A DNA stretch of 64,000 bases from Undaria pinnatifida (Eukaryota > Sar > Phaeophyceae > Laminariales > Alariaceae). The stretch is taken from contig JABAKD010000002.1 of NCBI GenBank assembly GCA_012845835.1, forward strand, positions 8,454,620 through 8,518,619, in the 5' to 3' direction. Positions within the stretch are counted from its first letter, which is position 1. The number at the start of each line of letters is the position of its first letter. This document shows, one piece after another, positions 1-64,000 of the stretch. The translations under genes were made by a program, and so were the position numbers. A model generated the notes under the pieces. It saw nothing but the letters and a program-made list of their open reading frames with translations. It did no database searches and was not told the origin of the DNA.

Positions 1-3000
1 CACCCTTCGAGTGACATTAGATGTCACATTCACGTCAACGCCATTATACATGGGGCCATAATGTAGGTGACGATGATGGGAAAAGCAGGACGCCCCACAT
101 CTCACTACCTGCTCTACCTGCTCTACCCTGCCCTACCGTGCCTAGGCCTGATTTGTCTGTCTTTTAGAGTTCAATGTAGAGAAAATAATGTATAAGCTAT
201 TGAGTCCATCCAGCGAGCCGTGAGGAGAGACCAAACAAGGGCACCGGAACCTATGAGGAGCACGCTTCCCAACACCGACCAACCACGCATCCCCCACTCG
301 GAGTACCACTACAATTGGCGTCGTCTGAGCAGTACCACTACAACAAACAACGGAAGCAACACAAGAATGCCAAACACCGAGGCTACCGCAGCATCCAGCA
401 AGGCAGAGGAGGGCGGGGGGGGGTAGGGGGGGGGTGCGAACGCGGAATGTAGACATTAGAGCTGCCGAAAAACCGGGGACCAGGGGACGTTTGGGGTCCC
501 CCGTGGCCTTAAAGCTTGAGACAGCAAAGAAACAGGGGGCTCACTTGCGCGAGTGACTCCGGGCCGCTGAAAAAATCAAAAAGGGACCCCACTATCATAC
601 CATTGGTCCCAGTCGATGTGAAAATGCGAGCAGAGAAAAAAAAGTAAGTGGCCCCCGGCTCTGGTATTTTTGTCTCTTGCTGGCGGTTAGTTGCATTTGG
701 AACGCAGCATTCTTTCGTTGGAATCCTGAAAAACGTGGAGGATTATTTTAGTTTGTCCACGCATCATACGCGTATGCCAGAAATGTTCCTGTCTTGCCAC
801 TATTTTATAGCAACAATCACCGGATTATGTCCTTGGTACACGCACAATATATACGCGAATGCATGCCAATGTTTTCGCTCTCTTGCCACTATTTATATTC
901 GAATCGCAGTATCGCTTTCGTTGGTTTATTGGAACAATTAGCTCACTCGTGATCGTTCATTCATTCAGTCATCGCTAACAGTTTCAGTCATTGAAAGTTT
1001 CACACACACTACCATCGCTCCGCCATTAACAGAATGCCAGTATTAACAGTAGTCGACGAGCTACCGACCCAAAGCGCTACCGACAACAATATCAAAAGCA
1101 CGGTAATTGTATTGTTATAATAATCGCGTTTAGCTTGGGATTACAAATCGACTTTGGCCTCCTTCTTTTTTAATTGTAATCACTTTCGACTAATTTCAGA
1201 CGTCGTCGTACGGCGAGCACCACACCAGAGATCACTACCGAAAACAACAACAGCATCTGCGTGTCGGAACACGCGGCGAGTAGCTGCAACTGGCGCATAG
1301 TATGTACGAAACATCGAGTGCTGTACAGTTAGGAGTAGTACTATACTATAGTCGTCCGTCTATGTATTAATAGTACCGGCTGTCCGACAACGCGCCAGTA
1401 TAATCGCTCGGCCAGCTGGTAACAACCAGCTGTGGCCGTACTGAGCAGTAGTGCTGTTATCAACAGCAGTTCACGTTTTGTGGCTAGTGTTTTCTGCTGG
1501 CACACACCGGTACTTCGCCAGCGGTACGTGCTTTTCATATTTTTCAAGTTCAACGCTAGCTTCCGTATAGTGAATTCAACCCTCTATGGGCGGACCGATA
1601 CTGTAGGTCGGATGGAAAACACGTTAATAACTCCGCCGTAGAATAAGTCTTGACGTCGCATTCTGCTTACTTTGGCATTCCGGCATCAGCCGTCAGCACG
1701 TATGTAGGAAGATATCAGGTGCCAGGTATTAATTTAGGGGCAGTATCATGACCGAACAACAAGTTTGCTTCGACCGACCCTTCTATTGTCTGATGGTCTA
1801 GGGAACGCGTTGACTTGGCGTTGAACGATAGATCGCGCACAAACCTTGTTCCTATAATTATTTGGGACAAGAGATGGGCACCGGATAACAAAAAAAAAAC
1901 GGTTAACCGCGCTGCGAAGTTTTGACACCCAGCAGACGTGTACAATTAGTCGGTTTTTTAAAAAAGAGGCGTGTAACCGGTTAAACCGGATAAAAACACA
2001 GGTGTAACCGGTTAACACGCTAAACCGGAAAAAATGGATAGCACACCTACCCTAACACGTCCTGCTGTAGCTAATCTTCAGCAGTGAAAGACGTGTTAGT
2101 CAAGGTGGCATTCAAAGTTAGTTGATCAATGTCCATTGTGCCTACTAGTCCAGAACATACACACTACTGCAGCAATGGACAAGGCAATAATACGTGTGGG
2201 GGAGGGAGGGTGATAGCCTGAAAGTCGGTAGATCCTGTTTTGGCGTTCACACTGTAGCTTGCAGTGCCTGCATCAGTCGCCATTGCACAATTGTAGCGAA
2301 GATGTCAACAATGCTCCGTCCATCGCAGAACGACAGTGGATACGTTGCGGAAGGCCGGGGTGTAAATATTCCGAGTGTGATAGGCATGCTTTCTTGTGGT
2401 ATGTTATCTTGAAGTGATTGCACTATTAAACATGTTGATGCCGAGACGTGTTGGAGGTACATATTTTGAACAGATAGATGGAGCATTTCGGAACGCAGTT
2501 GTTTAACTCTTATTCGTCAAGTTTACTTTCCAGCTCAACTCGCTGGAGTCGTCACCACCACTTAATTGCCTTCCGGACAAAACAAAAGCCGTGTTCACAG
2601 GTGTCTTTCCTTGTACCCCTCGGTCCCTTGCACCCATCGGTTCATGTCTTCGTTCGCAGTATGCGGGTTAGGCCATCTTTGTTTCTTTTGCAGAGGTTTA
2701 AGCCGTGCCAGGTAGACAAACGAGCAGGGCGACTGTTTTTGCTTGTACTCGTCACACGACGCTAGCGCTGGTGGTTTACAAATCGTCGGGAATGTGGAGT
2801 GTGCGTGTCTGATTGTAGAGGTTTGCTGAAAATTGACATTGTGCTTTTCTTAATAAAATGTTTCCAGTTTATCAACGTCAATACGCGAAGTATTCCATCT
2901 CGAAGAGTCGCATTTGCGAACAGAATCAATCACGCTCTTAAGAGCTCGCAACAAGGGCGCAAATCAAACAAAAAACATATCTGGCCAAGCTATGGCTTTC

Positions 3001-3229
3001 AATATAATGGATGCTCTCAAAACTGGTCAAACCCATTTTCGGCTAACCGGTAAAGACCGGTCGAAAAAATGCTTGGGGAACAACTCTTGTTCGATTTTCA
3101 GTTTTCGAGAATGCCATCCGGTGCCCACCTCTATTTACGGCACGCCGCATCGTGCATAATGCACGTAAAATAACACATCACGAAGCTATAACACATTTCA
3201 TACCACACCAAAACATACATTGTATACCA
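1..3229. other. Non-coding stretch, no gene seen
   Basis: Only short frames are present. It holds a G-run (410-436) and a cluster of aaccggttaa-type palindromes at 1970-2035, with a relative near 3040-3065. Nothing else is recognised. Confidence 0.5.
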
Positions 3230-4640
3230 CACCTAAAATCAAATCTGCTAGAACAATAAACAATACCAGGCAGGTGATATAACCTCATTATCTATCTAAC
3301 CAGCCATGTTCTAGCTCCAACTCATTTATGCCCCCCCTCCCCCGACTCCTTCTTCCCCACCACCCGCATCATCGCCTAGACCTAGCACGTTTAGTAAAGT
3401 CCCTCCCAGGTATACTTTCATGCGACCTCACGGGGTTTTATCCCCCCCCCCGCTCGTTTTGTTCTCTCCCGCCGCCCCACCCAAAATCAAAATCTGCCAC
3501 AGTAATAACACTACCAGGCAGTTGGTATCACCTCATTGACTTGTTAGCCATCTATGTCGTAGCTCCAATAAATAACCCCCCCCCCCCGACGCCCCCTCCT
3601 TCCCCACCGCCCGCACCATCGCCTAGACCTAGCACCGCGCGTATAGCAAGCTCCTTTAACTGATATATATATATTTGCGACCTAAAGCTGTTGAAAATTC
3701 ACCCCCCCCCCCCCCCCCCCCCCTTCGAGCACTCCGCCCCTTCCTCACTGGTTGTACGACTGACAGGATATACGTGACAAACTGATGCATTCCTTCCGCA
3801 ACCGTCAGATTTGTCCCCTTAAAGGATTTATAGTTTCCTCACACAGATTGAGTTGTCCCGCCCCCGCCCCCCCCGCTGCCTCATGTTCAAACACCCCACC
3901 AAAAATCAATATCTGCCATAGTAATAAACACTACCAGGCAGTTGATATCACCTCATTACCTTTCTAGCCATCCATGCCGTAGCTCCAATTCATACCCCCC
4001 CCCCCCCGATCGCCCCCGCTTTCCCCACCACCAGCACCATCGCCTAGACCTAGCACCACGCGTATAGCAAGCTCGAACATCTATGCGACCTAAAGCTGTT
4101 GGAACCCCCCTCACCCCTTCGAACACCCCGCCCTCTCCCCACTGGTTATATGACTTACAGGATATACACGATAAACTGATGTATTCTTTCCGCAACCGTC
4201 AGATTTGTCCCCTTAAAGTATTTATAGTTCCCGTGCACAGGTTGAGTTGCCCCCCCCCCCCCCCCCCCCTCCCCGCGCTCCCTTTTGTTCAAACCTAGGC
4301 CCCCACGCCCCTAAAAACTCCGCCCTCCCCTCATCGGCTGTACGACTTACAGGATACACATGATAAACTGATGTATTTCCTTCCATAGCTGTCAGATTTT
4401 GTCCCCCTCAAAAACGGGCTTAATAGTTTCCGTGCACAGACTGATTAACATCACCCTTTTTGACCCTGGTACAAGCTACATTGTAGTTCCAAGGGGAGTC
4501 GCCGACCTATATCCTCCATGAGGACACACACCCAGTAATACGTGCGACCGGAGTATCACACACAGCTTGCGAAGATGAGTTTCGACAAAATCTTCGATTT
4601 CACAGCTGGAGTGTATTTTTATTTTTATAATGACGCTTGT
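3230..4640 (+). repeat. C-rich tandem-repeat element, copy 1
   Basis: This block has two interleaved units, each repeated. One holds tctgccacagtaataa, accaggcagttg, poly-C runs and accatcgcctagacctagca. The other holds tacaggatatacacgataaa, ctgatgcattccttcc and gtcagatttgtcccctt. Units are about 250-420 bp. A unique tail follows (4455-4640) with gggagtcgccgacctatatc and ttcgatttcacagctggagt. The same arrangement occurs at 62600-63600 in the same orientation. No coding potential is recognised. Confidence 0.7.
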
Positions 4641-4902
4641 ACGTACGTCATGGGAAACGATAATATGGCAATACTCGTTGTCTTATCAAGTCGAGGAAGA
4701 GCACACACAGTACGACTCTCACCATCGTGCAAGAAGCGTGTGCCACAGCACCTTACCAGGTAAAAGGTATATTAGGATTACAGAAGCAGTCCCTACCCCA
4801 GCAACAGCACAGCACAGCGCAGCAGTAGCAACATGCGCTGCTTCATGTTGTCGGTTGTCGACATGCAGGAATCGCAATAATCGTCACCTTTTTGTTTTTT
4901 TG

Positions 4903-4975
4903 TACGATCTCTCCTGTGCGAAGTTCTCTGTGCAGTTTGTACGATCTCTCCTGTGCGAAGTTCTCTGTGCAGTGT
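4903..4975 (+). repeat. Tandem duplication of a 36-bp unit
   Basis: The unit tttgtacgatctctcctgtg plus cgaagttctctgtgca occurs twice in a row. Confidence 0.85.
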
Positions 4976-6689
4976 GGAGTTCTGTTATTAATACCTGGTA
5001 GTAGTAAACAAAAGTGAAGGTTCCTTGGATCATGATTCTACCATACATAGACCATGCACCACACCTGATTTGCTTACCTTGGTGCATGGCTTGTGGTATA
5101 CGGTGAATAATGAACGGTGGGGGGTCGAACTCTTCTGCTGGAATTGTGCTATCTATGCTGTGTGCTGTGCTGTCACATGTACTACTACTGTGTATTATAA
5201 GAACAGCAACGATGTTTTCAGGGTCAAACTACCGGTATTAATACTTGAAAAGAGTATTGAACAGTTTCATATTCAACCATAAGTTATGCCCCCGCTTCCC
5301 ACATGAAAAAATATTTTTGATACCCTGGAACACCCGTCAGAAAAAATGCGGCGCAAACGGACGTGCTTTACCCTGGGTTACATGAAGTTATAGCGGCATT
5401 GGCGTTCACCAACGGGCTTACAGCTGGGGTGGGCGCAGGCTGTATATGGCGGAGTAGGCTGTTTGCCATGGAGAGCTTCCAAAGCATTAAGCTTCCGTCC
5501 TCAAGGTGAATCAGGTAATCTCGATTTTTGCTGATTTTGTAGATTTTGATTTTGATTTTTGTGATTTTTCGACGACGGTGATGGACTGGATGCTGGATGT
5601 TGACGGACAGCAGTGGACGTGACGAGTCGAAACAGGGCAGGGCCATGAATTGGCTGATTACACCCCACACTTAGTCGCCGGCTAGTTGTTGGTTAGCCTG
5701 GAGCATTGCAGCATTACAGTCAGTTGCGTGCGGTAATTTGCGGAGTCGCCCATCTGATAATCTACAACAAGTATTAGATGGCTAGCCTGCAAGCTCAGCC
5801 AGCCCACAGCCCCGTCGAGGAGGTGGACAGCAGTAGTCAAGAGGATGCCGGTTGTTGTCACGTCAGGAGTGTTTCTGCGGTGTACGAGCATTGCCTGCGT
5901 TCTCGTTGCGTGATCAGAACTTTACGCAGTTGCGCTACTGCTGTATTGCAAACGAGAGTGCCGTACGAGATTCTGCGCTACTTCACCGCAGTCGACATTG
6001 CGATATCGCGATCGCACAGCCAGCTTCGCCTACCGATAGCACAAAGCAGTCGTGCGTCGCGCATATCATAGCAACAACCAACGAGCAGTGAGCCAGCGTT
6101 GAAGAGCGTTCCTCGTTGTCGTATTCGTACATGCTGCAAACGGGATGACAGTATACAGCAATTCAAAATCTCAGTAGCACACAGAACATGGTGGAACATA
6201 GTGGAACATATACACCCCCCACGCGAGCAGCCAGCAACAGAAGAGACCCCACCGTCCACTGTTCACCATACACCACAGGCTACGCCCCGCATACGCGATG
6301 GAAGGGCCAGTTGGGATGATATATGGTAGATTACCATGAATGACGCTGACGGTGTATTCATATTGGAGGTGTTGCGAAGCCACGACGGTCAAACCAGCAA
6401 CCAATCTTGACAATCTGTACTCCCCGTAGCTTGCTCGACCCGTAGAGCTCTGAACTACTGCTGTAGTCTACCAGGTACAGCAATGCCTCGTGTAATTCAG
6501 CCTACAATGTACGACAACAGCACAGGCATGATGCACCATATCCACAGCAGTATCATATGACTAGAAACGTAATAGCCAGCGGCTCGATCATCCATGCCGT
6601 GATGCGACATGGACACCTCGAGTAGAGCGCAATGGACGACACCCGGGGCGTCAGCGTCGCAAAGCGAAGGGAGTGAAAGAAGAAACGAA

Positions 6690-7450
6690 GCCTTAGACCG
6701 ATGACAATGGAAGGCCGATAGTTTGGCCAAAGTGTTTGCAATTTTTTTTTGGTGTTCATTTGCTGAAAAATTCCGGGTAACATCGCTATGGGGGAAAAAT
6801 AACTCAAACATTTTTTTCTTGCTTTTTGTTTCCAAACACGATTGACCTTCGAGAGACAACCCGTGGTCACTCCTGTTCGTTCCGGACAAGGCCACATGAG
6901 TGTAGGTGACAGCGCTGAAGAGTTCATCTCGATCCATGCCCCAGGGCGTGAGAGGTTGCGTGTGTTCTCCTGTGATCTTCCGTCACATCCTCTCAACATT
7001 CTGTTTTTTGCCCGTTGGGAGACGATGGAGAGTTATTGTCTCGGTTTTCTACACACTAGCCTCTAAATGTGTTTTTAACAGAAGCCTGATCGGCGCCCGC
7101 CACAAATCACCGGCCGTAGCGTGAGCTCTGTACACCAAGGGGGGGTCGGAGCCCCTAACGAGCTCGCCACGTTCGGAGTTCACGACGCTGTCGTTAATGA
7201 AGTGTGTGGAGAACACGATATTGCGCCGCGTCTATTCCACGATCTGCTTGAGAATTTCTCAGGCCGATGTTGGCCAAGATCGCCGCGAGACATCGTTTTT
7301 TCGTTTTTTTCCGGAATTCTGGAAAGTTAAAAAAACTTATTCTACCGATTTGGGTCCAAAGGCAACCGTTCAGGCAATGTTTGGCTGGGATCTTCGGGAA
7401 TTTCACACTTTTGGCCTTCCATTGTCACCGGTCTTACAGGCCGTCAGTAG
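6690..7450. repeat. Diverged inverted repeat, possible foldback element
   Basis: The complement of 6690-6850 resembles 7290-7450; the clearest shared stretch is ggccttccattgtcaccggtct (7410-7431) and its partner at 6697-6717. Arms are about 150 bp. No protein is recognised. Confidence 0.3.
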
Positions 7451-7642
7451 CAATTGCTCCAATCTACTACTCGTAGAGCTCTGCCCTCTGTACCTGGTGT
7501 TCCTCAGCCTGACGTAGAACAGGTATGTTAAACAAGTAGTAGGATAGCAGCAGTAGCAGCGTATTAATAGCAGCAATCAGCTTAGTTGTTTCTCCCATGG
7601 TTATCTTTTTTTTTTCCTCTTTTTTTATATCCTCCGGCGGAT

Positions 7643-8070
7643 ATGGAACCTGGTCTCTCACGGGGTCCCGGAGTCGAAGTGGAGAGGGTGGTCCCGGAGG
7701 TCTGGTACTCGTCGCGGATGGTCGGCAGTCGGAGCGGAGAGGTCGTCGCAGAGCTGAAGTCGAAGCGGAGAGGGCGTCGCGGTGCTGAGGTCCCTTGACG
7801 ATCGTTCTCAACAGCGAACGCGACTGATAACCTTTCTTTCTATGTAGCAAGGAGATGCTAAGCCAGAGCTAGAGTGACGGTGGGCATATGCCCTTCGTCA
7901 TGCGGCGGGATCATCTTTCGGTGGCTGACCTTCCGGGGACGGGTCAACGCCGTCTATGACGGGCGACGTCGTTCGCGACCCGGGATCGTGTATTGCCTGA
8001 CCGGTGACGTGTCCTCTCGCGCATGCGTGTACGCGATCTACGATAGGTATCTACGACCCTGTCTTCCACA
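7643..8070 (-). repeat. 3' LTR of the Ty3/gypsy relic
   Basis: This 428-bp repeat is nearly identical to 9499-9929. The outer side abuts cggat (7638-7642), the target duplication, and the inner side abuts the polypurine tract (8071-8081 as its complement). Confidence 0.85.
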
Positions 8071-8851
8071 TCACCCCCCTCTGTATTCGCTGCAAGCCCA
8101 TCTTAGCTAAGGATGGTTTTGTAGCGGTCATCGGGAGGATGACAATTTTAAGCAACAGGGTGTCGATTTATCGGATCGAGACACAGCAGCTGTTATATGC
8201 GTGCATCCACTCCTTATAACTGACGTGTTTAGCAAACACGGGTGTGAAACACCGGGCCAGCGAAGATGTTTACATTTTCGAGCTTGCATGCTGACAGCGT
8301 GTACTGGAGTTGTATGGGGTTTCCAAATATTATCTCAACGCACGTATTCCGTGTGGCCACACGTACTGGTGCGCCCCTCGTGGTTGCTGTTCTGGGAACC
8401 ACAGGCAGCGAAATTGTTTAGTGATTTCTCTTTTGTGGGCGGGTCCGCCTAGATATTTTCACTCGGAGTCAGCTCAGTTGATCTAGGTGCATCAACGTGT
8501 GACTTCGTTTTAGGTGGGGTGGAGTCGCGTGAAGCTCCTTTCCCCTGTGTGTTTAGTGTTCGAACAATTTTGTTTGTGGCTAGACGGTGGTGTTGCTGTT
8601 TTGTCCCGTTTGGAACGGAGTGCCGGGCACGGGCGTGAATTGTCACGCTTCTTACAGCCTCTCTCCGTTGGGTACAACAATTTTCTTAACGTCTCCTTGC
8701 CCCCGGCTATTCCCACCGGAATGCCGGGTAGAGTGCCCGTCAGATCATGGAAGACACGAGTGTGTACTGCCATGCCTGCTGGTGCTACTCTCATCGCCGT
8801 TGTTGACTCTTGTGCTTACAGCTGAGTCAACTGTGTTAGCCAGCTTGTTCG

Positions 8852-9352
8852 TTATTCGGTTACGCCGCGGAGCATCTGAGAATCTATTTTGCGCTGTCTC
8901 AGTTCGTGCTCGTCCCTGCCTACTATACGCTTCCGTTTCCCGAGAGAAGGGAGGGGGGGCGGAGCAGGTGAGGTGATCGCGAGTTGCAAACCCTTTTGGG
9001 CTCGGTATGCGGCGATCAATTCGTGACATTGGGGTATTTCGTCCGCGCGATACTCGAGGTCGGATTCAGGGCCGTAACCTCGGAGTCTTAGGCGGTACTT
9101 GTAGTTGTGGGGGCTTGGTCTGCCAGGTCCCCTTTTATGATCTACTACCCTGTCTACGAAGTAGAACTCAATTTTGGGTTGAGCCGCGTCTGGATGGTCC
9201 AACTCGGGCAGGGGAATGGGCTTCCCTAAAAACAATTCCGCCAGCTTCTCAAATTGAGGTGCGGGTGGTGTTTCCCGTTGATGGTAGGGCTTTATATGGG
9301 CTAGGTGGACTGACACTTCTCGGGTGTCGTTCGTTAGTCGTACTCGATACAC
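8852..9352 (-). pseudogene. C-terminal pol remnant with chromodomain-like segment (Ty3/gypsy fossil)
   Basis: A frame of about 166 residues inside the LTR element. The first part has VHLAHIKPYH, typical of the end of Ty3/gypsy integrase. Residues about 67-120 resemble a chromodomain: FYFVDRVVDHKRG, then YKYRLRLRGYG and EYRADEIP, with aromatic and acidic positions of the fold. Chromodomains in this position guide integration in chromoviruses. It belongs to a broken element and is not a host gene. Confidence 0.75.
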
Positions 9353-9473
9353 CGCTGGTGATAATTGTGAGCAGACGACATACGGTCCTCGCCATGGTAA
9401 TAGCAGCTTTTGGTTAGGCCCATCCGAATCCTGGTACGGTCTGTACCTGTCGTCATGTATTCGTACTCGTGGG

Positions 9474-9496
9474 TTCGAATCCCACGGTGGTCACCA
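9474..9496 (-). other. Primer-binding site of the Ty3/gypsy relic
   Basis: On the plus strand this reads ttcgaatcccacggtggtcacca, split here as ttcgaatcccac and ggtggtcacca, the 3' end of a tRNA with CCA. The complete T-arm stem is present (gtggg/cccac around ttcgaat). In the element orientation it is the complement and lies just inside the 5' LTR. A tRNA-Leu or -Ser primer is possible but not proven. Confidence 0.75.
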
Positions 9497-9498
9497 CT

Positions 9499-9929
9499 AT
9501 GGAACCTGGTCTCTCACGGGGTCCCGGAGTCGAAGTGGAGAGGGTGGTCCCGGAGGTCTGGTACTCGTCGCGGATGGTCGGCAGTCGGAGCGGAGAGGTC
9601 GTCGCAGAGCTGAAGTCGAAGCGGAGAGGGCGTCGCGGTGCTGAGGTCCCTTGACGATCGTTCTCAACAGCGAACGCGACTGATAACCTTTCTTTCTTAT
9701 ATGTAGCAAGGAGATGCTAAGCCAGAGCTAGAGTGACGGTGGGCATATGCCCTTCGTCATGCGGCGGGATCATCTTTCGGTGGCTGACCTTCCGGGGACG
9801 GGTCAACGCCGTCTATGACGGGTGACGCCGTTCGCGACCTGGGATCGTGTATTGCCTGACCGGTGACGTGTCCTCTCGCGCATGCGTGTACGCGATCTAC
9901 GATAGGTATCTACGACCCTGTCTTCCACA
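9499..9929 (-). repeat. 5' LTR of the Ty3/gypsy relic
   Basis: This 431-bp repeat is nearly identical to 7643-8070. In element orientation it starts TGTGGAAG and ends GGTTCCA(T). It is followed by the primer-binding site on the inner side and the cggat target duplication on the outer side. Confidence 0.85.
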
Positions 9930-12140
9930 CGGATGGGGAAAAATAAAGCTTTAGCTCACCACACTTCCGCGTATTTTCATACGCGTCGTGTGTCGATTTA
10001 ACTCAGTTGCTTTCGCAGCCCAACGCTCCCATGGTTATCGTCCAGCAGGCCATGTTCACACGTGTGTATTTCTGTCGAGACAGTAGCTGTGGTGGAAACG
10101 TCGCCTACGCTACTAGCCCTGTCATCTGAAAGACCCCTACAACAAAACTTAGCCTATACCTTGTCGTAATACCAGTACATTATGTAGCTGTTATCCTGCT
10201 ATTGTCACTGTTTGTAGGACACACCCTTTCGCAAGTATGAACTCTAGCCCAAAACCAATACCTGATATATCGGTTTATTATCTTAGAGCCGGTACTGGTA
10301 TAGGAGATGTAGCGGGTAGCGACACTTTGAACTTTGAACAGCTACTGCTTGTAGATCGTCCTCGCGAGGCCAAGAAGCCACAGAGCAGGGCGATGATTTT
10401 TCGGAGACTTAGCCACCGTAACGGTCCAGCAGTAGTGGCCCCTCTATAGTGCAGGTATGTGCTATTAATATGTAATAGTCACAACTACCGGCACTATAGC
10501 GGCAACTACTGTACTACTACTCCGCAAACTGCCATTGCATGTTATTCCATCTGTGCTGTGCCAATCGATTCACAGGCGCTATAAGCGGGAAAACCAGCAC
10601 TATACAGGGACCACTACCGCACTGTTGCACTGCTCTTGTTCTTGTCTGCTTCCGTTGTCTGCAACTGGACCTGAGGGGGGGTCTCATGTGCTAATTGTTC
10701 TCGGCGTATGGGACATTTATGTACACGCTTGCTTCCACCCAAAAGCACTGCAGGTTCGACCCGTCCCGGCTTGCCTCGTCACCAGACGGACGCTGTGTAT
10801 CACTCCCGTCTAACGGTATAACGGTCTAACGCAGTTTATCGAGCCCTCTACCAAGTAGGCAGTAGGTATGCTGTGATTACGAGTACAGAGCGAGCGATTT
10901 CAAGGTTCTTCTTGTCACGAGGCCACGAAATATTGACCTTTTTTTCGAGATCGCTGAAGCCGAATTATCGAATTCACGTCCGCCGCAGTTGGCCGAAAAA
11001 AACGCACAGAGCGCAGACAACGTGACAGTTACCAATAGCAAAGTTGCATACCGGGTATACCCTGCTACGCGAGTTACTATCAACAGCTACGCGTATTCCT
11101 GGTACTATCATACGATGTAGTTATTTACGGCGGATTCCGGAGTATCCATCGACGCATCCGCCGCCGCCGCGGGAGCGATGATAGCGCGAAGCTGCGACAA
11201 GGTCTCCGCCCGGCGGTGTGCATGCCGGAAGAAATCCCGGTTGCCTTGTCTTGTTGCTCGCGAGCAGCGTACCCAAGATCGGTGACCTGGCACGGGTTTT
11301 TACCGCCGGGTATTGGAAAGTTCTGTGTTGTGCTGCCACTGCTGTACGCCTTGGCCCAAGTCGTAAACGCTTAGTGCTGGCAACGATGCCAAAGCTCGGG
11401 GACGTAGGTCTTGCTCGGATACACGCTATTGGTTTTGGACCTACCTATCCTATAAATCGATACAATGCGGTATTATAAACCTGCTAAGACGGGCATGCAC
11501 AGCAGTTGCAAATGTACTGCCAGACATCGTGCTGTGCGCGTGCCATGCATGACCATACATGATCATGCATGACCATGCTTCCGGTGCGTTTCGGGCACAC
11601 TCCCTACCCCAGCAGAAGGGGGCTGCTAGGGTCAGGGCATCTTCGTGTGTCCGAGCCAGTAATCGTCACTTGGTTATGTCCAAACGTTTTGGTTTTTCTC
11701 ACTGAAGTGTCAAATGGGTTTCCATTTTTGATTTTCGGATATTTGCGCTTGCTATTAGAAAAGGAACACTCAACGTAGTGGATTATCCCTTGTGCAACAG
11801 CCCCCTGCATATGGTAACAAAAAAGTCGGAATGCATTACGTGTTCCGTCAGGACGCCCCCCCTTCCCCCCTCAACCCCTCCCTCCCTCCCGGCCCCCTCT
11901 CTCCGGCCGCTTAGAGATGCCGACGGTGGATGGCGCTGCCGCGGCCTTTACGTGCCACTCTGCAGCTCTACAGCTCTCCGCGCCATGCTATTTCCGCATG
12001 AATGACCCTGCTCCCTCCTCTAGCCGTCGAGAAGCGTCTGCCGAGATACCCTCTGTGCCCAATGCCGTCTTTTGTTAGCTCCTAGGGTTTGCTAGCATGG
12101 TGTTGCTCCCTTTCCTTTCCTCACTTCCTCTTCTTGCCTT

Positions 12141-12280
12141 CTTTTCTTTTCTTTTCTTTTCTTTCCTTTCCTTTTCTTTTCTTTTCTTTTCTTTTCTTTT
12201 CTTTTCTTTTCTTTTCTTTTCTTTTCTTTTCTTTTCTTTTCTTTTCTTTTCTTTTCTTTTCTTTTCTTTTCTTTTCTTTT
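12141..12280 (+). repeat. (CTTTT)n microsatellite
   Basis: About 28 copies of a five-base unit, with one imperfection near 12165. It gives long frames of SFLF or KKRKE type on the two strands that are not genes. Confidence 0.95.
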
Positions 12281-13031
12281 CCTTGTTTTTATAATTGGCT
12301 TTGACTCTGGCGTGCGTATGCGTAATGATAGGTACCACGTATGATATGTACGTGATGGTCTTTTCTGGGTGGCATGCGGTGTGACTGGTAGTCGGTTTTC
12401 CAGACACGAGTGTTGAGACGTATGGACCAGTATGGACCTGGCATGTCGTAGGCTGACTCCCGATTTCGCTTTTTTCCTGGTGGAGGCATGAATTGCATCG
12501 GCTATGACGTATGCGTGTACCACGTTTGGTTTGTATGTGTTTTTTTCGCTGGGGTATTCCTCCACTCCAGAATGACTAGAGCCTGTCCTGTGACCAGGGA
12601 CTTGATTGTGCCAGTTGATGTGAGAACAACAACAACAACAACGTGGTGCAGCTGAAGATCCACATGTTAACACAACGCATAGACGCGGGAAGAAAAAAAG
12701 GCGACAAAGGTAAAAAAAAAGACAAAATTGACATTTTTTACAAAATAAACAAAATTGACGAAATGACAACATTTAGGCGAAATAGACAAAGTACGAGGAC
12801 ACGTCTACCTTCTAGCAAGGGCGTGCAACAACAGTGCGACAACAGTTAAGTGTTACCATGCTGTGCGCGTGTAGTGTCATCCCCCTCCTGTGCACTTTGA
12901 ACCCGCACCTTGAGGGCAAGCTTTAACGGTGATGAGCAAAATTCCCGTTGGAAAAATGTTTTCCACTGATTTGCTTTCAATCGCAGATCGAGGAAAGGGT
13001 GAATTGTTCTTCAAATATGTGGGAAATCGGT

Positions 13032-13589
13032 TTATCGTAGCAAGTCACACAACGCCCGGTTGACGAACACCGACGAGAGCAGACAAGAGCGCTCGGGTCG
13101 TTGCGAGCGCGCCGCTGCTAGCCTCGCATTTCTTTTGGCGGCCCAGGCTCGGAAGCCGTCACCGCCAGGGTCTCTTGGGTGGATGGAGAGAGCCTTGAAA
13201 CGCCGTGCGCGGAGCATCGACGGCGATGGAGCCATTGAAATCTCGAGCGAACAATCGTGTTTTGGTTCGTTGGGTCGGTTTTCGTACGGCTTGGCCGAGC
13301 GATATGGTTGAAAAATTGGGATCGTGGCCGCCATGATATTTTTTGGAGGCGTCACCGCCGAAGTGCGATTTCCTATGTATGGTGTGTAGGCGTGGGCCAG
13401 CCATTGCCTCGGTCGCCTCTCGTTCAGGTTCGGTTCTTTTCGTCTCAATTGTGGTTGTCGATGCGACCAAAACTCGCGCCTGGCTGCCCCGGGTATGTCG
13501 TCCCACCGCGAACATTCCACGTCAAGGTGGTCCAACTCCCAAGTTGGATTTTGATTTCCTCGAAAAAAACGTATTCCAAGCCTTTTCAT
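13032..13589 (-). CDS. Unrecognised open frame, 185 codons
   Basis: The frame opens MKRLGIRFFRGNQNP and ends ALCDLLR. It is basic, with several Arg-rich stretches and no domain I recognise. Overlapping frames of 137 and 124 codons on the other strand are equally open, which weakens the case. It lies in a more GC-rich patch than its flanks. It could be chance, or part of an unrecognised element. Confidence 0.2.
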   Translation of the reverse strand: MKRLGIRFFRGNQNPTWELDHLDVECSRWDDIPGAARREFWSHRQPQLRRKEPNLNERRPRQWLAHAYTPYIGNRTSAVTPPKNIMAATIPIFQPYRSAKPYENRPNEPKHDCSLEISMAPSPSMLRARRFKALSIHPRDPGGDGFRAWAAKRNARLAAARSQRPERSCLLSSVFVNRALCDLLR

Positions 13590-14081
13590 TTTTCACGTTC
13601 AATTCAAATTTCAAATACCCCGAAATCGGGTCCTTTGATGATGTTGCGTGTCTTGCCCAATCACGCCTAAATTATATTTCATGTTTAATCCTATTGCATT
13701 TTTTTCTTAATCGTTAAAGCTGGGTATTAAATAACCCCAGCAGGAAGGGCTTCTTCGTGTGGCCGATGGTGTAGTCACCAAAGTCATCAACGCCATCGAT
13801 AGAGTTTTTGCGAAAGCGTTCTTCGCTAAATTACTTCTTCACAACTTTTCCCGAAGATATAGTCCGTGCAGGACAGCTTGTTCACTTTGTTTTCGGCCAC
13901 TAACTTTTGAAATATGTTGAATTGGAAACAAAACGACCGTGGTCGTGATCGCCAAGGCTGAGGGAATCGAATACCGTCGAGAAGAAAAAAAATATATATA
14001 TATATATATGCCTACACTAAAAGCAAGTCATGTATTGGCGGTCACCAAACAAATATCCCAATATCTGGCTAGAATGGGCTA

Positions 14082-14447
14082 CTATACTACCAAAATGGAT
14101 AAAAGCCATGAATAAATATCTCGAAGCTTAGTTTTCCAAGAACCCCAAAAATTGGCTAACTTGGAGCAAGGCAAAATTAATCGTTTCCCGTTCTTTTTTT
14201 TAATCTTAAAGTACAATCTTCGCAAGGAAAGGTATCGAAATGACCTGTATATGCCTATATCTCCGCCCAATAATGTATACATGCCACCTGAAAAATTGCT
14301 GAGCTTGGAATCGGCCACAGCTCCCCGAATCCGTGGTTGTAATTTAGTTGCGAAAAGGTTGCCCCTCAAGATGAAGGTGTCAAGCTTTTCCCATTTATTG
14401 GCGATAAAAGGTAAATAACACTCGAATTGAAACCAATGACCCTTCAC
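14082..14447 (-). CDS. Unrecognised open frame, 121 codons
   Basis: The frame opens MKGHWFQFECYLPF and holds KLSNFSGGMYTLLGGD and a basic FKIKKKNGKR stretch. It is not recognised. It lies in an AT-rich patch where few long frames are expected, and could be an exon or chance. Confidence 0.2.
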   Translation of the reverse strand: MKGHWFQFECYLPFIANKWEKLDTFILRGNLFATKLQPRIRGAVADSKLSNFSGGMYTLLGGDIGIYRSFRYLSLRRLYFKIKKKNGKRLILPCSKLANFWGSWKTKLRDIYSWLLSILVV

Positions 14448-17400
14448 GGATGATCGCTTGGTGATCAGCTCTTTAGATTTTCGGATTTCCGATTACACAC
14501 CCCTACACTGAGCAAAGTGCACGTTGGTGCTGGGGAAGTTCTAAATAATGTATCCTGCATGGACCATGGGATTTGCGGTATTTTTATAAATAAACGGTGA
14601 AAATGTGCTCTACCGAAGGTAAAACGTTGCCCTACTTTTTGCGTTTTTTTAGCCTACAATGCACCGAGCATTTGCCCGACGCATCTTCCTTGCCTGGCAC
14701 TTACCGCCGCCTGCTGCTTGCTGTACCAACACAGCACAGCAACCGATGTGAGCACACAGACTCACAAGGTGTAGCAAAGTATGACGCGAATTAGCGGCAG
14801 AGTGTGCCAGTGGGCCACCCGGCGGCCCGCTGCTATCATGCGACAGTAAGCTCTCGCCCGCTTGGTGTCGTGGAGAATGCGTCGTTCCGAAGTCGCTCCT
14901 CGTACTCGTGGTCGTACCGCTATGCTGGTGGACGGTGACAACGTGAGAGCTCGTGTATCCTTTCTATTCCTCTACACCACGATAGCAGCAGCAGCGGCGG
15001 CGACGGCACGGTGTGCGGCCGCTGCGGTCTAAGTGTCGAGCGCTGGGCGTAGTCGAGGGGAGCACGCCTGCGCGATGGCGCGCATACTCTGAGCGCAGCA
15101 ACAAGCAGCAACAACAGCAGCAGCATACGACCAGAAGAATGCTCGTACGAAGCCGGTCCCAAAATTGAAGAAAAGCAAATTAGAAACTGTTACTGCTGCT
15201 GGTGCTGGAATCTCTTTTTTTTTTTTCTGATTCTGATGGTGCTGCTAGCTGCCGCTAGCTGTGCTGCTACCTGCTGTGGTGGGATGGCAGCGGCGGCTCT
15301 GCGGTTAACTCTGCCGCCGCGGCCGTTGCTTCGCTGCTGTCGCCACTCCAGCGCTGTTTTTTGCTTGTTATTCCTTCTCCTTTTTCGTTTGCCTTATTGC
15401 CGCACATCCCCACCTCCCCCGTCAATGTTGGAGGCGTCGCCTGCAGGATCTTGTCTACTTCCAACACAAACACACCCGAAACATAATGAGAAGGTAACTC
15501 GCTTTGTTTTTCGAAAGGAAATGATTTTTCCGAATAACGTTTTTCGCAAACACTCTAACGTCATATTGTTTTCGACACTGTTGCCCTTAGAATTGAAGTC
15601 TTGAAGTTCCAAAGGGATTCGTAGTTTGTGTGGGGTATTTGTGGTTGCTGTAGAGCAGGAAACACTCACTACAGTTTTGAGTTATCCCCCCTGCAACAGC
15701 ACAACAGCACCCACGTATCCCACATGTGTATGGTAACAAGGAGTCGGAATGGAACGCGTGTCCCGCTTGAACCTCAACACAACGCACACGTGCAGAAAGG
15801 CAGAGCGCCCGAAGGAGAGTATTTACTATTCAGACATACTGTTGTAAATTATTTTGGTAGCAAGATTCGGTCATGCATAGTGGCCCACTTGCTATGAACG
15901 TTGCTAGATGTTGGGAAACAACAAACTACATTGCAGCGGAAAATGCAGGATGAAGATGCAGAGAGATTCGACTTGTGATATTCTACAGTCGTGACAACCC
16001 AAGACCGCGCCTCTAAGACAGCAATTATAAACCAGCACGCACTCCGCCTTGCAACACTCTTTTGCCGACCACTGCCCCGCTGCTGCTCTGCTCTCGCTTC
16101 ACCCTGCACCGTGCACAACGCCAGCATGCCTGATCAAAGTTCAGTTTCCCGTTTCGAAAAGTTGTCTGTGAGCTTTCCTACAGCAGTAAGGGTACGGGCG
16201 TAGCTCCAAGCTATCCCGCCGTGTTCTTGCCCGAGCGGCGTTGGATACCTTGGCACTGTTTTGATAGCGAGCTTGTTGTTATGTTGTTGACCTGGAGGCT
16301 CTCTCTCGCTATTAGCGGTAACCCGTATTCCAGGTACAGCTGCTACAGGGACTACCACTACTATCCGCTACTATCAAGATGTCAGATGCGGTGTTATCAG
16401 TCGTCCGGTGAGAGCGCACAACAATATCACTAGTATCACTAGTATGACTAGTATGACTACTGTAGTTTGACTACTGGTACAAAGCTGCGTGCGTGCCGGA
16501 GGCTCCTTACGTTGCAGATTGGACACACCACCTTCCCCGCTGGCCCGGGCTTCTTTGCGTGTACGATGCTGCAATTTATATTTCTTTTCGATGTGTTTTG
16601 GACTTGAAGTCTCAACAGGGTTAACAGTATTAGACTACATATAGGCGGACGACCCTCCTCGCCCCCCTTTGCCCCTCATCTGCTGGATCGCGGTGCTGCT
16701 GCTGTCAGCCATATTGCTGCACCAAGCCTGACCTGATCGAGGGATGACAGCGGCCTCACCGTGAGAGGGGTAGGCGGCGTGGAGGGGAAGGGCTGAGAAG
16801 TGGCCGCAAAGCCCCAGGAGATGATGCGGTACCGTGGCGGCAGGGACAACAACACTAGAGGGGTCGACCCAGGATCAACATGCGGGCAGTGAAACCACGA
16901 GTATGAAGGACGCACGGTAAGAGACTCCGGCCTTATTCGCTTGCTTTCGGCGCCTGGCGTACTTGACATAGCGGGGGGGGGCTGTTAACTACCCTGGTAT
17001 TTTCTAACTCCTCATCATATGATAATACTAATAGTCTAATGACAAGTAGTGTGTCGCCATCACGAGAGTGTGGGGTTAGCTTGGCGTACGGACTCAGAAA
17101 CTTAAGTTTGTGTACCCTCTGTATTTCCTTGCTTCCACTGGAAAGTTATCATCTGGAGAGTGCTATTTATATGGTACTATTTTTAATGTATTACCAGGTT
17201 TCCCTTCGGGGTTGATTTGAATTGATATCCCCGGGGGCGTCGTTATTAATACTATTTATACATTGAGAGTCCAAAAGGGGATCACGGACGTTCCAATGCT
17301 ATGTTTACAGACATGAGCTACAAACTATACTGCTTTTGCCGTTACCTTATGCTTCGTATACCTGGTATGACGTCCGACGGTATGTGTTCGATGGTTGCGT

Positions 17401-19799
17401 TGGACCTGTTCATGTTGTCGTCGTTCGACCTCCTGCTGCTGTGCGCCAGCCACACACACATATGCATACACCGTGACTATACTATTAATAGCTCGCAATT
17501 CGAGGCGAGGCGACGAGGGAAGAAAGAGCTGAGGTCTTCTCGCGAGCAAGTGAAGACATGTGTACCGTAGTGGAGAGGAGGGGGAGATGGCTGAGCAAAA
17601 AAAAAAAACCTGGCGCAAAGGCAAGAGCGTGAGCACCGCTGCCGTTATATCGCTGCTGCTGTACTACTCTATGGTATACTGCATTTTTTGAGGCTGCGAG
17701 GCTGAGCGGCTGCTTTTGCAGAAACAAAAACACCGCTCATCTGAATCGTCTTGTGTGCCTACGGCAGCACACACTCCACGTACAGAGACACCCACAAGTA
17801 CACACACAGAAGCACCGTCCGTTGCTGTCACGCAAGAATGCTGCTGCTACATAGCGAACAGCATAGGGCGTATAAAAACAACTAGAAGGATGATGTTGTA
17901 CAGCGAGCGGGAGAGGGCAGCAGTATGGTCCTTGCTCTGTGGCTCTTGCCCGATGCGCCAATCTCCCACGTGCGAGGACAAGAAAAACTCAGCCAGGAGG
18001 GGCCAAAGGGCTATACTTGGAAGTATAGGTGCAACGAATGTGACATTCGACGGATGCTGCTGCTGCTACTGCTGCTGCTGAGGGGGTGGTCGGTGCGCTG
18101 CTGCTGCTGCTGCCGGGTCTGCACAACGAGAAGGGCGGCAGTATGCTCCTTGCTCTTTAGATCTTGCCCGGTGTGACTTTCAGGTGCAAGCGCATGCTCG
18201 GATTATTAACCCTTTTAACACTGTACACCCAATATGTGGACCATACACTTGGGATTAAAAACAGAAGAGTTATGCGCTTGGAACAGGGGTTTTCCAAGTC
18301 GCCTGCTTGGCTCAGTGAGGCTGAACGCACACCCTTGCCAAACGAGCCAGCTCAGCGACTTTAAATGCTCAGAGCACGAGCCACGGAGCTCGACCGGGAT
18401 CAGGTATGCGTTGTAATGTACCTATGGCCCCCTTGCTTGCCCCGCAGCCCAAAGCGCGAGAAAAAAACGCGGCCGCCGGAGAACAGCATGCCCCCAAACA
18501 CAAAATACATTTTTTACGTGGATATACAGTGCTTTTTAAATGACATGATACCCAAGCCTGGAGAGTATTAGTATTGTGTTATTGTATTTTCTGCACGATA
18601 TGATGTGAAACTGTTCACAACTCTCAACATTTCGAGGGTACTCTCTGGCGTTTCTCGATCGACAACAACGTGTCATACCTGGTATTGCATTTATATGTGC
18701 AGAACGTTTTTTCCACCATGAGTCAGGGCGGAAAAGAACAAAGCTGAGGGTACACGAAATAATCTTACGCTGTACTTCGGAGAGCACGGGAGCATCACTA
18801 TTAACAGTATTAGCAGCAGTACATATAGTAGGCTAACTCGCCCCTCGCCGTCGATACGCTGAAAGCTCGGCGTTACGACCATTAATTGGGGTGAGATGCC
18901 GTCCCTGCTTCCTCGCCTTCCGTGGCCCTGCCTCTAGCAACACCCACGCCTCGATGGCGACGGCGGCACCCTCACCCGTAGTGGAGGACGAGGGATGGAA
19001 ACTTCGTTTTGTTCTTGCTTCCATCGTTGCGCAACATAACATCGTGGTATTCGAACGTACACCCGTAATAGCAAGATGGGACTCTGCTCGTGTGCTCTAC
19101 CCGTAGTCGCCTGCTGTAACTGTGAACAAGCGCCAAACGCAACACATAAAGCACGGAAGTTGCACGGTACGGTAACACTGATGGGGGGTTTTGTCGTTTG
19201 TTGTTTCGCGCCACAATCTGCGTCGGCATCGTTTGTTTTCTTCGCTGGGCGTAGACCTCTGCTGTTTCTAACCTCTGCTGTTTCCCGATCACTGGCTGAA
19301 TTCTTTAGTGTCGCCCTGTCTGAGGCGTGCTTTTTACACTCCACAATTTCTATGTATTGCCAACAGCAGTGTAGCCGTGCTTTCATAACATACCATGTAT
19401 CATATGTCAAATTCGGGCGTCGACTGCCTAAACAAGCCGCGCTTGATTGGTCTCTCACTTAGCTGAACGTACATGATACCTGGTACCAGGTATACTTTAT
19501 ACCTTGTGGTGGTGGTGCTTTTCGGCCAGCTCCTACAACAGTACGACAACACCATGTAGAACCGCTTTTGCAATTTTGTACCCTTTCCTTGCTCGTGCCG
19601 GCCCCTCCCCCCACGCTAACTGCTGGTGACCTCCGCCCCGACAACACACGTCATTGGCCTCGCCTACTACCCCTTGCTGTCGATTCCACCCTCCCCCGCA
19701 ACGATCGGCGTAGTCGTTGCACCAATCTCAATACCGCAGGGATGCCAGTTATATCGCAGGGGGGCAATCGTTTTTTAACCATGTTCGGCCTCGTCTTTT

Positions 19800-19862
19800 T
19801 TACTCGCCCCTGTGCGATAACTCCGATACGTGCGATAACTCCGATATGTGCGATAACTCGCT
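19800..19862. repeat. Short repeat cluster related to the foldback element termini
   Basis: This stretch has three tandem copies of a gtgcgataactccgata unit, the complement of tatcggagttatcgcac found repeatedly at 56.6-57.5 kb. It may be a solo remnant of that element. Confidence 0.45.
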
Positions 19863-20013
19863 TTCTTACGGTACTCCTATTAATGGCAGTACATAAAGGC
19901 GTAGACTTTACGCACTAGCAGGAGCATTTGGATTCGCGCAACGGGTGGTCTCGAAAGAGCTTGCCGTCGCCCCATCTGTTGCCTTGCTTCTATTATCATC
20001 TTGTCTCAATTCT

Positions 20014-20128
20014 CAGCAAGGATCCAACAAGATAACAAGATTGGCCCACTTGCTCCCGATCGTTCCTGTCTGAGCGCTCCTTGTCATCAAGCAGTTGTTT
20101 TTTTGCCCGCGGCAGAAGCCATGGAGCC
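20014..20128 (+). repeat. Dispersed ~120-bp repeat R2, copy 1
   Basis: It begins cagcaaggatccaacaagat and ends near ggcagaagccatggagc. It is similar to 22881-22995, 58698-58810 and, inverted, 37501-37620. Confidence 0.5.
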
Positions 20129-20470
20129 TCTAGTCATAGTTACTGATAATAGTAGCCTTCATCCGAGGACCAACGCCCGAACGGGTAGGGTGGACCGACC
20201 ATACCTGGACCACGTCTGAGGGAATTCCGTTTTCTCATGCCCGGAGGTTTTGTTAGTAGGTGAGCTTGGGGCAAGTCCCGCACCACCCGGAGGGATAACG
20301 TTGCGGGTGGCTATCTCCACCGCACCCGATGCCCCGGGATCAAGTTGGGTCGACACACTCACGCACCCGTATACAACGGCAGCTTGCGCTGCTGGAGCAG
20401 TAATGTGACTGCCGGTAGGGACAGGTCGCGCTCTGTTTACCACGGGAAGTGAAGGATACACCAGCTAGCG

Positions 20471-20588
20471 CAGGATTGCGGATATAATTGAGTTAAATGG
20501 GCACACAAGATGTATGGAAATACGCAGAAGTGTGGTGAGGTTAAGCTTTGTTTTTCCCCGTGCGTCGGAGGATTAAAAGAAAATAATG
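20471..20588 (+). mobile_element. SINE-like element, copy 3 (opposite orientation)
   Basis: This is the reverse complement of the same consensus: gcagaagtgtggtgaggtt, ttttccccgtgcgtcggagg and an A-rich end. It is more diverged than the other two copies. A target duplication is not clear. Confidence 0.55.
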
Positions 20589-20619
20589 TGTTGCATCCCT
20601 TCATCTTTGCGAGCAACAA

Positions 20620-20935
20620 GGGTAACAACGTGGAAGGGGAACTTTGGAGACAAGCCAACATGGCCAACCCCTTGCATATGTGCAGAGGGCAGACGCTTTG
20701 CACAACCGAGCGCTGTTACCGCCGATCCAGGACAGTGCCCCAGCAGTGCCCAGTCCCATGTCGTGAACCCTACCGGAAGGGGCGCCGAGGCGCCGGTTCA
20801 TTGTATGCGGCTGGGAACCGGTGGTGTACTCTCTCGGGTCGGCATCAGCGATGCTGGATTGTGTAAACCACGCGTGTTCGTTCAAGGGATTGGACCTGAG
20901 AGCCTATCTCGAAACGTTACCGTCCACGTCCAAGC
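20620..20935. mobile_element. Long-arm foldback element, copy 1
   Basis: Left and right halves are diverged inverted repeats around a gc-rich centre near 20780 (ggggcgccgaggcgccggttc region, kept short here). The right arm matches the right arm of the element at 23.0-23.5 kb, including a ggattgtg step and a tacgttccacgtt-like step. No protein is recognised, so it is a MITE-like non-autonomous candidate. Confidence 0.4.
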
Positions 20936-21189
20936 ATAGGAAGAATAACCATGCCACACTGTATACCGAGGTATACAAAGTACCTTACGAGCCAACTCAT
21001 ACGCACGTGAAAAAGTTTCTTGTACTCCAAAAAATCTTCCACTCTATCATAGTGATCAACTGCACGTCCCTTAGTGTGTCCAAAGAACGTGAGTGAAGTG
21101 TCTACGTAAAGTAGGATCTAGTGTATGTTCGTACGTTGCAGCAGTCGCTGTTTTTTGGAATGAAAACGAAGCAGTACCCCAAATTGTAC

Positions 21190-21610
21190 CCCGTAGTACT
21201 TCGTATAGCGTGACGTGGCCTTGTCACCATCCACCTTGCTGAGGTCAAGGAGGACGGAGCATAGGATCATGATTGTCCGGGCTTTGGTCCAGCTACGACG
21301 GTGTCCGTAGAATCATTTTCCTACCGCGGAAAAGTTCCAACTCTATTCCCAAGTAGTTTGTTTCAGAAGGTGTGTGCAGTGGACCTGGCATACGTTAAAT
21401 ATATCTACGTGCGCTTGCAGCAGTCCTTGATTTTTGTGTAGAGCAGCAAACAGCTCCCTTATTCCAGATTGCGTCCTATACGGTATTACTGTCGTTCGTA
21501 TCGCGTGAAAAGTAGGGTCCTCATAGTCCATCTTGCTGGAGTCAGGGAAGACGGAGCATGGGTGCATGTTATCTGGTTTTTAGTCCAACCACGGCGGTGT
21601 TCGTGCGTAA
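21190..21610 (+). repeat. Tandem pair of ~290-bp units, copy 1
   Basis: Two units carry ccaccttgctgaggtcaagg/ccatcttgctggagtcaggg followed by gacggagcat, a ttggtccagctacgacgg-like step and gcgtaaaa/gtagaatc. Spacing is about 288 bp. A second pair lies at 32220-32585. Confidence 0.6.
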
Positions 21611-21682
21611 AACCCGGAGGTGGTCGGGTGTTGCGGTCTTGAAGAAAAACGCGACTCAAAACGAAGGCTTGACGTCTTGGCA

Positions 21683-22372
21683 TCAGATGTGTCGGTTGTT
21701 AATTGGTGGTGAATTACTGGGGGACAATTTATTCGGGGGTTGGTTAGTTATTGGTTTATTATTATCTGTGTGTATATAAAACGCAAAGCTGTTGTTGATA
21801 TTGTTGGTGTTGTTGATGTTGTTGATGTTGGTGTCTGTCGTTTTTTTATCACTTCCGATTAGTTTGGGGGTTTGGGGGTACGCCGCTCTGGGCCGGTTCG
21901 GCCCCGAATCTCGCCGTGGGTGCATGGGCATGGGTACAGACAGGGGCAAACCGGCGCTTTCCCGCCGCGCGGGCGCGCGCTCGTCGAGGCACGAGCGAAA
22001 GCGTCTAGGTCTGGTTGAGCCGGTGTGTTGCTTTTCGTGCGGGATAACCTGGCCGTGTCCGAATATAAGGACCGTTTTAACTTCAACATAAACATAAATT
22101 CCAGTATTATAATTCCGGACAGAGCGGATTTGAGCAGATCGAGAGGCTGCAAGCTGGAGGCCGAGCGGCCGGGTGTCGGAGCGAGTGCCACAGGGCACGG
22201 CTTGCGTCTCTTCGCGCGGGCGACGGGGCTCACGGGGACATGGATCGGGGAAAGCGTGGAAGAGGGCGCCGAGCGCGGCGAGGGCGGCATGCATCGCGAA
22301 GGCATGCACGCGAGTCTCGACCAGGCCAAATAATAAAAAATGGTACAGAGTGGTACCATGGATAGGGTTCAA
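21683..22372 (-). CDS. Unrecognised open frame, 229 codons, partly simple repeat
   Basis: The C-terminal part is Asn/Ile repeat from a (GTT)n run at about 21790-21835 (plus). The N-terminal part lies in a distinct GC-rich island (21880-22330). A shifted frame of 166 codons overlaps it on the same strand. No domain is recognised. Probably not a gene, but the island is unlike its surroundings. Confidence 0.15.
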   Translation of the reverse strand: MNPIHGTTLYHFLLFGLVETRVHAFAMHAALAALGALFHAFPDPCPREPRRPREETQAVPCGTRSDTRPLGLQLAASRSAQIRSVRNYNTGIYVYVEVKTVLIFGHGQVIPHEKQHTGSTRPRRFRSCLDERAPARRESAGLPLSVPMPMHPRRDSGPNRPRAAYPQTPKLIGSDKKTTDTNINNINNTNNINNSFAFYIHTDNNKPITNQPPNKLSPSNSPPINNRHI

Positions 22373-22880
22373 GGATATATAACATCATTATTAGCGATGG
22401 CCAAAATCGGGTATACACGGTTCCCTTGTGGCCAAAACCGGGTACCATTCTATTTCAGTGTTCGCCACCCCCCGAGGATGCCATCCGATTGGCTGGGTGG
22501 ATCGGTTCGGGGTCTGTTACTATTATCGTACACACATACACATATCATTGTGGGGGTGTTGGTGGACGTTTGTTTGCTGGGTGCTGTGCTGTACTGCTGC
22601 TGTACTAGGTACTACGTCCTGCAGTCCGCTCTTCTTCTTGTTGTTGTTGCTGTTAATATGAATTATATGTAACGATACTGTTTCTGAATAGCATGGTATT
22701 GCTTCTTGCGGAGACCACCGCAAGGCTGCATTGCGCTATTGCTTCTACAGCGCGAGGATATAATCCGGCTGCCTACAAAGACCGGTCGACGATCAACCGT
22801 CCGTGGCAAGGGGGTCAGCTTTTTTCTCATGTTGCAGCCGTGCTAAGAGTCCAGAGCAAGAGAGCCTCTTGCTCCGGGCT

Positions 22881-22995
22881 CTCAGCAAGGATGCAACAAT
22901 ACTGCAAGACAGACCCTCTTGTCAATAATTTGCACCTCTGAGATCTTTGTTGGCAGGGGGTTTATTTCCTCCTGTGCGGCAGACGCGATTGAGCT
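22881..22995 (+). repeat. Dispersed repeat R2, copy 2
   Basis: It begins ctcagcaaggatgcaacaa and ends ggcagacgcgattgagc. It abuts the foldback element at 23.03 kb. Confidence 0.5.
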
Positions 22996-23029
22996 ACTAG
23001 CTTTCCATCTCAGCGACCAACGAGGTCAA

Positions 23030-23520
23030 CAACGCGAAAGGAAACGTTTGGAGGTAGGCTCTCAACTCCACCACCCTGAGCACGAAGAGAGGGCGGATGG
23101 TTCGGCTGCACAGCGTAGCATCGTTGCCGGCGTTCCAGGAAAGCACAACACCGGCGCCCAGCCGCCTGCCATCAACGCCGCCCAAAGGCACGACTAAGCT
23201 ACTGGAAGCTTGCTTCCTCCGCGATCAATCTGGGGCAACTTAGACGCCCGCAAAGCGAACGCGTTTCTCGCGGCCATTGTGATTGTGTTTATCTTCCGGA
23301 GACCTAAGTTCACTACGGATTTTCCGCGGATGGAGAAAGTTTCCGGCGACTTTAACAGGCATCTTGTGGGAGTTGATGGCGGGCGGTTGGGCACCGGATC
23401 GACCGCAACGATGTTGGATTGTGCGGTTGAACATGTGCTGCCTTGCCCTGCGGCACGTTCTAGAAGCGGAGGTATGAGCCTAGCTCCTAAGCTTACGTTC
23501 CACGTTCAAGCACTGGAACA
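23030..23520. mobile_element. Long-arm foldback element, copy 2
   Basis: The segment 23108-23195 (catcgttgcc, cagccgcctgccatcaac) is repeated inverted at 23345-23425 (gttgatggcgggcggttggg, caacgatg). The outer segments pair similarly. It shares both arms with the 20.6-20.9 kb element. No transposase is seen. Confidence 0.4.
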
Positions 23521-24064
23521 ATCATACTGACCGAACCAAATCGTATACCGGGGTGCAAGAAATTTCGTTCGAGCCAAATGATACGCACGAAAAGTCTTCT
23601 TGCTGCGAAAATTCTTAACTCTAATTCCCAGTAGGTTCAGTGGGTTTACCCCCAAGCCGTAGGTGTAGGGTACACGGATACATTAACGGAATCTACGTAC
23701 CAGTATTCCGCAACAATCACTTGACTCATCGCACGGTAAGGGTTGTACGTTTTGGGCCAAACGTTTCTGACCGATTGAGCGCCTCAACCGTTGTAGAACT
23801 ATCGCTTCGTATTATAATTTCACGAGTATACCAGGGGGACTTCGCCGCGGCGGGCTGCCGCCCGCCTTAGCGCCGCGCATGCCCGTAGCATTCGAGAAAT
23901 CATGACGTGTGTTGAGTATAGGATTATAGGTAAGTCGCGGCTGTACATGCGACAGCACTGCCAAGGGATACATCGAAATATATCGCGTTTGAACAAAGAG
24001 AAATTAACACTGGAATCAGGTGCAACAAACCGCAGCAACAAATTGCGTCATCCGTCACACGGTG

Positions 24065-25255
24065 ACGAACAACAGCAGCAGCAGAAGCCGCCGTACAACT
24101 CTTCTGTACGTATAATTTCAACAACAGCAGGAGCGGCAGCTGCGGCAGTTCGACAACAGCAAACGTCATTTTCAGTATAATAATATGCACACGATCATAT
24201 TTTCGCTTTGCCTTGAGCCGGTAGATAAAGCAAAAGTAAGAGAGGAAAACACATAGGAAGTAGAAGATGATCGGATACTATTTACACCGAGGCTCGAACC
24301 CAAAGGGAAGAAAACAAATAAGCTAACTTGAAAAAAAGAACGAATTCACCGAGACTCGTGGCGAACGATTAATAATCGTTCAGGGCTACCCTTCAAGCTG
24401 CTACTGTTGTACGATTGCTACTGGGACAACCTTTTGTGCCTTACACGTACGAGTATGCATGCATAAGCACTTGACATTACGCCAGAAAAAAATGTCCAAA
24501 ATCACGATTTTTCGGGGACCGTCACGACACGAAGGGAGGACGGCCGAGCCGCCCCCGGAAGGGTCGGGAGGGGCGAGCATGGTGAGGCACGTCCAGGAAA
24601 CAGCGTGCCGAGAAATACACGTACGCTCGTGTTATCTCGAAGAGGGCTCAAAATCTGGTCTTAATCGGGCCTCTCGATTGCCGACACGACATGGCCAGCA
24701 TATTTATACCTATATTTACAACGACAGCAAGCAGCAGCAGCGGCAGTCCAACGACCAACAAACGGCAAACCATAGACAACCAGCATACACACATACAATA
24801 TCATCAGCAGCAATGCCGTACAACTCTTACATGCGTGTAAACTCAACAACTGCAAACGGCATGCTGCAGCTGCGGCAGCACAGTCAGTGTGACAAACAGG
24901 CAAGCAGTATCCAGTCCAGTGTAGTATGCATAAATAGTGTACGTTCACTTTGGGCCGGTACCCGGTACATAGAGACGAAAAAAGAATATACTAAAAGGGG
25001 ATAACGCAATATCGGATACACATCGAGGCTCAAACACAAACGTGAGAATAAACACACACTCTTGAAATAAAAAAAGAGCAAAAGCAACAGAAGAGGCAGT
25101 CCAACGACAAACGGCAAGCTGTAGGAAAGTACAGCATAAACACAGTAACAGCAGCAGCAACGCCCCACAACTCTTATGTGCGTGTAAATTCAACCACAGC
25201 TAGCTGCAGCGGCGGCAACACCAGCAGTACGACAAGCAGCAAGCAGAACCTTGTG
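24065..25255 (+). repeat. Three copies of a CAG/CAA-rich repeat
   Basis: Copies lie near 24065-24170, 24730-24900 and 25085-25250. Each has a run of cagcag, then cgccgtacaactctt, tacgtgtaaattcaac-like sequence and a gcagctgcggca step. A ccgaggctcgaaccc stretch at 24282 and its relative at 25020 recall a tRNA T-arm, but no tRNA folds. No protein is recognised. Confidence 0.45.
24469..24690 (+). repeat. Dispersed repeat X, copy 1
   Basis: It begins gcacttgacatt and holds ccaggaaacagcg, gttatctcgaagag and tcaaaatctggt. The same order occurs at 31716-31935. Confidence 0.55.
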
Positions 25256-26637
25256 TAATACGCGTAAAAACTGCCTTGGGATAAAATACGTATGTAGCAG
25301 TTACTTTTTGTAGGAGGCACATGCATTCAAAAGATGAATCAGATACCTTTGTAAAATGCTATTTGGCTTGCCATGCCATCTACCCTGGTATAGAATGTTC
25401 TAATATTTTTGTATAAAACTATTTGAACAACGTCAACTGTGAGTATTTTGTTATTACTGTTATTGTCGTCGATATGTTTTTTACTACTCCATGTATCCTT
25501 ATTATATAATACAAGGGCTCTGCATGGGTGCCGGCATTCGCCGGCACCCATGCTTCGGGTAGGGCAGGATAGCACCTCCAACTGTTTGTTCGATTCTGTA
25601 TTTGATAGAAAGTAAAAACAAATCTCTTCACACGTAAATATAGTCTACACGTAAACATTTAAGGTAATGCCAAGAGTTCGTTATAGCCTAACAATGGACT
25701 ACTTGCTGCCGTTTCTCAATTGAATGAATCCGATTCCGAGCTTCATCGGATTTCAATTGGACAAATCCGGGCACACGCCGACCAACCTAAGTCTGGCCAT
25801 GAAGAGACGTGTTGAGTGCGTTTCTCATTCTGTTGTGACGGATCAAGCATCCGGGGCCAGCAAGGTGACTGACCGTGCCTTCTGCAGGTTCTCTTCGTAG
25901 CCACAAAACAAGGAAGACAAGTCGCCAGTAGGAGGGGGGTGTAGCGAGGTAAAGGCAAAAGCCACACAGAGGTACGAAAGAAAAACAACAATAGTACGCG
26001 TCCGATGCCAAATAAAATAGGCCACTACCTCTCTCTCTGCTGTTTAATTATCAGGATGAACACTAGATTGGGTAGAAAGAACCGACAACACACAACACAC
26101 CCGGCACAGCAAGTGCTACGCAGCTGATGAAGCTGCCAGTGTTTGCGTATACTCGTGCACTACGTGCTCGTGCTCGTACAAAACGCGTCAACTCAGCACG
26201 ATGAATCTACACTGCTGTACGTAGCTACTTGTTGGTGTAGCTTGCCTGAAAAACTGTTCTCGTATTCGTACGTATCAACAGCAGCAGCACGAGCGGCCCC
26301 CCGAAAAGAACCGCAATTCAAAAGATACACGTACTCGTGGACCGATATGCAGACTACGGGGAGGAGAGCATTGATTGGTTGATTGCTACCACAGCAGGTC
26401 AAACTGTGCCCTAGCGTGATCAGGCACTCCGCGATAAGTTAGTAGTGTGCAAATATCAGGAAACGCTGGCTGTGAAGGGGAGCTGCCTATAACACGTACA
26501 TGCCAGGGTCAGCGCTTGTGGTAGGCGATCGTGCTGCGACAATACAGCCGCATGTAGTAGTATGATAATAAGGCGAACGCTTTCTATGTATATGCTGGAT
26601 ACGTTGAATATTAGTATTTGTATACTTTTTTTAAAGG

Positions 26638-27110
26638 GCTGACAAAATGTGATTCCTATCATACCACTGCAATTGATTTTTCTTAACATTTGCTCCTTTT
26701 TGCATTTGCGCACTACAACTCCCCCTGTAAAGTATGATCAGATCTGAGTCTTTGGGATGAAGTCAGATGTCAATATCGTTTTTTGTCCCCACAGCAACCT
26801 GCCCTTTTTGGGAGCGACAAATGGTATGAAGACGCTTGACAAACCCGCACGCGTTCACGGCTCACGGGGTGCGGAGCACGAAGGGGCGTTCAAGGCGATC
26901 CTCATCCCACAGCAACATCGTGAAATTTTCGAGTGCACCTACCGTAAACACTCACTCGAGGATGAACCGCAAAGCAAAATGGACAGCGACTCTTCGGAGC
27001 AGCAATGCAAAGGGCTCACAAAATGTGATTCCTGCCACTACTGCAATATTTAATAAGTTGCCCCTTTGTATTTGCGCACCACCACTCCCCCTGCCAAGAT
27101 TCAAGTAATT
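26638..27110 (+). repeat. Tandem duplication, ~370-bp period
   Basis: The stretch gggctgacaaaatgtgattc (26638) recurs as gggctcacaaaatgtgattc (27010), both followed by tttgcgcac and actccccctg. The units between and after them share a gcgttcacgg step (26857 and 27177). Confidence 0.5.
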
Positions 27111-28304
27111 GCTCGAGCATGCCACCCAAAACCCAAGATGGTGCCTACTTCTCGCTTGTCTCTCTCAGCCCCCGTGCGCGTTCACGGCGAGGTAAGCACG
27201 GGCGACGAAGGGCGTGGGGTGTTGAAGCCGATTCTCGAAGAGGGCGCTCGAAGAAATGACAAAACCCTCGAGATATTGAAGTGTCCAGATTCCGATACTG
27301 AGGCCGACACGGTAAAAAAACAATTTCCGACGCATGGCCTAGGATTTGTCATACATTATTTTATATGTATCTGTGCTAACGTCGTAGTAGTGGTGTCCAA
27401 ATCGTTCTATAAAAACATTCGGCTTCAGTATTAATTTTGCGTGGCCCGCTCTACCGCTCGCTACCCGGCCCCCAACGTCCACCCCACACGTCACCCCTCC
27501 GTGTCTCCGGCGACATAACGGCCGATGTTTCCCAGCTCGGCGAGCGGGAAGCGTGAAAATCCTCTCCGGGGACGGCTCCCGCTCTCCCCAGCAGGACGAA
27601 GAATCGCCAGAAAGTGCAAATCCCCACCCCACCCAGCTCTACTACAATATAATAGTTGGCCTCGGTTGGCACCGACGCTGTAACACATGATAAGTACATT
27701 GGGGTTGGCGTTGGTTGGCAACGACGCTGTAAAGCATGCCATTCACTGCGTGAGCTAGACAACCAGGGTACGTTTTTTTATTTTATTTTATTTGGGGGGG
27801 GGCGGAAACCAGGATAGTTATCGAGTAGATAATATTGTGCGGCGTGGATAACCCTAACTTCGCACAAGGGGAATGATCGCTTCACGTAGTGTGAACATGG
27901 TAACGCACCGACGAGGCAGTTGCATAGTAATACCCATTGCTGTCTCCGGAGTGGCCACACCAGAAAGCAAAGTATAACTCATTGGCGCTGTCATCCAAAA
28001 GCAAGAAAGTAGGCACAAGGCGCCGAAGTCCGTCTTACGAGCGGTTCTTGGAAGTATGCAGTTTACTCTTCATGCGACTTGCCGAAGACCTCACGGCGCT
28101 TCGCGCTTGATGCACGCAATGTCTGCCTAGTTGGTGAAAACCCGACGTGCTCCGTGGATGCGAGGGCCTATGGTCATACGACTACGACCATGCACAAAAA
28201 CTGAGTACACCCCCCCCACACACCCAGCTCTAGTGCTGCTGCTGCACTGCGGGCTTCGGGCTGTGTGCTGTGTGCTGTGTGCTGTGTGCTGCCGTTGGGG
28301 ATTG

Positions 28305-28875
28305 GTCGGCACGTACTGCTGCACTGCTGTTGTAGTGCTGTGGTGGGTAGGTCGGTGGGTGCTTGGTGGGCGGTGGGTGCTAGGTGGTGGCGGTTCGCTC
28401 GCTCCCTAAGATCGCCCCCCGAGATGGTGGGGATTCGCAAAAACGAACGAACTTTCCGCCGTTTCTTACCACGCCCTAAATCCTCGAGAACCAGCCAAAT
28501 GCTCCTCGCGTACCGGTATACTGCCGCACCTGCTGCTGCACTGCTGTACTGCTCTAGTGGGTTGGTTGGCCGGTCGTGGGTAGGTGGTGGGTATACTAGG
28601 TGGGTGGGTGGCGGGTTGGTCGATCGTTTCGTGAGTGGGTTCATTGTTTTGGGATGTGGGGGTTGGCCCTTTTCCGGGTACTACCGTACGTACTGCTGCA
28701 CTCCTGTGCTGCTGTGTAGTACGACCGGCTTACTACTGTACGTACTGCTGCACTGCTGCACTGCTGTACTTCTGTAGTGGGTTGGTCGGTAGGTGGTGGG
28801 TGGGTGGGTAAGTGGTGGGTGGGTGGGTAAGTGGTGGGTGCACCGGGTGGTGCCTGGTGGCTCGCTGGATCCTTC
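28305..28875 (+). repeat. GT-rich minisatellite
   Basis: Three blocks (about 28305-28410, 28525-28650, 28690-28875) each pair a tgctgcactgctgt run with tagtgggttggtcgg and ggtgggtgggta runs. Long frames on both strands here are repeat artefacts. Confidence 0.6.
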
Positions 28876-29122
28876 TGTACGTGGGTTAGTATTTCGTGCT
28901 GTTGTAGGGGTTGGTCCTATAATTGCAATAGCTTTTTTTTTCTCCGCTGTACCGGCCGGCCACTGGCATACTTCGGGAGTACCACTAGTTTAATATATAT
29001 TATATTGCTGTCAGCGCTGGCGAACCATATCAACTTACTACCTTGGGATGAACGTGTAGTAATAGAGACAGTAGCCACCATTGTAACAAATTGCTGTTGT
29101 TGTTGATGTTCACGCTGACAAC

Positions 29123-29253
29123 TTTTTTCTTTTTTCTTTCTTTTTTTGTATATCCTCCGGCGGATGGGGAAAAATAAAGCTTAAGCTCACCACACTTCCC
29201 CGTATTTTGACACACGTCGTGTGTTGATTTAACTTCATTACATTCGCAATCCA
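29123..29253 (-). mobile_element. SINE-like element, copy 2
   Basis: This copy has the same body, with T-rich run, tcctccggcggatgggg, then aagcttaagctcaccacactt. It lacks the LTR insertion. Flanks gctgacaac (29114-29122) and gcttacaac (29254-29262) look like a target duplication with one mismatch. Confidence 0.6.
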
Positions 29254-31599
29254 GCTTACAACATCCGTACGTAGCAGCAGTCATATGTATTCAAAGGCAG
29301 GACACCATTAATATATATATCAACTCGTCTGGCGCGGTCGGTCGCTAGCCGAGCCCTTCCCCGGACTTCTTGCTAGCCAGCGGCCGTGAGTGACCAGCAC
29401 CAGGGACTGTTCATGGAAGCAACTGTTAGCTCCCAAATTTTAGGGAGTAGCTTACAGGGCTGTCAGTTTGTTAGACCACAAGTGGAGACGGTGACGTCGG
29501 TTTAGTGCGCCAACAAGTAGTTCGGATACATCGTCAGCTATATTTTTTTGTCAGCCATGACACACACCTTGCGACATATTGGAAGGAGGAAAACTATTCT
29601 CCATACTTCAACAGCAGTACATTTTTCTCTAGTTTTTCATTAGCTTCTTCAAGAAGCTTTTCATATATATCGCCCGTTTTTTTGCCTCGTTTCTAGCTTT
29701 TTAGCCCTAGCCCTCCTCGCTACTACAGTAACAGCAGTAGTAGTAGCTCGTCACATTATCATCACTACAGCTTATCACCCGAGACCTTGAAGCTGTTTAT
29801 TTTCATCTACGAGTAGCTGGACAATTTTTAATCGTCGACTGTTCCAGCCTCGCAAATTGGACGACGGCTACACACTCAGGCAGTCGGGCCGACAACTTTT
29901 CGCGTTAAGAAGAGAAATAGCTGCGCCAACTCGACGTTTCACTCGAACCATAGCTAATAACAATACAAGCGCCATGTTGCTAGAAGTTTAGGCCCAGCCA
30001 CCGAAAGCTGCAAAATCGACGCAAAGGAAGCCAAGCTGTGCAGGCAGAAGCCCAACACAATACAATGACACGAGTCTAGAACACCCAACCGCGACAAGAT
30101 CGTTACTGGTTCCCCCAGAGCGGCCGCTGTCCCATGTGCTTTCAGCTCGCCAATCGCTTTGGAGCGAAGTTTGGGCCTGTATCCTCGCTCAAAGGCTCGA
30201 GTGATTGGGCGTTGCGTAGTTCTATTCTGGATGGGGCAGGGGATGTTAGGCAGGGCGGGGACTCGAAGACTAGAGAATGGGACACTACACACTCCTCCCC
30301 ACGCACAACCAAACAAACAGGTGGGGATGGATTTCTGCGTGTACTTGGTAAGTACGAATGAAAACATGCATTATTACTTGTCATTTTTGTTCTACTTTTT
30401 TATTTTGTCTCTGCTGTACATAAAATAAGCTGTTCCTAAAGTGAAAGTGATGGTTGTGCCACTGCTTTTATTAATAATGTAATTCACACATCGTTTTAGA
30501 ACATGGTCGGGACGATAGAGCACTCCTTTTCGCTGCGTAAACAAGCAAGTGCACGCACGAAAAAACAGTAATACGCATTTAGTCTTTCTGCGTCGCCCTC
30601 TTCTACACCTCAATTCATACCCCCCCCTCCGAAGGGAGTACATGGGTGTACTCTTCTCGCGTGCCCCGCTCCTATTCCCCTACTCTAACTGTGCTACTTC
30701 CACGACATTTTCACATTTATTTTCGCCAGTCTTTGAGCCGTCACTCAGTCTTTGTTCCGTCAGTTTTGAGCCGTCAGCCAGTCAATCTAGAGCCGTCTGC
30801 TCTCGCTTCACCTCTCTCCTCCTGTATGTTCCTGTTTTTTTTCTTATATTAATGCAACTACTTCGAGTATTAACAGTCTTTTTTTCTTGCCCCAATTGCT
30901 GCACAAGAAAACAACTGCAATTCGCGTATTTATAGTAGCCGGAAAACTATCCCTGTTAACTCTCAAACTCGTGTTTGTACAATAAATAATCCTCCTCCTC
31001 CTACTTACTGCTTTTCTGTTCGTTTCACTCGACTATGCATATTCACAAGTACGCGTTTATATTTCTTTGGGATCGCTCATACGTTATTTTTTTATTTTTT
31101 TTTCGTAAGATTCTGTTACTGCTACTTTGCTGCTGCTGCCTCCTCTGTTTCGCTGCTGTATCTACGTCATACACTTTCATTCGCTTCTCTTGCGCCACCT
31201 TCTCCTGGTCTGCTCGCCTACCTTTCCTCTTTATTTTCTAGTTTGCCGTTCCCTGCGACGTTTATGTTTAGTGCTTAGTCTAGGGTTCTACGCGCACTTT
31301 TAATTCTGCCTAGCGTTCTTCCTACTTATAATATTTCACCTCCGAAGGAGGCACGTGTACATCTGTACAAACGAGCGTCTGGTGTATCACGCAGCGTGGA
31401 AATATGATGTGTGAAAAATCCTGTTTAAATAGTATCGTGTTCAGTTTGGGCCTGTACCTGGCACCCACAGAACAAACAAAAAAGCAAAGCAACCCCAAAA
31501 ACAAAACAAAAATGTAACATTGCATTGGTTGAACACAATTTAAGGCTGGAACATAAACAGGAGAAAAAGAAAAAAATACAAGAAAAGGAAAAATGTTTA

Positions 31600-31665
31600 C
31601 GGCAGGATTCGAACGCGCAACTGGTGAAGCACGAAATGGGACGGTCTAACTGCCGAACTACTACT
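31600..31665 (-). pseudogene. Degenerate tRNA-like sequence
   Basis: The minus strand has an A-box-like tagttcggcagttagacc, then a B-box-like gcgttcgaatcct about 30 bases later, and a T-run after it. The anticodon stem and acceptor stem do not pair, so it is not a working tRNA. It could be a tRNA relic or the head of a SINE. Confidence 0.3.
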
Positions 31666-31715
31666 ACACTGCTTTTGTTAAATAGATCATTTAGCATTTT
31701 TTTGCGTGCGGCTTC

Positions 31716-31935
31716 GCACTTGACATTTCGGAACCGGAAAATTGCCAAAAAAATGGTATTGGCGTAGTCCACCACGACCCGAAGCGAGCACGACCGACGC
31801 CGTCACCGGCGAGGTCGGGAGAGTCGAGCAAGCCAAGGAACCCCCAGGAAACAGCGCGCCTAGAGGTGGACCTCTGCTCGAGTTATCTCGAAGACAATTC
31901 AAAATCTGGTTTCGATTGAAGCCTGCGGCAGCCCT
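31716..31935 (+). repeat. Dispersed repeat X, copy 2
   Basis: It begins gcacttgacatttcgg and holds ccaggaaacagcgcgcc, gttatctcgaagaca and tcaaaatctggtttc. Homologous to 24469-24690. Confidence 0.55.
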
Positions 31936-31997
31936 CGTGCCAGAGACAACATTTGTTTTACATTTATTTATTTGTTTCATTTGTGTTCATAGTATTA

Positions 31998-32135
31998 TTA
32001 ATAGGACTAGCGCATAGAAATGTTGGTCGGGTTGCGCGAACGAATGTCTTCGAAGTCATGTTTCGGGTGAGATGTTGAGCTCCTCATGTTAGGAGCTCAG
32101 AAACTTGTTAGAATCTGCTACACCCCTAGCGCAGG
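31998..32135 (+). repeat. Dispersed repeat E, copy 1
   Basis: It holds ggactagcgcatagaaatgt, gtcatgtttcgggtga and gaatctgctacacccctagc in that order. A second copy is at 54258-54405 in intron 2 of the acidic gene. Confidence 0.6.
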
Positions 32136-32219
32136 AAGCTTGTGCTGCAGGGATGAGCCCCCTGCATTTTGTATAGAAAAGGAAAGGTGTCCCTATTTTT
32201 GAATAGCTGATATGCATAA

Positions 32220-32585
32220 GCACTTACTAATAGTACGCCGTCAATTCGTGTCCTCACCATCAGCCTTGCTGGGGTTAGGGAGGACGGGGCATCGGAGCAT
32301 GATTGTGCAGGTTTTGGTCCAGATACGATGGCGTTCGCAAAACTATTTTCCTGCCGCGGGACATTTCCAACTCTAATCCCAAGTAGTATGTTTCATAACG
32401 TGCCAGTACTATACACGAAACGCGTTGGTGCAGTAACTGCTTGTTGTGACAGATACCAAAATGTCCCTAGTCTAAACTAATTGGCACCTGGTACACAGTA
32501 GTACTCCGTGTTATCAATAGCGTGAAATGAGCGTTGTCAACATCCGCCTTGCTGGGTTATTGGAGGGCGGAGTATGTTGTCTTCG
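32220..32585 (+). repeat. Tandem pair of ~290-bp units, copy 2
   Basis: Units near 32245 (cagccttgctggggttaggg) and 32541 (ccgccttgctgggttattgg). Shared with copy 1 are ttccaactctaatcccaagt and ttggtccagatacgatgg. The second unit is cut short where the acidic-family fragment begins. Confidence 0.55.
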
Positions 32586-32785
32586 CCCATCTCGTCAACC
32601 AAACCGTCAGGGATGAGGTCGAACGGGCGTTGTTTGTCGAAGGCGGTGTAGGCGGCCCTGGATGGCACCTGTCCGGCGAGAGTGCCGTCCAACGCGGGCC
32701 CAACCAGATCGTCCACTGCCTTTCATGCCGCCCCGTGGCAGAGGGTCTCGAACAGCACGGACCGCTTGACCCAGTCAACCGTATC
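32578..32785 (-). pseudogene. Fragment related to the acidic repeat family
   Basis: One minus-strand frame reads KAVDDLVGPALDG and, after a short gap, FDKQRPFDL and LVDEM. This aligns with VADVVGPMLDK and FDTDRPSDL in exon 3 of the decayed paralogue. The frame holds an internal stop and is only about 70 codons long. It overlaps the right edge of a 290-bp tandem-repeat pair. Similarity is short and was judged by eye, so confidence is moderate. Confidence 0.4.
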
Positions 32786-33146
32786 TGCAGCTGGCGTCCC
32801 GATGGTCTAGTGGATTAACCTCGTAACTCTACTATTAACAAGGTCGATTTTTGTCAGCTCGAGCCCCTCCGAGTGCATACTATAACATACTACAGCATCC
32901 TCGTACTGGTCATGGGGACTTTTTCTAGGGAAGAAAAGACTTGTGGATTGCTCGAGATCACGGGTTAGCAAAAGTTGATGAAAAACGACGACCTGCTCAA
33001 CCCCCTGCGCGATAAAGAAATGAAGGCACGTACCGAGGGGGAGAAGGGACGACACCTGTGACCACGGCTTGTCCAGAGCTTGGAAAGTAATAGTGGGGTT
33101 AAAAACAATTCCGGCACCATCGAGCCTGAACGACACGAGTCCCATC

Positions 33147-33330
33147 TCGCCGGAGGCGAGTCCAACGGATGCTCAGTCGCAGCCGTTCGATTTCACCGCC
33201 GACGAGAAGGGCCTCATGCCGTTCATCCCCATGATGCCGGAAGATGCGGTTGGCGACGTCATGGGACCCTTGCTGCAAAACGCCGTCGCTGGGTGGGTGG
33301 CATCTTCGCCATCTCATCATTGCATGCAGA
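33147..33330 (+). pseudogene. Second fragment related to the acidic repeat family
   Basis: The plus strand reads QPFDFTADEKGLMPFIP followed by EDAVGDVMGPLL. This matches the short module of the intact gene, which has QPLDLAG then LGPFGPVIP and AVDDEM. It lies 360 bp from the previous fragment in the opposite orientation, so the locus has been rearranged. The frame stays open to 33452 but similarity fades after about 33330. It is too short to be a gene on its own. Confidence 0.38.
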
Positions 33331-34273
33331 AGCGCCGGCTGGATCGGGTGCGGGAAGGCTTTTGGAACCAAACTCCTCTAATCGTGAGCGGGGGCGTCGA
33401 CGATATCAGGCATGCAGAGGATGTATACGACCGCTACCAGTGCTTGATATAGAAGGATGCGTCATGCTTCCGGGGCTGCTTGTGTGGCTATGTCGCGGCG
33501 GCGTCTGAGCTTCACGCAGAGTGCGAAGAGTTGCGTTGTTGAACAATACTAGACCGAGACAACACATATGATGCCATTTTCATACTAGGTATTATTTGTT
33601 TTAGATTTATGCTAGAGGTTTACCGTATGCTACTGGTATATAGGGCGTAGGGAAGAGAGTTGTAGCTAGGGTTAGTGGCGTCTCCCCGATGGCACCGAAG
33701 CAGCTAGGTTTCCGTAAAGCAGTAGTTAAAACTTGGATGGATGGCCATTTTTCGTTATTCTCCAATCGCATCGGAAAACGTCAAGCTTCCTTGTCGCGCT
33801 TGTTCCCTGTTTGATTGGGCGCTGTGTCTTCCATCCTACTGGGGGGGCCATGGTAACACTAGTGATGTACAGATATCAAAGTTGATCGGTCGTAGTAACA
33901 GGATGTCCAAGATATATGTCTATGTGGATCTCTCAATTTATCTTGGTGGAGGTTCCAAACACCATTCTTTAAAATTGTAACGATAAACGAAATCAGCAGT
34001 GCGCAAGTGCAGTGCATCTTTGTGCGGTTAAATCGGTTCACAAACAACGAGCATGCAATGAGCACCAACAACTGAGCCACCTTGTCTGCTCTGCCCGATT
34101 GGTAGTATTCGTGGTGTGATGTGATGTTGGCCGGCCTACGAATGGAGTAGGCGAATTCGTGGAGTACGGTAACGTTTTTTTGTGATGCCAAGGTGATGTC
34201 GGTGAGCGCGCTTCTAAGCACGGGTTACCTGCGTGTTAAAGGTTGATTGTAAAAAATCAGGCAAAGGAAAAGA

Positions 34274-34654
34274 TCAGGTAAAGAGCTGCACAACAATTTC
34301 GTTATGTTCGCCGTGGTTCTCCGGTTTCTCACCGTCAGTGGTATTAACGTGTTCATGGTCGAGAGGCAACTCCCCGCTCACCCACACACCCACCCAATTC
34401 CTTGCTACCACCGTCCGTACAGGCCCGGAGGTAGAAATCTTGTCGAAACCTATATACAAAGGAGCAGTCAGCGTATACCATTTTGTCGAGCCACCCTCCA
34501 GAGGTGGTTCATTTATTACCGCCCGCCCTTTCTGGCCTTCTGGACAATCGGCGCCTCCCCGTTGTGCCTGCCTTACCCCGCCTGGTGGTCGTCTTTGGCA
34601 ACGCGGACAGCATGGCTCTCTCTGAAACAACCCCAATCGTACCGGGTGATACAA
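34274..34654 (-). CDS. Unrecognised open frame, 126 codons
   Basis: The frame opens MYHPVRLGLFQREP and has INEPPLEGG and LDHEHVNTTDGEKPENH. A 154-codon frame lies opposite (34304-34768). Neither resembles a family I know. It could be a remnant of a mobile element. Confidence 0.18.
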   Translation of the reverse strand: MYHPVRLGLFQREPCCPRCQRRPPGGVRQAQRGGADCPEGQKGRAVINEPPLEGGSTKWYTLTAPLYIGFDKISTSGPVRTVVARNWVGVWVSGELPLDHEHVNTTDGEKPENHGEHNEIVVQLFT

Positions 34655-34987
34655 CCGGACAAAGTCGTTTTCCAGGTCGCCACATTAAGCGGGATAACGT
34701 TGTGTTGGCCTACGTTGCACCATGCTATCGGCGACTACATGTCTACTACTCCGCACAGTCCGCTGTAGTGCAGCCAGCTTATGCATGTAGATCGTTGCAC
34801 CGACACCATACACCATGATTTTCATGCACTATCTGCTGCGCGCATACACCGCATACATCAGATGGCATAGCACGATACCACACGTGCTTCTTCGCGATCA
34901 CACTAATATGGACGACGCACCTCTCGTGTGTTCGGTCGTTTTTCTTTGTCGGAAATAGAGTCATCTACTACATGGGTAGGCTATGCA

Positions 34988-35195
34988 TTTCACGTGAAAC
35001 CATGTCATCTTTGATGTGAAACCCGGTCACACTTGTGATGCCGAGACCATCCTTGGTACCTGTACGTATAGTATATCGTGGTGTATACGGGGATGCTCCG
35101 AAGGCGAACATCCCGCATCGAGCCACTGTTCCATATTACGTGAGATTTGCACGTTATCTGTCTTGTGTCCGAGCTGTGAGCTGTCCGGAAATTGA
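34988..35195 (+). repeat. Dispersed ~220-bp repeat, copy 1
   Basis: It holds gatgtgaaacccggtcac, gatgctccgaaggcgaacat and cagctgtgagctgtccg-like sequence (gagctgtgagctgtccgg). Copy 2 is at 36535-36775. Confidence 0.5.
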
Positions 35196-35388
35196 TCAAT
35201 TATACTTGCGCTCAACTACCACGCCTTTCGTGTATTCGTAGCCCGGTTCCTATTGGTAGGTCGTAAGTGCAGACCCGACCTCGAGCTCCCACGTTTTCGA
35301 GCTTATTCACAGAGTTTTAACTTTTGCAGGAGGGCACCTTAGCTTCATTATGAGATGTCAGGAAACATATGGCTTCAGTTTTGTTGAC

Positions 35389-35900
35389 TTCAAATGGCCG
35401 CATGTTCGACATCCTTTCCAACTTCTGGACGTTTTGTTAACATCCCTTCGGTTGTCGTGCGATCTGCATCTTCGACTCTTCAGGCTGGTGTGATAAAGTG
35501 CCTTGTCGGTGACCGTGCACCGAGGCGGTTTGGTGATGGCAAGGAAGAGGCTCGCCAGCTGTTTGTTTAGCGCTAGGTGTTTTGCGCCTGGCACTTGAAG
35601 CAGCGGCAAAGGAGGAGAATTCAATGGAAAGGATCGAAATATGGCGGAGTATAGGGACTTGGCGAGTAGGGCGTGCGACCAACCCATAGGCGCAATGCTC
35701 ATCATAGGGTTTGAACGTTCGAAAGGGCGTCTTATCTTCTTTTCGAGGTGTTGGGCTACACTATAGCCTCACTTGCGTTAGTTTCAATCGCCGCGTCTTC
35801 GAGCCCCTTTCCGACTTCCGGATGTTTTGCTGGCATCCTCTCTCTGATGGTCGTGTGATCTGCATCTAGGACTATTCAGGGTGTTCTAATGTTGTAAGCT
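35389..35900 (+). repeat. Tandem pair, ~390-bp period
   Basis: The stretch cctttccaacttctggacgt (35415) recurs as cctttccgacttccggatgt (35809), each followed by a gatctgcatct step and a short attcagg/cttcagg step. Confidence 0.45.
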
Positions 35901-36534
35901 GTTCGCCCCGCTTGTCTAGTGACTACCGTGGTGAGATTTTGTATTTATTTTCGAAAATGCGAAAAGATGGACCAACTGCTGAGAGCGCTCAGCGGCGCGG
36001 GTACGCACAATTCGACGCGATTTGACGAGGGGAAAAATGCTGAATTTCTCTCGCGACGAAAAATGAAGCCACATACCGTAGTGGGGAGGGGGGAGGAGGG
36101 CCCGCTATGTGACCCCGGGTCTGAGTTACTGCTGGGAGGGAGCGCGAGAGAAGTGCGAGCATAATAAATGGGAGGAAGAAAGAAATGTTATGGAGTAATC
36201 GGCATCGATGTGTAAGCAATAGATGGGGCGTGACGCGATGTCACTTGTCTCGTGACTGTTGGATGTACCATGTCATAGCTCCCTGTATGACGGTCACCAG
36301 ATATAGGCGATGCTTTCATGATAAGCATCGTACCTCGGATCAGAATGTTCCATAACGTGCGATATATATCTGGTCTTGTGTGAAGCTTTGAGCTCTAAAC
36401 GAGTAAATGACAAATGACTGAGATGCCATGAGCCATGGAGGAGGGCGACCCATCCGGCATCGACACCTTGCGTGGGCTTGTGTTATATAGTGCTTTATTA
36501 AGGTAGAATGACAGGCTATAGGCTATATTGTTTA

Positions 36535-36775
36535 TGTGAAACAATGATAGTTGATGTGAAACCCGATCACGGTTGTCACGTGAAGAGAGTCATCAACGGT
36601 GCGTACACGTATGTTGCGAGTTAGGTAGTATATCGGGACGAATATGTCGGGACATGTGATGGTATACGGGAATGAATGCTCCAACGTCGAGCATCCCTCA
36701 TTTAATCATGTTCCATACAATGACCCTGATAATTGTACCTTATCTGTGTCGTGTCCCAGCTGTGAGCTGTCCGCA
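36535..36775 (+). repeat. Dispersed ~220-bp repeat, copy 2
   Basis: It holds gatgtgaaacccgatcac, aatgctccaacgtcgagcat and cagctgtgagctgtccgc in the same order as 34988-35195. Confidence 0.5.
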
Positions 36776-37500
36776 GGTGGACGAATGAAAGGCACCATGA
36801 ACCACAAGGAGAACGCTTCCCAACACCGACAACCCTACGCCCCCTCGGGGGGGCTATGTTCCATTATTAATAGTTGGGTAGGAAAACATACCGTAATGGT
36901 ATTGAAACCGAGGAGCGTCATAACCCAACGGCAACACAATCCACCCTAAAAACTATGGCAAAATGGCAAAAAACGGGCCAAATGGCATTTGCTTTGAACC
37001 TATCTGGTCGTGTGTTTGGTTGGCCGTGAACTATCACGTTCTTTCGCCGATGTCAACATCATCAATCGTTGTCAAGTGTTCCTACACAGCCTAATTTGGT
37101 GTCCACCACACCCTACTTATTTTATAGCATTGGCGGCTCATGCTGACTCCTTTCCTCGCATGTGACCTCGTCCAGACACAACAGCAGTAAATAAGTACAG
37201 CCTCGACTACCCCTTGCGGCTGATTCCAGCCACCCCCCGCACCGACAGGCGTACACACGACTGTGTCAGGCGGTGCAGAGGCAGTAACGGCCGGGTCGTG
37301 GGAGTTGTCACGCGCTCTGACTGCGTGACGTCTTGACGCACTCCTGAAAGCAAAAACGACTCTCAGGTGCTTCATGGGTTTTCCCCACCGTGAGTGAAGT
37401 GTCGACAAATCGAGGATGAATCTCACCGTTACATAATCTTCATCTGGGCTGTTGGGAGCAGCATCATTCAGCGTGCATCCCAACTGTCCAAGGGTATAAT

Positions 37501-37620
37501 TGCTCCATCGCTTCTACCGTGCAAGAGGAAAGCAAGGCGCTGTCAGCAAACATCACTCGGTCGGGGACAATCGGTAGCAAGAGGTTAATCTCTGCTATCT
37601 TGTTGCGTCCTTGCTGAGGG
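37501..37620 (-). repeat. Dispersed repeat R2, copy 3, upstream of the decayed paralogue
   Basis: It reads (minus) ccctcagcaaggacgcaaca to agaagcgatggagca. It lies about 210 bp upstream of the exon 1 ATG of the paralogue, matching copy 4 upstream of the intact gene. It is therefore part of the duplicated block, and could be 5' UTR or promoter sequence. Confidence 0.5.
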
Positions 37621-37828
37621 TCAGAAACCAGAAGTGAGGGGAAGATCTGTCGAGGTCAGCATCCAGCCAGTCGTTTTACATATCGAAGCAGCAATTCTGC
37701 GCGCATGCATACAGACTGCCTGTAGTAAATATCAGACAATTTGTTGTATCCCTCATCTGTGCGAAAGGCGAAGGCAGCAGCAGCAGCAGCAGCAACAACT
37801 ACACCGGCACTACAACAACAACAGGACA

Positions 37829-40800
37829 ATGGTGGGCATGCTGACGTTCAGTTCCTCCCTCGCCATATGCTTAGCCATCGGGAACGCTTTCTTATTTAGA
37901 GCACCTAACGTCGCCCCGTTGAAATCGGCTCGGGAAAACCAGGCTGAGGTCATCGCGCCCCTGGGGGCTGCCGGTAAAGGACGGGGCACCGGTGGTGCCC
38001 TAGCCCGGCTTAGCGACAACGGCGATATGGAAGTCGAACAGCATCTGCCCCGGGTACCTGCGGCAGGGTGCCACCGGGGGTGGGGCAGCCGAGTCATCTG
38101 CCCCCATCTCCACGCATCCAAAGGGGTAGAGGTGAGAGCCTGCAGTATCTTCAAAGTGGACAGTTCACCTTTCGCAAGGCAAATACGTACCGGTATGTAT
38201 GACCTTAGTTGTACCGGTTGGGCAATGCCTGTTGCCGCGGTAGCGCCGGTAAAACCGCTTGGCACGGATGGAATTAACCTATGGCGGCGGTGTGCGAAGG
38301 CGTGCCGGTTGAGTGGCAGAGCCGTACCAGGTAGTGTCTTGGCTGGCACATGCCGGCACTACAACTGCTGTAGTCCTACTGTTGCGGTCGACAGTCTAGG
38401 GTACCACTCTGTCCATGAATTCAAAGACCGTTTGGTAATAGTAACAACTATAAACAGTCCTTACGATTCCGGACAAAACAGATCGGAAATTGCGTACCCG
38501 CTGAATCCCAAGATACCACAGAAAGAAACAGGTAGGTGCCCTCGAATCAGAGTAGTATGTCTAGCAGGTCTATAAGGTAAAATGGGAGCATCAGCGTTTC
38601 CAATCACGCCAAACGCAATAATCTTGACGGCAGCCGTTGCTCCATCCCCTGCTGTTATTTTGTCTCCCAAAACCTGCACTCTGCGCCATGATCCTCACGT
38701 ACCAAGCCGGACATCATCCAGGACGGCAACACCACGATCCCGATCGCCGGAGGGGTGGGAGGGGTCGATGGAGAGGATCCGGGCGTGGATGAAGGGCTGG
38801 ATACGGTTCTGTCAACTCAAGAGGAAGGTGATGACAGTGCGCACGGAGGACCCGGGCGTGGATGAAGGGCTGGACACGGTTCTGTCAACTCAAGAGGAAG
38901 GTGATGACAGTGTGCACGGTGAGAGAGCCGAGCCTGTGTTTTGCTGCCTGCCCGGGGGTGCATGCCGATCGAAATACCTACTACAGTCAGTGCCCCCTCC
39001 CCTGATCGTACTGTCCCGCACCTGGTGCTTGCGTACGTACTGCAACGTTCGGACCGTACTTTACGCACTTGATGTGAACGTGCTGTGAAATAAAAGATTC
39101 TGCAACCTCACGAAATATTCTCCGACACCTCGACACAAGCATGTCCGACGTTACACATGTTCCTAGCCACATTTACCGTAATGCAGTATTAATATTGCGT
39201 GTATTCGGTCACAGCTCCGTGGGCTATTGCTATGGTGAGCTTACATTGCAGTACGTATGATACGTAACCGCACTTGATACGGGCTTGATTCACGGCTGTT
39301 GTGGGCTATCGACTACCACACAAGTTACGATATATACGCGCTGCACTTGGTGAGAGGTTCAGCGTTGACCTTGTGGTCTTCCGTTTACGGAGGTTGCGCT
39401 GTTTCTCAATGTCGCGCCGAGAACAACAGTTTTCCAACCCTCGACCCGTCGAAATGCGACGCAAATGCAAACACTCGCGCCTTGAACCTGTCGTATTGGA
39501 GCGTCCAAGTCCATAGATTCGGTATCTTATGCGATGAACGTGGTGGCTCTAGCCGGATAGTTTTCTCAGTAGTAGATTATTAGTCTGGTTGCTAAGCCGG
39601 GGGTGGACTCTGTTGTTCTCACTTTGTCTTCTTTAGCATCCCGAGAGTCGCGTCTGTTGATAGAGCAGTGCTCCTCGCACATGAATCCTATTGTCGACGA
39701 TCACTGGATGTGAACACACGGCGCAGGGCGAGTATCGCGCAAACACCCGAGTCAGAGGTGTTCGTCCACGTGACACACTCATGAGAGATACACAGCAGTA
39801 TTAGAGCACGTTGGGACAGAGTCCCGCAGTAATGGGTTGGCCCAGCAGATCGAGGAGAAAGAGTGGCAACATTCTTCAGCGGCCCAAGCAATCCGTTATA
39901 CCCTGAAATATCCTTGTATCCATGCACCTTCGGAAACATCGGGGATTCACCCAGGATATCCTTTGGTATACTTCTCAAGATCCGCATAGCCTTCTACCTG
40001 GTAATCCCCGGGGATGCACGAATGATGCTTCCTGGCGACTACAGCGCGCACGCAAGTATAACTCGATTCTCAGAAACTCTCCCTAGTTTCACTGAATCTA
40101 CCGCGCCAATCGAGACTCTCTTAACCCATTGGGGCAAAATGGTGGTGCACTCTTTGTAGGTGGTAGTGTAAGCTGGTGCTGGTGGCGGTTGAGCTACATG
40201 TCTGTATGATGAAGGTAAAGAGGAAGGTACAGGAGGGATAAAGAAGAGTAAAATGTGCAGTCACAATCGGCCTCAATCAACACGGCACAATACGTGCTCT
40301 ACGTCTAGATATATCCTACGAACAGTTCTACCGACCGACCCGCAGCAACAACGTTCCTTGATGCTTGCTGGATGAGCAGCTACTCCGCGCTATTGTAATG
40401 GTTTGTGTAATACCGTCGCATATTCACAATCCTTCTTCGTACGATGTGCTACAGTACGTCAATGAAATACATGGGTCAACCGCGTAATGGTGGCTGATAT
40501 TAATTTTGATCTTCGATTGGTCTCCATGACTACATTGCGTGTTGTGCTGCAGTCGCTACTGAAGATCGAGCAAATACTAATAAACGGTTGCTGATTGTTT
40601 GTTTGCACTATGTATCCATATCGCATTTTCCCGGCGAACTACAAGTACGCATGCATGATAATAACGGCGAGTTAGCTGGCATACTTTGGCCGCACGTCTA
40701 CTACGCATCATAGTCCATGTATGTGGTTTGTAGAGCCAGAAGAACAGGCACCGTTCGCCTTCTTTCGATCATGGTCGAGTCGACCTTCAAACCGGCACTC

Positions 40801-42350
40801 ACTTATCATCCACCAGTACTTGTATTGAGTGTTTTTTTTCCCTGTTTCTTGCACTCGCCGGTGTTTACGCGTGATCTGCAACTCGTTGCAGGTACTAAGG
40901 AAGACTCTGACCTCCTCACCGACGTCGACATCGACACCCGGAACCAGACGCAACTTTCCCAGGAAGACGGTTTGGACGCCGTCGATGACGAGAATCTTCG
41001 CCCAAACACCAATCACTGCTACCGACGAGGAAACGCGGGGCCGAACAATACCGGATAATGAGGTAGCGGACGTCGTCGGACCAATGCTAGACAAAAGCGG
41101 TGACAACGTCTTCGACACGGACCGCCCTTCTGATCTTGTCGACGAAAGTGTAATGGACGAGATCTTCCTAAAAATATTCGACAACTTGATCATTCAAGAT
41201 GGGGACGATTCTCCGTTGTCGTTCACGCTGGAGGAGGTCCTCTATGGGAAAGAGTCATCCAAGCCATCCAAGCCCATGGCTATCAACGATCCCCTTGACG
41301 ACCTCATAAAGTCCGTAATGTTGAACGACTTGGTTGGGGGGGCGACGGCATCCGAGGAGCTGATGCTCGATTATGCCGTGCACGTCCTGATTCGGTCCGT
41401 GCTAAAGGGCGACATTGGAAGTGAGAGACCGTCTTGGAACCGGTTGCTCGAGAATGACCTGGACGGTGTCATGTTGCACAAGATACACCGTGTCCTCTTC
41501 GGGCGGGTGGGGCTCGCCCTCGTGGATGCCGAAACCTTCTTGTACAGCATGTAGGTGACGACGCCACACGATACCGTTTTCGGGCCGACGGCAATCAAGG
41601 CCGTGAAATCGTTCACCAACAACGCCGACAACAGCGAGGTGGTGGTGCAGAACTACGTCCGGGCGGTGTCTACGGTCTACGATAAACTCAAAGATATGCG
41701 CGATTACACCATCGACGACAAGGAGTGCCGGTTCGACCTCGCTGGCGCCAACGTCTTCGACGAGCTGAGCCTCCGGCCGTTCGTTTTCCTGATATTGGAC
41801 GATCGGATTGACGACGAAGTCATGGGGTCCATGCCGCACGGCATCGATGGAAGCTTTTTCGAAGAGATGCAACGACCCGACACCACCCCCGATGTTGTAG
41901 GTGACGGGATTCGACTCGGGTCGTTTGGGCCCATTTTTTCTGTTGAGGCGGTTAACGACGTGAAGCCGCCCATGCTTCCCCACACCTGTTCTGACGGCGA
42001 GACGTCGGTGATTCTTTAGAAAGCGGTGTACGACCTGGTTATGTCCGTTGTGGAGGGCGCCATGGCCAGGGGGGCAATCTCTGACATGGTGCTTGACGAC
42101 GGCATGGACGGCTTGATGTGGAACAAGCTGTACCATGCCATCTCCGTCTCCGGGCGGGCACCATCGGAGCCGTTGTTTTGACCTCGGAGATGCCTTGGAC
42201 GTTGTATCGACTTTGTTGCGGCACAATACCTTCTTCGGGCCGGCCGTATCGAAAGCCATCGCTTCATTAGCTGAGAACGCTGACAGCAACGAGGTGGTGG
42301 TGAAGGACTACGTCCAGGCCGTTTCTAAACAGTACGATAACCTTCGAGAG
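37829..42350 (+). pseudogene. Decayed paralogue of the three-exon acidic repeat gene
   Basis: This locus has the same order and orientation of parts as the intact gene, but on the plus strand. Exon 1 is 37829-38131, exactly 303 bp, with leader MVGMLTFSSSLAICLAIGNA then FLFRAP, ending HASKGVE at a GTGAGAG donor. Exon 2 is 38707-38918, and exon 3 runs from 40892 to about 42350 after a gttgcag acceptor. The second intron keeps phase 1. Exon 2 carries a 73-bp tandem duplication (38781 against 38854), which is not a multiple of three and breaks the frame. Without it the exon would be 139 bp, in phase with the 145-bp homologue. Exon 3 has stops at about 41552, 42017 and 42179 and frame changes near 41.0 and 42.2 kb. 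Introns are shorter here (575 and 1973 bp). Transcription or a partial product cannot be excluded, but a full-length protein looks impossible. Confidence 0.6.
38781..38925 (+). repeat. 73-bp tandem duplication in exon 2 of the decayed paralogue
   Basis: The stretch gggcgtggatgaagggctgg starts at 38781 and again at 38854. The copies are almost identical, so it is recent. The length is not a multiple of three. Confidence 0.85.
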
Positions 42351-42729
42351 GTGATACATCGAACAGCACCGAAAGAAGCAGAGCCGACGTCATTCATACA
42401 AGACTCACCCCACACTCATGACGTTATTCTGCCAGATATAACTATTATTCGAGTATCACATGTATCGAAGACAAGGCAAGTCATTTTTTCCATCTTTGGA
42501 CTGTCGTGCTAACAAAATAAAACTTGCTATCGCTTTGGATTAAAATATGACGGAGGTACTATATTCTAACCGTGAAAATTGCTTCATGCTTTACCCCCAC
42601 CTCTTCTTTTCCAACCCTGATTTCGACATTTTTGGGGTAACCACAACACGCGGCACAACACCAACGACGACCACCAGGCTAAGGGCTGCAACTGCATCCC
42701 CAACAAGCATGCGCCTGTTGTTCGAAGGG

Positions 42730-44104
42730 TCATGAAGGGGGGTTGGACTTGGGCCAGGAAGCTATGGAGGAGAAATCGACGAAAGAGGAGATAGACAACC
42801 TGGTTTCAACCACAGGTCAATCAAACCATAGCGATCTCGGTGTTGCTATTGGCGGTTGTCAAGATTTGCGCACCGGTTTACATTGCTATCTTACTTCTTT
42901 ATTAAATTCAAGCGCTGGTTTTACTTTCTGCCTCAGCTCCGGTGAGGTATTACGTTCGGCGACCTTGCGGACCAGCCGCACTTGCAGGTCACAGCCCCCC
43001 TCCCCGTATATGCTGTACAATAACTTTCATGCCTATTGGGCTTATGGAATTCCGTGTTCGTGTTGCGGCCCAAGGGCTATAGATCAGGCGCGCATAGGTA
43101 CGGGATGGAATCTAAGACGCCATTGATAGGAGACCGTTTCATTTGGCCGCGTCAAGGCCTCAGGTGACCTTGATGATGGTAGCTGGTATGCGTTAGGTGT
43201 ATGTATCTACCTCGTGCCTTTTCAGGACTATGTCCGGTGGGTTGCACGGAGTTGAACCTTGCGTTCGTACACCCTTGTCTTGTCGGGTCCAAGAAAGGCG
43301 ACTTAATGCTTTTTAGTAGGTTTTGAGAAAAAGTCTTGCTCAGCGCTCCCGGGATCAGACCATCGCCCCGCAACAGTCTACACATTTCTCGTCTTCATGT
43401 GCTGCGAAAAGTCGAAACTTTTCATTATCACCATTCGCGACAAATGTCACCATTCGCGAAACTGTCACGGTTCGTAGCGTTAATTTTGTTCGAAGCGTAG
43501 TATGGGTCACCTTGTCATCCACATCCATTCATCCATATCTTTGATATATATATAGGCTTATAGAGGTCAAACCCATCTCCTTCTCGATTTCGCCCTTCGA
43601 GTTGATTGGTATGGTATTCATATCATTTCTTCGTCACAGCTGCCGCCCTCCCGCGTTTGAGGTGGTTTAGCAACCACCTTCTAGGGTGAAAAAGGACTGC
43701 AATCGTTCGGGGGGGCACGGGGCAGAACGTAGTCGATTTTTTTGCGTCATCCCTTTCCCGCCATTTGGCATCCAGTACCTGTCATGGCACACCTCATCGC
43801 GCCTCATCGTCGTCATGTTAATAACACTCTGTGATGAATCACTCTGAATGAAGTACGTACCATTCATTGCGGTATGAATGTTAAGTCTAAACGGTCCTTA
43901 TATTTTCGTTCGTAGTCGCTGATTGGCATTATTTACGTACATGGAATAAAGTACATGGTGCCGTAGTAGAACACGTGCATCCTACAATAGTATTTTGCCA
44001 TGGGAAACTTTGGTGATGATGCTACTACTTCCACTACTACAGCAGTATACACTACTAATTACTGCTGCCTATAGTTGCGAGCTAGGAACATTCCAGAGCG
44101 CCTA
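42730..44104. other. Gap between the decayed paralogue and the satellite
   Basis: Short frames only; no gene recognised. A short tandem of cattcgcga units lies near 43430-43465. Confidence 0.45.
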
Positions 44105-45830
44105 TTGCGCAGGCCTAACGCGCTCCGGCCGATCAGCAGTCAGCCGATGGGGTTGGGGTTACCACACCGTGAGGGACGGCGTCGGCCCGGGGGATCACTG
44201 TTTTCGTCCGGCCGTTGCTGGAATTGTACATGTATGGAAGGATTTTCTGATCCGGGGGGGTGACATTGCATAGTCCCCGAGTGCGGTGGAACCCCGATAT
44301 TGTCCCGAGGGGCAACTCTCTCCGCATGCTGGCTCCGTTAGCCCCAGCCAAGCAGCAATCAGCGGGTGGCGGTGGGGTTTCCACAGCATGCGCGGCGGTA
44401 TCGATCCGGGGGATCACCGCTTTCGTCCACGAGTTGGCGGTTGTTAAAGTATATGGAGCGATTTATGATCCGGGGACAGAGTTCTATCGTCCCCGGGTGC
44501 GGAGACGCCTCGACGAAGTCCACAGAGGCAACTCGCAGCGCGTTGGCTCTATGATCCTCAGCCAAACAGCAATCAGTGGATGGGGGTAGGGTTTCCACAC
44601 CGTACAGGGTGGTATCGACCCGAGGTATCATCGTTTACGTCACCAGGTTGTTGGAGTTATAGATGTACGGAAGAATTCATGATCCGGGGTTGGAAATCTA
44701 TCCTCCCCGGGTGCGGCTGGATTTCAATGTTGGCCAAGGGGGCGAATCTCTCCGCGCGCTGGCTCTTTGAGCCCCAGCCAATCAGCGATCGGCGGGTGGC
44801 GGTGGGGTTTCCACAGCATGCGCGGCGGTATCGATCCGGGGGATCACCGTTTTCGTCCACGAGTTGGCGGTTGTTCAAGTATATGAAGCGATTTATGATC
44901 CAGGGACGGGATATTATCGTCCCCGGGTGCGGAGACACCTCGACGAAGTCCACAGGGACTTCTCGCAGCGCGTTGGCTCTATGATCCTCAGCCAAACAGC
45001 AATCAGTGGATGGGGGTAGGGTTTCCACAGCGTACAGGGGTGTATCGACCCGAGGTACCATCGTTTACGTCACCAGATTGTTGCAGTTATAGATGTACGG
45101 AAGAGTTCATGATCCGGGGTTGGAAACCTATCCTACCCGGGTGCGGCTGGATTTCAATGTTGGCCAAGGGGGCGACTCTCTCCGCGGGCTGGCTCTATGA
45201 GCCCCAGCCAATCAGCGATCACGCGATGGGGGTGGAATTTCCGCACCGTGCGGGGTGCTGTCGACTCGGAAAATCACCGTTAAAGTTTCCGGGGTATTGG
45301 AATTGTAGAGTTATAGAAGTATTGACTGATTCTACGATAGCTCCTCCCCCAAACAAGCGATTCAGTTTAACGAACGTTTCATGGCTGATCGACACGAGGC
45401 AATATGCTATGGAAAAATAATCTTCATATATTTTCTTGTTTGCAACTTTGGACAATCGAACGGTGACCTCGGGGTGGCAGGGAGCACCGTATTTCAGGAC
45501 ATACGACAGGGAGCTGGTTTCAAAACCAGTGATTTCGTTCAGGGTTAATCGTGGGGGGGGTGCCTTGGAACGGCTCGATTTCTGATCGACGGATGGACCT
45601 TATCGTCCCCGGGCGCAGTGGGAACTCAGCGTTGTCCCGATGGATAACTCGCCCCGCTCGCTGGATCAATGATTCCCAGCCAATCAGCGATCAGCCGATG
45701 CAGGTGGGATTTCCACACCGTGCTGGGCGGTATCCACCCGATAGACAACTGTTTTCGTCCCCGGGCTGTTGGAGTTGTAGGTTTATGGACTAATTTCCGA
45801 TCTTGAGGGTGAATTTCCCGGGCGAGCACC
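44105..45830 (+). repeat. Satellite of ~215-bp monomers with ~430-bp dimeric higher-order period
   Basis: Monomers begin near 44137, 44355, 44572, 44787, 45001 and 45217, with a further diverged one near 45687 after an unrelated interruption (about 45340-45545). Neighbouring monomers differ, but alternate ones (44355-44786 against 44787-45217) are nearly identical, the mark of a higher-order dimer. Each monomer holds gccaatcagc or a variant, ggtttccaca, a gtatcgacccg-like step and tgatccgggg. Frames stay open on both strands because the dimer length is close to a multiple of three; this is not evidence of genes. Confidence 0.75.
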
Positions 45831-45879
45831 ACTGACTGGAGCAGGGGGCCTCATCTACTCCAATACGTATTTAAATGGT

Positions 45880-46152
45880 ATGCGAAAGAGCAGAATAACA
45901 CTAAAGGAAATGGACAGCCGAATAGAAGTCAGGCACTTTTGGCATAGATCCGGAGGTGATCACGTCGTAGAACCTGCCGCAAAAAGGAGCAATGAGGTTT
46001 TGCCAAGCCCTCGCAAGAAGGTTTACTTCTCTCCCGTCGAAGTATGTTCGTTCATGAATTCACCTTCCGCCGTCATAGGAGCCACAACGGATGGAGGAGT
46101 GCTCATCAAAGGTATGGAGTCTACGTCCTACGTCCTACGTCCCACAAAGTAA
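45880..46152 (+). CDS. Unrecognised open frame, 90 codons, just after the satellite
   Basis: The frame opens MRKSRITLKEMDSRIEV and holds SPRKKVYFSPVEV. The KKVYF step fits the loose RVxF pattern for protein phosphatase 1 binding, which is common by chance. A possible donor (gtatgg, 46111) could make this an exon. No homology is recognised. Confidence 0.2.
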   Translation: MRKSRITLKEMDSRIEVRHFWHRSGGDHVVEPAAKRSNEVLPSPRKKVYFSPVEVCSFMNSPSAVIGATTDGGVLIKGMESTSYVLRPTK

Positions 46153-47689
46153 TCTTGACGGAAATTCAAGGGCATTCGATATTCATATTACGATTCCAAC
46201 GGCCCGCATGTTTCCGCACGCAGTGGTAGGTACCAACTAACGTACGATTTCCCCCATTCCCATTCACGGAACATCGTGCACGTTCGAAACTGCAAACCAT
46301 GCGGAAGCCCGTTGCCGACTGAAAAGTCATACTCCATACGCCCTGACACGGTAACCTGATCAATTGTTCATTGAACACGTTGGGGCGCGACGCGTACCCG
46401 AGGTACGGTAAGAGTCGGACCGTACGCTGGTTGTCGTACGTCTCTAGAGACAATCCCCTGCTCATCACTCAACTCACGCAACTTCCCTTAGGTACTAGTT
46501 GTAGTAGCGAGACGCCCCCGTTTATCATGACATGGCATGGCATGCTGCCACGCCCACTCAAGGAGCGCCTCCAGTCTGACTGAACATCTGCTGGTCACCA
46601 AACTCACGCCCGCTGTTGTAGCTGCCTGTGCTGCGGTAGGAAACGGCCCGGTTAGGGGGTATTGGAGTGGCGGGAGCTCCATGCCAGAGGACCGTCATAG
46701 GACCTAGGGCGTGTCGCCAACATGGTCGCGTCGCTGACTGAGACCTTGCTATCGACAGCGACAATCGTCCTGCTAAAGGCAAGCAAAGGGGCAGAGGGTG
46801 GTGTGCGACCAAGCGGGCGAATACAACAGCAGCAGCACCAATTACAGAAGGTGCTTGTGAGATAGCGCTAAAGGGGGGACGCGAGAAATTGACCAGGTCC
46901 TGCCCCCAACGATCACAGTATGCGAAAATCTCTAAGCGTGGCTGCTAAACCAGCCCAATCGTGGAAGGGTGGCAGTTGCGAAGAAGTACGTGGAACAGTA
47001 TTATACGGCAGTCAACTCGAAGGGAGATTTTGATACGACTATCAGGTTGACGTCTACAAGCCTATCGCAAAGGATGGGGATATGGAAGAGAAAATGACCC
47101 TGATTGAAAGGATAATTCCGAAATACAATGAAGGTCACGAACCGCAACAAAACGAAGCGACATTTGGCACATACCGCAACGCAAAATAAAATAGAGTATA
47201 TTCGCAGCACATCGAGGACGATACACTTATACATTGTTGGGAGACGATAGCCTTATCCGGAATTGCTGAGACGTTTTCATAGCCTGGTGAACAACATGTA
47301 GTCACCCGATAAACGTAGACAAACGCAAGGTGCGGCCCCGTTGCAGTTCTCTGGACAAAGCTCCGTCAACGCATCATGGCAGGTAGATAGACCCATACGG
47401 AAGAGAAGTAGTTTGTAGTTGAGACATGATACAGTGGGGTTTCATCTACGGTAGGCTTTCCGAGGCTCTTCACTTGTGTGGCCTTATCGGATGAGTAATC
47501 TTAAAGTCGCAACGGGAAAAGTAATCCCAACAACCGTTTGGGTATTAAAAACCCGCAAGGAATTCCAACGGTATTGTGAAAATTGATTAGCCTTTGCTTA
47601 ATGAAATACGTTGTTTAATAGTGTATTGTAAAAACGGGTGTTGTAGAAAAAGTCTTACCTTACCCCTATAGCAGCACGCCACATTTAAC
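46153..47689. other. Non-coding stretch, no gene seen
   Basis: Only frames under about 100 codons occur, none recognised. A short ctacgtc run lies at 46119-46140. Confidence 0.45.
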
Positions 47690-47785
47690 ATAATGATCTC
47701 AACATAATGCCATCAACATAGCAACATCAACATATCTAGTAACGCCAACATAATGACATCAACACAATGACATCAACAAAGGCCT
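47690..47785 (+). repeat. Short minisatellite, aacataatgacatc-type unit
   Basis: About six imperfect copies of a 14-15-bp unit (acataatgacatcaa). Confidence 0.7.
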
Positions 47786-47937
47786 TGATGAACCCAAAAC
47801 AACTGGTCTCTTTGTATGTGCATCGGTGCCCGCCCGGCTCATAATCCTCCGGTCGAAACACGAACGTTGGATTCAACGTGCTAAAGCGGCATCAAAGGTA
47901 TGCTGTATGTACGGCGGGAAGGATCTGTGATTTGCGT

Positions 47938-49452
47938 GTACGGATAATTCACAAGGCCGCCAAGCATAAAACCTCATTCAAGCTGAGGAGGGCAGCGAAA
48001 GTGACAACCCCAAAAAAGAAGAAAACATCACGGTAGACAGGAGAAAACGCCTCCACAACCACCGATGGCAACACCGACACTAAGCTAGGGTTACGTTGAG
48101 GGCTGGCTGTTTGGTCTCTACGCCCCCTTCCGTCTCGCCCTCCTCCATCATACCTTCATCTTATTCCAGCCCACTTCCGAAGGTCGGGAACACAGACGAC
48201 TGCAGTACTTAGAGTCGACCGTGCTTAGTAGCTGTACGGGTAGCGGTTGTGGCTGCTTGTCTGGTGGTCGTCGTTGGTGTTAGCCCGCATGTTGCGGTGA
48301 TGTCGGGACAGACAAACGTACGGTTGGCGAAGCAGAGCGGGGCGGAAGCGCCAATATTTGAGGGAAATGCGATGTTTGCCGTTAGAATGACCATACTGCT
48401 GATTATGCTTGTATTATAGGATACTGGTTCGAAGGTTATTGGGTCGATCAGGGGTTTTCAATGGCAGGTTGGCTGTTTGACGTTTGAAAATGCGTGATAA
48501 TGGATGCGAGGCCTGTTCTCATGGCGTGCTTCCCACTAGATACTCTCGTTCTGCGAATAGGAGACGGTATGTAATTTGCACGTGGTCTATGCAATGCATT
48601 TCCAAGTGCATGAGCATCGGTTCTTCCGCGGCTGCGTACGATCGTGTCGACGCCTCGTGGCATAAAACTCACATGCATTTAACGGCAACCCGTTGTGTAC
48701 GCACCTCATTCCCCTCCTGCAACAGAAGCTTGGAAACCAGCCAAGCCGGTGAACGTCAAAAGCTAGCCGAAAACGGCGACAAGGCGACGCATGAAACCTC
48801 TCGTCGTTTCGCGTCTACAGTAAGTACATCAGTACGACCTTGCTATGCTGGTCATCCGTCATCATTCAAGGTGATTCTGGTAGCCGCCCATACACATACA
48901 GCTGGCGGCAAGACTCCAAAGTACCTCGATCATATTGAACGCAATCGATTATACCATTTCTTGTGTTGACACGACGTTGAATGAATGGTGCAACATATTA
49001 CTCTGTTAGAGATTACTGTAAAGCTCGGATACAGGGCTGGAGACAGCACATTCAATGCACAGGGGAGAAGGGCAACAAGGGAGCTTGGGGCCTCACCGAT
49101 GCGTGTCGAGGATAACCCAACATGGGGAGTGGTCCAACTTTCAAGTCCTGCTTAACGGAGAGAAAGCGAGGTCTTCGTGATCGGAGAGACGACACCTATC
49201 GGTAGAATTCCCTGCGATATATTGTGCGCTGTTAAAATTATTGGTGCATCCAGCCATAGAAAACAAAATATCCTGTATGTGGAGGGAGTTCGTTGTGAAT
49301 TGTGTCGGCTCTGTTTACTCCGTTGTTGTTCAACACCGCACCTCTTTGAACTCATCATAAAGCTCCGCCATGGCTCGGGCGTAGGCATTGACTAGTAGCT
49401 CGCTGTCCTCGACGGTCTTGGTCAGTGATTCGACGGTCGTGGTCAGTGAGAC
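47938..49452. repeat. Tandem duplication ~1.5 kb, unit 1
   Basis: This unit aligns with 49468-50890 over its length, with offset falling from 1530 to 1447 bp. Landmarks are tacggataattcac, the gtgcttagtagctg region, ctcatggcgtgcttcccact and the gene tail at 49330-49452. The unit contains the 3' flank of the acidic repeat gene and its last ~40 codons. No other gene is recognised inside. Confidence 0.65.
49330..49452 (-). pseudogene. C-terminal tail fragment of the acidic repeat gene
   Basis: The minus strand reads about 38 codons nearly identical to the end of the intact gene: SLTKTVED, a LLVxAY step, then ELYDEFKEV and a stop. Homology ends abruptly upstream of this tail. The fragment sits at the edge of a ~1.5-kb tandem duplication (47.94-49.45 kb against 49.47-50.89 kb) and is the left behind end of a second gene copy. 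It lacks leader, modules and start, so it is a relic. Confidence 0.6.
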
Positions 49453-49467
49453 ACCTGTGACCTGAGA

Positions 49468-50890
49468 GTACGGATAATCCACATGGTCGTTAAGCGTAAA
49501 ACCTCATTGGAACTGAGGAGGACAGTACAAGTGATAAAATATGCAATGCATCAGGCTAGACAGGCGCAAAAGCCTCCGCAACCGCCAATGGCAACAGCGA
49601 TACTAAACTAAGGTTGAATTGACGGATGGCCGTTTGTCTCTACCCCCCTATTCGTCTCACCCCCCTCCGTCATATTCTCACCCTATTACAGCCCGCTTCT
49701 GGAGTTCAAGAGAACACACGACTACCGTACTTAGTGACGACCGTGCTTAGTAGCTGTCCGGGTAGCGGTTGCGGCTCCTCGTCTGGTGGTCGCCGTTGGT
49801 GTTAGCCCCCATGTTGTCGTGATGTCGAGACAACCAAAGGTACGGTTGGTAAAGCAGAGCGGGGCGAGAAGCGTGAACAGTTGAGAGAAATGCGATGTTC
49901 TTGGTTAGAGTTGACCATACTGTTGATTGTTCTTGTATCGTAGGATATTGTTTCGATGGTCGTTTGGTGGATCAGAGAGTTCCAAAGGTAGGTTGGCTGT
50001 TGGACTGGTGGGAATTCGTGATGGTGGATGTGCTGCCTGTTCTCATGGCGTGCTTCCCACTCGATTCTTTACATCTGCGAATGGGAGGAGGGATGCAACT
50101 TACGTGGTCCATGTAATGTACTCCCGAGTGTATGTGCCTCAGGACAGCCTCGGCTGCGTACGATCGTGTCGACGGCTTGTGGGATAATACACACATATCT
50201 AAAATGACAAGACGTTTTGTACGCACCCCATTCCGCTACTGCTGCAAATGCACTACGTTTAAACCAACCAGTTGGTGAACATCGAGTACTACGCGAGAAC
50301 GGCGACAACGCGACGCGTGAGCGCCCTCGTAATTTCTCGTTTACAATGCAGTAGAAAGACGTTGATGTGTACACCCGTCCATGATTGAGGTGGTCTTAAT
50401 CACCATACATACCCATACAGCCGGCGACGAGAACCCAAAGTGGCGCGATCATGTGAATAGCAACCAATTGAATCCTTGCTTGTATTTATACCACGTTGGA
50501 CCAATGGTGCAACATACCACACTGTTGCAAACGATAACTCGAAAAAATCGCCGACGCGTGTCGAAGACTATGTAAAGCGGGGACCTGTCCAAATTTCAAA
50601 CCACAATGTACGGAGAGGAAGCGAGGACAGCGTGGCAGGAGAGACGGCAACTACCGGTTCACGTCCCCGCGATATATTTTGGTACTAGTAATAGTGCATA
50701 TAATTACTAAGAAAATCGCTTGAATGTGGTGGGAGTCTACTGTGAATTGTGTCGGCTCCGCTTACTCCGTTGTTGTTTAATACCCCACCTCTTTGAACTC
50801 ATCGTAAAGCTCAGCCACCGCCCTGACGTAGGCATGAACTAGAAGCTCGCGATCCTCAACCGTCTTGGTCAGTGATTCGACGGCATTGAA
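49468..50890. repeat. Tandem duplication ~1.5 kb, unit 2 (3' flank of the intact gene)
   Basis: Homologous to unit 1. It ends in the last exon of the intact gene. The segment near 49740-49810, like 48225-48290 in unit 1, is also similar on the opposite strand to 42650-42700 downstream of the decayed paralogue (accaacgacgaccaccag), so the 3' flank belongs to the ancestral block. Confidence 0.65.
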
Positions 50891-52248
50891 TGCCGCCGGC
50901 CCAAAAAACGCGTAGTGCAGCAAGGACGTTAATACATCGTCAAAGACAGCTTCGAGATTCGCGGGCTCGACTTCCGCACGCCTGGAGACGGAGATGGCGT
51001 CGTGCAGTTTGACCCACAGCTCATCGTCCGTGTCCTCGTCGATCATCAGATCATCGGAGTCAGCCCCCTCGGTGAACGCGTCGTCCAGCGCCGACCACAC
51101 CAGGACTTTAACTGCCCTCGATGCCGCCCCGCCGGACATGGCGTCGCGCAGCGCGGGGGAGATCCCGTCGTCGACGCGATCTTGGAAATCGATGGGGCCG
51201 AAAGGCCACAGACGGAGATCTTCGACCACTCCGTCGTCGTCGAGGTTGAGCAGCCACTCTCCGTCGAAATCGCGGATGTCTTCGCTATCCTGCGGCGTGA
51301 ACCCCATGAAGTCGTTGGTTACGCCATCAGCTACACCATCAATGGTGAGCTCGAGCGGGAGATCGCCGCTCAAAGCATTGTCTTCGATTGTTCGATTGCG
51401 CTCTTCTCTGAACTTGTCGTACAGCTCAGACACCGTCTGGATGTAGTCCTCCACCACCAGGCCACGGACGCCGGCGTTTTCGGTCAACGACGACACGACC
51501 TTCGACGCCACCGGCCCGAAGAAAAGGTTGTGCAGCATGCTTGTTAATACGAAGTCTAACACCTCTTCGCGATCAGCGCGCTCGGATGCCGCGTTTCCGG
51601 AGATGACGCTGTTCAGCTTGAACCACATCAAATTGTCCATGGCATCGTCAAGCATCCGGTCATCGGCCTCCCCCACGGCGAGAGCGTCGGTCAACACGAA
51701 CCGAATTAGGTCGTGGACGGCATCATCGAGGACCATGGCCTTTGACGCCACCCCTTCAAACTCACCGTCGCTCAGCATGTACGGCATATAGCCGTCCACG
51801 GGGTCGTGCGCTAGCTCAGACGCCATTTCATCGTCGACAGCAGAGCGAGGAATCACGGGGCCGAACGGCCCGAGGCGGATGCTGTCGACTACCCCGTCAG
51901 CGCCGGCGAGGTCTAACGGCTGCTCCCCACCGAACACCTTGCCGTCGTTGCTATTGAGCATTGAAGTTACCTCGTGGTGGATTGCCTCTATCACATCTGC
52001 CGGCCTCCCAACGTCGGAGTCAATCTCGTTCAGGAAATCGTCCAACATGGTGCGGTCGAAAGGTTCGAGGCCCATCTCGTCGAAGACAGAGGCGGCGGCA
52101 ACGTCAAGAAGCCAGTCCTCGTCGAAGTCAATGGCGTCAGTCATTTCTTCAAGGCTCTCGTCACTGTCGGCGTCCGAATAGTCTTCTTGGGACATCTCCT
52201 GCTGGTCCAGGTGCTCGAGGTTGATGTCTGTGGCGATGTCGGCATCGT
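50777..52248 (-). CDS. Exon 3: main acidic repeat region
   Basis: This exon is 1472 bp, opening with two bases that complete the split codon and ending at a TAA (50777-50779). The frame is open for about 490 codons, by far the longest host-type frame in the window. The short module occurs three times; its core has LD/LL, then a [VF][DE]xx[LIM] step, L-x-PFGP and VDDE/VDDG. The long module occurs twice; shared positions include Lxx[LM]LHxxFFGPxA, xxSLT and a closing ELYDxF. Its spacing suggests amphipathic helices. Composition is very rich in Asp, Glu, Leu and Val with almost no Cys. An internal Met at 52195 could serve as a start if the upstream exons were not used. The repeats point to growth by internal duplication. 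No known family is recognised. Confidence 0.72.
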
Positions 52249-55200
52249 CTTCAACAGCGGAAAATATGGATCACAAATGAACAGCGCGGAGTGGAAAATA
52301 AAAGGAGAAAGCATTCAACACAGTTACTAGATGTGTCTTGAAACTCAATGCCGACTTGGGGGTCTAGATTGTCCAGCCGCAAATCAAACGTGATTATAGG
52401 TCTGACCGTGCTAGACATTACAAGCATTTTCGGGACACGCTGCCATGGACCGTAATATGTGTGCAGTGGGGACTGTGGTGCACCAAGATACCTAGGAAAC
52501 GACCACTAACGTGGAGTACAACTAAAGACGCTGAAGCATAACATTAAGCGATATGTGATGGATCCACCTATGCATTGCTTTAAAGGTCACGTTGCACGGG
52601 AACTGGAGGTAGTTATGCTACGGAATTACCCGTACAGGAACGTTACTAGAAGAAAAATATTCGTCAGTAATCGAGACCGTTTGCAACAACATTAAAGAGT
52701 GGTTCAGCATCCCCTAGCAAGCACCAAGTAGCGCCGCCGTGGGTTGGTAAGTACAAGGACCCAAGGGTACATCTAGATTGCCGTATAGAGATCCATGATA
52801 CCCACAAGTTTAACTCGTCCTGCTCCCTCTCGTTATTTTCTCTTTTGCCTCAATGTCTCGCAACGGTCACTTTGCGGTATGAAACCTTGCTTTCATTTCC
52901 CTAACACCAATCAGGTTATTTAACCACCACCAGCGCAAGTTTATTCTACCACCTACCAAGAGATGACCAATACCCCAATAGGTTTATGAGAACCACGATT
53001 AGCGTGGTGCGCACATCAGGGCCATCAGGGAGACGTTTGTTTGTAAATATTTATATTTGCCATGCCTGCGGACCTCGGCTGCGAGGAGAATTGCTGCATC
53101 AACAAGCGGGATTGTCGGAAGGCTAAAGAGGACAAGGTGGTAACCACAGACCCAAATGCGGCTCAGCAACAACGTCGGTCATCTACTAATGCGACAACTA
53201 CACGGCTAGAACTAGCACGTGCATCGCATACGAAATCGCGCTTGCGTCAGTTGATCGACTCGTCAACGGTTTGTCATACGAACGTTTTTGTTCACACTTC
53301 ATTTCGATAGGTCACGAGTTGCAACACTGCCGTTCACGGGGAGAAGTTTGAAATACTCATTATATCTGTAGGTCTACGAAGGCCACGAAGTCGCGGCCGA
53401 CGCGCGAACCAAGTGCATCATGTACGTATCGTAACATTTTGGCCTTTGAAAACCAGCGAAGACATGGCTGAAGCTTGCATCAAGAGGGGCAAGTGAATAT
53501 CATACAATAAGGTGCGATATCAAAAGTTAACGGCGTTGTGACTAAAAGCATGCACTGAAAAGGTGCAAAGTTGCACACGTTCGTGGCAAGTACGGCATGG
53601 AGTAATCCGCGAAATTGCGGAATATGCAAGGTTTCAACACGCTCGTACTACAGTAAATGTAGCACAGTAAAGTCTGCAAGGCTCAGGCATGCACAAACGC
53701 GATAAGTGCGGTAAACGCGCAAGAGAAATGCCCCGCAACGTGGGGGACACCATGACTAACATAACAACGGCTACGGCAAAGGATCCCCCGCGGTCGGACG
53801 AGAAGGACGAGCACGCCTTATTACGACTAGAACGCACGAGTCAATGCTTTCCGCAACGAATCCGTCCTTATCATTTCACAGTATGCTCATGGGAAAGAAG
53901 GAGCTCAATGCGACAATTGGCAGCATCATGTTCACGATGCAGCGCAGCATTACCAACCGGTATCCTTTGCCTTCTTACTATCCACGGACGGGGGGGGTCA
54001 CTACAGTGCAACAGTTTCACGGTGCCACGGGGCCAATAAATCGGAGGATAAGCGGCTTGCTATGCGCTCAAGGAAAATCGCGACACCGTCAGCACCACCA
54101 TACGTCAGGATGGTGACGCGGAACTGGCCCAGATCAAGATGAAAGCAGGCCAAGAGGAAGATTACTCCACAGTCATCCCACGGTATGGGTTGCACTTTTC
54201 GGGCCAGGCGTTTCTGACCGGTTGAGTATGAAATTTTTACGAGCATAATATTTACTTTAGGACTAGCGCATAGAAATGTTGATCGCGTTGCACAAGAGAA
54301 TATCTTCCAAGTCATGTTTCGGGTGATGTTGATGATGTTGAGCTCCTCACGTTAGTAGTTCAGAAAACTCTTAGAATCTGCTACACCCCTAGCGTGGGAT
54401 GAAACTTCAGGTACATCATAGAGGAAGCACAAGGCCGTCTTTACGATATGGGGGTTACATTTTCCCGAAGGGAGCGTCGCACTTATCAGAACGGTTCGCG
54501 ACTCTTGTGCCTACGAGGAAGGATCCCAGACGACTGAATAGCCGTTCGTGGGGGCAAAAGGTGGGAAGTATTTCCCACAACCTCTTCAGAAGGTATGAGA
54601 GTACCGGAACTGGCTCTTTTGAGGAAAGCGACGACGCATGTTATGATAGAGGTGACATCACCTAGTTTTCATGAGGTTCCACGCTTTTGAGGAGCTCTGT
54701 ACATAATCTACATCATCCAAGCACTGATGACTTGGAGAACAAGAAAACTGTGCCAGATGAGCAATCATTCAAATCAACCCCATGGCCTAGGTACACAACG
54801 AAATACCTTCCAAACTTCCTGTAAAATGAAATTCCGACGTTTTAATGGATAGTATTACGTACTACGTTTACTAGGTTAACGAGCCCCGCCGTTTAAAAGT
54901 GTTTTACCCATACAGAGGTGTACCTTAAAACTCCTTCTATCGTGGTCTTGGTCCGACGACAACCGTACATAGAGAGGAATCTAAAGCAGGGCTACGTTGA
55001 CAGTCCAGCAATGTTTTCTTCAGCATAAACTACATATGCCACGACTGCTGCATCCTATCGGCCTCATCCATCGCGACGTCGTCATCACCACCCCCATCAA
55101 GGTATCAAAGAACGCTGACAATAACGCCTCGAGCAGATCAAGATACGGATCAGGCATCTCCGGCAGTGTCGTCACCATCGTTATCGTTATCGCCATCGTC

Positions 55201-57488
55201 ATCGTCTCCTGGAGGCATCGACTACCACAGCAGCGACTTCTACGATACAGCAGCGACTTCTACGATACAGCAATGACTGCTACCGCAGAGACTAGTGTGC
55301 GACAGCCGCGACTACAGCAACACCAATGTTAGACGCAGCTACAGCAGTACATTAATTTGGTCAGGTACTTCATCTGCTCTATTTGTAGCAGGCAACAGAG
55401 ACACATACGTAGAAACATCGAGATAAAACCAGCAGTGTGTGCATGGTACGGTGCCGTATGATGGAGATGTACCTGACTGTTATGAACTACCAGGTACTAT
55501 TAATACATCACTTTAGAAGGTTGATATTTGATACCTTTTCCACAAAAATAGGACTGACTCGCTGACGTTGACAATAATGAAAATGCATCGCGACTGACAA
55601 TATATTAACCCTAGGATATTATCAAACGCACAACAGATAGTAATGCCCAAGCACACGTGACACGCAATATGCAAGATCGACCTATTCCTTGGTCGGAAAG
55701 CCCCATCGATTAGCAGTACTTCAGCCGGAAGGTGCTGCTCCTAGTCGTAGCACGCGTCAATAATCAAGACTAGGAGAGGCTTGTCATTTCCACAGGAGGC
55801 GGTGGGGCGGCGGTAGTGTAGTCTCAACGATTCAGGTCTGCGGGCTTCCTAAGGCACGCGTTATAGGCATACTGGAATCTCTCACCGTGTGAGCCGTCGT
55901 CATCTTCTTGTCGAGCCGCCGACGCCATCTCCACCTCGTCATCCTCAGGCTCTGACGTCAGGTCAGAGTCCTCGTCGCCCATCTCACCAACGATCGAGAT
56001 AGTGGTGTTGCCATCACCGGCGATGTCCGGCTTGGTAAGGGAGGGACGTGGTGCAGGGTGCCGGGTGTGGCAAGGCAGAGCAGCAGCAGTGCATGGGGTA
56101 GTCGTTGTTGTCAGAACAAGGGTAATGATGAGACGATGATGTCTCTCTGGGACATTTGACCTGCGTGGAGCAACTTTTGTGTCCACGCATTTCGAGCAGC
56201 ATGTATATCGCACATACACCGGAGATTTGGCAATGCGCTGCCAACGTACGAAATATAATACGAAACGCCGATCACATACACAAGCCAACAAGCCAGACAA
56301 CTTGAGGAGAGAAGATGAAGAAAAACCAAAGAGAAAGTGCGATAGGTCTCGCACGATACATGTTTCTTTTCATCCTACAGGTACAGCAACACAGCTGCAG
56401 CATACTGCAGAACGAAGAGATGAAGGAATGGCTACCAATCGTATTATGTATCACATCTGGTGCTGTCTTGGTCTGTGCATCAGCGCCAAGTATCACGTGT
56501 CAAGTCTGGTTTTAAGTCTGCTGTTTTCATGAGGCGCCTAGACCCAACGTACAATTTGGTACTACTGTGTGGGCACTGTACCGTAATCATGCGGGTCATC
56601 GCACATATCGGAGTGACCGCGCCTATCGGGGTCATCGCGCCCCTGTGCGACATTTTTCAAGTTAGGAAATTTTTAAATAATTTTCCCGCACAGTTATCGG
56701 AGTCATCGCACAGGGGTGCCATGACTCCGACATTGGTGCTACCTTCGGGCTTGAGGTTGCATGCTGTCGTGTGTGGCCCCGGAATTGGGAATCTGGCATA
56801 TTTTGTTCGTCTCGCGGCTTGTAATCGGGGCTCACCGCTCTGTGTCGCAGGTGCGGACAAATAAACCAAGTTTTCTCTTGAATTGTTACTTGCAAACGGC
56901 GAACGCACTCAAAAGACACACACGCACAAACACCAAGTAAATGCAGATGCAACCTACCGTACCTACTGCTACGCAACGAAAAAGAGCCTAGGAACACTAG
57001 CCGGACGGCAAACCCAATACCTACATCCTCGCGGTTTTCTTTTCTCCTCGCACACAACACCACAACCGAACTCGAATGCTACTCTCACCAGGCGTTGCAC
57101 CACAGCAAGGCAAGAAATTGGTATGTGTGCGTACTGGTCGAAGCTATCTACCACGGGCCGCCTACTGGTAATTGTAAGGGTGTATTAGCAGTACCGTGGG
57201 GTGTGTGATTTCTCCCGTATCACACATATCGGAGTTATCGCACAGGGGTGTGCGTTCACATTACAGCATTTGAGTGGGTTTTTTGATTGGTCAGAGTCGC
57301 ATATAGTCTACAGGAGTTATCGCACGGGGGTGTGCGCCAAAAGAGAATGTCTATCAGTTTTAATCATTTTCCGCACAGGTATCGGATTCATCGCACATAT
57401 AGGATTCATCGCACCCCTGTGTGATAAAAATCCAAGTTGGGACTAAAAATCGATCGCACATATGTGCGACGACCCGCATGATTACGGG

Positions 57489-57548
<60 letters not shown>

Positions 57549-58489
57549 GCTGTTTTCATGAGGCGCCTAGACCCAACGTACTATTTGGTACTGTGGGCAC
57601 TGTAGTTGCTACTGCAAATAGACCCAATGGACCGCTACTCGTAGCAACGTGGAAGACAAGGACGCTCATGCACGCTACTGGTATCGCATCCACGCCATCA
57701 CGTTCACGCTATGACATGCACGCTACTGTATCATGCTGTCGAATCTATATTCAAGGGTGCTTTGTTTCTACGGCAGCAACTACCAGTATAGACTATTGCT
57801 ACATACAACGAGCAGTATACGTACCTGATACCTATTGTCCACATGCACCACGGTACGGTTTACCGCCCACGTTTTCGGGACAAGCTACTTGCAGTTGTTA
57901 TTGGCTGCGATGACATCTCAATATACGACAAATTGTGCTTGAGGAGGTACCAGGTACTATCGCAGCAACGACTGTTACATGCTGGTACGGTAGTACTGCC
58001 TGGTATACGGTACGTACATACCGTACGATTTGGCTCGCACGTTTTTGTTTTTTCATTTGGTCCAGGATTTAATAACTGATGGAATATAATACTCATAGCT
58101 GAACGTTACCTACATTTATTTTCATTCTATTTACAAAACAGGGAGGTCCTGGGTTTGCTTGGTTTTATTTTATATTACAGGCTCACCTGCAGCCCCCGAG
58201 ACGCGTGTAGAGGGAAGGTGCCCCGGCGGCACGACGTGGTGTAGCCCTCTGCCAAAGGCACCCGGGGCAGAGGTTTCCCTGCTCTCACAGCTTCGACACC
58301 GTCGATCTGGCTAAGCTCACCGAGGCCAAGCGTGCTACCAGCCTTTGGGGGCGCCAGAGTGTTGGCGGGACTTTTCTTGGTCCATGCCGACTCCGGCGCG
58401 AGGGGTACCTTGGGCGCCCGGAACACGAACGCGTTGGTCGTGGCCAGGCAAAGGGCGAGAGAGGCAGACGAGCGCAGGGTGCCCGGCAT
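50777..58489 (-). CDS. Three-exon gene for a large acidic repeat protein with a signal/plastid-type leader (unrecognised family)
   Basis: Spliced model, exons 58489-58187, 56030-55886 and 52248-50777 on the minus strand, giving about 639 residues. The parts join in frame: exon 1 ends in phase 0 at a GTGAGC donor, exon 2 starts after a taccaag acceptor and ends in phase 1 at GTGAGAG, and exon 3 resumes in phase 1 after ttgaag. A paralogue at 37829-42350 keeps the same borders and phases, which is the main support. Residues 1-20 are a hydrophobic signal peptide, followed by Phe at the cleavage site and an S/P/A/K-rich stretch typical of heterokont plastid transit peptides. Residues 102-639 are strongly acidic. 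They contain three short modules (about 189-225, 253-291, 473-511) and two long modules (about 322-434, 527-639). No enzyme motif or membrane segment is seen after the leader. Introns are about 2.2 and 3.6 kb and hold repeats. Function is unknown; plastid targeting is inferred from the leader only. Confidence 0.62.
52249..55885 (-). other. Intron 2 of the acidic repeat gene (3.6 kb)
   Basis: The borders are the GTGAGAG donor at 55885 and the ttgaag acceptor at 52250. It holds repeat E, an ATC-rich run at 55170-55205 and a 22-bp tandem pair at 55225-55270. Frames at 53844-54116 and 54399-54665 are open but unrecognised. The paralogue's intron is 1.97 kb and lacks these insertions. Confidence 0.5.
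54258..54405 (+). repeat. Dispersed repeat E, copy 2 (in intron 2 of the acidic gene)
   Basis: It has the same landmarks as 31998-32135. Just upstream, 54190-54245 (gcgtttctgaccggttgag) resembles 23755-23800 (acgtttctgaccgattgag). Confidence 0.6.
55886..56030 (-). CDS. Exon 2: short acidic exon
   Basis: This exon is 145 bp, 48 codons plus one base. It starts PDIAGDGNTTISIVG and becomes Asp/Glu-rich, ending EDDDGSH before a GTGAGAG donor. The paralogous exon at 38707-38918 starts PDIIQDGNTTIPIAG after the same taccaag acceptor and ends at the same donor sequence. Conservation stops at these borders, as expected for an exon. The open frame runs on upstream and downstream here, but the other paralogue does not keep it open. 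Confidence 0.6.
56581..57487. mobile_element. Candidate non-autonomous DNA/foldback element with 28-bp terminal inverted repeats
   Basis: Ends are inverted: ccgtaatcatgcgggtcatc plus gcacatat at 56581-56608 against the complement at 57460-57487, matching 27 of 28. Inside are several direct and inverted copies of tcgcacaggggtg and tatcggagttatcgcac. The element lies in intron 1 of the acidic repeat gene. It is flanked by a ~60-bp direct repeat (56519-56580 and 57548-57604), the second separated by an (ACT)n run. No transposase is seen and no simple target duplication was identified. Confidence 0.5.
57489..57548 (+). repeat. (ACT)n microsatellite
   Basis: About 20 copies of a trinucleotide between the foldback element and the second flanking direct repeat. 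Confidence 0.95.
58187..58489 (-). CDS. Exon 1: signal peptide plus transit-like leader
   Basis: This exon has 101 codons. The start ATG at 58489 was chosen because the 303-bp exon then matches the paralogous exon at 37829-38131 exactly in length and aligns almost without gaps from the first Met. The frame stays open for 139 codons upstream, but that part includes a CAG/CAA microsatellite that looks like 5' UTR. The leader starts MPGTLRSSASLALCLATTNA, then FVFRAP. The conserved end of the exon has LPRVP and HASRG before the GTGAGC donor. The h-region and the Phe at +1 fit an ASAFAP-type plastid signal of secondary algae. A secreted or vacuolar protein is the alternative. Confidence 0.65.
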
Positions 58490-58697
58490 CGCTCTGCTGT
58501 TGTTGATGTTGTTGTTGCTGCTGCTGTTTCTGCCCTTGCAGATCACAGAGGTGAAGACTACGAGAAGTAGGTGTAGTAGCTGATCTGCACTCTGCAGTCT
58601 GTTTTTAAGAGTACCAGGCCCTGTGCAGCACGTGCCAAGGGTTGGGGCAACGGCTGGTCTCAAAATATCTTCCCCTTGTTTCTTGATCCCGATTCCC

Positions 58698-58810
58698 GGA
58701 AAGGATGCAACACGATTTTGCGGTTGGTCTTCTTGCCTTCGGTCATCGCGGGTAGAGCGATCTTTATTGACAAGCGACTGCTGTCCTCCTGCGCAGTAGA
58801 AGCGATGAGC
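58698..58810 (+). repeat. Dispersed repeat R2, copy 4, upstream of the intact acidic gene
   Basis: It begins ggaaaggatgcaacacgatt and ends gtagaagcgatgagc. It lies about 210-320 bp upstream of the intact gene's start codon. A minus-strand frame here (IASTAQEDS core) is similar to IASTVQEES and IASAAQEE in other copies, so a small conserved peptide is possible, but stops occur in the other copies. Confidence 0.5.
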
Positions 58811-59704
58811 AAGGCAGCCTTGTGCTGCTGCACGGGCAAAAATCGTAATCCTGGAACCAAGGAACGTATCCACCAGATTTATCCCTATTTGTTGAGGCCT
58901 TCTCATATTATTATGAAACCCATGAAACGGCTGAGAGCCATTTTTTTCACTTTTTGTCGACGACCAAAATAAACGACAGCTCAGCTGACGACTGAGACTA
59001 TAGCATCAGTCAATACATAAGTACTGAAGGCTGTATTACCCACCACTGATCGCCCGCAATCAAAGCACCAGTGGTGCACCAGGTCTCCGTCCGACGGGGA
59101 TATAAAAACCAGCATATACCCCAATGCCGCAAATGGATGTACGAGTGCGGGGGTACCAGTGCACATTTTTTTCTTGTATCATACCAGGTACGTCAATTAG
59201 GCGGGGCGCTTGACGGCCCCCCTCTGGCCTCTGAATCGAACGATTGTTGCATATCTGCACCGCCTAAATCCTAAATCGGTCGCGACTACGCCTGTCGGTG
59301 CGGGGGTGGGGAGAGTCGGCCGCAAAAGGTTTGGCGGGGCTGATGACGTGATGTGCCTGGTCAGAGGTAACGAGCAAATACATAGTGCGGGGATAAGAGC
59401 CAGCACGAGCCGGGTATGGGACCCAAACCAACTACGAAACGACAGAGACCAATGGGAGGTGCAGCCGCATCGACGGTTTATTATAGTGTATGAGCAAGGC
59501 AATGCGACTTGTATCATCCTGCGCAGTCTCCGTGGTCGGGCGTAAATCCTGGATTCTAATATAGGATAAAGTATGGAAATTGGGCAAATTTGGTTTAGCC
59601 CACGTGTGCTTCCAGTATTATGAGAAAAAAAAAAAAATACTGCCTGAAACAGTGCTTCACACCCTAACCCTAGCCCCAACCCCAAGGACATTTATTATGC
59701 GGTC

Positions 59705-59850
59705 GGATTTGTCAGTCGAAAACGGCCTTTTTCGACTGAAGCCCAAATCGGGCTTTCTTACACAGTCGACAAAGGGCTTTTTCGACTCAACTTTCGACTG
59801 AGAACTCCGACTGGCGGATCCAGTCGAAAAACTCAGTCGAAAAAATTTTA
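59705..59850 (+). repeat. Cluster of agtcgaaaa motifs in both orientations
   Basis: At least seven copies of cagtcgaaaa or its complement ttttcgactg, in mixed orientation, within 145 bp. The stretch could fold on itself. Confidence 0.6.
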
Positions 59851-60092
59851 CACGTGTTTTTTGAACCGATTGCATCGCTCATCCCACCACCACACACACC
59901 CACACGGCCACATACCTCACGTTGCTGCCGTCGTGTGATCCACGCTGCTGGCGAGCGGAAGTAGGAATGCGCCACGCTGACTTGCTGCGAGAAGCAACAA
60001 ACAGCAGCAATAGCCAAGCCAGCGTCAGCGCGTGGATGATACTGCTGTGTGATACCTGGTATGGATGTATGGCCTGTGTTGGCAATATAGAA

Positions 60093-60140
60093 CTACCCAC
60101 TGGCCTACGTAGTCACGTGATTTGGTGGGCCAGTGGGTAG
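60093..60140. repeat. 13-bp perfect inverted repeat
   Basis: The arm ctacccactggcc (60093-60105) pairs with ggccagtgggtag (60128-60140) around a 22-base loop. It lies just beyond the copia RNase H end and could belong to that element's downstream sequence. Confidence 0.5.
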
Positions 60141-60169
60141 ATCTGTATAATCAACAAAAAAAAATCTTT

Positions 60170-62480
60170 GCACGAAGTAGCTCTCGGAAATGGGATCGCA
60201 CATCAATATGCTTGCTCCGCGCAGAACTGAGAGGGTTCTCCGCCAGTGCTATGGCCCCCTGATTATCTTCAAAAACTCGGACACATGATCCGGTTAGCTG
60301 TGGACAAATAAATGAAAGATAATACTACCCGCGTAAACAGAGCCTCCTTCACCCCTTCACCCAGGGCTACATACTCTGCTTCTGCTGTAGACAACGTAAC
60401 GCACCTCTGCGTGCTACTTGCCTAACTGACGGCAGCACCCCCAAGGTAATTACCGTCCCCGACACCGAGCGCCTGCCATTCGACTTATCAGCGTAGTCAG
60501 CATCGCTATATGCAGTCAGATCCAACCCCGAACCCCTTACAAAAGTCAAACCCACACCCCTTGTCCCGTGGAGGTATGCCATGATCTTCAGAACTGCTCT
60601 CCAGTGCCTGTCGGTGGGGTTGTGAGAATGGCGCGCCACAGCACGCACCGCGTTCGAGATGTCTGGCCGCGACATGGTCGACAGCCACATCATACTACCC
60701 ACAGCCTCCCTGTACGGCCAGTCGCCCCTTGGTTCGCCCTCCTCTCTTGGACCTAGTTCAACGCCAGGGGTCGCGGGGATGTAAGAGGACGAGTTCACAC
60801 CAAAACGGTTCAGCATGAATTCAACCAAAGCCTTCTGCCTGATCTCCAACGTGCCCAATTCCCAGTGACGCTTGAAAGCACCGCCAGTATACCAAGTTAA
60901 CTCGCCTAGGCTGGGAAACTTCGCATTTAATGTGGCATGGAAGTCTCTGCAAGCCTCGTCTGATCCTGCAATCCCAATTTCATCTACACGAACGGCCATA
61001 ATCAGTTCTACCTTGCCATCCACAACCATGCGAAAAACACAAGGATCAGTCCTACTCTGCTCCATGCCGAATTCTACCACGGTCTCTACCAGTAGTCCGG
61101 CCCACTGCCGTGCACTCTGCTTCAGACCATATAGTGATCTGTTGAGGCGAACAATATTTCCTGACATGTCACCAAACCCATCGGGTAGTTCCATGTATAT
61201 CTCGGCGTCGAGTTTCGCACGGACTAAAGATTGTGCTACGTCTAAATGGAAAATCTTCAGACCTTGCTCATTTGCAACGGCCGCCAGAATATTGGTTGAC
61301 GCTGACGATGGGGTTGGTGCAAACGTTTGAAAGTGATCTACGTCTTGCACCTGGCTAAAGCCCATAGCCACAAGCCTTGCTCGCGTCTTCGCTATGATAC
61401 CATCCTTGTCAGTCTCGTACGAGAATACCAATTTTGCACCTACAGGTTTCTGCCCTAGCGGCGAAGTCGCAGCTTCGTATGTACCGGTCGGTTTGTGACC
61501 GTCCAACTCAGCCTTCATAGCCTTACGCCACGCCGCCTTGTATTGGGAACGCTCTGCATCTGCTACGAATTTCGGGGGTGGTTTCATATCTTCTGGAAAA
61601 TCACTCGGTATGCACACGTTTGACTCCCCTGTATTTTCTTCCGCAGCAGGTCCTCCGGCCATCATGGCCATTACATTATCCGTCGTCCAGGATGTATTTG
61701 CCAGTATACTCCCAAACTCCGTCCACTTTTGCAGTGCCGCAGAAATCGCGTCCGCGATAACACACTGACGTTGAGCAGATTCATCCTGCAGGCGTTGGCT
61801 CTGACCCTGGGTCCGGCCCATTACTATCGGGGGTAGCCGTCCCCAGCTACTGAGCTCGTGAGCTTCCCTACCCGACCGGATCGCGGGGGTACCTTCGCCG
61901 TTCCCTTTGCCGGTGCCGGAGGCTGCTGATGCATCTGAGCCGCTTTCGGTCCTCCCTGCCGGGACCGAGGAGGCGTTCACCGCGCCCCCTTGAGACGAAT
62001 CCATCGTCTCGACTGTTTCGGCCCTCCCTGCCGGAACCGAGGAGGCGTCCACCGCGCCCCCTTGAGACGAATCTATCGTCTCGACTGTTTCGGCCCTCCC
62101 TGCCGGAACCGAGGAGGCGTCTACCGCGCCCCCTTGAGACGAGTCCATCGTTTCGGCTGTTCCGTCGCCAAGCATCACGGGCGACAGGTGCCTCCTGCGA
62201 GCGCTCTTGCAAGCACGCGTGCAGATCACCACCATCGCCGGCAGCAAGTGTCTCCTGTGAGCACTTCCGCAAGAACGAGTGCAGATCAAACCCCCACGTT
62301 GCGTCGAGGTCGGTCAGGCGAGCCAGACCTTCGTCCTGCTCATCCATCACCCCCCCCCCCCCCACCTCCATCTGACGTGCTCTTGTCGTCGGCCTCGGAC
62401 CCCCCCTCTTCCTGAGACAGGGAGTCATGCATCTGGGAAGGTACAGGTGGTGAAGGCGACACGCGTTGCCAGGTGACATG
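60170..62480 (-). mobile_element. Ty1/copia retrotransposon relic (pol region)
   Basis: The minus strand holds Ty1/copia pol. In order: a low-complexity N-terminal part with a 24-residue repeat unit (DSSQGGAVDASSVPAGR core) three times at about 61990-62170; a reverse transcriptase with FHLDVAQSL, a YMELPDGF step and SLYGLKQSARQW; and an RNase H with AYSDADYADKSNGRRSVSG. The final RNase H part extends to about 60180. Gag, protease and integrase are not recognisable, and no LTR pair was found, so the element is partial and broken by a few changes. Age is unclear without LTRs. Its copia identity is firm. Confidence 0.8.
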
Positions 62481-62599
62481 GCGCGTGGTACGCAGAATAA
62501 GGTGTTTGGTCAGTGCTCGTACGGCGTCGGAAATTGCATTTGCGAGAATCCCATTTTGAGGTTAAGACGGAAAAACTCACGACTAAATATTTGATTGCT

Positions 62600-63600
62600 C
62601 AAAAGCAAGAATCGTTATATAAAGCAATTGATATCACGTCATTATTTTTCTAGCCATCCATGACGTAGCTTTCCTTCAACCCCCCCATCCCCCCCTCCAA
62701 CGCCCCCTCCTTCCCTACACCCCGCACGATCGCCTAGACCCAGCACCGCGCGTATAGAAAGCACCCGATCGAAGGATCACACACAATGTTGCGAACATCA
62801 GTGTCGTCCAAATCCTTGATCTCATAGCTGGAGTGTATTCTAGTATTATATGTGACCTAAACCTCTTGAAAACCTCCCCCCCCCCCTTTTTTTTTTCCTC
62901 GCTCTCTCTTGCTCAACGCCCCACCTAATATCGAAATCCGCCAGAGTAATCAACACTTTCACGCCCTGGATATCGCCTCGTTATCGTTTGACAGCCGTCC
63001 ATGCCGCTGCTGCAATTCCCACCCACCCCCGCCCCCAACGCCCCCTCCTTCCCCATCACCCGAACCATCGCCTAGACCTAGCACCACGCGTATAGCAAAC
63101 CCCTACATCTACGCGACCTAAAGCCCAGCACCCGCCCCCCCCCCGACGCCACATCCCCCCCCCCCTCGCCCACAAGAGGTATTTCTAATTTCCACGCACA
63201 GATTGAGCTGTCCCGCCTGTCCCCTTCCCCCTTCACCCCCTCCCGCCCCCCGTTATGATCAAAATCAGGCCCCCACGTCCTTAAAAACTTCGCCCTTCCC
63301 TCGCCGGTTATTCGACTTACAGAATTCACTTGATAAACTGATGCATTTCCTTCCATAGCTGTCAGATTTTGTCCCCCTCAGAAACGGGTTTTATAGTTTC
63401 CGGGAACAGACTCCCTTACATCATCCTGTTGACCCTGATAGCTACAATGTAGTTGCAATGGGAGTCGCCGACCTATATCCTCAATGAGGACACACAACCC
63501 GTAATACGCGCGATCGGAGTATCACACACAGCTTACAAATATGAGTTTCGGCGAAATATTCGATCTCACAGCAGGAGTGTATTTTTACTTTTATAATTGT
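62600..63600 (+). repeat. C-rich tandem-repeat element, copy 2
   Basis: This block is homologous to 3230-4640, including accatcgcctagacctagca (63064-63083), gtcagattttgtccccctca and the tail gggagtcgccgacctatatc with gcaggagtgtatttttactt. It is shorter because it has fewer internal units. Confidence 0.7.
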
Positions 63601-64000
63601 GTGTTTGCGGTAAAATGATTAAATCTAACAATCCAAGGAAATAATCCCGCCAAGCGAACGTTGAAGGAAGAATTTGCCAAAAACGGCATGGAAATTTCAT
63701 TTTTGAACGACGTAGAGTGAGCTTCCATCAATAGCGACCAGATCATACGATTGGCCTGCCAACAGCGGGCACACCGGCACAACAATCAGAGGGCACGAGC
63801 GCACAACCCACACGGCAGCACACAGCAAGCAGCACTGAACGTTGTTCTCTGTGCTTGGCAGCGGTAGAGACAACCAAACATTGATGCGGAGGCACCAAAG
63901 AGTAGCTGAGGAGGCATGGCGCGCACGCGAAACCTCAGGGGTAGGTGCTATTGAGTCAGCGCTCCCGCGCTCTCTACGATGTGACCTCGGTCTCTGCTGC

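Follow-up and report, generated by a model that had tools for sequence, protein, structure and literature searches.

A multi-copy nuclear gene family of a brown alga encodes acidic repeat proteins with a probable plastid-targeting leader

Complex bodies arose independently in the brown algae, a group with many genes that have no recognised relatives. Among the repeat scaffolds of complex plastids, the diatom pyrenoid protein PYCO1 combines repeats with a plastid address; the product of the gene analyzed here is likened to it by description only, and we know of no conspicuous pyrenoids in kelps. With regard to the leader, the closest described systems are nucleus-encoded plastid proteins with bipartite ASAFAP presequences, for example the LHC/FCP antenna proteins of the same genome, in which Ala-Phe likewise stands at the cleavage position and a basic segment poor in acidic residues comes next. 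Passages of two papers (PMC4329603, PMC2567999) state that Phe at +1 marks plastid import and is required for it, and those of PMC4329603 say the same of the positively charged transit segment. Compared with such presequences, the transit-like segment found here is long (69–81 residues, up to where exon 1 ends) and lies on one exon with the signal peptide; unlike LHC/FCP, the mature part is no antenna protein and matches none of the families tested. It is the family that has no match, the address label is ordinary, and we do not propose a new kind of system.

The gene lies on the minus strand of the window, that is, the whole 64,000-nucleotide stretch of DNA analyzed here. The spliced model (58489–58187, 56030–55886 and 52248–50777) encodes 639 residues (640 codons with the stop) without an internal stop, with a computed pI of 4.05 and a mass of 69.5 kDa. 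Exon 1 (58187..58489, 101 codons) holds a signal-peptide-like stretch and a transit-peptide-like segment and ends in LHASRGLQ, followed by GTGAGC. Intron 1 (56031..58186, phase 0) precedes exon 2 (55886..56030), a 145-nt acidic linker that starts with PDIAGDGNTT and ends in SH(G). Intron 2 (52249..55885, phase 1) leads to exon 3 (50777..52248), which comprises the acidic repeat region and the stop codon. The open frame holding exon 3 has 497 codons, against a mean of 212 and a maximum of 289 for the longest frame when the 64-kb window was simulated 200 times with a first-order Markov model, and the GC content of exon 3 by codon position (0.35, 0.74, 0.67) is uneven, as in coding DNA. An intact three-exon gene of 639 residues had been claimed by the first-pass annotation, and the claim held: the spliced frame has no internal stop, both introns are GT...AG, and the layout recurs in paralogues. 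The exon 1 frame continues open farther upstream and has an in-frame Met there, so the start was placed at 58489 by comparison with the other leaders, and the window gene (copy A4) may have a longer N-terminus burying the leader. Upstream of exon 1, the E copies have an in-frame stop, and the A1 frame is shorter (137 vs. 276 codons).

A search of the genome with exon 3 gave 28 matches on two contigs. On sequence grounds, the window gene is a three-exon member of a multi-copy family: the same three-exon layout is complete in eight of the 13 copies examined (A1, A2, A4, B, D and the near-identical E1–E3). Homologues of exon 1 are present in A1, A2, B, C, D, E1–E3 and F, and exon 2 was located by homology in A1–A3, B, D, E1–E3 and the decayed copy L027; it was not recognised in C. 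Copy A3 is without exon 1, and exon 3 is broken in three copies (F, L027 and L030). The exon 3 sequences of B, C, D and E share 37–47% identity with A, and their long frames are still open. Donor 1 reads [CG]AG/GTGAG or GTAAG in 10/10 copies with the exon-1 end read, and donor 2 reads CACG/GTGAGAG in 8/10 copies with the exon-2 end read. In B and D, AG is missing where A and E have their exon-2 acceptor; an in-frame CAG is present 15 nt further downstream.

We suggest the following scheme for the gene and its product, which as a whole we hold to be fairly probable. The gene is one intact copy in a nuclear family that has been amplified and kept by selection, and the alga is photosynthetic, with antenna genes of the LHC/FCP type. 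From exon 1 would come a signal peptide of some 20 residues that brings the chain into the ER system. Once this is cut off before Phe-21, the basic transit segment would be exposed, and import into the red-derived plastid would follow. The mature product of about 540 residues would consist of a flexible, acidic linker, encoded by exon 2 and the first part of exon 3, followed by two repeats of about 117 residues, which are probably helical. Most probably it would be soluble in the stroma, a repeat protein built as a helix bundle and binding other proteins through its acidic surface, and it is a guess from composition that it acts there as a scaffold or assembly helper. The sequence favours no particular partner or activity.

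The leader was also claimed earlier to have Phe at a probable cleavage site, and this proved to be a feature of the family. In the window gene, the ASAFAP-like site A20-F21-V-F-R-A-P26 is located at 58412..58432 (minus strand), and the pattern [NS]AF[VL]xRAP occurs in 10/10 aligned leaders of five diverged lineages, counted as five because F groups with E. ASAFAP presequences are characterised by Phe (or W, Y, L) at +1 and small residues at −3 and −1 of the signal-peptide cleavage site. With this site placed by reading the aligned sequences, every leader has a small residue at −3, then Ala at −1 and Phe at +1, with R-A-P occupying +4 to +6, and a hydrophobic stretch precedes the Ala-Phe. Over the 40 residues that start at the site, all ten have 5–9 K/R vs. 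0–4 D/E. In the LHC/FCP control from the same genome, (S)AF was present in 8/8 exons read, out of 61 matching places; this control consists of close relatives and covers the Ala-Phe exon only. Plastid import of the product is likely from these features. A hydrophobic N-terminus by itself would also be compatible with a signal peptide of the ordinary kind, and the strong acidity of the mature part would suit a repeat protein that is secreted or placed in the cell wall or vacuole and could bind calcium or basic polymers. However, we regard secretion as unlikely, given that Phe at +1 and the basic, acid-poor segment are kept across the diverged lineages and that Ala-Phe is also found on the LHC/FCP exons. 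Furthermore, the residues of exon 1 past the site are net positive, opposite to the remaining protein, which fits a removable transit peptide. Each complete copy links a probable plastid label to an acidic repeat protein without a match in the libraries searched, so that its destination is clearer than its role.

The window protein has two repeats of about 117 residues each. Unit 1 (51395..51745, minus strand; residues 168–284 in the exon-3 row of alignment A1) and unit 2 (50780..51139, minus strand; residues 370–489 in the same row) were scored by an iterated repeat HMM with i-E values of 4.5e-54 and 8.8e-51, respectively, the sequence scored being itself part of the model. Self-alignment of the exon-3 frame (residues 106–289 vs. 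328–494) gave a score of 267, against 37 ± 6.6 and a maximum of 75 in 2000 shuffles. Together with the pI and the recurrence of the repeats in paralogues, this bears out the acidic protein of internal repeats proposed by the first-pass annotation. Exon 3 of ten proteins contains 82–118 D/E vs. 28–45 K/R. AlphaFold predicted mainly helices, repeats included, at low confidence (two models, pLDDT 30.5 and 53.6), which weakly suggests a helical fold of the repeats; Foldseek and VIA searches with these low-confidence models returned uninformative matches, none of them significant. It could be supposed that the product acts in the plastid not as a scaffold but as an acidic chaperone or ion-binding buffer, with the disordered acidic linker as the active part. 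Acidic residues are indeed abundant in exon 2 and early exon 3, and exon 3 of the A copies has zero cysteine and few basic residues. Nevertheless, the invariant columns in the exon 3 comparison fall mostly within the repeats and not in the linker, and we consider this a decidedly improbable account.

Searches of Pfam, NCBIfam, PHROGs, PDB, IMG/VR and GTDB genomes gave no convincing family match, in agreement with the earlier remark that the family could not be matched to a known one. The best values for the window protein only were E 0.011 in NCBIfam and E 0.028 in PHROGs, Pfam DUF7504 was matched at E 0.0029 by 1/16 single repeats, and all Pfam-A, NCBIfam and PHROG scores were under the cut-off wherever one exists. 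A likeness to Psb27 (PSII_Pbs27, PF13326) was seen on the three near-identical E copies, at E 0.0059–0.045 over about 50 residues. Taken with the plastid-type leader and the probably helical repeats, it could point to a tandem assembly factor of photosystem II in which each repeat is a four-helix domain diverged from a Psb27-like one. This is very unlikely: the best score is 17.3 bits against a Pfam cut-off of 25, the match is partial (profile positions 20–70 of 140), and at E ≤ 0.5 it appears in 3/10 exon-3 proteins, the E copies only, and in none of the other lineages. With single repeats as the query, the likeness drops to E 0.16 in 1/16, and no hydrophobic lumen-targeting segment was noticed by eye after the transit segment. 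As to a four-helix bundle, the model examined was of low confidence (pLDDT 53.6) and had no significant structural match.

Comparison of A4 with A1, A2 and A3 gave dN of 0.010, 0.014 and 0.007, dS of 0.086, 0.056 and 0.053 and intron-2 distances of 0.049, 0.044 and 0.039, respectively, dN being the lowest of the three in each pair. The dN/dS of the window gene vs. these three nearest copies is 0.11–0.25, which indicates purifying selection on exon 3 among the near-identical A copies; it reaches 0.42 in the remaining A pairs. The values are 0.44–0.87 among E1–E3, with few changes, and 0.45–0.69 between lineages, where dS is 0.78–1.06, so that constraint is modest or divergence fast. That the family consists of decaying duplicates with little or no translation, their frames open only through recency, would agree with the broken exon 3 of three copies and the loss of exon 1 from A3, but it is highly improbable in view of dN below both dS and intron divergence in A4 vs. 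A1–A3, and of the long open frames, with common splice sites wherever these were read, that B, C, D and E keep despite their age. A multi-copy, maintained and probably plastid-directed family without a recognisable domain is a testable candidate for lineage-specific plastid biology.

Similar leader exons were also found on C18 and C24, where a genome search with exon 3 detected no exon 3 relative; the leader may therefore be shuffled onto unrelated mature proteins. As a broader suggestion, which we rate as unlikely, the repeats would define a helical domain family of plastids that is new and perhaps confined to brown algae or close kin, with a portable address exon of about 100 residues that was shuffled in this way. 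If it is true that unrelated proteins carry the same leader exon, this offers a route to test the gain of a plastid address by exon shuffling. In comparisons with A4, B, D, E1, C and F, the score of the C18 leader was reached by 7, 257, 182, 2, 108 and 67 of 2000 shuffles, the piece tested having started late and thus having little power. For the C24 leader, the counts were 0, 1341, 1338, 56, 93 and 709, so that its likeness comes from A4 alone. Two leaders on C1 are certain, with counts of 3, 10, 0, 0, 0 and 0 (C1:6519809) and of zero in all six comparisons (C1:6354949). No exon 3 was found within 5 kb downstream at one locus each on C18 and C24. This says little, because exon 3 of the window gene starts 5.9 kb past exon 1, and none is seen either in the 5.5 and 4.8 kb downstream of the two C1 leaders that are certain. 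An exon-2-like stretch was seen by eye at L058.

The window also contains a sister gene, F (37829–42380, plus strand), which its sequence identifies as decayed. Its exon 1 (37829..38131) is open, with the leader MVGMLTF...GNAFLFRAPNV, and is followed by GTGAGAG. The probable exon 2 (38707..38845; PDIIQDGNTTIPIAGG...) has a 74-bp tandem duplication, and the GTGAG of donor 2 was not found at the expected place. The decayed exon 3 (40891..42380) has two in-frame stops and two frame changes. Downstream of the window gene, a C-terminal fragment of exon 3 (49339..49455, minus strand; 39 residues, 74% identical) lies within an old tandem duplication of about 1.5 kb. A similar fragment adjoins each of the four A copies.

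The three-exon gene on the minus strand of the window (exons 58489-58187, 56030-55886 and 52248-50777) was confirmed, and its support now goes beyond that of the first-pass annotation. The 639-residue spliced model proposed there holds: the three exons join without an internal stop, and the introns are of the GT-AG type, in phases 0 and 1. The frame of exon 3 runs for 497 codons, whereas none of 200 simulated windows gave a frame longer than 289. The internal repeats claimed for the protein were recovered with a score of 267; the highest score among 2000 shuffles was 75. The exon 1 frame stays open 5′ of 58489 and has an in-frame Met there; the start was set at 58489 because homologous leaders begin at this position or a few codons away. 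The E copies have an in-frame stop upstream of the leader start.

Exon 3 gave at least 28 matches in the genome (511 Mb, 68 contigs), every one on contig C26 or C1. For the family comparison, 11 stretches were fetched and 13 copies examined. The near-identical copies A1-A4 are all located on C26, where the window spans 8454620-8518619, A1-A3 being 97-98% identical to A4, the window gene. B, C and D lie at 6.34-6.49 Mb of C1, and the tandem trio E1-E3 at 16.39-16.41 Mb of the same contig. All three exons are present in eight copies (A1, A2, A4, B, D, E1, E2, E3). In copy C, exons 1 and 3 are present and no exon 2 was recognised. Exon 1 has been lost from A3, where similarity to the window stops within intron 1 (window 57952), and an exon 1 search of the genome found only three A-type leaders.

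Donor 1 reads [CG]AG|GTGAG or GTAAG in all 10 copies with the exon 1 end read, C and F (the decayed sister gene in the window) included. Eight of ten copies (A1-A4, B, E1-E3) have CACG|GTGAGAG at donor 2; copy D was read as far as CACG, with a consistent translation, and F has no donor 2. The exon 2 acceptor is AAG|CC in the A and E copies, while B and D have no AG at that position and carry an in-frame CAG 15 nt downstream. The splice sites thus agree among copies only 37-47% identical in exon 3 and therefore provide independent evidence for the junctions first proposed.

The 10 leaders, representing five diverged lineages (A to E, with F placed in E), align as M...hydrophobic...[NS]AF[VL]xRAP. 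The Phe claimed at the cleavage site was found at +1 in 10/10, with Ala at -1 and G, S or T at -3 in every leader; the 40 residues from the site onward contain 5-9 basic and 0-4 acidic residues. According to a passage of PMC4329603, plastid import in such algae requires the +1 Phe and a net positive transit peptide, and a part of PMC2567999 describes the motif as essential for import in Phaeodactylum. Judging by these leaders, the family carries what appears to be an ordinary plastid-type address. Among the inferred steps, plastid import by way of this two-part leader would have the best support; secretion of the acidic repeat protein is the less likely alternative.

The alga is photosynthetic, since 61 places in its genome match the LHC/FCP antenna proteins, each exon being counted separately. 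As a control, the upstream part of 8 of the 10 best matches was read, comprising the Ala-Phe exon, with the signal-peptide exons lying further upstream. All eight exons show (S)AFNGAAL...MKM followed by the antenna domain, which we take to be of the fucoxanthin-chlorophyll type; being close relatives, they amount to few independent cases.

An iterated repeat profile found two strong units of about 117 residues in all ten exon 3 proteins aligned, and a partial third in the C and E copies. The conserved positions are grouped in LMWxKL, LLHxAFFGPAASKAV and ELVVxDYVxAVSxLYDxFKEV. AlphaFold modelled the repeats as helices both for exon 3 (ten rows, pLDDT 30.5) and for a single repeat (sixteen rows, pLDDT 53.6), and fold searches with the single-repeat model gave no reliable match. 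Because the protein is acidic, probably helical and repeated, it would most likely serve inside the plastid as a stromal scaffold or assembly helper, with the repeats binding partners and the acidic linker acting as a flexible arm. An acidic buffer or chaperone would be a less likely role than such a scaffold or helper. A Psb27-like role is less likely too: the Pfam family Psb27 matched the E copies only (E 0.006-0.045), under the curated cut-off, and was absent from the other lineages.

Selection on exon 3 was estimated by NG86 and compared with intron 2 distance. For A4 against A1, A2 and A3, dN was 0.010, 0.014 and 0.007, dS 0.086, 0.056 and 0.053, and intron 2 distance 0.049, 0.044 and 0.039, respectively, so that nonsynonymous change is three- to sixfold under intron change. 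The remaining three A pairs gave dN/dS of 0.12, 0.33 and 0.42. Between lineages, dN/dS was 0.45-0.69 at dS 0.78-1.06, a rough figure suggesting modest constraint or fast divergence; the values for E1-E3 (0.44-0.87) come from 23-27 differences per pair, too few to weigh either way. A dying family could be read from the broken exon 3 of three copies (F, L027 and L030), but the family is real, amplified and selected, with an unmatched mature part. Present evidence does not make it a system of a categorically new kind.

More divergent leaders occur elsewhere: SDAFVVGAP (C1:6519809), GNAFVVIGP (C1:6354949), SKAFVTAP at seven places on C18, and GDGFVLQAP, with Gly replacing Ala (C24:6773603). The two on C1 clearly belong with the family leaders: of 12 comparisons, 10 had their score reached by 0/2000 shuffles and the remaining two by 3 and 10/2000. 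The likeness is weaker for C18 and C24. The genome search with exon 3 found no relative on C18 or C24, nor was one found within 5 kb downstream at one locus on each, a distance shorter than the exon spacing of the window gene. A portable leader, the same exon serving unrelated mature proteins, is a lead only, because the C18 and C24 likeness is weaker and an exon 3 spaced as in the window gene would lie beyond the 5 kb. The seven very similar SKAFVTAP exons cluster at C18:1282119-1399501, two of them on opposite strands (1313670, minus; 1315288, plus), and at one locus of this cluster (L056) an acidic open frame of 259 codons follows the leader exon.

The A copies form an array at C26:8350841-8506889 with a spacing of about 31-33 kb and one 63 kb gap, and F-type copies were found in it at 8350841 and 8495901. 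This layout suggests repeated segmental duplication. F itself (window 37829-42380, plus strand) is opposite to the window gene; its leader exon is open, and its exon 3 has two stops and two frame changes. At window 47925-50883, about 1.5 kb is duplicated in an old tandem pair (75% identical, 84% at the coding end) that spans the 3′ end of the window gene and the downstream flank, and a similar C-terminal fragment lies beside all four A copies.

The GC content of the window is 50.3% by base counts; the published Undaria pinnatifida assembly is given in a passage of PMC7058681 as 50.14% GC and 511.0 Mb. A tandem repeat with a period of about 0.43 kb (85% identical) occupies 44128-45281, and neither of two overlapping frames searched there matched a Pfam family. 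A 432-bp stretch occurs twice within 7642-9929 (98.6% identical, about 1.86 kb apart). Weak matches to an integrase C-terminal domain and a chromodomain, both under the cut-off, suggest a retroelement remnant at 8855-9490 (minus strand). A Copia-type reverse transcriptase frame lies at 60370-62313 (minus strand; Pfam RVT_2, E 6e-35) and contains a 72-bp tandem repeat at 61944-62161.
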